A program made the translations under genes and the position numbers. Of a stretch of DNA of 64,000 bases, positions 1 to 64,000 are shown piece by piece; within the stretch, counting starts at the first letter, position 1, and each line of letters begins with the position of its first letter. Origin of the DNA: Selaginella tamariscina (taxonomy: Eukaryota; Streptophyta; Lycopodiopsida; Selaginellales; Selaginellaceae). A model generated the notes under the pieces. That model worked only from the letters and a program-made list of their open reading frames with translations, made no database searches and had not been told where the DNA came from. The stretch covers positions 86,923 to 150,922 of the forward strand of contig PUQB01000602.1 in the NCBI GenBank assembly GCA_003024785.1, in the 5' to 3' direction.

Positions 1-1
1 T

Positions 2-1411
2 AAGTTGAATGCAGATGGCTCCATCAATTGTCACAAAGCACGGCTCGTGGCACAGGGTTTCAAACAACAGTATGGCGTTGACTATCTCGAGACTTACTCT
101 CCGGTGGTAAAAATGATAAGCATTCGAATTTTACTTTCTTTTGCTGCTCATTTTGATCTTGAGATTCATCATACTGACATTAAAACAGCATTTTTAAATG
201 GAGATTTACTGGAAGAAGTTTATCTCCAACAGCCCGAAGGTTATGTTGTTCCTGGAAAGGAGCACCTTGTATGGAAACTCAAGAAAGCTCTTTATGGGCT
301 TAAGCAAGCATCGCGAGCTTGGTGGCAGAAAATTGATGCATTTTTCAAAGCGGACGGTTTCACACCCATTTCTCCAGAATCCAACGTCTACATTAAAAGG
401 GAAGGAAAGTTTTTACTTATAGTTGCTCTTTACGTAGATGATTCACTTTTGATTTGCAATAGCATTGATTATTTGAAGTGTTTTAAGGCAAAACTTGGAA
501 AGGTTTTTGCTATGGAGGATCTTGGGGAAGCACGGTATTTTCTAGGACTGGAGATTTACCGTGATAGGAAACGACGTCTACTTCATGTATCTCAACAACA
601 GTACTTGACCAAAGTACTTGAGACGTATGGCTATGCTGATTGCAATCCATCTCTTGTACCTATGGAACCTGGTAACATCAAGTTCTTAACCAAGGCTGAA
701 TGTCCTTCTAGCAAGGAGGAGCAACATGCCATGCAAAAGGTACCGTTTCGAAATCTACTTGGAAGTCTAATGTATGCTATGGTGTGTAGCCGCCCTGATT
801 TAGCCTACGTGGTCATTGCTCTTAGCCAGTTTTCCGCTAATCCAGGTAGAAAGCATTGGGACATGGCTAAATCGGTGATGCGTTATGTAAAGCAGACGCT
901 TGGTTATGGGGTGTTATACCAACCTAGCGAGATGTTCACGTTAACTGCCTACAGTGACAGCAGCTTGGCAGATGACCGTGACAGTTACAAGTCCACTACA
1001 GGTTTTTGTTTCCAGCTTGGAAGCAGTCTAGTTCTATGGAGCAGCAAGAAGCAAGTTCACGTTGCTCTCTCTTCTACAGAGGCAGAATACCTTGCTGCCT
1101 CTGCTGCCTCACGAGAAATTCTTTGGTTTCAGGATTTCCTTGGAGCTCTTGGCCAGGAAATATCACCAACCAAGCTTCATGTTGACAACAAAGGAGCTAT
1201 CGATTGGTGTAACAGTGAGGTAACACACTGGAAGTCTCGACATGTTGCCAAGCATTATCATTATGTTCGAGATTTGGTAAAAGCAGGATTGTTGAAAGTT
1301 GAACACATTTCTTCACGTCAGCAGCTTGCAGACATTTTCACAAGCCACTGGCCAAAGAATTATTTATTGAGCATCGGTCAGCAATTGGAGTCGTGGCAAG
1401 GCCTTGACTGA
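2..1411 (+). CDS. Ty1/copia polyprotein, C-terminal part (reverse transcriptase and RNase H)
   Basis: The reading frame is already open at the window edge, so the protein is partial at its N terminus; the nominal TTG start at base 5 is not a real start. It opens with the copia RT lead-in KARLVAQGF, followed by the RT motifs IKTAFLNGDL and GLKQASRAWW and the catalytic YVDD box (ALYVDDSLL). RNase H follows, with the usual STTGFCF, WSSKKQ and LSSTEAEY blocks. The enzyme copies element RNA into DNA in the virus-like particle. More than 1.4 kb has no frame break and the frame ends just before a polypurine tract and LTR, as in an intact Ty1/copia element. Gag, protease and integrase lie outside the window. 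Confidence 0.95.
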   Translation, partial: KLNADGSINCHKARLVAQGFKQQYGVDYLETYSPVVKMISIRILLSFAAHFDLEIHHTDIKTAFLNGDLLEEVYLQQPEGYVVPGKEHLVWKLKKALYGLKQASRAWWQKIDAFFKADGFTPISPESNVYIKREGKFLLIVALYVDDSLLICNSIDYLKCFKAKLGKVFAMEDLGEARYFLGLEIYRDRKRRLLHVSQQQYLTKVLETYGYADCNPSLVPMEPGNIKFLTKAECPSSKEEQHAMQKVPFRNLLGSLMYAMVCSRPDLAYVVIALSQFSANPGRKHWDMAKSVMRYVKQTLGYGVLYQPSEMFTLTAYSDSSLADDRDSYKSTTGFCFQLGSSLVLWSSKKQVHVALSSTEAEYLAASAASREILWFQDFLGALGQEISPTKLHVDNKGAIDWCNSEVTHWKSRHVAKHYHYVRDLVKAGLLKVEHISSRQQLADIFTSHWPKNYLLSIGQQLESWQGLD

Positions 1412-1475
1412 GGAGGAGGTAAAGTACAGATGCAAAGCAGCCGCAACAGCAGTCATCACCCTTGTTTAGGAGGAG

Positions 1476-1673
1476 TGTTGAGCTGAAATCAAGGAGATGA
1501 CAGCCTCAATCTCCGGCAGCTTCTTCGGCCGCTTTCAAGGCTTAACAGTCGCCAAGATATTTTCAACGTAGAGTTGTATATATGCTATGCGTGAACTAAT
1601 AAGCATTACAGTTGTTTCTTTTCTTTTCTGATTAAAGATCTTTCATTCTGTCAATTATCACCTCGCCGTGACA
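1476..1673 (+). mobile_element. 3' LTR of the Ty1/copia element
   Basis: A purine-rich tract (TTTAGGAGGAG) directly precedes TGTTGAGC, the expected polypurine tract and LTR start. The likely end is the CA near 1673 (GCCGTGACA), giving about 198 bp. The 5' LTR is outside the window, so the end is inferred from the TG...CA rule only and could shift by a few bases. Confidence 0.55.
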
Positions 1674-2420
1674 CATACATTTCAAATGGGAAATGGAGGA
1701 AGGGTTTGACCAAGAACAAACTTGTATGTGATGACCAAAACCGAACTTATGAGTAGCTTCAAACAAATTATGTGGAATGCCACGCCCAAACTGAATTGAT
1801 ATAAAAGAGCCAAGCTAGGGTTGGTAGGATACAATGTATAAGCTTTGATTGGATACATCATGATAAGCGTCTCAGTTAAAGATCAACAACGGTATATAAT
1901 GGTATATCTTTATTCCATATGTTCCCACTCCCCATTCCAATATTCTCCACTCCCCATTCCATATATATATATCCTCATTCCATGTTCTCTCTGTGTTCTC
2001 TTAACACATTGTGGTGGTTTAAGCACTTGCAAGAATACTGCAGCAACAATGGCACATTGTAACTGGAGCAAATGGTCAAGAGTAAAGGTGTGTTACTGTC
2101 ACCTTGGTTCTTTTTAAGCAAAGTAAATATTAAGTTTTAAGAAACATCTGCCATTGGAGTGTATTACAATCTACATACGTATACAAAACAGTCACGAGAC
2201 TAAGATGTCAACGCTTTGACGTGAAATTTTGGGCATTCCTTGCCTAAGCCTCTGAGAATTGACGACCCTGAACAAAGACAAATGCTTTCGCTTTCAAAGA
2301 TCGCGATCAAAATATCAGCATCCATAAGGAGGGAACACAAATAAATGAAAATTGAAACATCCCTGTAGTTGACCCTTGTTGAATCTCGATCACCTTATGT
2401 TCCAATTCAAAGCTCCTTGT

Positions 2421-2446
2421 CCGTTAGATCTATAATCATCCAACGG
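2421..2446. repeat. Short inverted repeat of the CCGTTAGAT/ATCCAACGG type
   Basis: CCGTTAGAT and ATCCAACGG are near-perfect reverse complements separated by eight bases. This motif pair recurs in plant repeats and transposon ends. No matching terminal element could be traced around it. Confidence 0.4.
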
Positions 2447-2463
2447 CTCTAGGTGCCTAGCCC

Positions 2464-2540
2464 TGGCGGGAATCGAACTTCGTCACGTCTGAAATGTGGT
2501 CCCCACCCTGTCCACGTCACACGTGCGGTGGGCCGTACCG
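2464..2540 (-). other. tRNA-like or SINE-like segment (B box only)
   Basis: On the minus strand the sequence ends AGTTCGATTCCCGCCA, which fits a tRNA T-arm plus acceptor end and an internal pol III B box (GTTCGATTC). A convincing A box or cloverleaf was not found, so this may be a decayed tRNA-derived SINE head or chance. Confidence 0.2.
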
Positions 2541-3722
2541 TGGGTCATTTTGCGGAATTTGGGTGCAGCGTACGGCCGGGGAGTTTGTTATACATCGACA
2601 CTGTCCCGCATGCAGGAGAACGGGATATTCGATTTTCAGTTTTCTCAAGCGAGGGAATATTTTTAAATTTACACAAAAGTGAGGAAAAAAGACCCAACAC
2701 CAACATTGTGTGAGTCAATCTAACGATCTCAATTATGATCAATCATTCTCCTTATGATGGGCCCATGTAAAAATTAAAAGAGTATATACATTTTTTTTTC
2801 CTTTAACAAAATAGTTTAATATATCCAACATATATAAGTCGTTGGACACTTTAAACTACTGCTTGCTAGAATATCAGTCACTCAACTATGTATAAGAAAT
2901 GTAGGTCTACACCCACACTACTAAGACCTGCATTACTTTCAACTTCCATCCTAAGATTTGCATAATACAAGAAACACACAATCTATAAGTGATATATATT
3001 AATAACGGAGTGTGCTTATACGTACATGTGTGGTATGTGCGTGGGAGTGGGTTTTGCTTTGAGTGTTAGGTGTGGTATGAAGTAGATCTCCATTTATTTG
3101 TGAGTGTACAGGGGGAGAGCACCACCTTTCTCTCTTGTATACAAATTGACATGCCAACCAATGGTTATTAGTATTTAATTAATTAACATTTTAATTAATA
3201 AATTTGATTTAGTTTTACCTTTCTTGGTTCACAAACCTCGCCAGTTTGTACTCGTTTTCATAAACCGTGCGAAAGTTTGCAATTTAAAAATGGCAAAGCA
3301 TTTCCTCATCCAAAGCTTGTTGAAACCAACTTTGACCGTCTTTGACCCCTTGACTAAGCTTTTTCAAATTTTCAATCATATCTGACAGGAACTCACCTAC
3401 CTAATTTGGTATCCTTTGATTGCGATAGGCCCATAATTAAATAATTTAATCATTGCTTACATTTAATTGTTTAATTATACTGTATGGTTATACGATAATA
3501 TAATCATATAGTTAATATAAGTTATAGTTATTGTTCTTAATATATCCTTAACAAATAATGTTTATAATATAAAAATTTCACTTGTTACATTCATTTAAAA
3601 AGAGAAAAGAAAAGAAGAAACGTTTTACTATTAATTTAATTGTGCATTTGTAACATGGTGTATTTTTGGTTTGAATTTGAAACAATATTTTTATCTACTT
3701 ATATAATGTTTAGTCTCACACA

Positions 3723-3760
3723 ACACACACACACACACACACACACTATATATATATATG
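3723..3760. repeat. (CA)n-(TA)n microsatellite
   Basis: An uninterrupted AC dinucleotide run passes directly into TATATATATA. Compound AC/TA tracts of this kind recur in introns and spacers throughout the window. Confidence 0.9.
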
Positions 3761-5570
3761 AAAAAATTGCGGGAGTTTAAATGATGACAAGTAAGAAAGG
3801 GATGTGATGCCACTCCAAGTAATAACGGACTCTCTCTATCAAATCTGAGCTGTATTTCTTCATAGATGTGAGAAAACTGATATATAACTGGCCCAACTCT
3901 ATACACAAACATATACATATGCATAGTTATTTCATATAATAGATGTATAATAATGTGTATACTATATCTGGCCAATGAATATCCGATGTTTGATACCCCA
4001 ATCGCCCATCATCATATGAGATGTACAGTTAGAAAGCAAGGCAAAATATATAAGTCAACTCTATTTATACACACACTGCTGCATTCACATATATAATACA
4101 CATCATAGTACTATATATTATGAACTATCTCAATATAAGGAGAATGAAGCATAATATACTTCAATAATTAGAATATGCTGATGATGGACAAGGTGGTGAA
4201 GAAAATAATGCTCATTTCATAATCGCGTATAAATTCCCTAGCTTCCATGATAACAATATGCATGTCCATATAAGAGCATTAGAAAAAGGCTTGGAATACA
4301 AGAAATGACAAAAAGGTCACGTAATAGGTGCCCCATAGAAAATGATGGTAAAGGTTTCTTGGCAACAAGTGGAAGCATACCGAGGTTTTGCAAGAAAAAT
4401 TCCCTTCATATCAAAGACGTAAACACATACGTATGTGTATGTGTGTGTGTAAGAAAGAAACGTCTAACTTATGTATGTGGAGAAAAAACACACAAAAATG
4501 CCGTACTTGATGTAAATAAACCGTACACCTGGCCACTTGCTTTATTCTTCCGTAATTCAGTTACCAAAGATGCATATATATATATATGTATGTGTATATT
4601 AACATATGTAAATGTATGACGGGTGAATGACGTACCTCTTACATCTCTCAGAAATTTACTGTACCAGCGATCTTCGGGCTACAGTATAGTAGCCTACTAT
4701 ATGTTTTCTTCTTGTCCTAAGGCTGTCTTATACTGCTTCTGTTACCAAAAGCTGTAACCCACGGCCCTGCCCTGCAGCTATACAAATTTATTTATACGAA
4801 AGTGTGAAATAACATCGTATAAGTATTAAAATGCTCTAGTTATAACCAATTCTTGTAACTTATTACACACGTGTGTGTAGAAAAGAGTGTTAGGTGACAT
4901 ACACCATCTGGGCCATCCATATCAAAATCCACGTTTAAGATTGCATTCAGCCAAGTATGTATTTCATACATATACATATCTGGAATATTAAGAAAATGTA
5001 TACTTAGATTAGATTATGGATGTTTACCAGATGTAGACGCATTCCCACCACCTTAGTGCGTCATACAGGAGGGAATAAAGAACAAGCTGGAAGAAAATGA
5101 GATGTGAGAGAAGGGAAGCCATCATTATAGTACTAGAATGCTTTCGTCTTTACCAAGTGCAACCAAGTTCGTTGCTGCAAAACAGAGCAAGGACAACTCT
5201 TAAGCAAAACACACTGATTAGATTAATTAACCTCATAAAACAAAGCACATAGAAAAGGATACCTTGTATCATTTATAGCTGTTCCTCCTTGGTTTGTCCT
5301 CAGCTGCATGGGCATTTAAGTCGAGTCATCTCCATTCCTGTGATTTCCCCCCTCCTTGCTTCCTCAAAAGTGTGAAGAGATCTAGGCACTCATCCTCATC
5401 TATGCCCCCCATATATTCTTCTTCAATGTCCGAAGGAGTGAGTCCATAAAGAAGCAGCTGTTACCCTTGTCTCTTGTTTTTTCTGGGGTTCCTGGCGTGT
5501 AGGCAAACTCTTACAGGTATTCTCTTGTTATTGGGGAATTCTTCACAGGTAATACCTTAGAGTGATCATA

Positions 5571-7473
5571 ATGCAGCACTACGGGGCAGTGTATGAGGAT
5601 CATAACTACTTTCCTCGCTCGGAAGCCGGTTTTACACTCGAGGGAACACTCGAGGCAGACAATGGAGGGCTGCTAGATCTGACCGACACACTTGAGAAAC
5701 AGCTGGAGGCATCCAACCTCGCCCTGGGGAAATCCAAAGCCAACACGCAGCTGACCTACACGTCCCACCGGTGGAATTCGAGCTGGATGATAACGGGCAG
5801 CTGCTACACGATATGCTCCAGCAGCAGCAGAATCCCTCAAATACATCCACACAGCAGCAGTCGAGCTCTAGCACGACCACCTGGGAAGAAAACGTCCATG
5901 TTCTCCAGGAGATGCTAATGCAGCAACAGAATCACCACCACCACAAGCAGCAGCAGCAGCAGAACAGTCTCTTCCCCAAGTTCAGGAGAGAGTCCGAGCT
6001 TTTGAGCCTTCTCCAGCTGCCCAGAGGTACAATCTCTGGGCCTTTCAATTCTGTAAACGCCAAGAAGATCAATCACCCGTGGGATTCTCCGACCTGGGAG
6101 TTGAATCCCATCTCCCACAACCTTCTTTCAGGCACCTCTTACACACTCTTCCTCACACCACGGACCACTTCGGTGCCAAGTCGGCTATCATGCGTCCCCC
6201 TGGACTCCTGGAGCTCGAGGATCGAGATGCAGCGGGACCTGAAGAAGGCCGCCTCTTTCCCAGCCTGTTCGAGAAACGAGACTTTAACTTCGGCAAGGCA
6301 GCGGCTGAGAACCGAGGGATTAATCACTTTGCAACCGAGAGACAACGAAGGGAGTATCTGAACGAGAAATACCAGACTCTGAGGTCTCTCGTTCCCAATC
6401 CTTCAAAGGTAATACCATCATATAATATTCATCTTGATTCACATTGTTCATGTCACTAAACAGTTTCATATTTGCCCCATTTTCCACGTATTCTGTCTGC
6501 CTTGTATTCTTCAGTTGTAGCTGCATACTTCTCCAGCAGACACTGTTTCATGTCTCGATTACTGGAACATGACCAGTGACTGGTCGGGGCAACATATGCA
6601 CAGAAGAAACTTGTCCGTTTTAATATTCTCCCTGTTCCCTGTCGCTGTGCACTACAACATTCTGTCTCCCGATGATTTTCCTGTCGCCCACTACATGACA
6701 TATCCTACCTATTGCTCGTATGCTTTCTTATATATACACATTGTTTCTCGAGTTTGTGTAGGCATCTCCCCCCTTCTCTTCTCTCTCACACACACACAAC
6801 ATGCATGCCCACATGCACACATTTTGACATGTTAACCGGGATGTTGCAGGCGGATAGAGCATCCATAGTTGCCGATGCAATAGAGTATGTAAAGGAGCTA
6901 AAGAGGACAGTGCAGGAGCTGCTTTACTGGTTGAAGAGAAGAAGCGAGGATCAAACAAGAGGAGGTGCAAGTCCTCACCAGAGAATGCCTGCAACGAGGG
7001 AGGCAACAATGACACGGACAGTGCGTCAACGAGAGTGTCGAAGGAGACAACATTACTGGGGGATGGCTCCAACTGAGGAGCTCCTGGCTGCAGAGAACTT
7101 CACAGATGGGTACACATATAACGTGAGGATCGTGGATGACGAGGTTATATAAAGCTTACCCAGAGAAGAAGACGCAACTATGTTCTTCTTGCTGTTCTTC
7201 GTAGTCTCAACGAGCTCCACCTTGATTTGCTCCATGCTAATGGAGCCAGCATTGGTGAACACCACATTTTTATGTTCAACACCAAGTATGGTTAACACAC
7301 AATCACACACACACGCACACGCACACACACGCATGCTCGTGAAGGATTAAAGTGTACCGCTGCAGATAATGGAAGGAGCAACTACATTTGCTGGACAAGT
7401 TGCAACCAAGCTGATTGATGCAGTGGATAGGCATATAACTCTGGCTTCATCGGTCTCTGAAGAACAGATATAG
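5571..7473 (+). CDS. Group-II bHLH transcription factor (EAT1/bHLH10-89-91-like), frame-broken in this sequence
   Basis: Three exons are visible: about 5571-6408, 6850-7286 and 7367-7473. Exon 1 has a Gln/His-rich N-terminal half, then the basic region and helix 1 (NHFATERQRREYLNEKYQTL). The GT-AG intron splits the loop after NPSK, and exon 2 resumes with helix 2 (ADRASIVADAIEYVKEL). A C-terminal ACT-like domain follows, with SSWLQRTS, VRIVDDEV, IKLTQRRRR and GEHHIFMFNTK in turn, ending with MEGATTFAG on exon 3. This order matches plant regulators of tapetum and spore-wall development, which pair with ICE/SCRM-type bHLH proteins; the moss homologues also act in sporophyte development. The conserved blocks lie in changing frames: shifts near 5776, 6065-6090, 6925, 7074, 7116, 7147 and at the exon 2/3 junction, each explained by one missing base. 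It is either a recent pseudogene or an intact gene with assembly errors. Confidence 0.8.
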
Positions 7474-7747
7474 GTAAACTGACATCTCCTATTCAAGGAA
7501 AACACAGACATCTTTTTAAGTTCACATACAAAACAAGGAAAACAAGCATTTTGTTAAGGCTTTCTATAGCACCAGTGAAATTTAAAGAAAACTTAACAAG
7601 GTCGTGTGAAATGCATACCTGACCATACACATAAACTCACACACACGTCAAAAAACCCATCCGTCACAGAAGATGAACAAGGTTTACATGTCGTTATGTC
7701 AGAGGCCGTTTTTTCGCGCGCGGATTTAAGCGGCCGTGAGTTGGTTA

Positions 7748-7760
7748 TTAGGGTTTAGGG
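7748..7760 (+). promoter_or_regulatory. Telobox upstream of the SPEF1-like gene
   Basis: TTAGGGTTTAGGG lies about 12 bases before the ATG. Teloboxes (AAACCCTA or its complement) are common in promoters and 5' leaders of plant growth and cell-cycle genes. Placement is seen; function is inferred. Confidence 0.45.
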
Positions 7761-7771
7761 CGATCTAGAGA

Positions 7772-9243
7772 ATGGAGTTCACACCTGATGAGCTCACCGG
7801 CATCTATACTTGGGTATGTCACAACATCACCATACACACGCACGTACAGGCACGCATTATATCGATACACTGGTAGATTGTTTTATTAACGGAATGCCCG
7901 CATATGATGTAATCTTGCCTTGTTTTAGTTAAAATGTAGGTGGATGATATCCCTTTATCTAGGCCTAAGAAGAACATTGCAAGGGATTTCAGTGATGGAG
8001 GTCTCTCTCTGCGCGCGCACACACACACACACACATATATAAAATGTATATGTACAAAAATTATTTGGTTTGTTTGCTTCTACAGTACTCGCTGCTGAAG
8101 TTGTGTCGTATTATTTCCCTCGTCTGGTTGAGATACACAACTATGGTGCTGCAAACAGCTTGGCACACAAAATGTACAATTGGAACACTCTGAATGGTAA
8201 ACACACACGACACACATATATGTGTGTCTTATAACATAATCACATGCAGATAGACGTACACGTATACATATTTGAGTTAACTGATGTGTTTGTAGAGAGA
8301 GTTTTTAAGCACTTCAACATTCAGCTAACAAAAGAAGAGATTACCGGGGTGGCAAGTGCACAGCCTTTGATGATTGAGGCTTTTCTCAAGCTTTTGAAAA
8401 GCAAGGTACCGGCAGGTGTTCACACGAGCAAAGTATCTTTTCCTTGTCTTTTATACATAGTACATACATTTTGTGTGTGTACAAGTGTGTACGTGTGTAT
8501 GTGTGTGTATCGTTGTGTGTGTGTGTTTGATATATATATAAACGCGTGAAGTTGTTGCAGCTGGAGAAATGCCAGATGTCGACAGCCAGGAAATGCGAAA
8601 CAGAGAAAGCTGTGGAGGAGGGAGGTAAACTATACACAAAACTATATAGAAGTGCTCAGCATATTATATCTGTAATGAAATAATTGATATTTTTCTTTCT
8701 TCTCTTTATCATTCTTGCAGAATGTAGATTTCATGCTTCCAGAAGGTGGCTTTTTGTATATACATATATATAAGTTTGAAAATTGTACAACACACACTCA
8801 CATGTCTGAAGCTTGTTCCAGAAATCATTCTGAAAAGAGCAGCAGTATGGAAAGGACACCTTCTTTGGTACACTCCCTGCTTTTCTGTATTTGGTTGTGT
8901 GTGCACGTGTGTGTATCTGTATGTGTTTCCATATACGTATGTATATGTTTATACACACACACATATATATGGTTTACAGACGTCACACAAGAGCAACACC
9001 CAAGTTTCAGATTCAGAAACACAGACAGTAGGCTCAGAAGAAAATGGTTTATTAATTACTTCCACTCCTAACAATGCACAAATCCGTGAGCTTCAACAAA
9101 ATATTGAGGTAATTGTTTTACTGAGATATCTAATTTAATAAGTATTGGCTTGTTTTAATTTTGAACAGGTTTTGGAGGTTAAAGTTTCAAAGCTCGAACG
9201 GCTCATGAAAGTTAACACGAAAGTGACAAGGCATAATGCATAG
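7772..9243 (+). CDS. SPEF1/CLAMP-like calponin-homology protein
   Basis: About nine exons: 7772-7813, 7940-8000, 8086-8196, 8296-8405, 8561-8624, 8721-8745, 8812-8867, 8980-9108 and 9169-9243. The CH domain reads MEFTPDELTGIYTW, then DDIPLSRPKKNIARDFSDG, VLAAEVVSYYFPRLVEIHNY and SLAHKMYNWNTLN, the signature of sperm flagellar protein 1 (CLAMP). The C terminus keeps the family's coiled coil (IRELQQNIEVLEVKVSKLER). In animals and algae the family bundles microtubules and sits on the axonemal central apparatus. A copy in a plant therefore points to motile sperm. The small exons 6 and 7 join out of phase, so that part is uncertain or lacks a base. The gene ends 90 bp from the next gene, which converges on it. 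Confidence 0.85.
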
Positions 9244-9332
9244 CTGAACGCTTGCCACCCTTGATAACCTTAAACCAAGAGATAAGACCAAGTATGTTCC
9301 CATAGTATTATATATAAATATATATATATTCT

Positions 9333-10309
9333 TTAACCTTCACTAAATGGATTAAATATATTGTCAGTCTTGGCTTCATGCAGCTTTTGAGACACAATCC
9401 GTCTTAAATCTTCTACCTGAAACTTGTACAAAGACACCAGCCCTATATTGTCTAACCCACCTGCATCTGCCACTTCATCAGCCGCCGGAATGACTTCTTC
9501 CAAAATCTCCTTACACAGCCTCCTACCGCAGTCGTACGGATTGTATGTAACATCTGGAACATCGTCGTATGGAGGTATCCTCTTCAACAGCCTCATGAAG
9601 TGCTCACACCCTGAGTACTCCTGTGATACAGATGCTACACCTGGAAAAAACGTGTGTGTGTGTGGGGTGTACGTCTCTGATATATGCAGTGCACGCACAC
9701 ACACACAGAGCATACCTGCATTTCGAGCGTCTCTAATGAGCTCTTCACTATTAGCTTCCTTTGAGAAGAATGAAGATTCCACAAAGCATGTAATTCTGAA
9801 AGCAAACTCCATTGACTCGAGTAACATAACTTTGGCCTTTCTGGATTTGTTTGGATTCGGAGTGGACCGCAAATATCTGTTAGTGTATGCGTATTTATAC
9901 ATGTGTGTGCATCACACACGCACACACAAACAAGAGATAACCTGATCAGTTCTGTACCGACTTTGGGTTGTAGAAACATCCTAAGATAACCATCGAGTTG
10001 AGGAGGCTGTAAGCTAGGAGTTTGAAGTTGTTGTTCTATTGCACATGGACCAAGGATTGAAACTACTTGTTGGTGCAAATCTGAGTACTGAATGTTCTTT
10101 AAACTCGACCTGGGTTTACCCATTGTGAGAAGCAGTGCTTCCATGTCTATGTGGGCTTCTTTACATGCTCGCGAAATGTGGAATCTGGTTGCTTCTGTAA
10201 GTCTTTGGAGGGCGAATTCAACCACACCATAAAAATATACCTGTGCAGTCGTGTCTTTGGGAGGCGCAATTGAGTGTGACATCCATCGACGCACCTGGAA
10301 GAAACTCAT
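9333..10309 (-). CDS. Unidentified three-exon protein, ~270 aa
   Basis: On the minus strand, exons 10309-9942, 9876-9716 and 9640-9333 join in frame through GT-AG introns, both with TG/AC repeats. The protein starts near MSFFQVRRWMSH or at the out-of-frame ATG at 10316. It continues with APPKDTTAQVYFYGVVEF, DGYLRMFLQPKVGTELIRYL, AKVMLLESMEFAFRITCF and YNPYDCGRRLCKEILEEVI, and ends NIFNPFSEG. It looks soluble and mostly helical, with no signal peptide, membrane segment or metal motif. I do not recognise the family. It is conserved-looking and clean in frame, and lies tail-to-tail with the SPEF1-like gene; a shared axonemal role is only a guess. Confidence 0.7.
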
Positions 10310-10317
10310 CCAACATG

Positions 10318-10326
10318 AAACCCTAA
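10318..10326 (-). promoter_or_regulatory. Telobox at the start of the unidentified minus-strand gene
   Basis: AAACCCTAA (+ strand) sits within 10-20 bases of either candidate ATG of the 9333-10309 gene. This matches the telobox position in the SPEF1-like gene. Confidence 0.45.
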
Positions 10327-10329
10327 TCA

Positions 10330-11849
10330 AAACAGAGGAGTTTAATCCAAATATTTAAACATGAAAGTATATTCTTGGTGCTGAAATGTATTAGAAAAAT
10401 TAAATATATTGTCTTAAGATATATATTGATAATTTTGTTTGACTTAAAAAATTTATTTAAAGAAGAAACATAAAATATAATTATAATATCTTATATTTTA
10501 AACAAGAGGCTTACATGAATTTTATTTCAGTTTTAATTTGTTTTAAAATAATAATAATTAAAATATACTAATAATATCTTATATTTTGGTAGAGTTTTGA
10601 AGACTTTTATATATGTTATAGTTTATCAATAAAATAATTACTAAAATATGAATATACAATAAATACATTATTTTATTAAATATACTAATCTTATATTCGA
10701 ATTTTAAATACAAATTAATATACATATAATTTTATATATTTATATTTATATAGAAAACTTTTTAAAAACTAACTTCATATTATTTTATACATGCTAGTAT
10801 AAATTTGTCCTTTTGCAGGTAGCTTGAATTATAAATAAATAAATAAATACACACACGCACACACACACATATCTATATACAGATGTGTGTGTGTACAATT
10901 GAAAACATTTTTTAACCTGTGTATATTTGTATAAATAGATCGATCCCCCCGCATTGAAACACCTCGTTTCAACTAATGTATGTATCTACACACATACAGT
11001 ACATACTAGTATCTACTATTAATCGTACATAAATATGCTAAGAATATATTTTATATATTGAATTTTAATTGTAGAACATGTAATAATATATATATATATA
11101 TAAATTGTTACTTCCTCTTTTATATCAAACATGCTGAAGAATTTCATTATTTAACTTGTGAAATATATATTATATATATGATTTTTACATATTATTTATT
11201 TCTACAAATCCATATAATATATATGCATAAATATATTCAGGAAAAATATTCTCAACTGTATACATATACATACACACACACATATATATAATTCCAAGGT
11301 ACGTACAATGCTTAGCTATACTATTCTATGGACTGTATATCTCAAACATATGCTAGTTGGTGATATATATGAATGTGCTGCTAACCATTGAGTAGAAAAA
11401 AAAACATTATATGTATGTATTACTGGATGTACACTAACATTCATTGCATGCACTAAAACTCACGATCATAAATGCCTCGTTTTGTATCTACATTATGGAG
11501 ATTAAAATAAGTACACAATCTAAAACTTATAAATTTGTATTTTAAATATACACTTGTAACCTTCAAGACTTATTACTATATTTTATTTAAAAACATAAAA
11601 TAGACAATGTTATATTTCTAGTTTTGTTCATATGTCTAGTGAAAAACCAATGGTGCTTATTCGTTCATACTTGTCATACCTAATCTTTCATTTCAGCAAC
11701 CCCTCACTCCATGCGGATCGCTTTAAATCTTGATCTCTTTGTTCTGGTTCCAATATTCCTGCAACCTTGCAAACTTCAGCATCTTGTTGTTGTATAAACA
11801 CCAGATTTTGTCAATGCCACAGGAGATAGCGCTGCACTTTTCCTTGTAC
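10330..11849. other. Very AT-rich spacer, no gene seen
   Basis: Long A/T runs with TATATA and CACACA tracts, for example near 10847-10870 and 11082-11102. No open frame with protein-like composition was found. It separates the start of the 9333-10309 gene from the end of the IBR gene. Confidence 0.6.
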
Positions 11850-12374
11850 TCACTCTCTATCAGAGTCCCCCTCTAATCTCTCATGTAAATTTTCAAGCTT
11901 CCTCTCCATCCGCCCGATCACGCTCCTAATCTCCATCTGAAGCTTCCTCCTCCTAATCTCTTTGTTGTCAATCCCATTGCTCTCCATTGATTTTAGGATG
12001 TCGGAGATCATGACATCATCCTCCTCATCCATGTGTTTTTCCCTTTGTGCGTTTTCCATTTCTTCTTCTTCCACCTGCCTTGTCTTTGTCTCAAGAGCAT
12101 ACCGCATTGCACTGGAAAGGGAAAAGTACGATGGACTTTGCTGTGAAAGCATGGTTTTACCAGCATCCCATGCAGCAGCACATGAGCTAAGCCCATGAAA
12201 GTCCAAGTAACAAAGCCTGCAGAACTCATGCTGACAGAATTTGAAGGTGCAAATTGCATAATTTCCCTGACCCGATGATGTTCCCACTGTTCGGCTATTG
12301 ATTATCCTGCAGCAGTAAGGACAAACTAGGCGATCGGTTATGGGTACCTCGGCTAAACGTTTAGCGTAATCCAT
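11850..12374 (-). CDS. Small IBR/ZBR-type zinc-finger protein, 174 aa
   Basis: Single exon from ATG at 12374. Residues ~17-65 hold a cysteine/histidine array: CPYC, then AICTFKFCQHEFCRLCYLDF, then HGLSSC. This fits the in-between-RING or ZBR fold of RBR ligases and of the Emi-type APC/C inhibitors FBXO5/FBXO43. No RING1/RING2 pair or F-box is visible. The rest is a charged helical tail (EEEEMENAQREK, KLENLHERLEG) suited to a coiled coil. A TATAAAAT-like box lies about 65 bp upstream of the ATG. A role in ubiquitin-linked regulation is possible, but a substrate or partner cannot be named. It may be a partial gene copy. Confidence 0.6.
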   Translation of the reverse strand: MDYAKRLAEVPITDRLVCPYCCRIINSRTVGTSSGQGNYAICTFKFCQHEFCRLCYLDFHGLSSCAAAWDAGKTMLSQQSPSYFSLSSAMRYALETKTRQVEEEEMENAQREKHMDEEDDVMISDILKSMESNGIDNKEIRRRKLQMEIRSVIGRMERKLENLHERLEGDSDRE

Positions 12375-12918
12375 CCTTGAAGATTAGTTGATTTTCTCCT
12401 TGCCAAAACCTAAAAACCTTAACCTACATTTCTATTTTATAGGCCTGTTTCACACGTGCATGTGCGTGTGTGCGTGCTCACGTATGCATACGCGTGTGTT
12501 CTTAATTATAATTGCTAAATACCACTTTGAATCATTTATTTGTCAAAGTAAATTATCATTATTGTAAATACTATCTTATAATTGATAAATACCACTTTGA
12601 CCAAATTACACACCACACTTGATCCCTAATCAAGGGGTTCGCAATCAACAACTAAAATGTTTTGCCCATAGTAAAAAGTTCTAGTACTATTCTGACTATT
12701 TACTGATATATTAAAAATATAAAATACTAATTTAATAATATACTATTAATATATGATAATAATATAAATTATATAATATACTAGTTAGTTATGTGCTACT
12801 AATATACTATTTTTTATTGTATAAGTAGTAAAAATGATATTTTTAAAAAGTAATAAACAATGTTTAATTATATACTATTTAATAATATTAATAATATATA
12901 TATTAATAAATTTAATTT
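12375..12918. other. AT-rich spacer
   Basis: Promoter side of the IBR gene, then a repetitive A/T region. A phrase containing AATACCACTTTGA occurs twice (about 12518 and 12586). No gene seen. Confidence 0.5.
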
Positions 12919-13068
12919 TATAAGATCCATGTATACGGCTGCATGTGCACATACTATTATTAGCGTAGTGGGTTTTGATAGCTGTCGGATTGGACCACTA
13001 ACTTTTGTATATAAGTTAAGGTTATTAAATTAATGGATATACACATTTCTATATTCCAAGCTCTCACA
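12919..13068 (+). repeat. 5' LTR of the split gypsy element
   Basis: It shares ATCCATGTRTACGGCTGC, GCACATACTAT and AGTGGGTTTTGATAGC with the 3' copy at 32173-32330. The LTR is short for Ty3/gypsy, about 150 bp. Its first dinucleotide reads TA rather than TG, and it ends CTCTCACA. Confidence 0.85.
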
Positions 13069-16000
13069 TTGGTGGAGGTGAGGGGCACCTCTAATTGTCC
13101 TACTGAGTGCTCGGATTTGTGTCTTTTTTATCGATTTTCTTTGTCTTCTTAGATTTAGATTTTCCATTGTCTAAATCTATTCATTTCTTATAGATTTTTC
13201 CTTTCTTCGTCCATGAATCCACAACACGCAAACCCTTTGTTTATGGAGTAGTTATTCATGCAGTTGTTGGATGCCATGCGGATGCAACTGAACAATCACT
13301 TTCAGTTGATGGTAGTATTCACAGTTCAGGATACTCCTCTTGCTCTGTTGCAAACCCTTGTGTCCGGCCGGATTTCTTTCGCGAAAATCTTGGAGATGAT
13401 GTGTACCATTAGTTTGATCATTTCACCGTGATTGCCACATATCATTCATGGGACGGTGCTCAGTGTTTGCACGAGTTTCCTACTTGTCTTCAAGGGACGG
13501 CATTGCAGTGGTACAATGGTTTGGACGTTGCAACTTGTGGAGATTGGAGTATTCTTTCAGAGATCTTCAAACGTACATTTGGGCATGCAGACGACTGTGA
13601 CGATGCTTTTCAGTAATTGCATCGTATTTGTCAGGAGACATCTGAGTTGGTGATGCAGTTTGGTGTTCACTTTTGGAGCCTTTTGCTGCGTGCAAAACCT
13701 AACATGTCGGAATGCATTAAGTTAAGTATGTTGTGACCAGCACTTTGTCAAGACCTTGTGGGGCTTGTGCATGCACTAGCTCCAAATGACTCTTGACGAT
13801 GCTTTGAGGTTGGCACAACGATATGAGTCGTCACCTCTCCCACTTGCACCTTCACGTTCTCTTGTTCCACTTTATGTTGGGGAGGACTTGCTCCGATGGA
13901 GGTTGATGCTGTTGCTGCTCATGTACCAGTACAAGGTTGGGCTCATGGATGAGGACGTGGATGTGCAGTTCGTTGTTAGGTGTGTGATGAGGTTGGACAC
14001 ACGTATCGGCGTTGTTAACGGGTTCCCAATTGGTGTCCCCCATTTTCAGGGTGGAGGCCATAGCGTCAACAAAGTTCAATTGGTGCCGATGTAGTAGAAG
14101 GTCATGATGCGGTGGATCTTTCGAGAAACGACGAATTGCACGAGTAGAGGGAGGTCCTTGTGCGAATAAATTAGTGATCCCTCCGTCTTTCTTTTGGGAG
14201 TATCATCAAGGGGTCCACTTGGCACCAGTTCATCCGGTCTTCACTTTTTAAGCTCAATTTAATCACACACCACGTCCTGTTTTCCTTTCAGTGTTGGTGG
14301 ATATAGGTTTGAGTTTATCCTTTATTTCTCAGTCTGTTGCTACACATTGTAGCCTTCATTTGCGTCATACAGTAGAACTAGTCTTTATTTTGTATAGCAA
14401 CGAACACACTCATGCTTGTTTTGCAGGATGAAGTTGACATTGTTGTTCGTGTGGATGATTGTGAGCTTAAGCTTCAATCTCTGGAGGTGGGTCGAGTCAA
14501 GCTTTTCACCTTATTCTTGGTATGGATTGGTTGACTCGTAATTATGCCAAGTGTGAACTTCGAAAAGTCTCCCCTCTATTTGACTCTCCCTCATCTTTCT
14601 TCAATTCCCCTTACTTTTATTCCACTTCGTTTATATGCTTCCACCTCTGTTTCACCTTTACTTCTAACCATTTTCCCTTCATGTTCCTCATTTCCCTCTC
14701 TAAATCCATCAGATGATTGTTGTGCTGTAGTCATTAATCAACTCAAAAAGGAGTATGCTGATCTTTTCAACTTTGACTTGTCATTTGAGGTCAAGATTGT
14801 GACACACCACTCTATTCCAACTGGGGATGCTAGGCCAATCAAGGTATCTATTCGGCATTGGTCACCAAAGGAGCTTAAGATCTTACGAGCGAATGTTAAG
14901 GATATGTTGGAGAAAGGTGTTATCCAAAAATCTTGAAGTTCTTAGGCGTGCAAACCTCATCTTGTGACAAAGCCGAATGGGAGTATTCAATTTTGCGCCC
15001 ATAACTATTTCAGATGTGTACCTACTTCCTCATATTGCAGACCTTTTGGATCGACTGGGGCAGAGCCATTGATTCACAAGTTAAATCTCGCCTCTGGATA
15101 TTGGCAAGTTTCGGTTTGAGCAATGCTCCAATGATTTTCCAGCGTATGATGGATGAGGTTCTTTGCGATATACCGGAGGTGACTGCCGACTTCATCGATG
15201 ATGTTTTAATTCACTCAGATGGAACGTGGGAGGAGCATGTCAGTGATGTACGCAAGGTTTTGGATCAGTTGTGGGAAGTTGGTTTGAAGTTGAAGCCATC
15301 TAAGTGTGTGTTTAGATTCAAGGACACCATTTATCTGGGTTATCACATTTCACGTGAAGGTTTGCAAGTCGATCCTGACAAACTAGTTGCAATTTTGAAG
15401 TTCCCTATGCCGAAGTGTGTGAATATGTGCAACGCTTTCTTGGAAAGGTACAATATCTGGGTCGTTTTGTGGATCATCTTTTGGATCGTACTGCACCATT
15501 GCAGATGTTGCTAAAGTTGTCAATGACTTCTTTTGTTTGGTCTAAGATTGCAAACAGGCATTTGCAGATCTCAAAGAGCTGTTGACGACTCCTCTAGTTT
15601 TGGCGTACCCGAATTACACTCGTCCTTTCATCTTACGCGTAGATGCTTTTGACATCGGTCTCGGGGGTGTATTGATGCAGGAGAGTAGGAATGTCTCTGG
15701 CCAATGACATCCTATTGTGTTTATCAACCATACCTTGCAACCAGCAGAGGTGAACTACTCCACGACAGAAAAGGAGTGTCTAGCAGTAATTTAGAAGCTC
15801 CATGCCTACTTGCATGGTTCTCAAATGTTGTTGGAAGGTGATCATGCAGCAGTCACTTCGTTGTTGAAGCAGAAGAATTTGATTGGGAGTATTGCTCGGT
15901 GGGCCTTAAAGCTTCAAATTTACGACTTTGAGGTTGTTCATTGCCCAGGGAGTTCCATGGCTGATGTTGATGTTCTTTCTTGAGCTCCTCTTCCACCTGT

Positions 16001-16268
16001 ATACAATAAGCAAAAGGCCATATAATTACCTTATTAAAATTAATAAATTATTAATTAATGTTTTCAAAACTTGCTCTTTTTTCTTTTGCCCCTGAGGAGC
16101 CAGTTGTTCTAGCATTAATGAACTTTTTGGACGAAGATTTTGTATTTTGTAACATCAGCAGTTGCTGTGCTTGATGTTTAGTGTCTTCAGAATGCAGAAT
16201 TAGATTTGCCATCTTTGGATGAGGTTCGGAAAGTTCAAAAGGTTGAGCCGTGGATTCAAAGGATGCAC
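13069..16268 (+). pseudogene. Gypsy gag-pol, 5' half (gag, RT, RNase H), broken
   Basis: Gag-type sequence appears at about 13428-13616 (LQGTALQWYNGLDV, IFKRTFGHADD). RT fragments follow, including ARPIKVSIRHWSPKEL, FGLSNAPMIFQRMMDEVL and FIDDVLIHSDG (a variant of the YxDD box), then YLGYHISREGLQVDP. RNase H-like sequence extends to about 15980 (a region encoding ADVDVLS before a stop). Several stops and frame changes interrupt it. Confidence 0.85.
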
Positions 16269-16289
16269 GTTGTAACTAAAGTGGGCATG
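16269..16289 (+). repeat. Left terminal inverted repeat
   Basis: It starts GTTGTAACTAAAGTGGGC and matches the reverse complement of 30797-30817 at 20 of 21 bases (G/A difference at position 13). It marks the exact point where gypsy sequence stops. Confidence 0.85.
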
Positions 16290-16550
16290 ATACGTGAAAA
16301 TGGGAATATAAAATAAATTACTAATTAATACTTAAGTTTTAATTATTAATTAATCATTTAATTAATATGTAATTAAGCCTTAAATATTAATTAATTAATT
16401 AATTAATCCTTCAATAACCTTACTTAGTAAGGAATATTCCTAAAATATCTTAGAATATTCATATTATTCTAAAAATAGTTTACAATAATGAAGAAATACT
16501 ATCAAACATAATTACAAATGAAATCATTTTCTTATCAACATGTTAATTTT

Positions 16551-17691
16551 TTATAAATACTTTCTTTCTATCATACAAAGAAATCTTTTCATTTTGTCTA
16601 AATCATCACTCTCCGGATTAATCAAATCATTTTGGTCAATATCTTGATGTTGTTGCCACCACTTAACACTCTCACGAATGCAATTGGGAGTTGCCATCCT
16701 TGTTAATACATAAGATGTGATAAGAGAGGTCTGCATAAAGGCTCATCTAAAAACTGACGTTCCTTAAGAATAATATTATAAAGCGCCCGGTTGCTATCCT
16801 TCATTTTATAAAATTCAATATCACGAGAAAGAAAAGCTTCAGGAAATGTATGATACGGTGGATACTGCTCACAAAAATTTTCGAGATTCTTCTTTCTGAG
16901 GCACGTATCCAAGTAGTTCACTAGCTCATCCATGATATCGGTATCAGAATATGGATCGAAAGTGATTGGATGAATACAAGCAATGTTTTGGTTGAGCATA
17001 GCCTTCTGAGGAGAGTCGTCTACTACTAAGATATGTGCATTCTTCGTTATCCTTAAGCGACTGATCTCCCCATGAGTCCCAATTATTCTTTCATTCTTGA
17101 AGAAGTATGGCTTGCTTTCCTTTCTTATATTGTGAAATTCGAGAGGTTTATAACACATTCGCTGGTCAAAAATCCAATCTTTACGAATCACCTCTTCTGC
17201 AACACTACAATGTTTCTTAAGTAAATCAACAGCGGTGTTAAGTTATGAATCTGCATGCATGACCAAATCCCCACAAGCGCACCCATCTCCTTAAGCTTTT
17301 GAAAGAGACGATCCAACCCTGGACGAAAAATAATATCATATCGAAATTTACCATGACAAGGAATGAAATCTCCTTGTTTGATTTCTGTTTTTCTATCCTC
17401 GGGCCTTTGTCGATGAAGCAGAACACCATTGACATCCAACAACACAATATGGCCATGAGTAACATGAGATAGCGTTGCCTCTTGAATACTTTGCAAATCA
17501 CTTGTTTGCTCCCTTTCACATTTATCCGTTGCCACTATTTCGTTGCCTATCCCTTCATCATTTAATTGTACATCATCCTTACAAGATTCAGATATTGCAT
17601 GCGCTGAAGAAATTGATTTCGGAATGAAGCCAATAAAAATGATGATGAAAAACTGAAGTGGCCCCCATGGTAACGATGTTTTGAGCTGCAT
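16551..17691 (-). CDS. FCP1/NIF-type HAD phosphatase-like protein carried by the element
   Basis: The N-terminal ~90 residues are variable and start with a hydrophobic stretch (FFIIIFIGFIP); an alternative ATG lies just upstream in another frame. HAD motif 1 reads LLDVNGVLLHR. The +2 residue is Asn rather than Asp, a form I recall in plant NIF-like members. FRPGLDRLFQKL and GIWSCMQIHNLTP follow, then after a frame shift LRITKNAHILVVDDSPQKA, the acidic VDD motif. The tail ends MCMIERKYL-like (FLCMIERKYL). Two breaks, near 17225 and 16710, are each fixed by one base (CC/CCC and TT/TTT). The family dephosphorylates proteins such as RNA polymerase II CTD; the role here is unknown. It is probably host-derived cargo of the element. 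Confidence 0.7.
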
Positions 17692-17994
17692 TATTATCCA
17701 TTTCCTGCATGAACTCTGTCATTCTGACATGTGGCACAAGAAATTGTCGCCAAACCCCTCTCTTACCTCATGGCAATGCTGAAAATCCATGTTCTCAATT
17801 ATTTCATTACATCTGCAAAATGATAATTAGCTGACCTTAAAATTATCAAGGTATATTATTTACCTTGTTAATGTGTGACCCATGTTTGAACTAAAAGCTT
17901 CATTAATCCTTGAGAATTTATTTTCTGTACAAATATAAAAGAAATATACAAAAATGCCTTATGTTACACTCATTTACAACTATTCATCACTCTA
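17692..17994. other. Spacer between the two minus-strand element genes
   Basis: About 300 AT-rich bases between the stop of the ParB/methyltransferase-like gene and the start of the HAD gene. It must hold the terminator of one gene and the promoter of the other. No clear motif was seen. Confidence 0.4.
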
Positions 17995-20900
17995 TCAATT
18001 CATTATCAATTCTTCTTCGCTATTACCTTCTGAGTGAGGCGAAGAAGGTCTAAGCCGCTTGTGAGATGGTTCAAGATCTTCTGCATCTTCTATTGATGTT
18101 TCCATGGGTCCTGGAGTGTGCGAATGTTCTGTACTCCTCGAGATAACTTCCGGTCTAATATCTGATTGAAGTTCGTTCTCAGACTCCGAGATTGAACCAG
18201 ATTCACCTTCAGAGCTATCGCACTTATCTGGAGGGAACTTTCTCAAATACGCCTTTATGGATCGTTGGGGTACTCAGTTGAGACCCAATCTATCCACTTG
18301 TTCAGGTCCTCAACCATGGTCTTATCCTTTCAACGGCAAACACACATGTATGCCGAAGGTAACACTCCTTCAAGACGGACCCCCTAGTGCAGTAGTCAAA
18401 AACCCACGCATCACTGTGAGGACCCCTGATCAAGTTGACGATGCTCCGTGCCGCTTGACTTGTAATGTTTGGATAACGTACATTGCCGAATACGTCACTC
18501 ATACCTATCGGTGTATCGGATGGAGGTTCAGGGCCGTTGGAGTGCAAACAGATGCCTGGCCAGTCATTTGGAAGCTTGAAATTGTTTGGCGCATTCCTAA
18601 CAACCAAGTGAACAACAGTATCAATGCACTTGGGATTAGCATCGTTCATATAAAATCCTGTCCAACGATGTCTATTCTTCTTGGCGAAGGCGAAGGCAAA
18701 AGTATCGGTGACATGAGCAAGAATCAAGAAATAAATACCTGAAAAAGTAGGTATCAGTGAAGAGCGCAAGCATGAATTCAATAATAAATACCTTCTATGT
18801 ATATGCTTGCACGGCTAAGTTTCTCCACCAGATCCTCTAGTGCCCTATCTGTCGAAAGATTTTTTGACACCCGCCGATCCATCACGAACAATTGAAACGG
18901 TTTCCTACAAGCAGTGATGTTACCCCATAAAGTCTCCGAATCTAACAACAAACATCTGTAGGGCTTGTCGTGATTCGTAGCATCCTCCTTTATAAGGTTC
19001 AATTCGGTTCTCCGCTGCTGAAGGACTGCCATAAGAGAAGGCGTCATCCCAATGTTCTCCTTTTTGGCGTTGGCATGCAATAGATTCTTGCCTAGATCTT
19101 CCGATTGGTTCACCCATTCGACAAGCATATCATCGTTCGTCACATGCAAATATTTGCTAACCTCTTCATATGTTGAAGTCGAGGTCCAACCCAGTTTGTG
19201 GCAGTGTATTCCCAACCACTCCTTGAAATGCCTGACCGTCTTCAACTCCATTGCCTTGAGATGAAAAGGAGAGGTTGGGCTGCTGTTATTAATTTGTAGT
19301 TTGCCATCGATCACCAAATCAGCCAAGACTTCCATCTCCTCCATCGTTGTTCCATTTAAAGGCTTCAACCATGTGAGCTTGAAATCGTTGTCTACATCCT
19401 TTGTAGATTGAACAGACTTAGCCTTCGGCGTCTTACTGGGTTTCTTTGCAGACTTTTCTGAGGGCTCCCCTTCACTTGTCTGCTTCTTCTTCAGTGTTCC
19501 TTTTGAAAAGGATTCCATAATCCCCAACCATTTGGCAAAGATCCTATCTTCGGGGCAAGAAATCAACAATCAGAAATGATGTTTCCTTCCCGCCCACCTG
19601 GGCAAAATCAACTGCTGCAATTTCTTCAACTCTCTGAGGAAAAGACAGATTAATATACCGGCGAGATAAATCCCGCCCAAACAATTTGCTTACCCGGTAT
19701 TCCGCAGATTGTGTATTCCCTGCGGTAGCTCTTTGTGGTCGCTCAAGAGATTCCCACACGGCTCGCGTGTGTTTAAACTTCTCCCATATTTTGCTGTTGT
19801 AGTGGTTGGTGTCGGCAGCGTCCCATTCCGCCGATAATTATGGTACTGCTCGATTGTGAGATTCGGCTTAGCTAAAAACGCCGATCTTTTTGTCAGCTTC
19901 TCACGGGTATGCTCGGAAAGTTTTGTTGCCATCGTTCCTTTGTTGTGTTCATCGAGAAGTCGTTGGGCTGCCGTTATTGTGTGCTGGCCACTAATGATGT
20001 AGTACTTGATAGATCTTTTATTCTCCGTCTGAATCTTCATGAGTTGTTCTGGTGTTGTGATCCAGACTTTGTCAGCACCCTTCCTTCTTTCATAGTATGG
20101 ACACAAAACAGCATTATGTGGAACGGTATAAGAATTGTCGTCCTTCATCTTCTCCATGAGCTCAGCTACACGTTCCTGGTTGAGTGGCCTGTAATTGAAG
20201 TTTGGGTTGACGCTGCAATATTTAACCCTACAAGGATAAATCTTATCATCCAACATCATTTCCTTGTGACTTATTGCAGCATGAGATGCCACAGGTGCAG
20301 CTGACAAAATGATTGATGATTTTCTTTTGCGATCCGAATCAACATGTGTGATCCCCGACTGCAGCTGTTCTAGTGTTCTCGGCACACTCCTCCAGCTCCC
20401 GAAGCTTCCTAAGCAAATTGAACGTGATCTGTAGAGAACCTGAGACCGAGCCACCTTCTCAATCTCCCTTATGATGTCGCTGTGTTCTTCTTCAATGTGA
20501 AGAGGGACGATTGCTCCACTTGCTGATTTTCTGTATTGTGAAGCAATATCTCCTGACAATACACCTACTCGATGAGTCTGAAGATCTTCGAAGTAGACAT
20601 CCAGATGGATCCCCTCCATAGATGGGCTTTCGTTGAGTTGAAGAAGAACTCCAAGGTCAACATCATTAGTGAACACGTGAACATCATTATCCACAAGTCG
20701 ACAAAACCACCCGAGATTAATGTTGTAACTGACGACCTCTGGATCCGAGAACGTGACATTGGATGGAACAAGGCATATCTGTCGAGCATCGTCCAATCTG
20801 GGTTCGCAGCCTGCTTTCGGGTGCTTGACTAGCGAATCTACTTTCCATTGTTTTGCTTGTCCATGAGATGTGACAGAGGTTAATTTGACAGCAACCATGG

Positions 20901-21133
20901 TTGCTCCAATGCGCTTCCCATTTATCTTAAAATATGGCCAAGTTGATTCCAGAATCCCCCTGCCCATCTCTTCTCCTGCTCTTGTCTTTAATGTCACCTC
21001 AATTCCACATCTGAATACAAAAATGATTAGTTCAAGTATCCGAGTATAACAGATTTTATTTTAATTCTTACCCAGAATTTGACGACGACTCCATACTAAT
21101 GACTCGATCTCCTTGTTTGATCAAATCGTCCTT
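17995..21133 (-). CDS. ParB/sulfiredoxin-like and methyltransferase-like element protein
   Basis: Minus-strand exons: 21133-21072, 21010-19694, 19633-18792 and 18738-17995, with GT-AG joins; a further 5' exon is likely. The N terminus (LIKQGDRVISM, RIGATMVAVKLTSV) resembles the start of the element's transposase. Mid-protein it reads YRPLNQERVAELMEKMKDD and then YYIISGQHTITAAQRLLDE, which fits box I and box II (GxHR-like) of the ParB/Srx fold. The last third has WVFDYCTRGSVLKEC then FAVE, resembling motif I of permuted DNA methyltransferases. The place expected for the DPPY box reads LLLDSETLWG, so activity is doubtful. The C-terminal tail is acidic and Ser-rich (SEGESGSISESENE). One in-frame TGA lies at 19570-19572, and single-base losses near 18315 and 18252 are apparent. 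Fold calls are by motif reading only. Confidence 0.5.
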
Positions 21134-21235
21134 CTGCAAAATAATACACTATCAATATAAATTATATAAAACGCACACACACTTGTATAAACCCGAATAT
21201 ACAAAAATAATACACAGAGAGAAGTAGACGTAATT

Positions 21236-21322
21236 AACTGTCCGAAGCTCACATTTGTGTTAGTGCAAAAGAAAGATAACATTTCGTTTTAGAACCACCA
21301 CAAATGTGAGCTCTGGACAGTT
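21236..21322. repeat. Hairpin-forming inverted repeat upstream of the ParB-like gene
   Basis: Arms 21236-21259 and 21299-21322 pair at 22 of 24 positions. Both contain AGCTCACATTTGTG or its complement, and the outer ends are AACTGTCC/GGACAGTT. The loop is 39 bases. It could be a small foldback element, a small-RNA precursor or a regulatory stem. Confidence 0.75.
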
Positions 21323-21432
21323 TTACATAGATTCCTAGCTTTTACTCGAAATATTATGATAAGATGATAAAAGTAAATAAAATGAGATATGCAACTTATA
21401 TATACTAATACACATATATATTCACATGAAGG

Positions 21433-22465
21433 TGCGGCGGGATTAATCTCGCCACCCTTCAATGCCTCCTGAAAGAGTGGGCGGGATTAATCTCGCCACC
21501 TTTCTGGAGGCCTTAACGGGAGTGCGGAATTAATCTTGCCACCCTTCTCAGGTCTCAGAGAGAACTGGGCAGGATTTATTTCTCACACCCCTTCAGTGAC
21601 TCCAGAAAGGAGGCGGGATTAATCTCGCCCACCATGTAAGTGATGGTTAAATGAATTTCCCCACCCTTCCCAGTTCTCTCCATTGGTATGTTGAAAACCT
21701 TCTACGTCTCAGACAGAAACGTTTGGGATTGGTCCGACTCACCAATGGAGAAAAAGGAAGGGTGGCGGGATTCATTCCTCCAACAGGCATTGAAGACTCG
21801 GCGGATTAATCCCGCCGCCCAGGGCCTTCACTCGGTCCCTATGCGGCGGGATTAATCCCGCCGGACGCCAATTCCCTGCGCGGAATCGCGGGATTAATCC
21901 GCCGCCTAGGCACTTCAGAAAGGCCAATGGCGGCGGGATTAATCCCGCCCGATTCGAGCAGGGAATTGGCGTCCGGCGGGATTAATCCCGCCTCCCAGGC
22001 CCTTCACTCGGGCCTTAGTCGGCGGGATTAATCCCGCCGAACGCCAATGCCCTGTGCGAAATCTTGCGGGATTAATCCCGCCGCCTAGGCCCTTCAGGCA
22101 GGCCAATGGCGGCGGGATAAATCCCGCCCGATTCCGCGCAGGGCATGCGTACGCGGCGGATTAATCCTTCACACAGGCCATTGCCGGCGAGATAAATCCC
22201 GCCGCATTCCGCGCAGGGCATGGATGAGCGGCGGGATTAATCCCGCCGCCGAGGCCCCTCACGCAGGCTATGGCGGCGGGATTAATCCCGCCGCTCTTCG
22301 GTTTGTCGTAGAGCGGCGGGATTAATCCCGCCGCCCATAGCCTGCGTGAAGGGTCGGCGGCGGGATTAATCCCGCCGCTCACCCATGCCTGAAGGGCCTC
22401 GGCGGCGGGATTAATCCCGCCGCCATGGCCCCAACTATATAGCGGCGGGATTAATCCCGCCGCTC
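21433..22465. repeat. Palindrome array 1 (GGCGGGATTAATCCCGCC)
   Basis: Ten exact copies of the 18-bp palindrome start at 21845, 21932, 21975, 22021, 22230, 22275, 22315, 22359, 22404 and 22444. About ten diverged copies lie among and to the left of them. Spacing in the well-kept part is mostly 40-46 bp. Copies decay toward the left (21433-21800), for example CGGGATTAATCTCGCC. Spacers are GC-rich and themselves partly repeated (AGGCCCTTCA, GCCAATG). The array lies upstream of the leftward genes. Confidence 0.95.
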
Positions 22466-22479
22466 GAGGGGCTTGCGAG

Positions 22480-23665
<1,186 letters not shown>

Positions 23666-24028
23666 GTGCACAGCCGCCGCCGCCGATTTCACAGCCGCCG
23701 CCTCTTGAAACCCTAAGAATATACCTAAACCCTAAAGGAATTAAATATATATATCAACCCTAATAGAATATTCCTTCTGAGAATATACTTAAACCCTAAA
23801 AAGAATAAAATATAGATTCGCCCTAAACGAATATTCTTTCATTATATTATTAGCGCGTGCGTGTGTGTGGGTGTATCACATACACCTCAAAAATATAAAT
23901 CATGCAGGGATTTAACATGTGTGTGTCCATGAGAGTGTTAAAGTTTCATGTGTACACATTGCATATATTAATACACATAATATATACATACACACGTGTA
24001 TACACACAGACATACACACATATTACAT

Positions 24029-24056
24029 GGGTTTAGGGTTTAGGGTTTAGGGTTTT
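24029..24056 (+). repeat. Interstitial telomere-type repeat, tract 1
   Basis: About four TTTAGGG units (GGGTTTAGGGTTTAGGG...), ending in a variant GGTTTTGG. It lies inside the TIR element. Confidence 0.9.
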
Positions 24057-24059
24057 GGA

Positions 24060-24420
24060 TTTAGGATGGATCATGCATGGTGTGTATGTATGAGAGAAGA
24101 GAGAGTGTTGAAAAATTATTTTTGTACACATTGCATATATTAGTACACATATATACTTACACATATTATACACAGATATACATACATAGTATATGAGAGA
24201 AGAGAGACAGTACATATTAATATGGATCATGCATGGTGTGTATTATACACACAGACATACATACATATTAGTACATAATATTAGAGAGACCGAGTACATA
24301 TTATAGATCATGCATGGTGTGTATGTTTGAGAGAAGAGAGACAGTACATATTAACATGGATCATGCATGGTGTGTATGTATGAGAGAAGACAGAAAGTAC
24401 ACATATATACATACAGAGTA
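24060..24420. repeat. Short dispersed repeat built on GATCATGCATGGTGTGTAT
   Basis: The phrase GATCATGCATGGTGTGTAT starts near 24068, 24226, 24307 and 24360. It is usually followed by GAGAGAAGAGAGA and a GTACATATTA tail. No coding potential. Confidence 0.75.
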
Positions 24421-24495
24421 CACATATATACATGCACACGTGTATACACACAGACATACATACATATTACATGAGTAAATTCATTGTGTTACATA

Positions 24496-24539
24496 TTAGG
24501 GTTTAGGGTTTAGGGTTTAGGGTTTAGGGTTTAGGGTTT
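24496..24539 (+). repeat. Interstitial telomere-type repeat, tract 2
   Basis: Six near-perfect TTTAGGG units in a row, ending TTTC. Same orientation as tract 1, about 440 bp away. Confidence 0.95.
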
Positions 24540-24797
24540 CTCCCAACAAGCTTAATATAAATATTACACATGTAAATTCAATGTGTTACATATACACAGA
24601 TTGAGTACATATATCATACATGCGTTGAACATGATGTTTTCAATAAAGAAGCAACATTTTCTTCAGTTTGGTTTAGGGTTGTGCATGTGTGTGCATATGT
24701 GTTTTTGTAAGTTCTTGTAATGCGTGTGTAAATTTATGATTGTGTTTATATATGTGTGCAAAACAAACATCGAATAATTAAGAAAATAAAATTAATA

Positions 24798-25512
24798 AAC
24801 ACACTAGGAACATATTTTAAATTATACATAATAATATATGATTTTATCTAATATATAGCCATATATAGTTTTAATAATATATATTAATTTAATATTGATA
24901 AAAAGGTTTAACATTGAAATATTCTTGAAATAATAAGAAATTAATTGAGAAAATCCCATTAATATATACAAATGTAAATTAAGTACTCAAATAATTAACT
25001 AAATTAATTATCATAATCATGTTTAATATTGGAATATTCTTGGAATAATAAGAAAATAATAAAGAATATCCCATTAATATAAAGAAGATTAATTACTCAA
25101 GTAATTAAGGAAATGATATTAATATATATATTATTAAAACTATATATGACTATATATTAGATAAAATGATGTATTATTATGTATAATTTAAAATATGTTC
25201 ATAGTGTGTATTAATTTAATATTGATAATAAGGTTTAACACATGAATATTCTTGAAATAATAACAAATTAATTGAGAAAATCCCATTAATATATACAAAT
25301 GTAGAATAATTACTGCAATAATTAAGAACAAGACTAATTTAATTATGATAATCAGGTTTAATATTAGAATATTCTTCAAATATTAATAAAATATTAAAGA
25401 ATATCCCATTGATACTAGGAAATGAAAACTAAATACTCGAGTAATTAAGAAAATAATAATAATAAACAGACTATGAATATATTTTAAATGATACATAATA
25501 ATATATCAATTT
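24798..25512. repeat. Nested AT-rich duplication with alternating orientation
   Basis: A ~90-bp segment at 24800-24890 (CATATTTTAAATTATACATA...) recurs inverted at about 25120-25207 and direct at about 25465-25510. Between them lie two direct copies, ~320 bp apart, of a block containing ATTCTTGAAATAATAA and GAGAAAATCCCATTAATAT. A related block with AAAGAATATCCCATT is also present twice. The pattern is segment, block, inverted segment, block, segment. Confidence 0.75.
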
Positions 25513-26134
25513 ATTTATTGTATAAGTATATATTTATATATATATATAATATAAATATACTTGAATACTAAGAATGTAGAATATAGTCTAAAATTTCGTA
25601 ATATTAAACAGCTTGAATCACTTGAATAACATTAAATGCAATTTTAAAATACTCATTGGAACTGGAGAGTATATATGTCAGAGTGTCGGATATTTGTGTC
25701 AACTCATCTTAAATTTTATTTTCTGTTCTTTTTAAAAATTTGAATTTCTGACATATGTATTGTCGGTCTGACATGTAAATTTGAAAATGCATTTAATTTC
25801 CCACTCAAATTCAGATCTGGTTCTTTCTCCGGCAAGGGTTTCTTCATTTCTGTATTTTTCACTCTTTAGATCTTCTTTTTTCTTCATAGTGATCATCTCA
25901 GGAGCGAGATTAAATTGGGTGCTATTCTTTATAGGAAAGCACGGCGCCTTCAGTGCTGTTTACAAGTAAGTATTATAAACAAATTTAAAAATACTTATTA
26001 AGATTCACTCTCTTACATTCTCTCTTAAAATTACAATTTAGGGGTTTAGAAATGCATTAGGATTATAATATATTCCGTTAGGGATTTATCACGTTTAAAT
26101 ATCCTTTTAACTTAATATTCTAGGTTAACCGGGG
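25513..26134. other. Possible promoter and leader exon of the transposase-like gene
   Basis: After an AT-rich run, 25780-25965 is pyrimidine-rich and ends in a strong splice donor (TACAA|GTAAGTATT). The transposase frame at 27197 opens right behind an acceptor (TTATGTGCAG|GACAAT). This suggests a leader exon spliced across palindrome array 2. Only splice consensus supports it. Confidence 0.3.
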
Positions 26135-27048
26135 CGGCGGGATTAATCCGGCCATTTCTTTTTCGCCTCTTTGAAGAAGTGGCGGGATTAATCCCGCCAC
26201 CATCTCCCGGGCAATGCTTCTCCGCCACTGAAAAAGAGTGGCGGGATTAATCCCGTCGATAACCTTCTCAACTGATGAAGAGTTACCAGAATTTATTAGA
26301 AAGAGTTGTCGGCGGGATTAATCCCGCCAACCATTTTAGGAGGCAGGGAAGGGGTGGCGGGATTAATCTCGCCACCACTTCACTGTTTTAAAGATTTGGG
26401 GACAGGATTTATCCCGAGATCTCTTTGAAATCATAGTTTTGGAGAGAGTTATGTGCGGGTTTAATCCCGCCACCCATTCCCCGTCGTAAGAATTGTGGGC
26501 GGGATTAATCCCGCCTTGGACTCCCTCCGACAAGGAAGAGCCGGCGGGATTAATCCCGCCGCCTCTTCCTCCGACGAGGAAGGGAGTCCGGCGGGATTAA
26601 TCCCGCCGACTCTCTCCGGCGAGGATGAGTCGGCGGGATTAATCCCGCCGGACTCCCTTCCTCGTCGGAGAGAGTCGGCGGGATTAATCCCGCCGGACTC
26701 CCCCCGAGGAGGAAGAGGCGGCGGGATTAATCCCGCCGGCTCTTCCTTGTCGGAGGGAGTCCAAGGCGGGATTAATCCCGCCGACTCTCTCCGAAGGGGT
26801 TGAGTCGGCGGCGGGATTAATCCCGCCGGACTCCCTTCCTCGTCGGAGAGAGTCGGCGGGATTAATCCCGCCGGACTCCCCCCGAGGAGGAAGAGGCGGC
26901 GGGATTAATCCCGCCGGCTCTTCCTTGTCGGAGGGAGTCCAAGGCGGGATTAATCCCGCCGACTCTCTCCGAAGGGGTTGAGTCGGCGGCGGGATTAATC
27001 CCGCCGACCGTTCCTCGTCGGAGGGATTCGTGGGGGATTAATCCCGCC
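26135..27048. repeat. Palindrome array 2 (GGCGGGATTAATCCCGCC)
   Basis: Fourteen exact copies start at 26181, 26311, 26498, 26543, 26590, 26632, 26677, 26720, 26765, 26810, 26855, 26898, 26943 and 26988. Diverged copies lie mainly at the left edge and one at 27032. Spacing in the core is 42-47 bp. Spacers differ from array 1 and use GACTCCCTTCCTCGTCGG and its inverted form. The array ends about 150 bp before the transposase-like frame. Confidence 0.95.
26651..27006. repeat. Exact 178-bp tandem duplication within array 2
   Basis: 26651-26828 and 26829-27006 read identically, each with four palindromes. Perfect identity indicates recent amplification or gene conversion. Confidence 0.9.
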
Positions 27049-27202
27049 CATCAGTTGTATTAATCAAACATGAGATATTATCTCTAAACATAATTATGTA
27101 TTATTGCATATGCATATTATTAAGTAACCGTAATTCAGATTTCTTAAAAATATTGCATAAACAGATATCATAAATAATACAATTATTTATGTGCAGGACA
27201 AT

Positions 27203-30200
27203 ATGTTTAATACTGGAGATAAAGTATGTCTTCTTCGGAACAACGAGATAGTTGGCACTGGAACTGTGGAAGTTCGAGATAATAATGCATCATGTCACAA
27301 TATTTCCCAAGGATCTTGTGTGTACGTATGGGTGAACACCATTTTCAAGCATGTTGAGGTTCTGGGAATGGAATTTGAGGAGGGTTCTCCTGTATTGTGG
27401 AATTTGGATGAAGTCAAGGCTGACACAAAATATGCAGAGTCACAAACAAATAGTAGCACGAGTTTACCAGATGATGGCTTGCCTGCTGTGATGGATGAGG
27501 TGATTCTCTTTCTTCGTGAGATTGAAGTCGGAAGAGGCATCATCACAGCTATAAATCCAATGGAAGCAGTGTCAGAAGAGAAACTAGGGTCCGACTTCGT
27601 GGGTGTAGTTGTGACAGAGGTTTCACCTAATGGCACATTGTATCCTGGATCCCTCGTGAGGTGGCGAACATCTGAATTAAGACGGCAAGATGGTTCAACA
27701 TATTCTGGGTTGGATTTCAATAATAACAACCCGGAAGAACAACTCATATTTGAAGAGGTTCCTTGCATTGGTCCTATTGTAAGAAAAAGGCGATTCATGG
27801 GTTGTAGATCTTCCCCTGCAAGTTTCAGCAAGAGGGTAAAGATGGATCCTACATCTTCCGAAAGTGTTACGAGCATTTCCACGATTGACTGTTGCAAGAA
27901 GAAGTGTTGTCAGATGGCAGACCGGAATGAAATTACCCAATGTAGACATGTCTTTCGTATGCTCACCCAAAAGCAAAGGCATGAGTTTGTATATGCTGCA
28001 CTAACTGGGTGTATTGATGGAATGGCCTCGGACACAGGTTATCAGAGTACATCCATGGTATTTAATAAGGTGGCCATCTGCTTCAAAGCTTGGTACAGTA
28101 TATACGGGATCCCAAAGACCACGTTCTACCGTCGGAGGGATGAGTGGCTAGATGGAGCGCGAACCTCAGTTCATGGGAACACTGCTTGGTCAAAACCCGC
28201 TCTCACATCATGGCAGCCATAGAGATACTCAAGGCTTTTGTGGAAGCAAATGCAGACAGGATGCCTCACAAATGCCGAACCACAAATGCAGGGGTCAGGG
28301 AAAATCTCAAGGTTTTACCTTCAATCTACACTCAATTGAAACTGTGTGAACATGTGAACAAGTGCCTCAGTTTGATGGGGCTCCAAGCAATCTGCACTGG
28401 TACCTTCAACAACATATGGAATACTCATTTTAAGGATGTGGAGATTGCAAAACACTCTAGCTTTTCTAAGTGTGACACTTGTACATCATTGAAGGCTGCA
28501 GAGGCTTGTGCAAAAACCTTGGTGGAGATCACTACCATTCAAAGGAAGATGGAGGCCCACATGATTGCACAACAAACTTGTCGGTCTCAGTACTATGCAC
28601 ACCGCATGCTTTCTGTGTCACGCCCATCAGAGTACTGTGCTTGATCCATGACAAGATGGATCATTCAAAGACCAGCATTCCAAAGCTCTTTGCAACACCA
28701 AAGTGCCTTGGAAATGTCATGAAACTTCCGATTTCTTTAACAGGTGTGCTAACACATGGACACGGTTGTGAGTCATATGGACACTTTTCACTTCCACATT
28801 GGTCTAGCGACTCCAATTTCACTATTGGGTCGTTAGCCATGTGTTTCAGAAACCTTGAAGCCCACTCACAGACAAATCCTATCAGTGATCTCAAAGTGAA
28901 GAAACAACACCTTCAACCTTTACATAATGCTCTCATGAACACGTCTGCACTTGAGGCTACTTGGGAATATGAGAGGCATTGTCAGCAACCTGCACAAAAA
29001 ACAGATGGCCCTGTTGAGAGTTCAGGTTCAGTGGAGGGATCTAGCTCAAATAGTGTACATGTGTCCTCAACATCAAATAAGCTTCCTCGTCATTTGCTTT
29101 TACAGATGGATAATTGTGCAGGCGAGAACAAAAATAGGTAAATCATTTTACTTAAGGGTTTCTCAAGCTCATACTTACTTTTATTTTCTAGATATGTGCT
29201 AGCATACTTGTCAATGCTTGTTGCCAAAGGTGTGTTTGAAACAATCACGCTCAGTTTCCTTATGGTTGGTCACACTCATGAAGATATTGATGCGTTCTTC
29301 AGCAAGGTCTCCAACTCTACAAAAAGGACAAGTGCACTTACCTTACCGCATATGATGAATCTTTTTGAAAATTGCATCTCCAAAAAAAGTTGTGCTTTGC
29401 TTGTGACTGAGGTGCCAGACTTCAAAAAATTTCTCAAGGAGTATATAAAAGAAGGGAGTGATTCTTTAGTTGGTCACCTTGTGCCGCTACAATTCTTTTT
29501 CTCCATACGAGATGGTATACCTATTATGCAGTACAAGTTACGGCCATCAGAGCAGGAGTGGTTACCGAAAGAGGGCTTAATGCTCTTCAAAAGTGGAGAG
29601 GATGGAAAGCCACTTCTCCCAGAAGGACAACCAGACCCTATTCCATTGAGTGCCCAGCTCAAGGAACAAGAGGTTATTATTGATGGCATCAAAAAATATG
29701 TGGCATGGGTTCAAAAATCGATGCCAAAGAATTCTGATAAGGCAACTGGTTACTCAGAACTATATAAGCATGTGGTCAACTATTGGGAGACTGTTGTTCG
29801 AGAGTTGGAAGGGCCTACTGTCACAAGTACAGAATTGCAACACCCTTTCTGGCCTAAAACAAGGTGGCGAGAGGAGATTGAAATGACATCACTGAGCACA
29901 GACGACATAGAAGCCAGTAGTGATGTGGAAGTGCAAACCCCACACTTTGTTGGACAAAGGAACCAAAAACCTAAAGCATACTTTGATTGCTGCAAGGATC
30001 TTCAAAAACTAATGATGGTTCTCATTACTCCAGATGCGTCATATAATCAGCCTATTTGGATGGGTCAAATTATCGACACACCTGAAGTAATCACAAAAAA
30101 TAGTATTGTTAAGGTTGCATGGTTCAAACCACAAAAAAGGCGACACGAGAAGGAGAGCGAAAGATATAATGGATGCCTAGAGAAAACATGGTCTCCCAAT

Positions 30201-30320
30201 CAAAAAGACCCAGCATGTTTTATAAATGTTAAATCCATTCGATATGGGTGGATGTCAAGAAGCGTTGATAAAGTCACGATTAACAAAACTGCAAGGGAAT
30301 GTATGTTTTCTGAAGCTTAA
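27203..30320 (+). CDS. Transposase-like protein of the TIR element (DUF7869-like)
   Basis: First in-frame ATG at 27203; the frame is open back to an acceptor at 27196. The N terminus (NTGDKVCLLRNNEIVGTGTV, CVYVWVNTIFKHVEVL) resembles the regulatory N-terminal domain of plant CACTA-type transposases. A Cys/His region (CDTCTSLKAAEAC) follows, then the RNase H-like core: LPHWSSDSNFTIGSL, LLLQMDNCAGENKNR and FLMVGHTHEDIDAFFSKV. A 54-bp intron (29138-29191) lies exactly between ENKNR and YVLAYL. Two breaks, near 28195 (AAAA/AAAAA) and 28632, each need one extra base. By motif it belongs to the group I recall as DUF7869, found in mosses and some animals. DNA-cutting activity is inferred from its place inside matching TIRs. 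Confidence 0.7.
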
Positions 30321-30796
30321 AGCAATTACAAAATTATAAAATATCATATATTTAATATTCATAATTATTATAAACTCTTTAATAATAGTACCAAATTGTA
30401 TACTTAACTATATAAATTTAAAAAATGATATGGAAGATTGACTATATTATTATAGGATTTTATATATATTATTACTACTACAAATTTTTAATTAATAATG
30501 TTATATTTAAATATTAATATTTTAATAACAACATCAATATTTATATAATGTACCTCTTATGCTCTTCCTTAATTGTTATATTAGGCAATATATTATATAA
30601 TTTAATACATTCTACTTTTTAATGTTATTAATTTTTGTTCAATGAATGCTATAATTTATTAAAGGGTAAATACAAAATAGAATATTCTAAAGAATATTCT
30701 CTTTTCAAACATATATTCTAAAGAATATTCCTTTAATATTAGAAAATGCTAATTAAATAGCTAAAATTGCTAATTATTAGGAAATGGGACTATAGC
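30321..30796. other. Right subterminal region of the TIR element
   Basis: AT-rich, with two AGAATATTC motifs (30682-30732) that echo the left subterminal region (16440-16480). It probably holds the transposase-like gene's 3' end. Confidence 0.5.
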
Positions 30797-30817
30797 CATG
30801 CCCATTTTAGTTACAAC
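30797..30817 (-). repeat. Right terminal inverted repeat
   Basis: CATGCCCATTTTAGTTACAA plus a final C, the inverse of the left end with one mismatch. Gypsy sequence resumes immediately after it. Confidence 0.85.
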
Positions 30818-32172
30818 TTGAATAAGGCTTCGTGATGGGTTTGAGAATCCTACATTACTTGTTGATGACTTGCTTTTCAGGCATTTACATTCGCAATAGC
30901 GTGTTCAGGACGACCTTTTCTTGGGAACTGATCCAAATGATCATTTGCGGTTGGTAGTGCCTTCGGTCTTCATTCCACGCTTCCCTCCATGGTTACCATG
31001 ACTTGGCGGGCACATGGGTCATCGTGTGATGGAGAAGCTGCATAGATCTTTTTATTGGCCGGAGTTGCGAGAAGATGTGATTCGGTATGTGCATAACTGT
31101 GTGTGATGCCAAGCTCGCAATACTCCCCCATGTGCTTCGAAAGGATGGTTGGAGTCAATTGTAGTTTCATGTCTGTTTTGAGTTGGTGGCATTGATTTGA
31201 TGGGACCTTTTTCACGGTCAACTGCTAGCAACAAAGTAATTATTATTGCTTCTGATTACTTAATTCATTGGGTAGAAGTTGGTGCTCTGCTAGTGTGATT
31301 GCTTCTGCTATTGGTCAGTTTCTCCTTAATCAGGTTGTGTTTCAGCATTCTTGTCCAGAGCGAATTCTCTCGGACAATGGTCCTGGCATTTATGGCTGAG
31401 ACATTTCATGTTTTGATGTTTTGACTAGGGATACGCTACACTTTTTACAAGTACTTATCATCCTCAGATAGATGGTTTGGTGGAACGGCTCGTCAAAACC
31501 TTCAAGGGGATGATCGCGAAGTATGTGAACTTTCAACATTCGGATTGGGATGGTTATCTGTCATCTCTCCAATATGCTTATGTCATTAGAGTACAAAGTT
31601 CCATTGGTACTTCCCCATATAAGCTCTTGTATGGTCATGACCCGGTGTTGTCGACGGAGTTGGGTTTGTCTTTTCGATTACCATGAGCTGCTAATGCTAG
31701 GTCGTGGAATCAGTATCTGACAAGCATTCTTCCATTGGTTCATGCGGAGTCAATAGAACACTTGGGCAACATACAAGTAAGACAACAACAACGCTACAAC
31801 TCGCATCATCGTTCTCTGTGTGGAGTACAAAGTTGATGAACTGGTGTTGGTTTTGTTTTCCCAAGCTTACGGTAAATTTACATATAAACATTGATTAAAC
31901 ACTTACGTGTTTAGTTAAGAGTCTCCTTCCTCAGTGGAAAGGACCGTATCGAGTGCTACGGCAAGTAGGGCCGCAGGTTTATGAGGTTCGACACGACATT
32001 CAGCCCGACCCTCCAGAGATTGTACATATGCAACGGTTGAAGCGTTTTGTGCAACGGGAACAAGTTGTGCCACCTACAAATCCACCAGTGCCTCCTCTTG
32101 ATGTTCTTCAGATTTGGGCCCATTTACCATAGAACCCTAACCAACTTACATCCTTCCGAGATGAGGGAATGA
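30818..32172 (+). pseudogene. Gypsy pol, 3' half (integrase and C-terminal tail), broken
   Basis: The integrase zinc finger is visible as GHMGHRVMEKLHRSFYWPEL then VHNCV and a stop in place of Cys before CQ. Core fragments include LVERLVKTFKGMIAKYV and SSIGTSPYKLLYGHDPV. The C-terminal part reads LPQWKGPYRVLRQVGP and IVHMQRLKRFVQREQVVPP. Stops and frame changes are frequent. It continues the 13069-16268 half. Confidence 0.85.
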
Positions 32173-32330
32173 TGTAAGATCCATGTGTACGGCTGCATGT
32201 GCACATACTATCATTAGCATAGTGGGTTTTGATAGCCGTCGTATTGATTTTAATCTGAACCACTTGCTCTTGTATATAAGTTAGGGTCTTGAACTAATGG
32301 ATACACATTTCTATATTTCGAGCTCTTACA
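32173..32330 (+). repeat. 3' LTR of the split gypsy element
   Basis: Starts TGTAAGATCC after a purine-rich stretch (GATGAGGGAATGA) and ends AGCTCTTACA, a proper TG...CA unit of 158 bp. It matches 12919-13068. Confidence 0.85.
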
Positions 32331-35300
32331 ACTTTTATTTATTTAATATGTGTATTATATATCATATGTTTAGTATATTTTAATAAAATGTATAATATGT
32401 ACAAATACATTTAAATAAAACTCTTCTCTTTTCAAGATGTATTTATTATTTACTATTTGTACATATTTTATAATGTTAAATTTGATTGTCATTAGATTTT
32501 CTTGGAAATAAATTAACTTAAATAGAGTCAAAAAAAGCTGTGTATATAAAAACTATGTAAGAAAGTTTTGAAACCACATTTTGAAAAACCATGAAAATTA
32601 TATATATTGCAAAACCATTTACAAAACCAACTATTTTGAATAAACCATTTCTTAAACCATAAAATCATTACTAAAACATATTAATTGCACCAAACAATTT
32701 TTAACCATATTAATTGTCAAAAACCATGTCTCATTTTTTGCTAGTGGCTAGCCATAACCATTTTAAAAACCACTCAAAAATCATGTAAAAAAACTATATT
32801 AATTATGCGAAATACCATGTGATTTTGGAAAAATTATATGATGTGTATTGCTATGAAATCTTTAATGTTTATTACTGCGAGTCATGAATATATGGTGCTA
32901 TTTTAAGATTTGACTAACTTAGATTAAATTCTCTATATGATCTATTAATTCTTCACTTGTAATTAACTATAGTAATCAGTCATTAAACAAATAGAAGAAT
33001 ATGAAGTTTGTCATGAATGTCAATTACTTAAATCTAGTTAACATAAAAACTGTGAGTCCACGAGTTTAACTCATGGACATAAATTAGTAACACAAAAATG
33101 ACTAGCCCCTCACGAGTCAAATAAGTTGCATATGCAATAACGTACTAACATCTCTTAGTTGTCTCTTTGTGCATGGTCTCTCAAACAAGATTCCTCATAT
33201 CTAAGTTGGTTAAGTCGGAAACAGTCTTTTCGAGATAATCCACTTCCAAAGCCAGAATCATTACTATATATTACGACTCATCAACATTGAATTACATGGT
33301 CCACTCAGCACTACTACTCACAGCTATAAAAGGAGATGGTGTATTTGTTGATGTAGAGACAAAGCCTTGTTGTGAATACATTAAATTCTTCTGGTCCTAG
33401 GGCTAACACTTTGGCAAAAGTTGGAATACATGAATTATTGAACCGTTTCACAACCCCTTATTATTGAATCCTCTCAAATTGAATCATCACCATCATCATG
33501 TTGTACATCTTCTAATTCAAGGCTCCCTCTACTAATACTTCGTCTTTGCAATGTTGCAATTTTTCAAGGCCTAAATATATCTCGAGTATCACAGAGTTGT
33601 CTATCTAATTTGGTGTGGGGCCTTATAAATATCCATTAATGCTTCCTGACCCTAGAGTACTTCCTATGTTATGGAAGACGGGTTGTACATTTGTGGCAAA
33701 ATCAAAGCCATGGTAGAGTTTGTGAATTGCCAATTATCAGAGCCACAATAGAATTTATGGATTGTTAATTATCAAAGCCACATTAGAGTCTATGGATTGC
33801 TAATTGTGTCCAATGAGCATCAACCTCTTAAACCTTAAATTGCTAATTAAAGATGTTTATAATTACAATCAAATGTTGGTAAATTTGTTAGCATTATATT
33901 TTAATAAAATATTATACAAGTGGAGTTGTCATATAGTTCACTAAAATGTACTCAAGATTCTATAGTCAAAACTTTACTCATAGCCATAAGGTCGTATTGT
34001 ATATATCACATTAGCAGGTGCACATTCTCTAGTGCAATGATGCAATGATTAATGGATTTTCTTTCATCAACAGCGAGAGACAAGCCCTAAATTCAATCTA
34101 GGCCATGCAACAGTAAAAGCCTTAAAACCTAGATTCACTTTAGGTCGTTCTTTTCTCAATAGTAAAATCTAAGGTTTGACACAAAAGTAAAATAGAAAGT
34201 GGCCGGCTATGGAGGAAGGCACTCAAGGAGTAGAATAGCAATAGTGGTAGCAACAATCACAATACCAAGGTAAGACGCCCTATCAAATTCGTCTAGTTCA
34301 ACAGCTTTTAATTTTTAGTAATTGTATTCTTAGGTTCACTTAAAAATTGTGTTTAACTGTTTTGAGAATGAAAATATGATATCTATATAATTTCTAATTT
34401 TAAGTTCATTTTATTTCTCTCTCTTTTTATATATATATTTATTGAACATAGATTAGTGTTCAACAATAAACCATATATTAGTTGTAATAAAGTTGTCATA
34501 GTGACATTTTTTGAAGGCAAGTACTATATATACATGTATGTATTAGTGTGTGAATGTTTGTTGTTAAATTCTTTTTTGTAAATAATGAGAAGGAATGTGG
34601 AACTTCAACTAAATGTATGAACCTGCTTTATTACATAAGCTCTTGCAAGTTGAATTTAACTCAACTAATTTATCAAAATGTAAAGTTTCTTATGTAAGTT
34701 GCTCATTTTTGTTTACATATGTAAGTGAGAACACATAACTCAAGGATGAGCATGAGGTATGAAATGTTACATTGAAGAATATTAAAAAAGTTATATTATT
34801 AATCATTTTGCTATAATGTTCTTATTTGTTTTATTGTATGTTAGAGCTTCAAAATGATGAGTACAGTGAAAAGAAGGTATGTTAGTTTCAATTTTAAGAT
34901 TAAATATTTATATTTACCCATAAAAACCATTAAAAGAATTAGTTGTTGAACTTCGGACTCATCATAATAATTAGTCATACCATATTAAAAACCATGTTTT
35001 ATTTTGGGTAGAAATCATTACAAAAATCAGTGGTTAAATTTCAGACTGACCATAATAGTTAACTAGACAACACAAACCACTATAAAAACTAGTGGTTGAA
35101 ATTCGAATTCACCATAATAGTTAACCTATCATTTAAAAACTATATTGACAAGGTACACAAAATAGTTTAGAAGATCATGTGTCACACTTTGTCCAAAACC
35201 ACCCATAAAACAATACATTAAACCATTTGAATAACATTTTTAAAACAACATAGAGGAAACATTTTAAAAACTATTTTTTTTTTTGTGGTGAGACCAACAT

Positions 35301-36807
35301 GGTTTTTAAAAAATGGTCAATTTGAAGTTCAACCTTTGGTTTTATAAACTGTTTTTTGAGGTAAAAACCATTGATGTGTAATGTTGTGTTTCTAAATCAA
35401 TCTTTTAAGCATCTTTGCAACTTCAACATGTGTAAAACTTGCTTGATAAACATGAATGTTCTTATCTTCATCATGTGACAAACTTATTAAATATATAAAT
35501 AAAGATGCTTGCATGCCACATAACACTTGTTTCTTGTCTCTCTTTTTATATAAAATTTTTGTAGTTGCACATTAGTATTTGTTCAATGTTGATGTGTAGA
35601 AGTCACCCTTAATAATGGCAGATTACACCTTATACGTTTGAGATATGCAACTTACCTTTTGTTGTATTTTTAACTTTGATAATTATTTCCCTTGCCTCTA
35701 CAATTTGTTTTTTGCTTTAGAGACATTGGACATGTAAAGTATTTGCTTATCATTGCATTGTGGACATGTGTTCAAGTTCATAAGAGTTTATTATGTATGT
35801 GTTGTGGAATGTCTCCAACATAGACATTCTACACCCATGTGATTAACCCACTTTGATAAGTCCCATCAGCTCCTCCCTTGTAAGACTAGTCTCTTCATCC
35901 ACATGCACACAACCAAAAGTCCATTAGCTTGGTCATGACAGTATCAACAACTATACAAGAATGTGTGACATCTACAAAAGTAAATCCAAACCTATTTTTG
36001 TGGCCGCCATAATGCATTCCCATAAAAGCTTAGAATTGGTGGTGAGTAAATTGATTGAATTGGTCTAACATAAGCTTTACATGTACCACGACCTACATCT
36101 TTAGCAACACATTTTGCATTAGTTCTAGGACTAGGTTTCCAAATAGCCTCTTAGTTTTGTTTGCACTTTCTACTCCTTAACTACGGTGGGTGGCTCAATT
36201 GGTGGTACTGGCCATTCTCTCTTCTCTCTTCTATTAGTGGAACACCTCCATCTTCTTGGCATTCATCAGCATTGTTAATCAAGTCGATAGTTTCTATAAA
36301 AAAACCATTTAAGTCTTGGTGTTATTCACAAATAAAGCACTATTCTTAGTTGCCACTTCATCAAACTCACACAATCTTTTAGACTGTACTGCTTTATCAT
36401 CTCAAAGATGGGCTCCTACATTGTGATACTCCATTGATGTGCTTGTGACAACCTCTTGCACATCTGCAACCATCACACAACTTGGTGAAACTCATCTAGA
36501 CATCATGTCCCTTAATTGTTCAATGCTTGGCCTTGTTTTAATGTACCTCCCCTTCTAAAATGCAACCATCCTAACAAATTGTTCCAAAGTGCGCAACAGA
36601 TCAATAACTCAAGCATCATATAAGGGGGCCACAACCAATTTCTAAAGCCAACTAGCTCAAATGTTCACTTTTTTAAATATATGTTATGGGTGCATAAGCG
36701 ACATCACCAAAAATAAGATATGTAGTTCACAAAAGAAAAAATTAGCAAATTTTTAAATTTTAATTTTTTTTTGTTTGGAGTTATTAAAGAAAGAAGGTGA
36801 CATTGAT
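32331..36807. other. AT-rich repeat region without recognisable genes
   Basis: No frame looks like a real protein. Two zones (about 32560-32840 and 34915-35380) are crowded with AAACCAT/ATGGTTT motifs. In the second, a phrase with AGTGGTTGAAATTC and CACCATAATAGTTAAC recurs about three times. On the minus strand near 32745 the sequence begins CACTAGCAAAAAATGAG, which resembles a CACTA transposon end. Together this suggests remains of a CACTA-like element, unproven. Confidence 0.35.
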
Positions 36808-37772
36808 TGTCAAAGTTTTTACCTGGTGCCACAAAGGCAACTTGCCAGGTGTCAACCTTGGAATCCCCTCTCTGGAAACCCCACGAAATCTGGTAAAATA
36901 ACCCGTATTAGGAACCCAAGCCCTAGGAACTCAAACCCCTAACTAACTAAGTCTACGAACGAGACTCACCTTGTGAATCAGGATACACTAACTAGCCAAG
37001 CTTCAGGTGTCGTTCCTAGCTTGGCGTGGTTGAGGCGACGAAGCAAGGCCTCAACCACTAGTTTTGCGGAACGTGAACTCGAGCAATGCCTTTGAGCTTG
37101 CAAACATGTTTTTGGACCAAGGAATTTAACTCCTTGGAAGTGACGTGCCCCTATCTCAAAGGCAAGATCCTACAATGATAAGGATAGTTTAACCCTAGGG
37201 TGGTTGTACCCCTGTCATGTGAAAGTTTGGGCTACACAACATAGGGTTGCACCTTAACGACACAAGCTTAGCTTGCATCGGTATGAGATTAACAAGCTCT
37301 CTTTTGAACCCAGGAAGCCTCACTACATATACTCTACCTTATTTATGTGACAGACCCCCCCCCCCCTGTTTACCTAAGTGAGTAAGTGGGTTGGCACGGA
37401 AATGCCAACCCTTAGAGAAAATAGTTGTCCTAACCTAACCCTAAACCTATCCCCTAAGGGGGGGGGTTTAGGGCGTGGGTTAGGGCAACCCTAGGGTTAG
37501 GTCAACCCTAGGAGTGTTTTTTGACAAGCTATACTTTGTGAAGAACCCTAACCTAGAACGTCAAACTGGGGGAGAGTTTCTAGAAAGTAAGTTCTAGCTT
37601 CGCCTAGAGTTTCCTGCAAATACTTAATGACACCCGGCTGGACCATCATTAGATACCCAAGTGCACTAAACGAGCCTGTTTCCAACTACATCTAGGGTTC
37701 GTCACACAACTCGGTAAGTAACAATAGTTAAACCCCAAAGTAAAGGGTCGAGTCATAGTAAAAATTATGACA
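36808..37772 (-). repeat. 3' LTR of the chromovirus
   Basis: 965 bp, matching 43114-44062 along its length with scattered substitutions and indels. Both copies contain a run of C (near 37354 and 43666) and AACCCTAACCTAGAACG-like phrases. Confidence 0.9.
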
Positions 37773-40700
37773 CACTCCCCGCCTTTGAGAATGTCAACGT
37801 CCTCGTTGACGTCTAACTCCAAGACTAGACTAGGTTAGGAAAAATTAGCTGAAAACTAACACTAATCACTCTATGCGGAGTCAGCAAAAAGTTCATAAGT
37901 TTTTATTACCCCCTTGCATTACGCGAAGTCAAATACTTCAGAACCGTCGTTCACTTAGCAAGAACTTAGCTGCCGGAGGCACCACCTACGACAAGAAGTC
38001 ATTTGGAGACCTTTTGCATGTCTGCAAAGTCTGTCACTCGACACAGACAACAGGTTAGTTAATTTCTTTTTAGTTAACTAGAATTTATATTAAGGCCTCT
38101 AGTTAATGTTGTCTGTCGGCCCCTAGGTTAAGAAGAAATAACTTTATTTCTTAATCAGTTTGAGACCTCGTCTCAAACTCATTCATCAACTCCATCGCAT
38201 TCTGCAGATTCTCCAATGGTTCCCATGTCGACTCGCATGCCAGGTACCCTTTCCACTTAACAAGATATTCACGTTTACGTTTTTTGTCGTTCATGAATGT
38301 TTCGCCCCTTTAATATCGCCTCAACTTCAAATTCTTTCTCCTCACCAACTAACTCTGGAGGCGGATGTAAACTATGATATCTATGTGGATGTTTCTCATC
38401 CTTGTGAAATGGCTTGAGCAAGTTGACATGAAACACATTGTGTATTTTCCCAACTCTGGAGGAACATTTAACCCATAAGCCACTTTCCCTACTCGCTTCA
38501 CCACCTTGTATGGCCTATGTAGTGCGATAGAAACTTCTTCGAAAGAGTCGTTGGAACCTTCAAGTTTCTAGTACTTAACAATACCATGTCCCCAACCTGA
38601 TACTCTACATCCTGTTGATGCTTATCGTACTGCTGACGATACCTTTCCTGAGCTGCAGCCATTGCTTGACGAGTAGCTTCCCATGTTTGATACAATTGTC
38701 CAGTGAACTCTGCTACAGAGGGAACTTGATTGACATTGTCTTTTGGTAACACCATACTCTAAGGAATACCACCCTTATTCCCAATCAACACTTCCATTGG
38801 GCTACATCCGATTGCAGTGTGCGTCAAGTTATTGTAACATATCTCAGCCATATCTAAGTGTTCAGCCCAATCAAGTTGAGCACCTTGAACATAGCATCTG
38901 AGATAGTCCTCGACTTGTCGGTTCACCCTCTCCGTTTGACCATTAGTTTGCGGATGGTAGGCTGTACTGAACTTGAGCATTGTACCAAACTTGCTTAAAC
39001 AATGTTCCCCAAAACTTACCTATAAATCGAGGATCCCGATCTGAGATCATCGTTTTCGGTAGCCGCGCACTCTTATGACTTCGTGGAAGAACAACTTCGC
39101 TGCTTGAATTGCATTCACTGTCTCTACAGTTGGAATGAAATGAGCAACCTTTGAAAACCGATCGACTACCACCATGAGCAGCGTTAAAACCACAAGATTT
39201 TGGCAATCCCATGATAAAGTCCAAAGTAACACTTTGAAATGGCCGCTCTGGAATCGGTATACACTGCAACTTCCCAGCTCATTTTTGCGATCGGCTCTTT
39301 ACTTGTTGACATGTGGGGCATGTCTTGACATATTTGGCAACATCATATATCATACCCGGCCAATAGAATCCCTTTTCAACAAAGCCAATGTCTTATGCCT
39401 TCCACCATGTCCTGCCAAAGGAACGTCGTGATGCTCTTTAACAACCTCTCCCTCCATGGAACATAGAGTCTCTTTTCTTTATAATAAAGAACTCCATTCG
39501 TACGCAAAATGCCTGTTTGAGTGCATCCATTCGACTTTCTATTTATGCTGGAATATTACCATCTTTTTGTAACTGATGAACTTGTTTCCTCTTTGCCACC
39601 AGGCTCAAAGCCTCCTTAGCAAACTTGTCCTGAAGATACGCCGTCACAAATTCATCCACCAAAGTTGACACGGGTGCGACATAACACAAAGATGACCCTT
39701 CCTACTGAGTGCATGGCTACCACATTTTTTCCGCCTTATATTTGATTTCAGGCTGAATCGTGCCAACTTCTGCTGCCATCTAGCATACTTTGGCGATAGC
39801 TTCGGCTGCGTTTCAAAATACCTTAGAGTTACACTATCTGTCCAAACCACAGTGCCATGACTTGGAAGATAATGACGCCAATACTCCAAGGAAGCAACAA
39901 TAGCATACATCTCCTTTTCGTGAGTAGGCCATCGAGTTTGCGCGCATCTAACTTCTCGAGAAAAAGGACACTGGATGTCCTTTTTGTTGCAATACACCAC
40001 CAATTGCAAAGTCGGAAGCGTCACATTCTACTTCAAAGGGATCTTCAAAGATGGGCAACTGCAAAACTGGCTCAGAAGAGATAGCCTCTTTGAGTTTGAC
40101 GAACACGTTGGCACTCTGGAGTCCAATGCCATGGAATGTTCTTCGTAAGATCTGTCAATGGGGCCGCTATTTCTGAGTAACCCTTTATGAATCTTCGGTA
40201 ATACCCTGTCAGACCAAGAAATGATCTAACTTCATGCACGTCTTTTAAAGTCATCCACTGGTAATAGCTTGAATTTTCTTTGGGTCCATGGCAACCTCCC
40301 ACCTGAGATCAAGTGTCCAAGAAATCTATCTTGGTTTGACCAAATGGCACTTGCTTTCTTTAGCATACAACTGGTTCTCTCTCAACCTCTGAAACACTTT
40401 TTCTAAGTGTTCCACATGTTCCTCAATTGTCGAACTGAAAATCAGAATGTCATCAATATACACCACTACGAACTCGTCTAGATAGTCTCTAAACACATCA
40501 TCCATCATTGTGCAAAAAGTTGCTGGAGCATTGCACAACCCGAATGGCAAGACTAGAAACTCAAATGATCCATAACGCGTTCGAAAAGCGGTCTTCTCAA
40601 TGTCATTCTCTTACCCGAATCTGATGGTACCCGATCTCAAGTCTATTCTTGAAAAATACTTTGCTTTCGATAGCCTATCAAATAAGTCCACTCGTGGAAG

Positions 40701-41686
40701 AGGATATTTATTTTTGATAGTTATCGCGTTCACGCTCGATAGTCCACACACATTCGCATCGTACCATCCTTTTTCATTACAAACAAGATAGGTGCACCAT
40801 ACGGCGATCGACTAGGTCGAATGTGTCCTCGACCAATCAATTCTTAACTGTCTCTTCAATCTACTAATTCTTGAGGATTCAACCGATATGGGGCTCTTGC
40901 CGGTGGAGACGAACCTGGCAAAATCTCTATTCTGTGGTCCACAGCTCGACGTGGAGGTAACTCGGGCGGCAAGTCTTTGGCAACACATCCTTAAACATGT
41001 TCAAGACTTCCAAAATAGGTTTAGGAACAATTCTTGACCATCTCCTATTTTGACTTCACCAGTATCCAAAACCATTGCAAGAAACACACGTTCCTGATGT
41101 TTAACTGCCTTACGCAACTGAGTTAAGGTAAGGAACATAGGATTCCAATCCTTATCAGTTAGCGTTTCCATTTTGAGAGTGGTCTTTCTAATGTCCTTTT
41201 TATCTGCTGCAAGCGTGATTCGATTATCTAGAACCCCTCATTTCGATTACATGTTTATGGAACCATTCCATACCCAAAACAAAGTCAAACCGTCATATTC
41301 AAGACAACTAAGTCTAGCTTAGCCTTCCAATCTTTGATTTGGACAGGAACTGCCCTTGCTATATTATTAGTATTTTGAGAACCTTTGCCAAAATTGATCT
41401 TTATTTCACACATCTTTATTACATTCCAAATTCAATCGACGAGCTAGATTAGTTGATATGAAGTTGTATGTTGCTCCAGTATTGATCATCATTCGGACTC
41501 AGTCCCCTCATCCTTCCTGTCAATATAGCAAAGGGTCAATTTTGTCTGAATAGCGAATAAGGCAGATCGTGTCTGGCACAACATTACCTCTTCTGACTCA
41601 TCTTTCGGATCTTCAAGCATTTCTAGTTCAACAACTTCCTCTTCTACCATCGCCTTGAAATGTCCGATTGTTGTGAGGGTGCCCGA
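37773..41686 (-). pseudogene. Chromovirus pol (protease, RT, RNase H, integrase, chromodomain), broken
   Basis: Reading on the minus strand: an RT block at 40550-40326 has [20 protein letters not shown] and [11 protein letters not shown], the catalytic YIDD. The RNase H block has PTHEKEMYAIVASLEYWRHY. The integrase block shows CPTCQQVK, then SVTLDFIMGLP and AYHPQTNGQTERVNRQVEDY. A C-terminal stretch with VGDMVLLSTRNL follows. Near 38400-38160 a chromodomain is readable as FEVEAILKGR then ILVKWKGYLACESTWEP, with stops before ILVKW. The protease is poorly preserved. Several stops and shifts separate the blocks. Confidence 0.9.
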
Positions 41687-42896
41687 CACTCTTTAGCAAA
41701 ATGACCAAGCTTGTTACAATTATAACATTTCACAACCCCGCCTGTGGACTGCGGGGGAGCAAACTTTGGAGCCGATCCTTTGCCCTGCTGAGGTGGTGGT
41801 AATGCCAATGGTTTTTCGAAATCCGATGGTCTTGATGTGCTAAAAACTTGGAACTGCCGACAAAGGGACTTGCACTTCGAATTGATGGCGATTGATCTGG
41901 TCGCCTCTCAAACTTTCTGAACCCAAACTTTGGAGGAAACCTCCTTGATTTAGGTTTTGCTTCCTCCCCTTTGTACAAGTCTTCTAATGACATGCCATAA
42001 GCAACCTTTTGAGCTGCCTCTTGACATTCCCGATAGCTTGTTGGCTTGTACCTTAAGATTTCTCTTCGTCTTCTCATTCAAGCTAGCCATGAAGCAACTT
42101 CGAGCTTCATCACTCATATTTGGCACCAATCGCCGTACACTTTCGAATCGATAAACGTGGTCCATTGGACTTCCCCGAACTCCCTGTTGACAAAGTGCCA
42201 GGTCAGCACGCAATCGCAAACCGAGATCATCCGGCATATACTGCTTTTTGATCTCCTTTTTCATGTGCTTCCAGCTGTTTCGGTATCCACGTTCACCTTC
42301 AACAATTCGCCACCAAGTCTTAGCTTCTTCTTTAAGAAATTGCTTGGCACATGCAACCTTTTCTGTCTTTCTCACGGAAGCAGCCTCGAAATAGCTTTCC
42401 TATCATACAACCAATCATCCAAAACCTTGTAATCCTTTGAACCCATTAAATTCAAAAGCTTTACCGGTTTGAATTTACTGGGACCTCCACCACCTACTTC
42501 AGTCGAAAATCTGATTCAGAGGAACTTGACTCTGAGTCATGCTTCTTCTTCTTTTCTGTGTGTCTTGTTGCGGAACATCTGGCACTGCAGTATTCGTTGG
42601 AATTTGAATGGCAATTATCGATTCAGTCGTTCCCCCCAAAACATCCCCTCGAAGTTCGTTTAGGGCATCTATTATTATTTCTCGCCAACCAGGTCGTTAT
42701 CTAACTCTAGGGGTTGACCTGGATCAGCCTCATCCATCTCCTCATTTTGAGCCTCTGCGACAGCCCTCTCTGCCTCGGGCTCTGGTTGCTTTCTTTTGTT
42801 CATCGTATTGAACCCTAGTTTCAACACTCGGAGAATATACTTAGAATATTCCCAATGTGAATTTGGAAACACCCTGCACAGGTTGTACACCCACAC
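41687..42896 (-). pseudogene. Chromovirus gag with CCHC zinc knuckle, broken
   Basis: The gag core reads FLKEEAKTWWRIVEGERG, LADLALCQQGVRG-like sequence and RLVPNMSDEARSCFMASL. A CX2CX4HX4C knuckle (CYNCNKLGHFAKEC) lies at about 41687-41730. At least two frame changes divide it. Confidence 0.85.
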
Positions 42897-43099
42897 ATCA
42901 GCTTAAACCAGCATAAGACTTTCGGACATACCTAGAATCTCATGCCGACTCACTAAGCAAGTGTTCTCCGAAGTTTGACAATTACAGGATCAAACTCTCT
43001 GCGCAGATTACAAGCAATAGAGTATATCAAGAATTTAGAGTCATCTAAATACTGAAACACCCTACAACTTAAGGCAATCCTACTGACCGCAGAGAACTT

Positions 43100-43111
43100 G
43101 CTCCGATACCA
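43100..43111 (-). other. Primer-binding site of the chromovirus
   Basis: TGGTATCGGAGC on the minus strand is one base from the usual initiator-Met PBS (TGGTATCAGAGC). It lies two bases inside the 5' LTR. Confidence 0.8.
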
Positions 43112-43113
43112 AT

Positions 43114-44062
43114 TGTCAGAGTTTTTACCTGGTGCCACAAAGGCGACTTGCTAGGTGCCAACCATGGAATCCCCTCTCTGAAAACCCCACGGAATCTGAT
43201 AAAATAACCCATGTTAGGACCCAAGCCCTAGGAACTCAAACCCCTAGCTGACTAAGTCCACGAACGAGACTCACCTTTTTAATCAAGATACACTGACTAG
43301 CCAAGCTTCAGGTGTCGTTCCTAGCTTGGCGTGGTTGAGGCTGCCGGAGCAAGGCCTCAACCACTAGTTTTGTGGAACGTGAACTCGGGCAATGCCTTTG
43401 AGCTTGTGGACAGGTTTTTCGGACCAAGGAATCTAACTCCTTGGAAGTGACATGCCCCTATCTCAAAGGCAAGATCCTGCCAACGATAAGGATAGTCTAA
43501 CCCTAGGGTGGGTTGTACCCTTGTCGTGTGGAAGTTTGGGTGGCACAACAGAGGGTTGCACCTTGACGACACAAACTTAGCTTGCACTAGTAGGAGGTTA
43601 ACGAGCTCTCTTTTGAACCCAGGAAACCTCACTACATATACTCTACCTTATTTATGTGACGGACACCCCCCCCTTTTTACCTAAGTGAGTAAGTGGGCTA
43701 GCCCTTAGAGAAAATAGTTGTCCTAACCTAACCCTAAACCTAACCCCTAGGGAAGGTTAGGGTGTGGGGTTAGGGCAACCCTAGGGTTAGGTCAACCTAG
43801 GAGTGTCCCTAACCCTTATTTTGACAAGCTATACTTTGCAAAGAACCCTAACCTGGAATGTCAAATCGGGGGGAGTTTCTAGAAGGTAAGTTCTAGCTTC
43901 GCTAGAGTTTCTTACAAATACCTAATGACACCGGCCAAACCATCACTAAATACCCAAGTGCACTAAACAGGCATGTTCCTACTACATCTAGGGTTCATCA
44001 CACAACTCGTCAAGTAAGTCAAACCCCAAAGTGAAGGGTCGAGTCATAGTAAAACTATGACA
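43114..44062 (-). repeat. 5' LTR of the chromovirus
   Basis: 949 bp, TGTCAGAG...ATGACA on the + strand, partner of 36808-37772. Confidence 0.9.
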
Positions 44063-45194
44063 TTAACACTCTTGAGTACATGAAAGGTATTAAATTCTAC
44101 TTTCTCAAAAGGGTAATCCCTGATGAACTTCAATTGATAAAATACATGATATATCCACTAGTGAATTCTAACTACCACCATCCTAACTAGCACTTGAGTT
44201 GTGATAAATTTGTAATATCTACATAATATTTCTCCTCCACCATAGATAAATTTCATTACATTATGCTTCAATTTTTTCCTTAGTTGGAGTCAAAAGTCAC
44301 TCCTAATAGATCATCTCAATTTTCCCAAGGAGTTTGCTTTTTCAATGGGACCGCTCTGCCACTTACATACGGAGCCTTAGTCTACACGTGTGCTCAATTT
44401 AAAAATCTAGCCAGATATACAATTTGGTGTGTTTCTTAAGGCTCTAACTCCAATGGAAGGCACACATCTTCTCTCCACCTTCCATGTGGGATGTTCGATC
44501 ACCATTGTACACCTCTTTTATTACTGTCTAGTTTGCAATGGTTGCATCTGTTGAGAATCCTCTGAATTTGAGTTGTTTTTCTATATGTTCGAGCACCATC
44601 TTGTTGAGAGAGTTCCAAAACACTGTTTCTGTAGCGTGATTTTACACTTTGAACTCCCTCAACAACAATGGTTAAGTTGTACCTTAAATTATTACAAGTT
44701 TTAAATAAATAATATAGAATTACTCACTTGGGATCATACACATGTGTTGCCATGGTAACCCATTCCTTCATGCAATGAACATGGTAAAAAAAACCTAGTA
44801 GTTTACAAGATCGCTATTGTCACAGTTCTTACATAGTGAAATCACTTGACTTAAGTAAATCAGGGTCACCTAATTAAGTAGCATAGAAGCTTTCTTCGTA
44901 ACACCAATTGACTCTTACTTTTTATAGATGAGGGGAGAGGGATAATATTATGACACTTGATAGTGAAGTTGACATGAGTTTGATTCTAACTATGGATGAG
45001 GTTTGGTGCATGAGTGTCGTAGGGGAGCTTATCTAAATTTGATTCCCATCAAAAACGAGCTTGACTATCATGGATGACCCCTTGATGTTGGTGTATGAAC
45101 AGCAAATCCACCAGGACTGTCATGGATGACCCCTTGAGTCTATGTTGGTGGATTAGCTTGCAACAATCTAAATCCACTAGGCTTGAGTTCATGC
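44063..45194. other. Spacer without recognisable gene
   Basis: Mixed-composition DNA with no open frame of note. The last ~150 bases already contain GTCATGGATGACCCCTTGA phrases related to the minisatellite that follows. Confidence 0.45.
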
Positions 45195-46116
45195 ATGAGC
45201 GCATTCACTCTTTTAAAGGGGTGGTGAGTGTCATGGGTGACTAATGGAGGGAGGTGACAATAACATTTAAAAGTGGTGAGTGTCATGGATGACTAATGGA
45301 GAAGGTGATAGTAGCAACCCTTGAGTATGTGGATGAGAGGTGGTGAGTGTCATAGGTGAACAATGAAGGGAGGTGATAATAGCAACCCTTGAATCCATGG
45401 GTGAGGGCATCCACTCATTTAAAAGGGTGGTGAGTGTCATAGGTGACTAAAGGAGGGAGGTGATAATAGCATTTAAGAGTGGTGAGTGTCATGGGTGATC
45501 AATGAATGAAGGTGATAGTAAACCCTTGAGTCCATGGATGAGGGCATCCACTCTTTTAAAAAGGTGGTGAGTGTCATAGGTGACTAAAGGAGGAGGTGAC
45601 AATAGCATTTAAGAGTGGTGAGGTTCATGGCTGATCAATGGAGGGAGGTGACAATAACAACCCTTGAGTCTGTAGATAAAGGCATCCACTCTTTTAAAGG
45701 GGTGGTGAGTGTCATAGGTGACTAAATAAGGAGCATTTAAGAGTGTGTGTCATGAGTGACCAATGAAAGGAGGTGACAATAGCAACCCTTAAGCCATGGA
45801 TAAAGGCATTCACTCTTTTAAAAGTGTGGTGAGTGTCATGGGTGACCAAATGAAGGGAAGTGACAATAGCATTTAAAAGTGGCGAGTGTCATGGGTGACC
45901 AATGAAGGAAGGTGATAGTAGCAACCTTGAGTCTGTGGATGAACGGTGGTGAGTGTCATAGGTGAGCAATGAAGGGAGGTGATAGTAGCAACCCTTGAGT
46001 CCATGGATGAGGGATTCACTCTTTAAAGCGGTGGTGAGTGTCATGGGTGACTAAATGAGGGAGTGACAATAGCATTTAAGAATGTGTGTCATGGATGACC
46101 AATGGAGGGAGGTGAG
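45195..46116. repeat. Complex minisatellite (GGTGAGTGTCATGGGTGAC family)
   Basis: A compound unit repeats irregularly. It contains GGTGGTGAGTGTCAT, then GGGTGACTAATGGAGG, then GGTGACAATAGCAACCC, then TTGAGTCCATGGATGAGG and CATCCACTCTTTTAAA. Longer units are roughly 150-200 bp and shorter subunits are interspersed. The array resumes at 51840 after an insertion. Confidence 0.9.
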
Positions 46117-46549
46117 TGTTAAATAGGAAAACTCACATTTTCTTATTTAACTGTTTCCTTTCTCTCAACCGACAGAAAACGCTTCACATTTCTTTCTCTA
46201 TCAACTCTCAACATATATATATCATATCACCTTCTCCCAGTGCCACAATGACTGGTTTCTGAAGTCAATGGCAAAAACGGATTTTGACTATTGCCTTGTT
46301 AGATCTATTCATTGAGAGTATACATATCACACACATATAATATAATATGCAACCTTCATTTATAACATGAATACAAGAGAACAAAGCGTGGAGACTCTTT
46401 CTCATGTTGGAACTTTGTGTGGAGACCCTCTCTCCTATATAACTTCTTGTGAAGACCCCTCTCTCATGTTAGAACTTCTTGTGGAGACCCCTTCTCACTT
46501 GCCCTAACTACCCTTAACTACTCTTCCTCGCCACATCATCCTTTTCCTT

Positions 46550-46865
46550 TGTCACGACCTTGTGCAAAGGGCGAAACCTTCAGAACAAGGGTAGAACCTT
46601 GAAAGGAGGAGATTGTATTCAAGAAAGAAAGGAATACAAAATGAAAACACAAGGCTAAAGACTGGTGTTGAATGATTCTGAGAAACCTGGAACTGGAACC
46701 CTGTTTATATATCTGAGGTCCTGAGGATTGTATGGTCCACAACTGGTCTGGAATGTGTGATCCACACTGGTCTGGAACATGCGTATGAATATACGCCTTG
46801 CTGTTGATGGTGTAATTTATTATTCAGGATCATACGGATCAGTTGGTTAACACATGTGTGTATTA
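46550..46865 (-). repeat. 3' LTR of gypsy element 3
   Basis: Starts TGTCACGACC and ends GTGTGTATTA on the + strand, shared with 51449-51740. The end could instead lie at 46924 (TTTACA), next to a minus-strand polypurine tract (GAAGGAGGAGATAG). The 46840-46900 stretch looks tRNA-like (AGTTGGTTAACAC ... GGTTCAAGTCC). Confidence 0.75.
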
Positions 46866-46956
46866 GCCAAAAGGTCTCGGGTTCAAGTCCTGTGAAAGGC
46901 AAAAAATGACTCATGATCTTTACACTATCTCCTCCTTCGATGACGAGCACCGCGCG

Positions 46957-49900
46957 TCACTGGTCTAAGTTTTGCAGGATATCATTGATGGAACTGGGCA
47001 ATAAGATTAGGAGTTTTGCAGGATATCGTTGATGGAACTCGACAACAAGATTAGGAGCATGAACAAGATGAGCAGCAGGCTCCCAAGTGGGATGGATCCG
47101 GATGGTTGGCGGAAGCTCGAGACGAAACGTCACATCAGAGAGTTTGTCGATGATGCGAAATGGCCCCAAGCGTTGATAGTCCAGCTTATCACAGGGACGT
47201 GTGGTTGGCCAATGATGCCAGAGAAGCCACACTTGGTCACCAATTGTGAATGCTGGAGGAGAGGAACGGGAACGATTAGCAGCTTGTTGTTGCAAATCCG
47301 AGCGCGTTGAAGATGCTGCTGCACTTCCTCATGGACCTGTCGGAGATGCTCAACACGATCATCGGCAGCAATGGTGAGGCCAGGAACCACGGGCAAGCTT
47401 AGAACCAACGAGGATGAACACCAGAGAACGCGAAAAATGGCGACACACCTATGGATGAGTGTGCCGTGTTGTTGTACGCGAACTCGGCAGCAGGAAGGAG
47501 ATCGACCCAATCATCTTGCAGATGAGAAATGAAACACGGAGATATGTTCCAGAGTCTGAATCGTGCGCTCCGATTGTCCATCTGTTTCAGGATGATGTGC
47601 AGTAGACAGCTTCTCGATGATACGTAGCCGATCTAGGAATCTCCGCCAGAATGCCGAAGTGAACTGGGGACCTCGATCAGTGACAAGTTCATCAGGAAGA
47701 CCATGAAGACGGAACACCTCCCGGTACACCAGATCTGCAACATCAGGACCCGAACATGTCTTGTGCAGGGAAGAAAGTGCACCATCTTAGAGAACCGATC
47801 AACAATGACTAGGACAGCATCAAACCCTCTAGAAGGCGGTAAATCTGTGAGGAAATCCATGGTGATGGATGACCATGCCGCTGAGCAATAGAAAGAGTAG
47901 TAGTCCAACGGTCGATGACGGGAAGCTTTGTACGTTGGCACGTGTCACAAGATCGCACAAATCTCTCAACATACACGTGAAGCCAAGGCCACCAGAACAC
48001 CCGTTGTACCAGCTCGATCGTCTTCCGAATGCCAAATGTCCTGCAGCTGTGTTGTCATGGCAGTGTTGGACATCTCGCAACCTCAGTTCTCCGTCCGGAA
48101 CATAGATTTGGATGTGGTGGTACAGCAACCCATTATGAAGATGGAAAGCAGCATAATCTCGTAGTTGTGACCCTGAAAACAATGGCTGAACTCGTCGAAC
48201 ATGTGCAAGGACATCACGAGCAAACTCGTCTTGAGGGAGATTTCTCGGATTAGATCCAAAAACGAAGTGTCAACTGGAGCAGAAGAACAAGAAAGCGCAT
48301 TTACCAACAACTAGTTGGAGCTCAGGATGACTTGTTCTTGTTGATCAAATCGGATTTCACCTGGTACTGGAGCTAGGTAACTACGACGAGATAAGGCATC
48401 TGTTTTGCCATTTAGACGACCGGGATGATGAATAATCACGTATCGGAACTGGGACAAAGACTGTGCCCATCGCGCCTAACGCCGATTGAGAACTCGTGCT
48501 GTTGCCCAGTACTGGAGGTTCTTGTGATCACAATACACCTTAATCACATGCGGGGAACCTTCAAGGAATTTGCGCCACTCCTCAAACGCATCAACGATTG
48601 CCAGCAGCTCCTTGTTGTAGACATCGTAGTTGATCTCAGGTGCAGTGAACTTGCGGGAATGGAAAGCAATGGGATGGAGAAGATGATCTGGACCTTCCTG
48701 GGACAACACTCCACCAATGGCGAAGTCAAAGGCATCAGCTTCCACGAAATACGGCTTCGCAGGGTCAGGATGGATAAGAACAGGTGCCGAGGTGAACGCC
48801 TTCTTTAGGAACTCGAACGCCTCCTCAGCCTTAGAGGACCAAACAAATGGAACATCCTTGCAGTCAACTTCGTCAATGACAATGCAATCTTGGAGAAATC
48901 TCGAACGAAACGTCGATAGAAGTTCGCAAACCCGAGGAAACATCGAACATCACGAACATTTGATGGTCTCTCCCACTCCAATACAGTCCGGACTTTTGCA
49001 AGATCCATGTGAACACCTTCAACTGAAATGATGTACCCTAGGAACTCAATAGACTGCTGACTGAAAGAGCACTTCTCCAACTTGGCAAACAAGTGGTGCT
49101 TTCGGAGCCTCTCCAAGACTAACCGTACATGCCGTTCGTGTTCTTCTCGAGTCTTGGAAAATATCAGGATGTCGTCTAGGTACATGATGACAAACAAATC
49201 CAAAAAGTCCCGGAAAATATCGTTAGCCATGTGCTGGAACACAGCAGGTGTATTTGTTAGGCCGAACGGCATTACTACGTACTCGAAATATCCGTAGCGT
49301 GTACGAAAAGCTATTTTCCACTCGTCCCCTTCTCGAATTCGGATGAGATTGTACGCTCCTCTTAAATCGATCTTTGTGAAGTACCGAGCACCAGAAAGAC
49401 GTTCGAGCATGTCAGAGAAGAGCGGGAGGGATACTTGTTTGGAATGGTGACCTTATTCAGATCTCGGTAGTCCACCACGAGCCGGAGACTTCTATCCTTC
49501 TTGAAAACAAAGAATACTGGAGCACCAGTCGGTGATCGCGAATGACGGATAAAGCCGGTGACAAGATTCTCCTCAATGTATTTCCTTAATGTCTCCAACT
49601 CTGTTGGTGAGAGACCGTAAATGGGACCGGAGGACGGCTGCTTACCCTCAACGAGATCGATAGGATAGTCGTACTCACGGTGTGGTGGCAAGGCAGAAGC
49701 TTTCTTTTTGTCGAAGACGTCTGCGAAATCGGCATACTGCTTTGGTAAGGCAGGAGGAACAGAAACATCCTTAGCAGAGCAGGGATAGACTTTGATCGCG
49801 AACACGGATGCTGGGTCATGTCAGCTATCTTTCTTGAATTGCTTCAAGGTGATATGCAAGACTCGAAGTGGAGGAGGAACTGAAACAGGATCGGAATCAA

Positions 49901-50285
49901 AGAGTGTGGCTGGAGTTGAAACAGCTGGGAAACTGTTCATGAAACGTTCTCTCCAACCAGGATCCACCAACTCGATCCACGGCAAACCAAGGATAATCGT
50001 AGAGTCTGGAATAGAAACAACACTGAAGGAGATGTTGCACATAACACCGCAAGCAATGACCTCAGCGAACTCCATGTCATTTGTTACCGCTCCAGATTTG
50101 ATGTCTCGTCCATCAACGACCCGTACAGAACCAGGAGTCTTCAAAGGATGTAGACGGATCCCGTGCCTGACAATAAAATTCTTGTCGATGAAATTTGCGT
50201 TCACTCCGCTATCCACCAAAGCTTTACTAGAGAACTCCACCTCTGGTGTCTTCAGCTGCACCGAAACATGGAACGGCTTGCACAC
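46957..50285 (-). pseudogene. Gypsy element 3 pol (protease, RT, RNase H, integrase, C-terminal tail)
   Basis: Minus-strand order: retropepsin-like ALVDSGVNANFID (50285-49821), and RT with [20 protein letters not shown] and [13 protein letters not shown] (49805-48805). RNase H follows with FVEADAFDFAIGGVLSQEG, then integrase with [30 protein letters not shown] and [19 protein letters not shown]. The tail reads FTIGDQVWLLWHHW and IHPTWEPAAHLVHAPN, a chromodomain-like end. Blocks sit in several frames with few other defects. Confidence 0.9.
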
Positions 50286-50386
50286 CTTCGTGGATGGAAT
50301 GGATCCAAGATGAGGAAGGGAAGATGTTATGAGTGAAGAGCCTTGAGGAACATGAGTTGTTCCATGGCAATCCAGCCGGACGACTC

Positions 50387-51300
50387 CTATTCGGGCTGGA
50401 TCTTCTCGTTTCCCGGCAGCACAGCAAGGGCCACTTCACGAGCTTGTTTTGGACGTCGATGACAATTCTCCAACTTGTGGTACGGGTCCCCACAATACAA
50501 ACAAAGCTTGTACTGAATCCGCTTCTGACGTTCGGTTGGCAAAAGCTTGCCTCGGCGTGATCGCCCTAATTCCATCGGGGATGGTTCTACTGAGGAAGAT
50601 GATGAATTAGCAGATGAGGGAACAGGGACTGCAGAAATGGAAGAAGACGGCATCAAGAAGAAAGAAGGATGCCGACGTTCTTATTTCCGCTCGATCAACC
50701 GATTGTCACAACAAATTGCCAACTCGATCATGCTGGTGAGGGTTTCTGAAATCGCAAAATTCAGCAACATGTCTTTGACCTCGTCCTGCAACCCTGACCG
50801 GAAAACCTCCTTGAGAGCACGATCTCCCCATGTGACATCACAAGCAAGAAGTTGAAACTTCGATGCGTACTCTGCTACCGACATACCCCCTTGGTGAAGT
50901 TGACGGAGTTTGGTGATGGCAGCACTCTCACGATCCACGTCACTAAACATCGCCGTGAACCGTTCCACAAACTCGTCAAAATTCCCAAGGATCGGATCAT
51001 TGTTCTCCAGCAAGGCTGAGAATCATGAAAGCAGAACCAGAAAGCAACGACCCGATCAATCCAACTTTAATGGGTTCTGTGCTGTAGCGCCTTGGCTGCA
51101 TCACGATCCGCAGATGAACTTGATTGAGAAAACCTCGGAACTTTGATCGGGTACCATCGAACTTTTCGGGCATGTTGATCTTCGGCTCTGGAGAATTCTC
51201 ACGCTGTCAGAGCTGATCATTCTCCAGGTGTAGTTGTTTGAGCTACTGTTGGAGGGCAGCAACTTGCTCATGAAGAGCATGCTCAGACATGATGAATCGA
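50387..51300 (-). pseudogene. Gypsy element 3 gag with zinc knuckle
   Basis: The gag core has FDEFVERFTAMFSDVDRESA, KLRQLHQGGMSVAEYASKF and VFRSGLQDEVKDMLL. A CX2CX4HX4C knuckle follows (CLYCGDPYHKLENC) near 50480. Frame changes separate the core from the knuckle. Confidence 0.85.
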
Positions 51301-51448
51301 AGAAGAAAAATCAAAAGAAAAAGAGAAGAAAATCAGAAAAGAAAAGAAAAGAAAAAATCGAAAAGAAAATTGAAAAGAGAGAAAGAAAGAAAATGGGATT
51401 GATGACAAGCGGAAACAGAAGCTTGTCACTACCTAGAATCATTCAAAC

Positions 51449-51740
51449 TGTCACGACCTTGTGCAAAGGGTGAAACCTTTAGAACAAGGGTGGAACCTTG
51501 AAAGGAGGAGATTGTATTCAGAAACACAAGGCTGAAGACTGGTGTTGAATGATTCTGAGAACCTGGAACTGGAACCCTGTTTTATATCTGAGGTCTTGAG
51601 GATTGTATGGTCCACAACTGGTCTGGAATGTGTGATCCACACTGGTCTGGAACATGCGTATGAATATACGCCTTGCTGTTGATGGTGTAATTCAGCATCC
51701 AGGATCATACGGACCAGTTGGTTAACACATGTGTGTATTA
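51449..51740 (-). repeat. 5' LTR of gypsy element 3
   Basis: 292 bp, matching 46550-46865 with small deletions. Flanked outside by TCCTT. Confidence 0.85.
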
Positions 51741-51839
51741 TCCTTACTCTCCTTTTCCTTCCATGCTTCCTACGGACTTTCTTACCCTTACTCTCTGCAT
51801 AGTAAGATGTCTTATGCTCTTAATATTTTACCTTTAACA

Positions 51840-52103
51840 GACAGCAACCCTTGAGTTCGTGGATGAGGACATGCACCCCTTAAAAGAAGTGGTAATAATT
51901 TAATACTAATTTTTAATTCATTCTCTATATATTTTTATCATAATAATAATAATATAGTTGTGTAATGTATTTTATGCTATGAATAAACATGTCCTATATA
52001 GTCGGTCGTACGGAAATATACTGCCCACAGCGCGCGGTGCCCTAAAAAGCGGGAAAGTTTTAAACGGTAGGGCATTTTGGGCGATCTAGGGTTCTTCGTG
52101 GCT
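51840..52103 (+). promoter_or_regulatory. End of the minisatellite and probable separase promoter/leader
   Basis: About 50 bases of minisatellite (GCAACCCTTGAGTTCGTGG) are followed by AT-rich DNA. The last 60 bases hold GGGAAAGTTTTAAACGG and GCGATCTAGGGTTC. The latter is close to the GCGATCTAG phrase before the SPEF1-like start. A short TAGGGTT core is telobox-like. Confidence 0.4.
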
Positions 52104-55100
52104 ATGGCGGCGTCGGGAAGGGGCCGGAGGAGGCGCGTGGTGCCGGATGCATGTATTCTAACAAGGGATGAAGAGCCGGATGTGGCCACGGAGGAGGCTA
52201 TTCTAGCCAGCATTTTATCTTCCAATCTCGCTGGATTGGCCAAACAGGTCAGGGTTTACATAGAATCCTCATCTTTCTCGGAGAAATCCAGCGAGATTGA
52301 TCTACATTCGCGAGCGAAGAAGCTGGTGCCGTTTATTTGTCGGTTTATTAAGCAATGCGGCTTGGAGCTAAGACATCCTCCAACAGATGCCGATACAGCA
52401 GCTCAAAATCGCGGAAATGAGCTCTTTTCTGCAATGGAGCTCGCATTGGATGCCCTTGAGAGCTGCAGGCGCTGGATTGCTAGCAGTCCATTCGAGATCG
52501 AACTGCAACGGTCCTCATTCGTTCGCAAATTGGTAGCTTGGAAACGTTTCCGTGAAGCATCTGTACAATGTAAGAAGATGTTACAGAGTCTGAACTCCTT
52601 TCTTGGGTCTGATCAAAAGCAAGTAGGCAAGTTGGTTGTTCTTCCGCCGAGGAGCTCACAGGAAACGATAGCAGATTTGCCTGTTCTTTTCGGTGGTGTA
52701 GTACGTGATCTTATTAATTGTTCCGTGGAGGGCGGTATTCGGGATACTGAAAGTCTGCAGGAGTTAGCTCGCCTCCCCGCTCAAGTAGAACCTTGGTTCA
52801 GGTAACTTGACCATATGGTACATGGATATTAGTATGTACCTTATATATTGTAAATGTTAGAGTATATAAAGGGAAGCATGTTATATGCTGTTGTACGTCT
52901 AGTTGCCCCAGATAAGCTAATTATAAGCATGGTTATTGCAGTTTGATGAATTCGGAAGAACAGATGAAGCACAGAGATAACTTGTTTAGACTTTTGTATA
53001 AAATGAGCACAATTCTAGCGTTGGACCCTTCTTGTCATCCGAAGATTGTCCAGGAGTTTTGTATAGTTTCTCTTCGCTGTGCTGTTCGGGCTTCGCAGAT
53101 CCACCAATGTTCCGTGGTACTGTATTATAGATGTTCATATGTATATGTATGCATGTAGGTGCGTAATTTATGTACACATATCCATATCCATTTATAATAG
53201 AAATTTAAAATTGAACTATAACTTTCACATGCATGCATACATACAATAAACATTCAAACCTATTGTTTAATTATGTTTGTTGCAGGTAGCTCGTAAAGTT
53301 TGCTCTAGTTTAGCATCGAGAAAGACTGCTTTGGATCTTTGTGCAGCATTACTGACTAATATTGGAACTCAGAAAGAGGTACTCGTTCATTCTTATTTAA
53401 TTTTAACGAAACTTCATAACAATCCTTATTTTAGCTACAAGGTGTATGCCATAGTGCAGATATGTCAGATTTCGTGGGTTTCTACGCTACTATGTGTCAA
53501 CAGGCAGGACGTTACGATCATGGTTGGCAGTACATTCGCGAGTTCATGCGCAGCGATGAAATGGTTTGTGTCTTTACACAATACTCACTCCTTCACAGTA
53601 CCCATACAGGATACTACATTGTAGCCAGAGAATATTATATTGTCTATGCAGTTTCTTGAACCGTATATATCTATTATTGCATTATAATGTTTATTCTAAA
53701 TTATAATAGCTACCATAATTTTGTTATTATTTATGACAGGTAAAGAATAATAATTTGTCGGCTATATGCGGCATATATGCCGTTGGGTTAAGGATCTGTT
53801 CAGAAAGTTGTTTCAGCAATATCGATTATTCCGAGCCGGCAAAGCTACTACAATTATCTGCTAATAGACTCGCATGTGCTATTAACCAAGATGCTGGAAG
53901 AGATGCTATCTTTAAAGCACTTGATTATCTCCGGGATAATGCAGCTAATTACATCGAATTTGAGTGGGATTTATTCCTTAAGGGAGGTCAAGAAAGAGGC
54001 AGACTAATGGCTGGACTATTAAACTCTTTCAACTACACACTACCGGCTTAAGGTAACTTATATAAGTATATGATATACACATAATAAGTAGATACATGTG
54101 TATATATAGCATAAATCTTAAGTCCTTTGAGGGTTTTATTAAGAAATTATAATATATGACATACTTACACATATTAAAAATCCTCTGCATGTATTTTTTA
54201 AGTACATATACTTACAAGCTTAGAAATATAATAAAGCTTAAAGTTTAACTAAAACTTTAGCTAATTAACTTTAGGCATTTGACATATTGTTTAAAGGATT
54301 CAGACGCGACACTATCATCAGTGGGGACAGGAGGTTATTAAGAAGAGTCGAATTGTTATCAAGGTGGCATTTTCTGCTTTGAGACTGTCCATTTGCGAGT
54401 AATCATTATGATAGAGGTATTATAGTCTATGCATAATATGCATATTCAATACGCACCTATACACCTGTATGTGCTAATAAAATATATATTAATGAACTAT
54501 ATGTTTCTAGGTACTTGTAACTGAAAATTTATGTCTTCGTATATGTGCATATTATTGGAGAGTTAATATTTGGATCCATTGGATCTTTAGTATGATACAG
54601 GTATTTGTTTGTAAACGTAAAGAATCGCGTAGTTACACGGTTACATGATGCTGACTTTGTGTGTGCGCGTGTTTGCGTGGTACATATTCACGAGCCCGTG
54701 TGTGTGTGTTTATGTCTCTATGTGTGTGTTTATGTCTGTGTAACTTTTCCTTTCTGTGAAGGAAAGTGCCTTGGTGATTCGTCAAATAATGAAGGAACTG
54801 CCAGCGGAGGATTTTGACTGGTTGAAACACACGGTTTATAACACTGGTGTGAAAGTATTCAACACGAACCAATATCATCTAGTACGCTTCCATGCTATGA
54901 TATATGTGTGTGTGTGCTAATTAAATATTATTTTCAGGCACGTAAACCTCTGGAGTTGGCCCATGATGCTGTTTGGTCAAGAGTCCACTCTTTAATAAGC
55001 TCTTCGCTTGATGCTCAACCGGTAAGTGTTCTAGGCTTAGAGAATTGGTTTAATTATAGCATACACCTGCCTTGTCATTGTTACGTTTTTATGTAATCAT

Positions 55101-56699
55101 GGGTCTAACGGACTAATATTTGTACAGGTTAGTGAAGCCTTTTCTGAGGCTTGTGCTAAAACCAGCGCATTTGCGGACTGCTTAGCGAGGAGCAACAATG
55201 TACCTTGTGCCATGGATGTCTTACGTGATGCATTCGTTTGTTGGGTAACTCACTATTCAGTTTACATTTTATAAATTTACATAAGGATTAATATATATAT
55301 TTTATACTTTCTATTCAGGTACGGGTTTCATCTAGTGGCTTTAATCTTCAAGGGCCTCAAAGCTTACTGCGTTTGTGGCATAAGGTATTATATAACTTCC
55401 GTATTTAGATGATTAATGCATTACCAACTACAGGTTACGCTTCAATCATCTTTGGAAATAAGGTGTTTATATGGCGTCTTGTGTGATGTTCAACCCCGTC
55501 TGCCTGCTGCATCATTCGGTCTATTACTTGAAGAGGTCAAAATATATATGCACTGTGCACATATATGCGTATATATGTACATAGTGTAGTATATAATAAG
55601 TATCGCTTACGTATATTTTATATATAGCGTGTATCGCCGTTGCAATACGGTTCTTATGCTACGATTTTAATTTCAGTAATATAATAAATAATCTTAAAGT
55701 TGTGTTTTTTATTTTTATTTTATGTATTGTATTCATAAAATTGAGTACTATTCTTGATGTTATGTATTCTTGCAGCTCTTGCTATCGGTTGAGCATCCTG
55801 AACACTCAGAAGCTAATATGACAGAGGCCATAACCAAATTTCTTATCGACCAGGTTTGCTTTCATATATTTTACATATATTTATGATTGTGTATATAAAC
55901 AATGACTACTATATTTATGTAAAATACATTGTTATTATGTATATGTAGTATGCATCTGTGTATCTACGATATAAGTTTTATGTTTTGTACAGATTTATGA
56001 TAGCCAGTCTTTTCCTGTGGAGAGATGTAAATTTTTGATAGAGAGAAGTCGTATTGCACGAAGTCAAGGAGCTGATAACCTTCACATTTCAATCACACTT
56101 CTATCAGAGGCTTTACAGCTAACGGTACTACACAGATATGTAATATATGTATACATATACAAACACACAAGTATTTGCTACATACATAATACACGACTAT
56201 GAACAGAACAAAGCCCTGGGAAAAGGGGATGTTGATGAACAACAGAGAATAAAACTGGGGTACCAACTTGCAATTGCTTACTGCTTACGGGCACAGTGTA
56301 ATCAAGAGGCAGATCCGTGTTCTGAGGTAATAAAGCAATACTATATATTCAAGTTAGGCTTTAATATAAAATATATAACCTTAATTTCCTATAGCCTTTA
56401 AGGACTTGTTTAAAATTCGTTATGTTTAATTCATTGTTAAATACAGGATTATATTGAGGATATAGCTTCGTCAACAAAATTATGGACAGATATAATGGGA
56501 TCGTTTAAAAGGGTGTTTTCGTCTACGCATTGTAAAGAAGCGTTAAGGTTGTTGAGAAGCACTGCAGACTTACTTGCTCTCAAGGTGACGCTGTGTGTGC
56601 GCGCGTGCTTATGTGTGTACATGTCTGACACAGACATGAAACCGATGTATGTATGTACGTACAATATCATCGGATATATTGGGACGCATATGCACGTGT

Positions 56700-56796
<97 letters not shown>

Positions 56797-59574
56797 TACA
56801 TATACACGTAGAGACACACATGTACACAAATACGTCTATATAAATAGAATATATGTCAGTGTGTGTAAATAGACTTTAGACATGCATGCATATCTACAGC
56901 TACAGAGACTATACCATTAGGTTTACTGGATTAAGTGGTTTTATATTATACAGGGAATGTCAAAAATGCAGGACAAGGTTTTCATGATTATGCAAGAACT
57001 TGCTATGCATAGTGAAAACCCAACTTCACAATGGGCTGACACACGTCTCGGCCATATTCTCTGCCACGTGACAGCATCTCAAGGCTTTCCCCTTATGCTC
57101 CGGCATAAATTTGGAGACAAAGCTGACGAGGTTATGCACAAGTTTGACAACGAGTTACCTGATTCACTCTCGAATGCACGTAGAGCTTTGGCATATTCGG
57201 ATTTTTCACGGAAATATTCTGGGGATTTGTCACAAGAATATTCTGCAGAATTGGATGAACTTATTGATCTTGCTCGTTCTTCACCCTCATCCGTAAGTTT
57301 CACACTTAAATATATACATAACATATGTCATATAAAGTACTGCATCTTTACCTCCGTTAGAATTTACATTTTGCTTTAACTATACACAGCACTTATGTCA
57401 TACATATATCATTTAAGATTTCAATATAATGTCGACGTGCGTAATATACATGTGGATATATATATATATGCTTTAACTATACCCTCACACACGTACGCAA
57501 TTATGTCCTTTATCCATTTAAGATATTAATATAGTGTCGAATATACATGTGGATATATACATTGAGATATATATGGACGTAACGCGTATATATATGTGTA
57601 TATTTGTGTATACATACACATGGACACATTACATATATTTACCTAATTGTAAGTTTAAGTTCGTGACATTCAGATCACTAATGAGACATATGTCCATATT
57701 AAAAGCTAGTCGTATATTTAACTGTTTGTCTCATTGTATTATATTTGCTAAGTACTAAAATATTAACTTCTTGTAATCAGGACCGTGATCGTGTAGTTCT
57801 TTCAGGAGTGAAATTTTATTTAGCAGAAGTTTATTTACAAAAGGGAGACCTGGAAACAGTAAGCTTTATGATCGGAAAGAATTATGTATATGTATATATT
57901 GTTGTTAAAATGCAGGCGATAAAGTACGCGGTGGACACCCTTGAGTGTCGGCTTCGACACCTTAATGTCTCCTTTCAAATATTTAAAGAAGGTAAATTTG
58001 AATACATTAATGTATTTACGCACGTAGATACGCTGACATTACACACACATATACATATGCATATATATACTGTTAATATATATGAACAGATGATAGGAGT
58101 AAGAAGGAAGTACGTTCTAATTATGAGGCCTATGCTACGCGTGCAACAATGGTATGGCCATCTTTTTTCACGTCAAACCTACTTCATTCACGAAGTCAGT
58201 GGCATATCCTCGGTGATTACGTCGAATCTCTGATGCAGGTCCGTGATTAAGTATGTGCATGCATCCACATCCATAGAAAGCACTCACATAGGAGAGCCCT
58301 CACATATAGTCATTCATCTACTACTGCGGTTCTTTTAATTAAATTGTATCAAATACCAAATGTGTTATAAGCAACTAACTTATTTATTTGTAACAAATGT
58401 GTAAGCACATACTGCTTTTCTGACTCGTGTGTACAAACACATGTGTTTATTCTAAATACAGGTGGGCGTGTTATACGAAAGGCTAGGAAATTCTGATGAA
58501 GCAGAAAGGAATTTTCATGAAGGACTCTTACTTGCACAGGCTCAGAATATGCCTCTGGCCTGCATGCTTTTTGCATCGTGTCTAGGTAATAAATTATGCA
58601 TGCTATATAAATAAATTGATATCTATCATATGTTAATACTATTATATTAATGCTGTGATACAAATATACGCATTACACAAGGCCATATAATATAGTTACA
58701 GTGCTTTATGCAATAATAGGTTGTGTTACCAGAATTTCATTGTTGAAATACGGAAAGAAAAATGTTTAGCCAGCGGATATCTCCTTTGGCAGTTTCTGAC
58801 GTATAATATAATATACGAACACGCATTGTTAATCTCCATATTTAGTAAGAATTTTGTTTTGCAAAGGTGAGGTGCATAGAAAGCAGCATATGTGGGAAAA
58901 TGCGCAAGAAGATTTTAATGAAGCCAGACAACACATGGAAAAGCTGGTAGTTTATTTATATATACAAACGTATATATGCATGTGTACAATCATATGTGTG
59001 CGTATATATGCATACCTTGACTTGTTTGCAGTCCATGAATGAGAACATATGTACTGAATGCATTGGAATGGCAAAGTCTCATATCGAACTTCGCATTGGG
59101 GACTTTGTTCGACACTCTTCAAATGTTAAGGTACTTTAATTGCTTACATTGTGTTTTATATTAGGCTTAGTTGCACCGAAGACATTAATAATAAGTGTAT
59201 GAATAATATATGCTTGTGATATGTGTGTGTGTGTTGTTTTCCTTTCTTTTATTATTTACTTCTGTATCAACACAGGAGAATACGGAAAGTTTGGAGGCTG
59301 CTATTAGACACTACGATTATGCACTAGAAGTCTTAAGAGGTTTCCCTTTCATGAAGAAATCTTTTAACAAGTTACCATTCTGCATTGAAGAAGCTTCATT
59401 TTGCAAGTGGATATTATACCGATGGGAGTATCACGGGAGGAAATTAGCAGCAAAACTGTATATCCAACAAGGTACGTATACAGATACATAATGCCCACAC
59501 CTTTGTTTCGTATGTTTTACATCCATTTATAATATACAGTGTGTGTGTGTGTGTGTGTGCGCGCGTGCTTATAC

Positions 59575-59622
<48 letters not shown>

Positions 59623-62600
59623 CATATTTTGTGTCACATGTGCATTTGTATATCTGTATACACATATATGATACAAATATATACATTTATACACTTATAC
59701 GTCTGTTTGTATTTATAAGATATATTCATATACGCAGCATGTATAAAATGTATACATCATGTACACATGTATCTTCTGTATGTGTATACCCACGTCCGAA
59801 AAAGAATCACTTGATAGAACTGCAGACAGGATAGCATATCTATCCCGTATACGAATATGCATATACACATGCATAAACTATGGTTTAGTTGCTGTTGTTT
59901 CTTCACATGATCTCATTTGCCTATTGTGGTATGGCATAAATATATATCTATCTACGTATATCCAACTACACTAATATGTACGTTTAATTTATATGCACAA
60001 GCCTAACGCATTTGCTCTATATTTCTATTATACAAGAGCATACATATGAACCTTTATTGGCTGTAAATATTTCTGGTGTTTATGAGAAGTATTTTACTGT
60101 GCAATATATTATGATATTATATATTTATTATATGCTTTATATAGTAATAGTAAATATGTAATGATGTTAATAATTTTGTACATTTTTACAGGTAAATGCA
60201 GGTTTCAGATGGGGCACATTGGAAAGGCAGAAGAGTGTTATATGCAAGCTAAGCAGCTTCTTTGTGTGGAATCTGGCCCGGATAAGCAAAGCATGTTTCC
60301 CCTTGACGAGGCAGTTCTTCTTTACCATTGGAGTTTGCTGCATCTTTGGAAATCAGACACAGAAAATATCTCAAGGTATATATTGGAAATATATATTTAT
60401 AGTGTATTATGCAGTGTAAACTCATAATGCGTGTAGCCTGGAAGTTAGATAGAAAGACGACACTTAGACATTGTGTTATAGTTTACTAATTATAACATAT
60501 TTATATTGCATTATGTACACAATAATTTATCACATGTCGCACACTTGGAAGAAAAACTATCTGTAAGTTAAACTATATCGTGATATGTAGTATAGACTTT
60601 GTCATATCAATATCCTTATACACTACAGATATGTATACTTATATAATGCACTTTTAGAATGTATAAATATAAAATATTTGTATTCATACCTTTGTAAAAT
60701 TAATATAAATATAACGCCATAAGTGCATCTTATGAACATTATATGTTTTGAATATATAAGCTAATGCATGTCTGTGGGTACATAATAGTACATTAAATGT
60801 ATACTAGCTAAGTAGATGCCATATATATGACATCATATACTAACTTGTAAATGCCACTTATAATGTTTTGTTTATATAACATATGTACTCATATATGCAC
60901 AACACATATCAGCGAGTTGTTGATAACTACTGCATCTTCCTGCAGTTTGCCATGTATTAGCTGGTTGCAACGTACGTTCACTCTGAGCATCACTGCCTCT
61001 TTGTTGTTTAAGAAGGTATGCTTTGCAAAATACCGTATTTATCGTGGTAAATAAGATAGTATCTACTTAACAATAATATACTGTAAGTTTATTCTAATAC
61101 TTATTTTAATAAGTTTTTTAGTATATGACATCATAATATGTTATTATAACATATATAACAAGATATTGTATAATATAATAGGTGTCCCAGCTTCTATCCC
61201 TCCTCCATATTTTTGATTTTGAAAAATATTCTAAAGAGCTAGCTGCTTTTTTCCACCAAGCATCCGTCGGATCTATGAGTCGTCAGCAGCATTTACTTAT
61301 ACTGGAATCCAAGGCGAAACAAGAACAGGTTATATATTGTAATATAACTATATAATTGTATATGGTGTAATAATTAAAACAAAACATTCATAATTTTAAG
61401 TTTTTTAGGTTAATGTGCAACATCTGAGGGAGATGACACAGGCTTTAAGGTAGCTAGCTCTCTCTCTCTCTCTGCATATACATATGCTCACGGCCATATG
61501 TTTTAGAATATGCATAGACGTGTGACACGCACTCTTTACTGTCAACACTCTCTACTTATATTGCGTGTGTGCTTGCATAGTCTGCATAACATATGTGTCG
61601 GTATGTATAGGCATATGTATTGCACTTTCGTCTATTCATAAAGAATAAGGATGCTCTATATGTATGTGAATATGTGTGCATGCGTGTCTCTATGTTTGAA
61701 TGCATTACAAATTATCTTTGTCCATAATGAGCTATATGCATAAATGCATCTGTGTGCACTTTTATACGTTTTTAACTTGTTATTTACATAGAATATCACG
61801 AGAAGGTTGTCATAATCTGAAGACAGAATACAAAAGCCTTATAGAGGGCTTACCACCCGCAACAGTCTGTTGCATGAGCTTGGTGGAACAGGATTTTACT
61901 TTCTTTGTAGAAAAATCTCTCAAGCAGAAAAACCAAACAGGTAACTTGTCACATAAAAAAAAAACTATACTGTAGATTTTATAAAATTTGTACGAAAGAC
62001 GTATCGTTTATGTAGTATACTCATCTTTTATACTATAGTTTTTTCTATTTCTGAAATAACTAATTTGTAAGTTTAATCATACGGCAGCATGGCTCCTCGT
62101 ATCTCGGTTTGGAGACGGTGAAGTTGTTGTGACTGTCCTGCCTATTTACTCTACAGACCAGCCACCTGAAGTTCCTGAGAGGTATTTTAAATACCCAATG
62201 TGAATACCCTTGACTAACGGTGTTGTATGCTATATGTGAGTGTGAGTGTGTGTGTCCTTTCCTGTACGTGCATGTGTTATTTTTGTCGTATAAGATTCAA
62301 TACTAACCTGTATATGGAGGTGTATATATATTGCCTGATCAAATGTTTATTAAATATAGCAGCTGTGGGAGGTTATTGAGGCATAGGGCTCTGCTGGAAT
62401 CGGACGGTTTAGTGAGGAGCATAATGGCAGAGCTTGCTTCTATTTTGTATGAGAGCCATGAATCCACGTCTTGCACCATGGGAAACGCGGCCGAATGGTG
62501 GAAATGGAGAGTATCTCTCGATTCACGTCTGTCTTCATTTCTCAAGTATTCTGTGTGCGTGCGTGCGTGCGTGCATGTGTAACACCTATATATACCTCTA

Positions 62601-62901
62601 TGCATCTGTAAACAAAGTGGCTATTTGTGTGTGTGATATAATAAAACGGGAAGATCAAGATATTTTCACATAAAGCTTCACGCGTACCACTTTATAAACC
62701 AGAGAACTCCCTCTCCGCATATACAGTATTGAGTGTAATGCCACTAGCACCAAGAGTTTATATCCCGCACAAACATTAGGAGTGAGCTACACTGCGTGTG
62801 TGTGTGTGTGTGTGTTGAGAGAGAGAGAGAGAGAGAAAGGGTAAGAGTCAAACCTACTTAAAGCTCGAGGAAGGTAATATGAATTACAATGAACCTCCCC
62901 C

Positions 62902-62969
<68 letters not shown>

Positions 62970-63693
62970 CATACATATACTGTTACAACTGGAGTTATGT
63001 ACACACACAAACGTGGGTACACCCAGATTGTCAAATCTCTATGTTGTTATTTAACTACTTACAGTTATCTATCCCATTCAACAAACATATATTTAAACAT
63101 AAGCTTATTCATGATCTATATGTTATGTGGCAGGAACGTAGAAAAGACGTGGTTTGGGGCGTGGAAATGTATACTACTGGGAGAGCCAACAGAGAAGAAA
63201 CTCTCAGAAGGATTTCGTAAACAGGCCAAGGATTTGTGTCGAATATTCAAGTCAAATAGCTTCCTTGGTCAAATTAAGCTTAGCAAGAACCCTGACGAAG
63301 CATTGATAAAACTAATACTGCAAGGGGTACGTGTGTATGTGCGTGTGTGTACGTGTATGCGGGTGTGTGCAACACATAACTCACTTTCCACTACTTATAT
63401 CTAATAATGGATACACTTGTTAAGAAGCAGGTTAGTGTACCGCTAACATAAAGACTTGTGTGTATTATATATAATATTCTTACCACGTGTTAACTGAATG
63501 TACAGATCAGTTTACTGCAAACGGAGCAGCTCGAGAATTTGGTTGCATGCGTTTTAGGATTTAAACCTGGTGAACAAGCAGGTAAGTGCGTCTAAACTCG
63601 TTACTATCGTTATCATTATTTGGATATATATAGTCAACTGTATATATATGCATGTGCGTGTGTACATACATACATACATACTATATATATATA

Positions 63694-63774
<81 letters not shown>

Positions 63775-64000
63775 ATATATATATAGGCACTATAATCATG
63801 TGCATATAAGTTCATTATAGAATGGCTATTGTGGTGATACGTGAACATGTGAACATGTCCCTATAGACGGTTATGAATCTCTCTTTCCCTCTCTCTCTCT
63901 CTCTAGACATACACGCATGCAACTGTATGCATTTTACATCCATGTCGCTCCTACAGCCCCGGATCCAATGTAGAAACACACATACATACATACTCGTATA
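52104..64000 (+). CDS. ESP: Separase (plant ESP type), N-terminal and middle part; 3' end outside window
   Basis: Start at ATG 52104 (MAASGRGRRRRVV). At least 32 exons were traced, among them 52104-52801, 52942-53116, 53286-53378, 53435-53563, 53740-54053, 54938-55021, 55993-56124, 56954-57292, 58090-58238, 59276-59471, 60192-60375, 61182-61328, 62360-62545, 63134-63326 and 63506-63581. Introns are ~50-700 bp GT-AG. Diagnostic blocks are HYHQWGQEVIKKS, WHILGDYVESLMQVGVLYER, FCKWILYRWEYHGRKLAAKL and GNAAEWWKWRVSLDSRL. VEKTWFGAWKCILLGEP leads into the protease domain. Separase cleaves cohesin to part chromatids. The catalytic His/Cys dyad lies beyond the window. A missing base near 54049 (GCTTAA for GCTTTAA) and one at the exon 6 donor (~54398) are the only breaks found. 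Confidence 0.93.
56704..56794 (+). repeat. (GA)~45 microsatellite in a separase intron
   Basis: An uninterrupted GA run of about 90 bases between exons 56447-56584 and 56954-57292. Frames through it are Arg-Glu or Ser-Leu repeats and are spurious. Confidence 0.95.
59578..59620 (+). repeat. TA then (TG)n microsatellite in a separase intron
   Basis: TATATATATATG passes into a TG run, one of many compound repeats in this gene's introns. Confidence 0.85.
63696..63785. repeat. (TA)n microsatellite in the last visible separase intron
   Basis: Nearly uninterrupted TA over about 80 bases, after exon 63506-63581. The rest of the window to 64000 appears to be intron. Confidence 0.9.

Follow-up and report, generated by a model that had tools for sequence, protein, structure and literature searches.

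A probable large terminal-inverted-repeat transposon with accessory genes and two palindrome arrays, nested in a gypsy-type element of Selaginella tamariscina

The described system closest to the locus studied here is Sola1-1_Ec32 of the brown alga Ectocarpus, a giant DNA transposon of 21.5 kb. On the strand opposite to its transposase it carries a gene of 1104 aa, ParB-like plus N4C/N6A methyltransferase, and the transposase genes of giant families are described as frequently pseudogenized (PMC12477816, in the parts considered here). It also cites red algal giant EnSpm elements and, from transposons of green algae and of red algae, ParB-methyltransferase genes (Petroll 2025 and Iyer 2011, cited in PMC12477816). 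In plants, the Sola superfamily is described with terminal inverted repeats (TIRs) of 11-1124 bp, some elements larger than 15 kb, and a moss member (PMC10741241, PMC9033089, likewise in part). For giant eukaryotic transposons, it has also been proposed that the accessory proteins act on the element that encodes them, binding and modifying it, and the passages of this literature considered here name no DNA target.

We analyzed a stretch of 64,000 nucleotides of Selaginella tamariscina DNA (hereafter, the window) and found an element spanning positions 16269-30817 (14,549 bp), with a 21-bp inverted repeat at both ends. The left TIR (GTTGTAACTAAAGTGGGCATG, 16269-16289, + strand) and the right TIR (GTTGTAACTAAAATGGGCATG, 30797-30817, - strand) are identical at 20/21 positions. 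At ≤3 mismatches, the TIR sequence occurs at these two places only in the window, against a mean of 0 over 100 shuffles. In a control of 150 random position pairs with the same separation of 14,549 bp, 21-mers compared within 60 bp matched at 16 positions at most, versus the 20 observed here. The TIRs coincide with the break in a Ty3/gypsy-type element bounded by its own LTRs, at 12919-13068 and 32173-32330 (both + strand; 131 matches, 16 substitutions, and 14 gap columns in the alignment, with ends set by eye). An RT fragment is present to the left of the insertion (PF00078, 2.8e-15), and when the two flanks are joined at the junction, one reading frame continues across it and then reaches a stop after five codons. 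The best candidate target-site duplication (TSD) is in the 4-bp phase, with ACGT on the left (16267-16270, + strand) and ACTT on the right (30816-30819, + strand); this is a weak match (3/4 identical), not significant alone, and similar partial matches occur in other phases. No perfect TSD was found at the element ends, both the ends and the candidate TSD being defined on one copy. No Rfam match was present in 16000-31000 at gathering thresholds.

The right-hand gene (27203-30320, + strand, with a predicted intron at 29138-29191) matches the Pfam family DUF7869 (PF25273) at 9e-47 once two apparent breaks of the frame, at about 28.19 and 28.64 kb, are bridged, while its uninterrupted ORFs match at 1e-26 and 1.1e-13. 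The encoded protein contains the motifs DKMDH, MDNCAGEN, and GHTHEDID. These motifs and two relatives place a probable DDD RNase-H-like catalytic triad in the transposase. A search of the genome contigs for the GHTHED[IV]D codon pattern returned 15 loci, two of which (L014 and L016) are relatives of the transposase in which the second and third motifs are retained, at a distance that differs by one residue. Both relatives lie in short contigs binned as Bacteroidetes, which we take for eukaryotic contamination. A match to TNP1/En/Spm was weak and not significant (0.14), and the transposase core had no match in the PDB at E≤10. Structure models computed without an alignment were poor (pLDDT 44.2 and 36.9), the model of the transposase core being too poor for a fold to be read from it.

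Two further genes face the other way. The gene at 16703-17718 (- strand) encodes a HAD phosphatase of the NIF/FCP1 type: with an apparent break of the frame at about 17.23 kb bridged, it matches PF03031 at 1.1e-11 and 45.1 bits, above the curated cut-off of 21.8, while its two uninterrupted halves score 21.5 and 14.6 bits (0.00021 and 0.027), just under the Pfam cut-off. The active site of HAD phosphatases of this type is DxDx(T/V). The protein reads LLDVNGVLL at this position, with Asn in place of the second Asp, and could thus be inactive or a DxN variant.

The long divergent gene (18302-21100, - strand) has several exons, apparent frame breaks, and a weakly ParB-like middle. Searches of Pfam, NCBIfam, and PHROGs gave its protein no match to a ParB family, and it had no match in the PDB or, by tblastn, in phage sequences. 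Using a home-made profile built on 14 ParB proteins from phage and plasmid records, the middle segment scored 4.4 bits (21/3000 shuffles were as high) and the whole protein 0.9 bits (16/500). When the same profile was run over 98 ORFs of the window, the ORF with this segment ranked third with 1.7 bits, behind two others with 4.6 and 1.8; thus, this control does not set the ParB label apart from noise. As for the N4C/N6A DNA methyltransferase domain, the divergent protein had no match in Pfam, NCBIfam, PHROGs, or the PDB, and a profile of only three sequences, the ParB-methyltransferase fusions among the 14 ParB proteins, was equalled or exceeded by 493/3000 shuffles. The methyltransferase label is therefore unsupported by all the profiles tried. 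By eye only, the end of the protein could be taken as degenerate methyltransferase-like, with a possible D-x-x-x-x-G-S motif after DRRV (DPPY is usual), which was not counted. No relative of the ORF 19690-21060, within this gene, was found in the genome contigs, and tblastn of the ParB-like protein on 16 loci gave nothing better than E 6.

The inverted repeats at the interruption of the gypsy element, the transposase-like gene at the right end, and the HAD phosphatase facing the other way, all noticed in the initial annotation, were recovered in these analyses, and its ParB/methyltransferase-like gene is reduced to a weak ParB resemblance. The initial annotation had also inferred autonomy, present or recent. 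Of this reading, the large TIR transposon with its accessory genes stands and the autonomy probably does not: the transposase gene is long and fits its family well, but all three genes carry apparent frame breaks. For the same reason, this copy is probably inactive, and it is probably non-autonomous, unless the frame breaks are assembly errors. The transposase would act by cut-and-paste, excising the element at the 19-21-bp inverted repeats and inserting it at new sites, perhaps with 4 bp of the target duplicated.

This evidence gives good support to a TIR transposon that carries accessory genes and lies within a gypsy element, and we consider it likely that 16269-30817 as a whole is a single large class II (DNA) transposon, which entered a gypsy-type element already in place. 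The opposite view, that the region is a non-autonomous composite built with genes taken from the host, or a virus-like element that integrated, without a transposase of its own, appears very improbable. Capture from the host could account for the NIF phosphatase, but the transposase domain is strong, and no viral hallmark was detected: six ORFs had no PHROGs match below 0.1, the transposase core had no match to phage sequences by tblastn, and neither a protein-pattern search nor a motif search of IMG/VR found a DUF7869 relative. As regards the superfamily of this class II transposon, we propose tentatively, with somewhat less than even confidence, membership in Sola1: the element would be a giant of this superfamily, corresponding in a land plant to Sola1-1_Ec32, and the gene facing its transposase would be a ParB/methyltransferase accessory gene. 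By description, its layout and size class are similar to those of the Ectocarpus element (PMC12477816, in part), and Sola, which is known in the moss Physcomitrella, is described with a DDD transposase and 4-bp TSDs (PMC10741241, PMC9033089, in part), which is consistent with the probable triad and the candidate 4-bp TSD found here. However, the likeness is one of description, the methyltransferase is undetected, with a score reached by 493/3000 shuffles, the ParB resemblance is weak, and the TSD is imperfect.

Between the divergent gene blocks lies the strongest feature of the element, two arrays of one palindrome, GGCGGGATTAATCCCGCC, already recognized in the initial annotation: array 1 at 21436-22461 and array 2 at 26136-27048, with 20 copies each at ≤5 mismatches. 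A solitary copy, with 2 mismatches, is found at 19660-19677, in what appears by eye to be a short intron of the divergent gene. At this threshold, the window contains 41 copies, and 41/41 are inside the element. The pitch is ~45 bp in both arrays, with a conserved core and variable spacers in both orientations; across the 39 array copies (out of 40) that have ≤4 mismatches, the core columns hold 1.24-2.00 bits versus ≤0.49 in the flanking columns (14 per side). Related spacers were inverted in 6 and direct in 4 of the 105 pairs of array 1, inverted in 18 and direct in 15 of the 153 pairs of array 2, and absent among 26,400 shuffled pairs. Since related spacers are inverted about as often as they are direct, it is the palindrome, and not the spacer, that stays fixed. 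Part of the identity within the arrays derives from recent tandem duplication, array 2 containing a perfect one of 178 bp (26631-26808 / 26809-26986). Comparing spacers between the arrays, one inverted pair (21454 / 26329) scored 0.48, a value reached by 0/200 shuffles, and therefore the two arrays may share an origin; the second-best score, 0.33, was reached by 32/200 shuffles. The palindrome occurred in one IMG/VR contig, which we judged a chance match, and array 1 had no match in plasmids. The A+T-rich centre between the arrays (22470-26100), with TG/TA microsatellites, TTTAGGG/CCCTAAA motifs, and a foldback at 24799-25209, presumably holds the divergent promoters. One array is in the 5' region of each divergent gene block, probably inside its first intron.

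We propose that the palindromes are sites at which a protein binds as a dimer. The most likely source of this protein is the element itself, with the transposase or the ParB-like protein as the candidates, and the bound protein would govern the expression or the marking of the element. A more specific proposal, which we regard as quite unlikely, is that the arrays are a parS-like self-recognition device, in which the ParB-like protein would load on the ~40 palindromes and mark or insulate the element against host silencing. If this were true, the published proposal of self-binding accessory proteins would gain a candidate DNA target, and ~40 near-identical palindromes, all within the element ends and beside both divergent gene blocks, make such a target testable. 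It is somewhat unlikely, in our judgement, that the arrays are satellite-like sequence grown by slippage and inversion within introns, with no binding role. The 178-bp duplication, the related and inverted spacers within each array, and the between-array pair that suggests a common origin are all in line with this explanation, but the 18-bp core is nearly fixed while the spacers diverge, the core is common to both arrays although all between-array spacers except that pair are at shuffle level, and the solitary copy lies away from both arrays. The position of the arrays in the 5' regions of both gene blocks would suit putative sites for a host transcription factor driving both divergent promoters, the half-site GGCGGGATT resembling an E2F-type site, with one mismatch to the consensus. 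We find this unlikely: the resemblance to E2F is inexact, and some 40 sites are far above what we would expect for a promoter.

The initial annotation knew of no described layout of this kind, but a similar one has been published for Sola1-1_Ec32, in an article that also cites cases from green and red algae (PMC12477816, in part). Like the Ectocarpus element, the one described here has its transposase and a long accessory gene on opposite strands; it differs in its weak ParB resemblance, undetected methyltransferase, NIF phosphatase, and two palindrome arrays, words beginning with "palindrom" and "phosphatase" being absent from the main text of that article. With the Sola superfamily, compared by description in the parts of the sources considered, it shares the probable DDD triad and a TIR length within 11-1124 bp, and it differs by having no clear 4-bp TSD. 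The algal giant EnSpm and ParB-methyltransferase elements, as cited there, have the accessory-gene theme in common with it, whereas its transposase is of the DUF7869 type. Pfam describes this family, which the transposase core matches so strongly, as a domain of unknown function, and no paper naming DUF7869 was found in the literature searched; a family without assigned function is now tied to a delimited element with ends. While the general type of element has been described in algae, the palindrome arrays look like a new part of it, and the combination of giant transposon and divergent accessory gene is extended to an apparent land plant.

The element occupies 16269-30817 (14,549 bp) and is bounded by inverted repeats reading GTTGTAACTAAA(G/A)TGGGCATG, 20/21 identical. 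At ≤3 mismatches this end sequence was found in just two places of the 64-kb window (shuffles, mean 0, n = 100), and the best inverted 21-mer match within 60 bp was 16 in 150 random equal-distance position pairs versus 20 for the real ends. Immediately outside the ends, the sequences to the left and right are two parts of one Ty3/gypsy-type element. Indeed, a reverse transcriptase fragment lies on the left (15005-15514; PF00078, 2.8e-15), and integrase-like sequence is recognizable by eye from 30818 onward, where Pfam matches are sub-threshold only, including rve_3 at 0.19. Comparing the left and right sides of the window by blastn (dust on, 1e-5) gives a single match, a direct repeat at 12919-13068 and 32173-32330. 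Its two copies align with 131 matches, 16 substitutions, and 14 gap columns and, with ends placed by eye (TA...CA and TG...CA), are read as the LTR pair. Next to this pair, AATTT and ACTTT (4/5 identical) may be the LTR element's own target duplication. When the flanks are joined without the element, a single frame crosses the junction (...VEPWIQRMH/LNKAS) and then reaches a stop. The reverse transcriptase, the LTR pair, and the in-frame flanks therefore mark the block as an insertion nested in the gypsy copy and younger than it. Both the inverted repeats at the gypsy interruption and the nesting had been proposed in the initial annotation, and both hold.

No perfect target-site duplication emerged from a phase scan of the element ends. 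The phase ACGT/ACTT (3/4 identical) leaves an element with 19-bp ends of the form TG...CA, and the empty site is in frame identically for this phase and for zero duplication. Because other phases match about as well (4-bp TGCA/TGAA, 3/4; one 5-bp phase, 4/5), the ACGT/ACTT match is not significant alone. The motif GAATATTC has 13 copies in the window, 10 of them inside the element: five in the centre and five near the two ends (16432, 16453, 30680, 30692, and 30723), which makes them possible subterminal sites. Elsewhere in the window we observed a second gypsy-type element, a different one by eye (47829-50435, minus strand; reverse transcriptase at 48805-49452, 2.3e-32), a 469-aa ORF that is Copia-RT-like by eye (2-1408, plus strand), and bHLH (9.4e-07) and separase TPR (2e-34) genes, which together with TTTAGGG motifs point to a plant host.

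The transposase-like gene reported at the right end was recovered as a DUF7869 gene (PF25273) on the plus strand, running from an ATG at 27203 to 30320. A 54-bp intron is predicted at 29138-29191, and the frame appears to break twice, near 28.19 and 28.64 kb. Read across the breaks, the match is 9e-47 (159.6 bits, cut-off 26); the uninterrupted ORFs match singly at 1e-26 and 1.1e-13. The motifs DKMDH, MDNCAGEN, and GHTHEDID follow in this order, the first two separated by about 150 residues and the last two by 39 or 41, and they mark a probable DDD triad. Scanning GTDB contigs for a codon pattern picked out 15 loci, two of which encode relatives by tblastn (L016, 1.9e-10; L014, 7.4e-7) and retain the second and third motifs, the remainder having E values of 0.3 or worse, or no score. 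The two DUF7869 genes lie on short contigs binned as Bacteroidetes, and that of L014 has as its neighbour an ORF that by eye looks gag-like and carries a zinc-knuckle-like motif. These contigs are probably eukaryotic contamination of MAGs. In the openly licensed literature searched, DUF7869 does not appear by name.

On the opposite strand, the HAD phosphatase reported earlier is a NIF/FCP1-type gene at 16703-17718 (PF03031), matching at 1.1e-11 across one apparent break; its uninterrupted halves give 0.00021 and 0.027, with bits just under the cut-off. Its motif reads DVNG, with Asn where the second catalytic Asp is usual, which may mean an inactive enzyme or a DxN variant.

Upstream of the phosphatase, on the same strand, lies a long gene of several exons (from ~21.1 to 18.3 kb), which the initial annotation had labelled ParB/methyltransferase. 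It has no match to either family in Pfam, NCBIfam, or PHROGs, no phage match by tblastn, and no meaningful match in PDB; a PDB listing at 3e-8 was discarded, as it involved designed repeat proteins aligned via many weak pieces. Against a profile of 14 fetched ParB domains, a 122-residue segment scored 4.4 bits (21/3000 shuffles as high) and the whole protein 0.9 bits (16/500). Among the 98 window ORFs of at least 90 aa (64 reported), the ORF holding the segment came third at 1.7 bits; an unrelated ORF (4.6) and one other (1.8) scored higher. With a methyltransferase profile from three ParB-methyltransferase fusions, 493/3000 shuffles equalled or beat the real segment. Thus, a ParB-like nature is possible, but the methyltransferase label is unsupported by these comparisons. 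Near its start, the protein resembles the N-terminal region of the transposase (12/37 identical, E 2e-04 in a two-sequence comparison with no composition correction), and the two could possibly share one domain there. This weak likeness lies in 20.8-21.1 kb and 27203-27700, respectively. Just upstream of the gene is a MITE-like hairpin (21237-21330; arms ~24 bp by eye).

The palindrome GGCGGGATTAATCCCGCC has 24 exact copies in the window and 41 at ≤5 mismatches, all within the element. They form the two arrays initially described, which hold 20 copies each (21436-22461 and 26136-27048), with a solitary copy at 19660. At ≤3 mismatches, none occurred in 20 first-order Markov shuffles. Copies follow one another every ~45 bp (the median of the <80-bp intervals among 35 copies is 45), and in 17 of them the symmetry extends to a 20-bp palindrome. 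Of the 40 array copies, 39 have ≤4 mismatches; in these, core columns hold 1.24-2.00 bits versus ≤0.49 in the 14 flanking columns on either side. Spacers were compared leaving out intervals ≥65 bp (three in array 1, one in array 2) and without copy 21523 as a boundary. At a score ≥0.5, array 1 (15 spacers) has 4 direct and 6 inverted relationships in 105 pairs, and array 2 (18 spacers) 15 and 18 in 153, against 0/26,400 shuffled pairs; one array 2 spacer, read as its reverse complement, is identical to two others. Between arrays, the best of 270 comparisons scored 0.48 (21454 versus 26329, inverted; reached by 0/200 shuffles) and the second best 0.33 (32/200), so the first pair may be related.

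The spacer orientations look as if segments between palindromes had undergone repeated inversion. Since the palindrome is orientation-blind, exchange at palindromes can flip spacers and leave the site unchanged. Array 2 also contains a perfect 178-bp tandem duplication (26631-26986) and therefore probably expanded recently. A constant site between flipped spacers is the pattern expected of a set of symmetric binding sites maintained by selection, although recent duplication also contributes to it. For CpG, the arrays have observed/expected ratios of 1.04 and 1.11, as against 0.60-0.69 for the flanks, 0.74 for the long divergent gene, and 0.41 for the transposase gene; this excess is only suggestive, because the palindrome contains CpG and array 1 spacers alone give 0.73.

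Judging from splice sites placed by eye, array 2 would lie inside a 5' intron of the transposase gene (donor-like GTAAGT at ~25.97 kb, acceptor-like GTGCAG just before the ATG). Array 1 would take the mirror position in the divergent gene (donor-like AG/GTGAG near 23.66 kb, acceptor-like TTTTGCAG preceding the first clear exon). The A+T-rich centre holds a foldback (24799-25209; 86-nt arms, 95% complementary, 239 nt apart) that may be a smaller nested repeat. Plant telomere-type motifs also occur inside the element (TTTAGGG, 10/13 window copies; CCCTAAA, 3/7), mostly at ~23.7-24.7 kb.

What is shown for this element is limited to its ends, its nesting, two protein families, and the arrays. In the working we propose, the transposase would cut at the inverted repeats and reinsert the element, the divergent genes would be accessory, and the arrays could serve to bring a dimeric protein to both gene blocks, at their regulatory regions. 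Given apparent breaks in all three genes, this copy would depend on a helper copy unless the breaks are assembly errors.

The initial annotation knew of no described plant DNA transposon with this layout. The general layout is already known. Among the papers listed in searches of the openly licensed literature, none showed a land-plant element in which DUF7869 occurs together with a NIF phosphatase and palindrome arrays. Giant KDZ, EnSpm, and Sola-1 elements with accessory genes and frequent transposase pseudogenes are described in Ectocarpus (PMC12477816), and cases from green and red algae are cited there (Iyer 2011; Petroll 2025). Sola elements are described as DDD, with 4-bp target-site duplications, and present in Physcomitrella (PMC10741241, PMC9033089). 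A close parallel in layout is Sola1-1_Ec32: at 21.5 kb versus 14,549 bp here, it likewise carries a gene opposite the transposase. In that case the gene has ParB-like and N4C/N6A methyltransferase domains and belongs to a class whose suggested role is to bind and modify its own element (PMC12477816).
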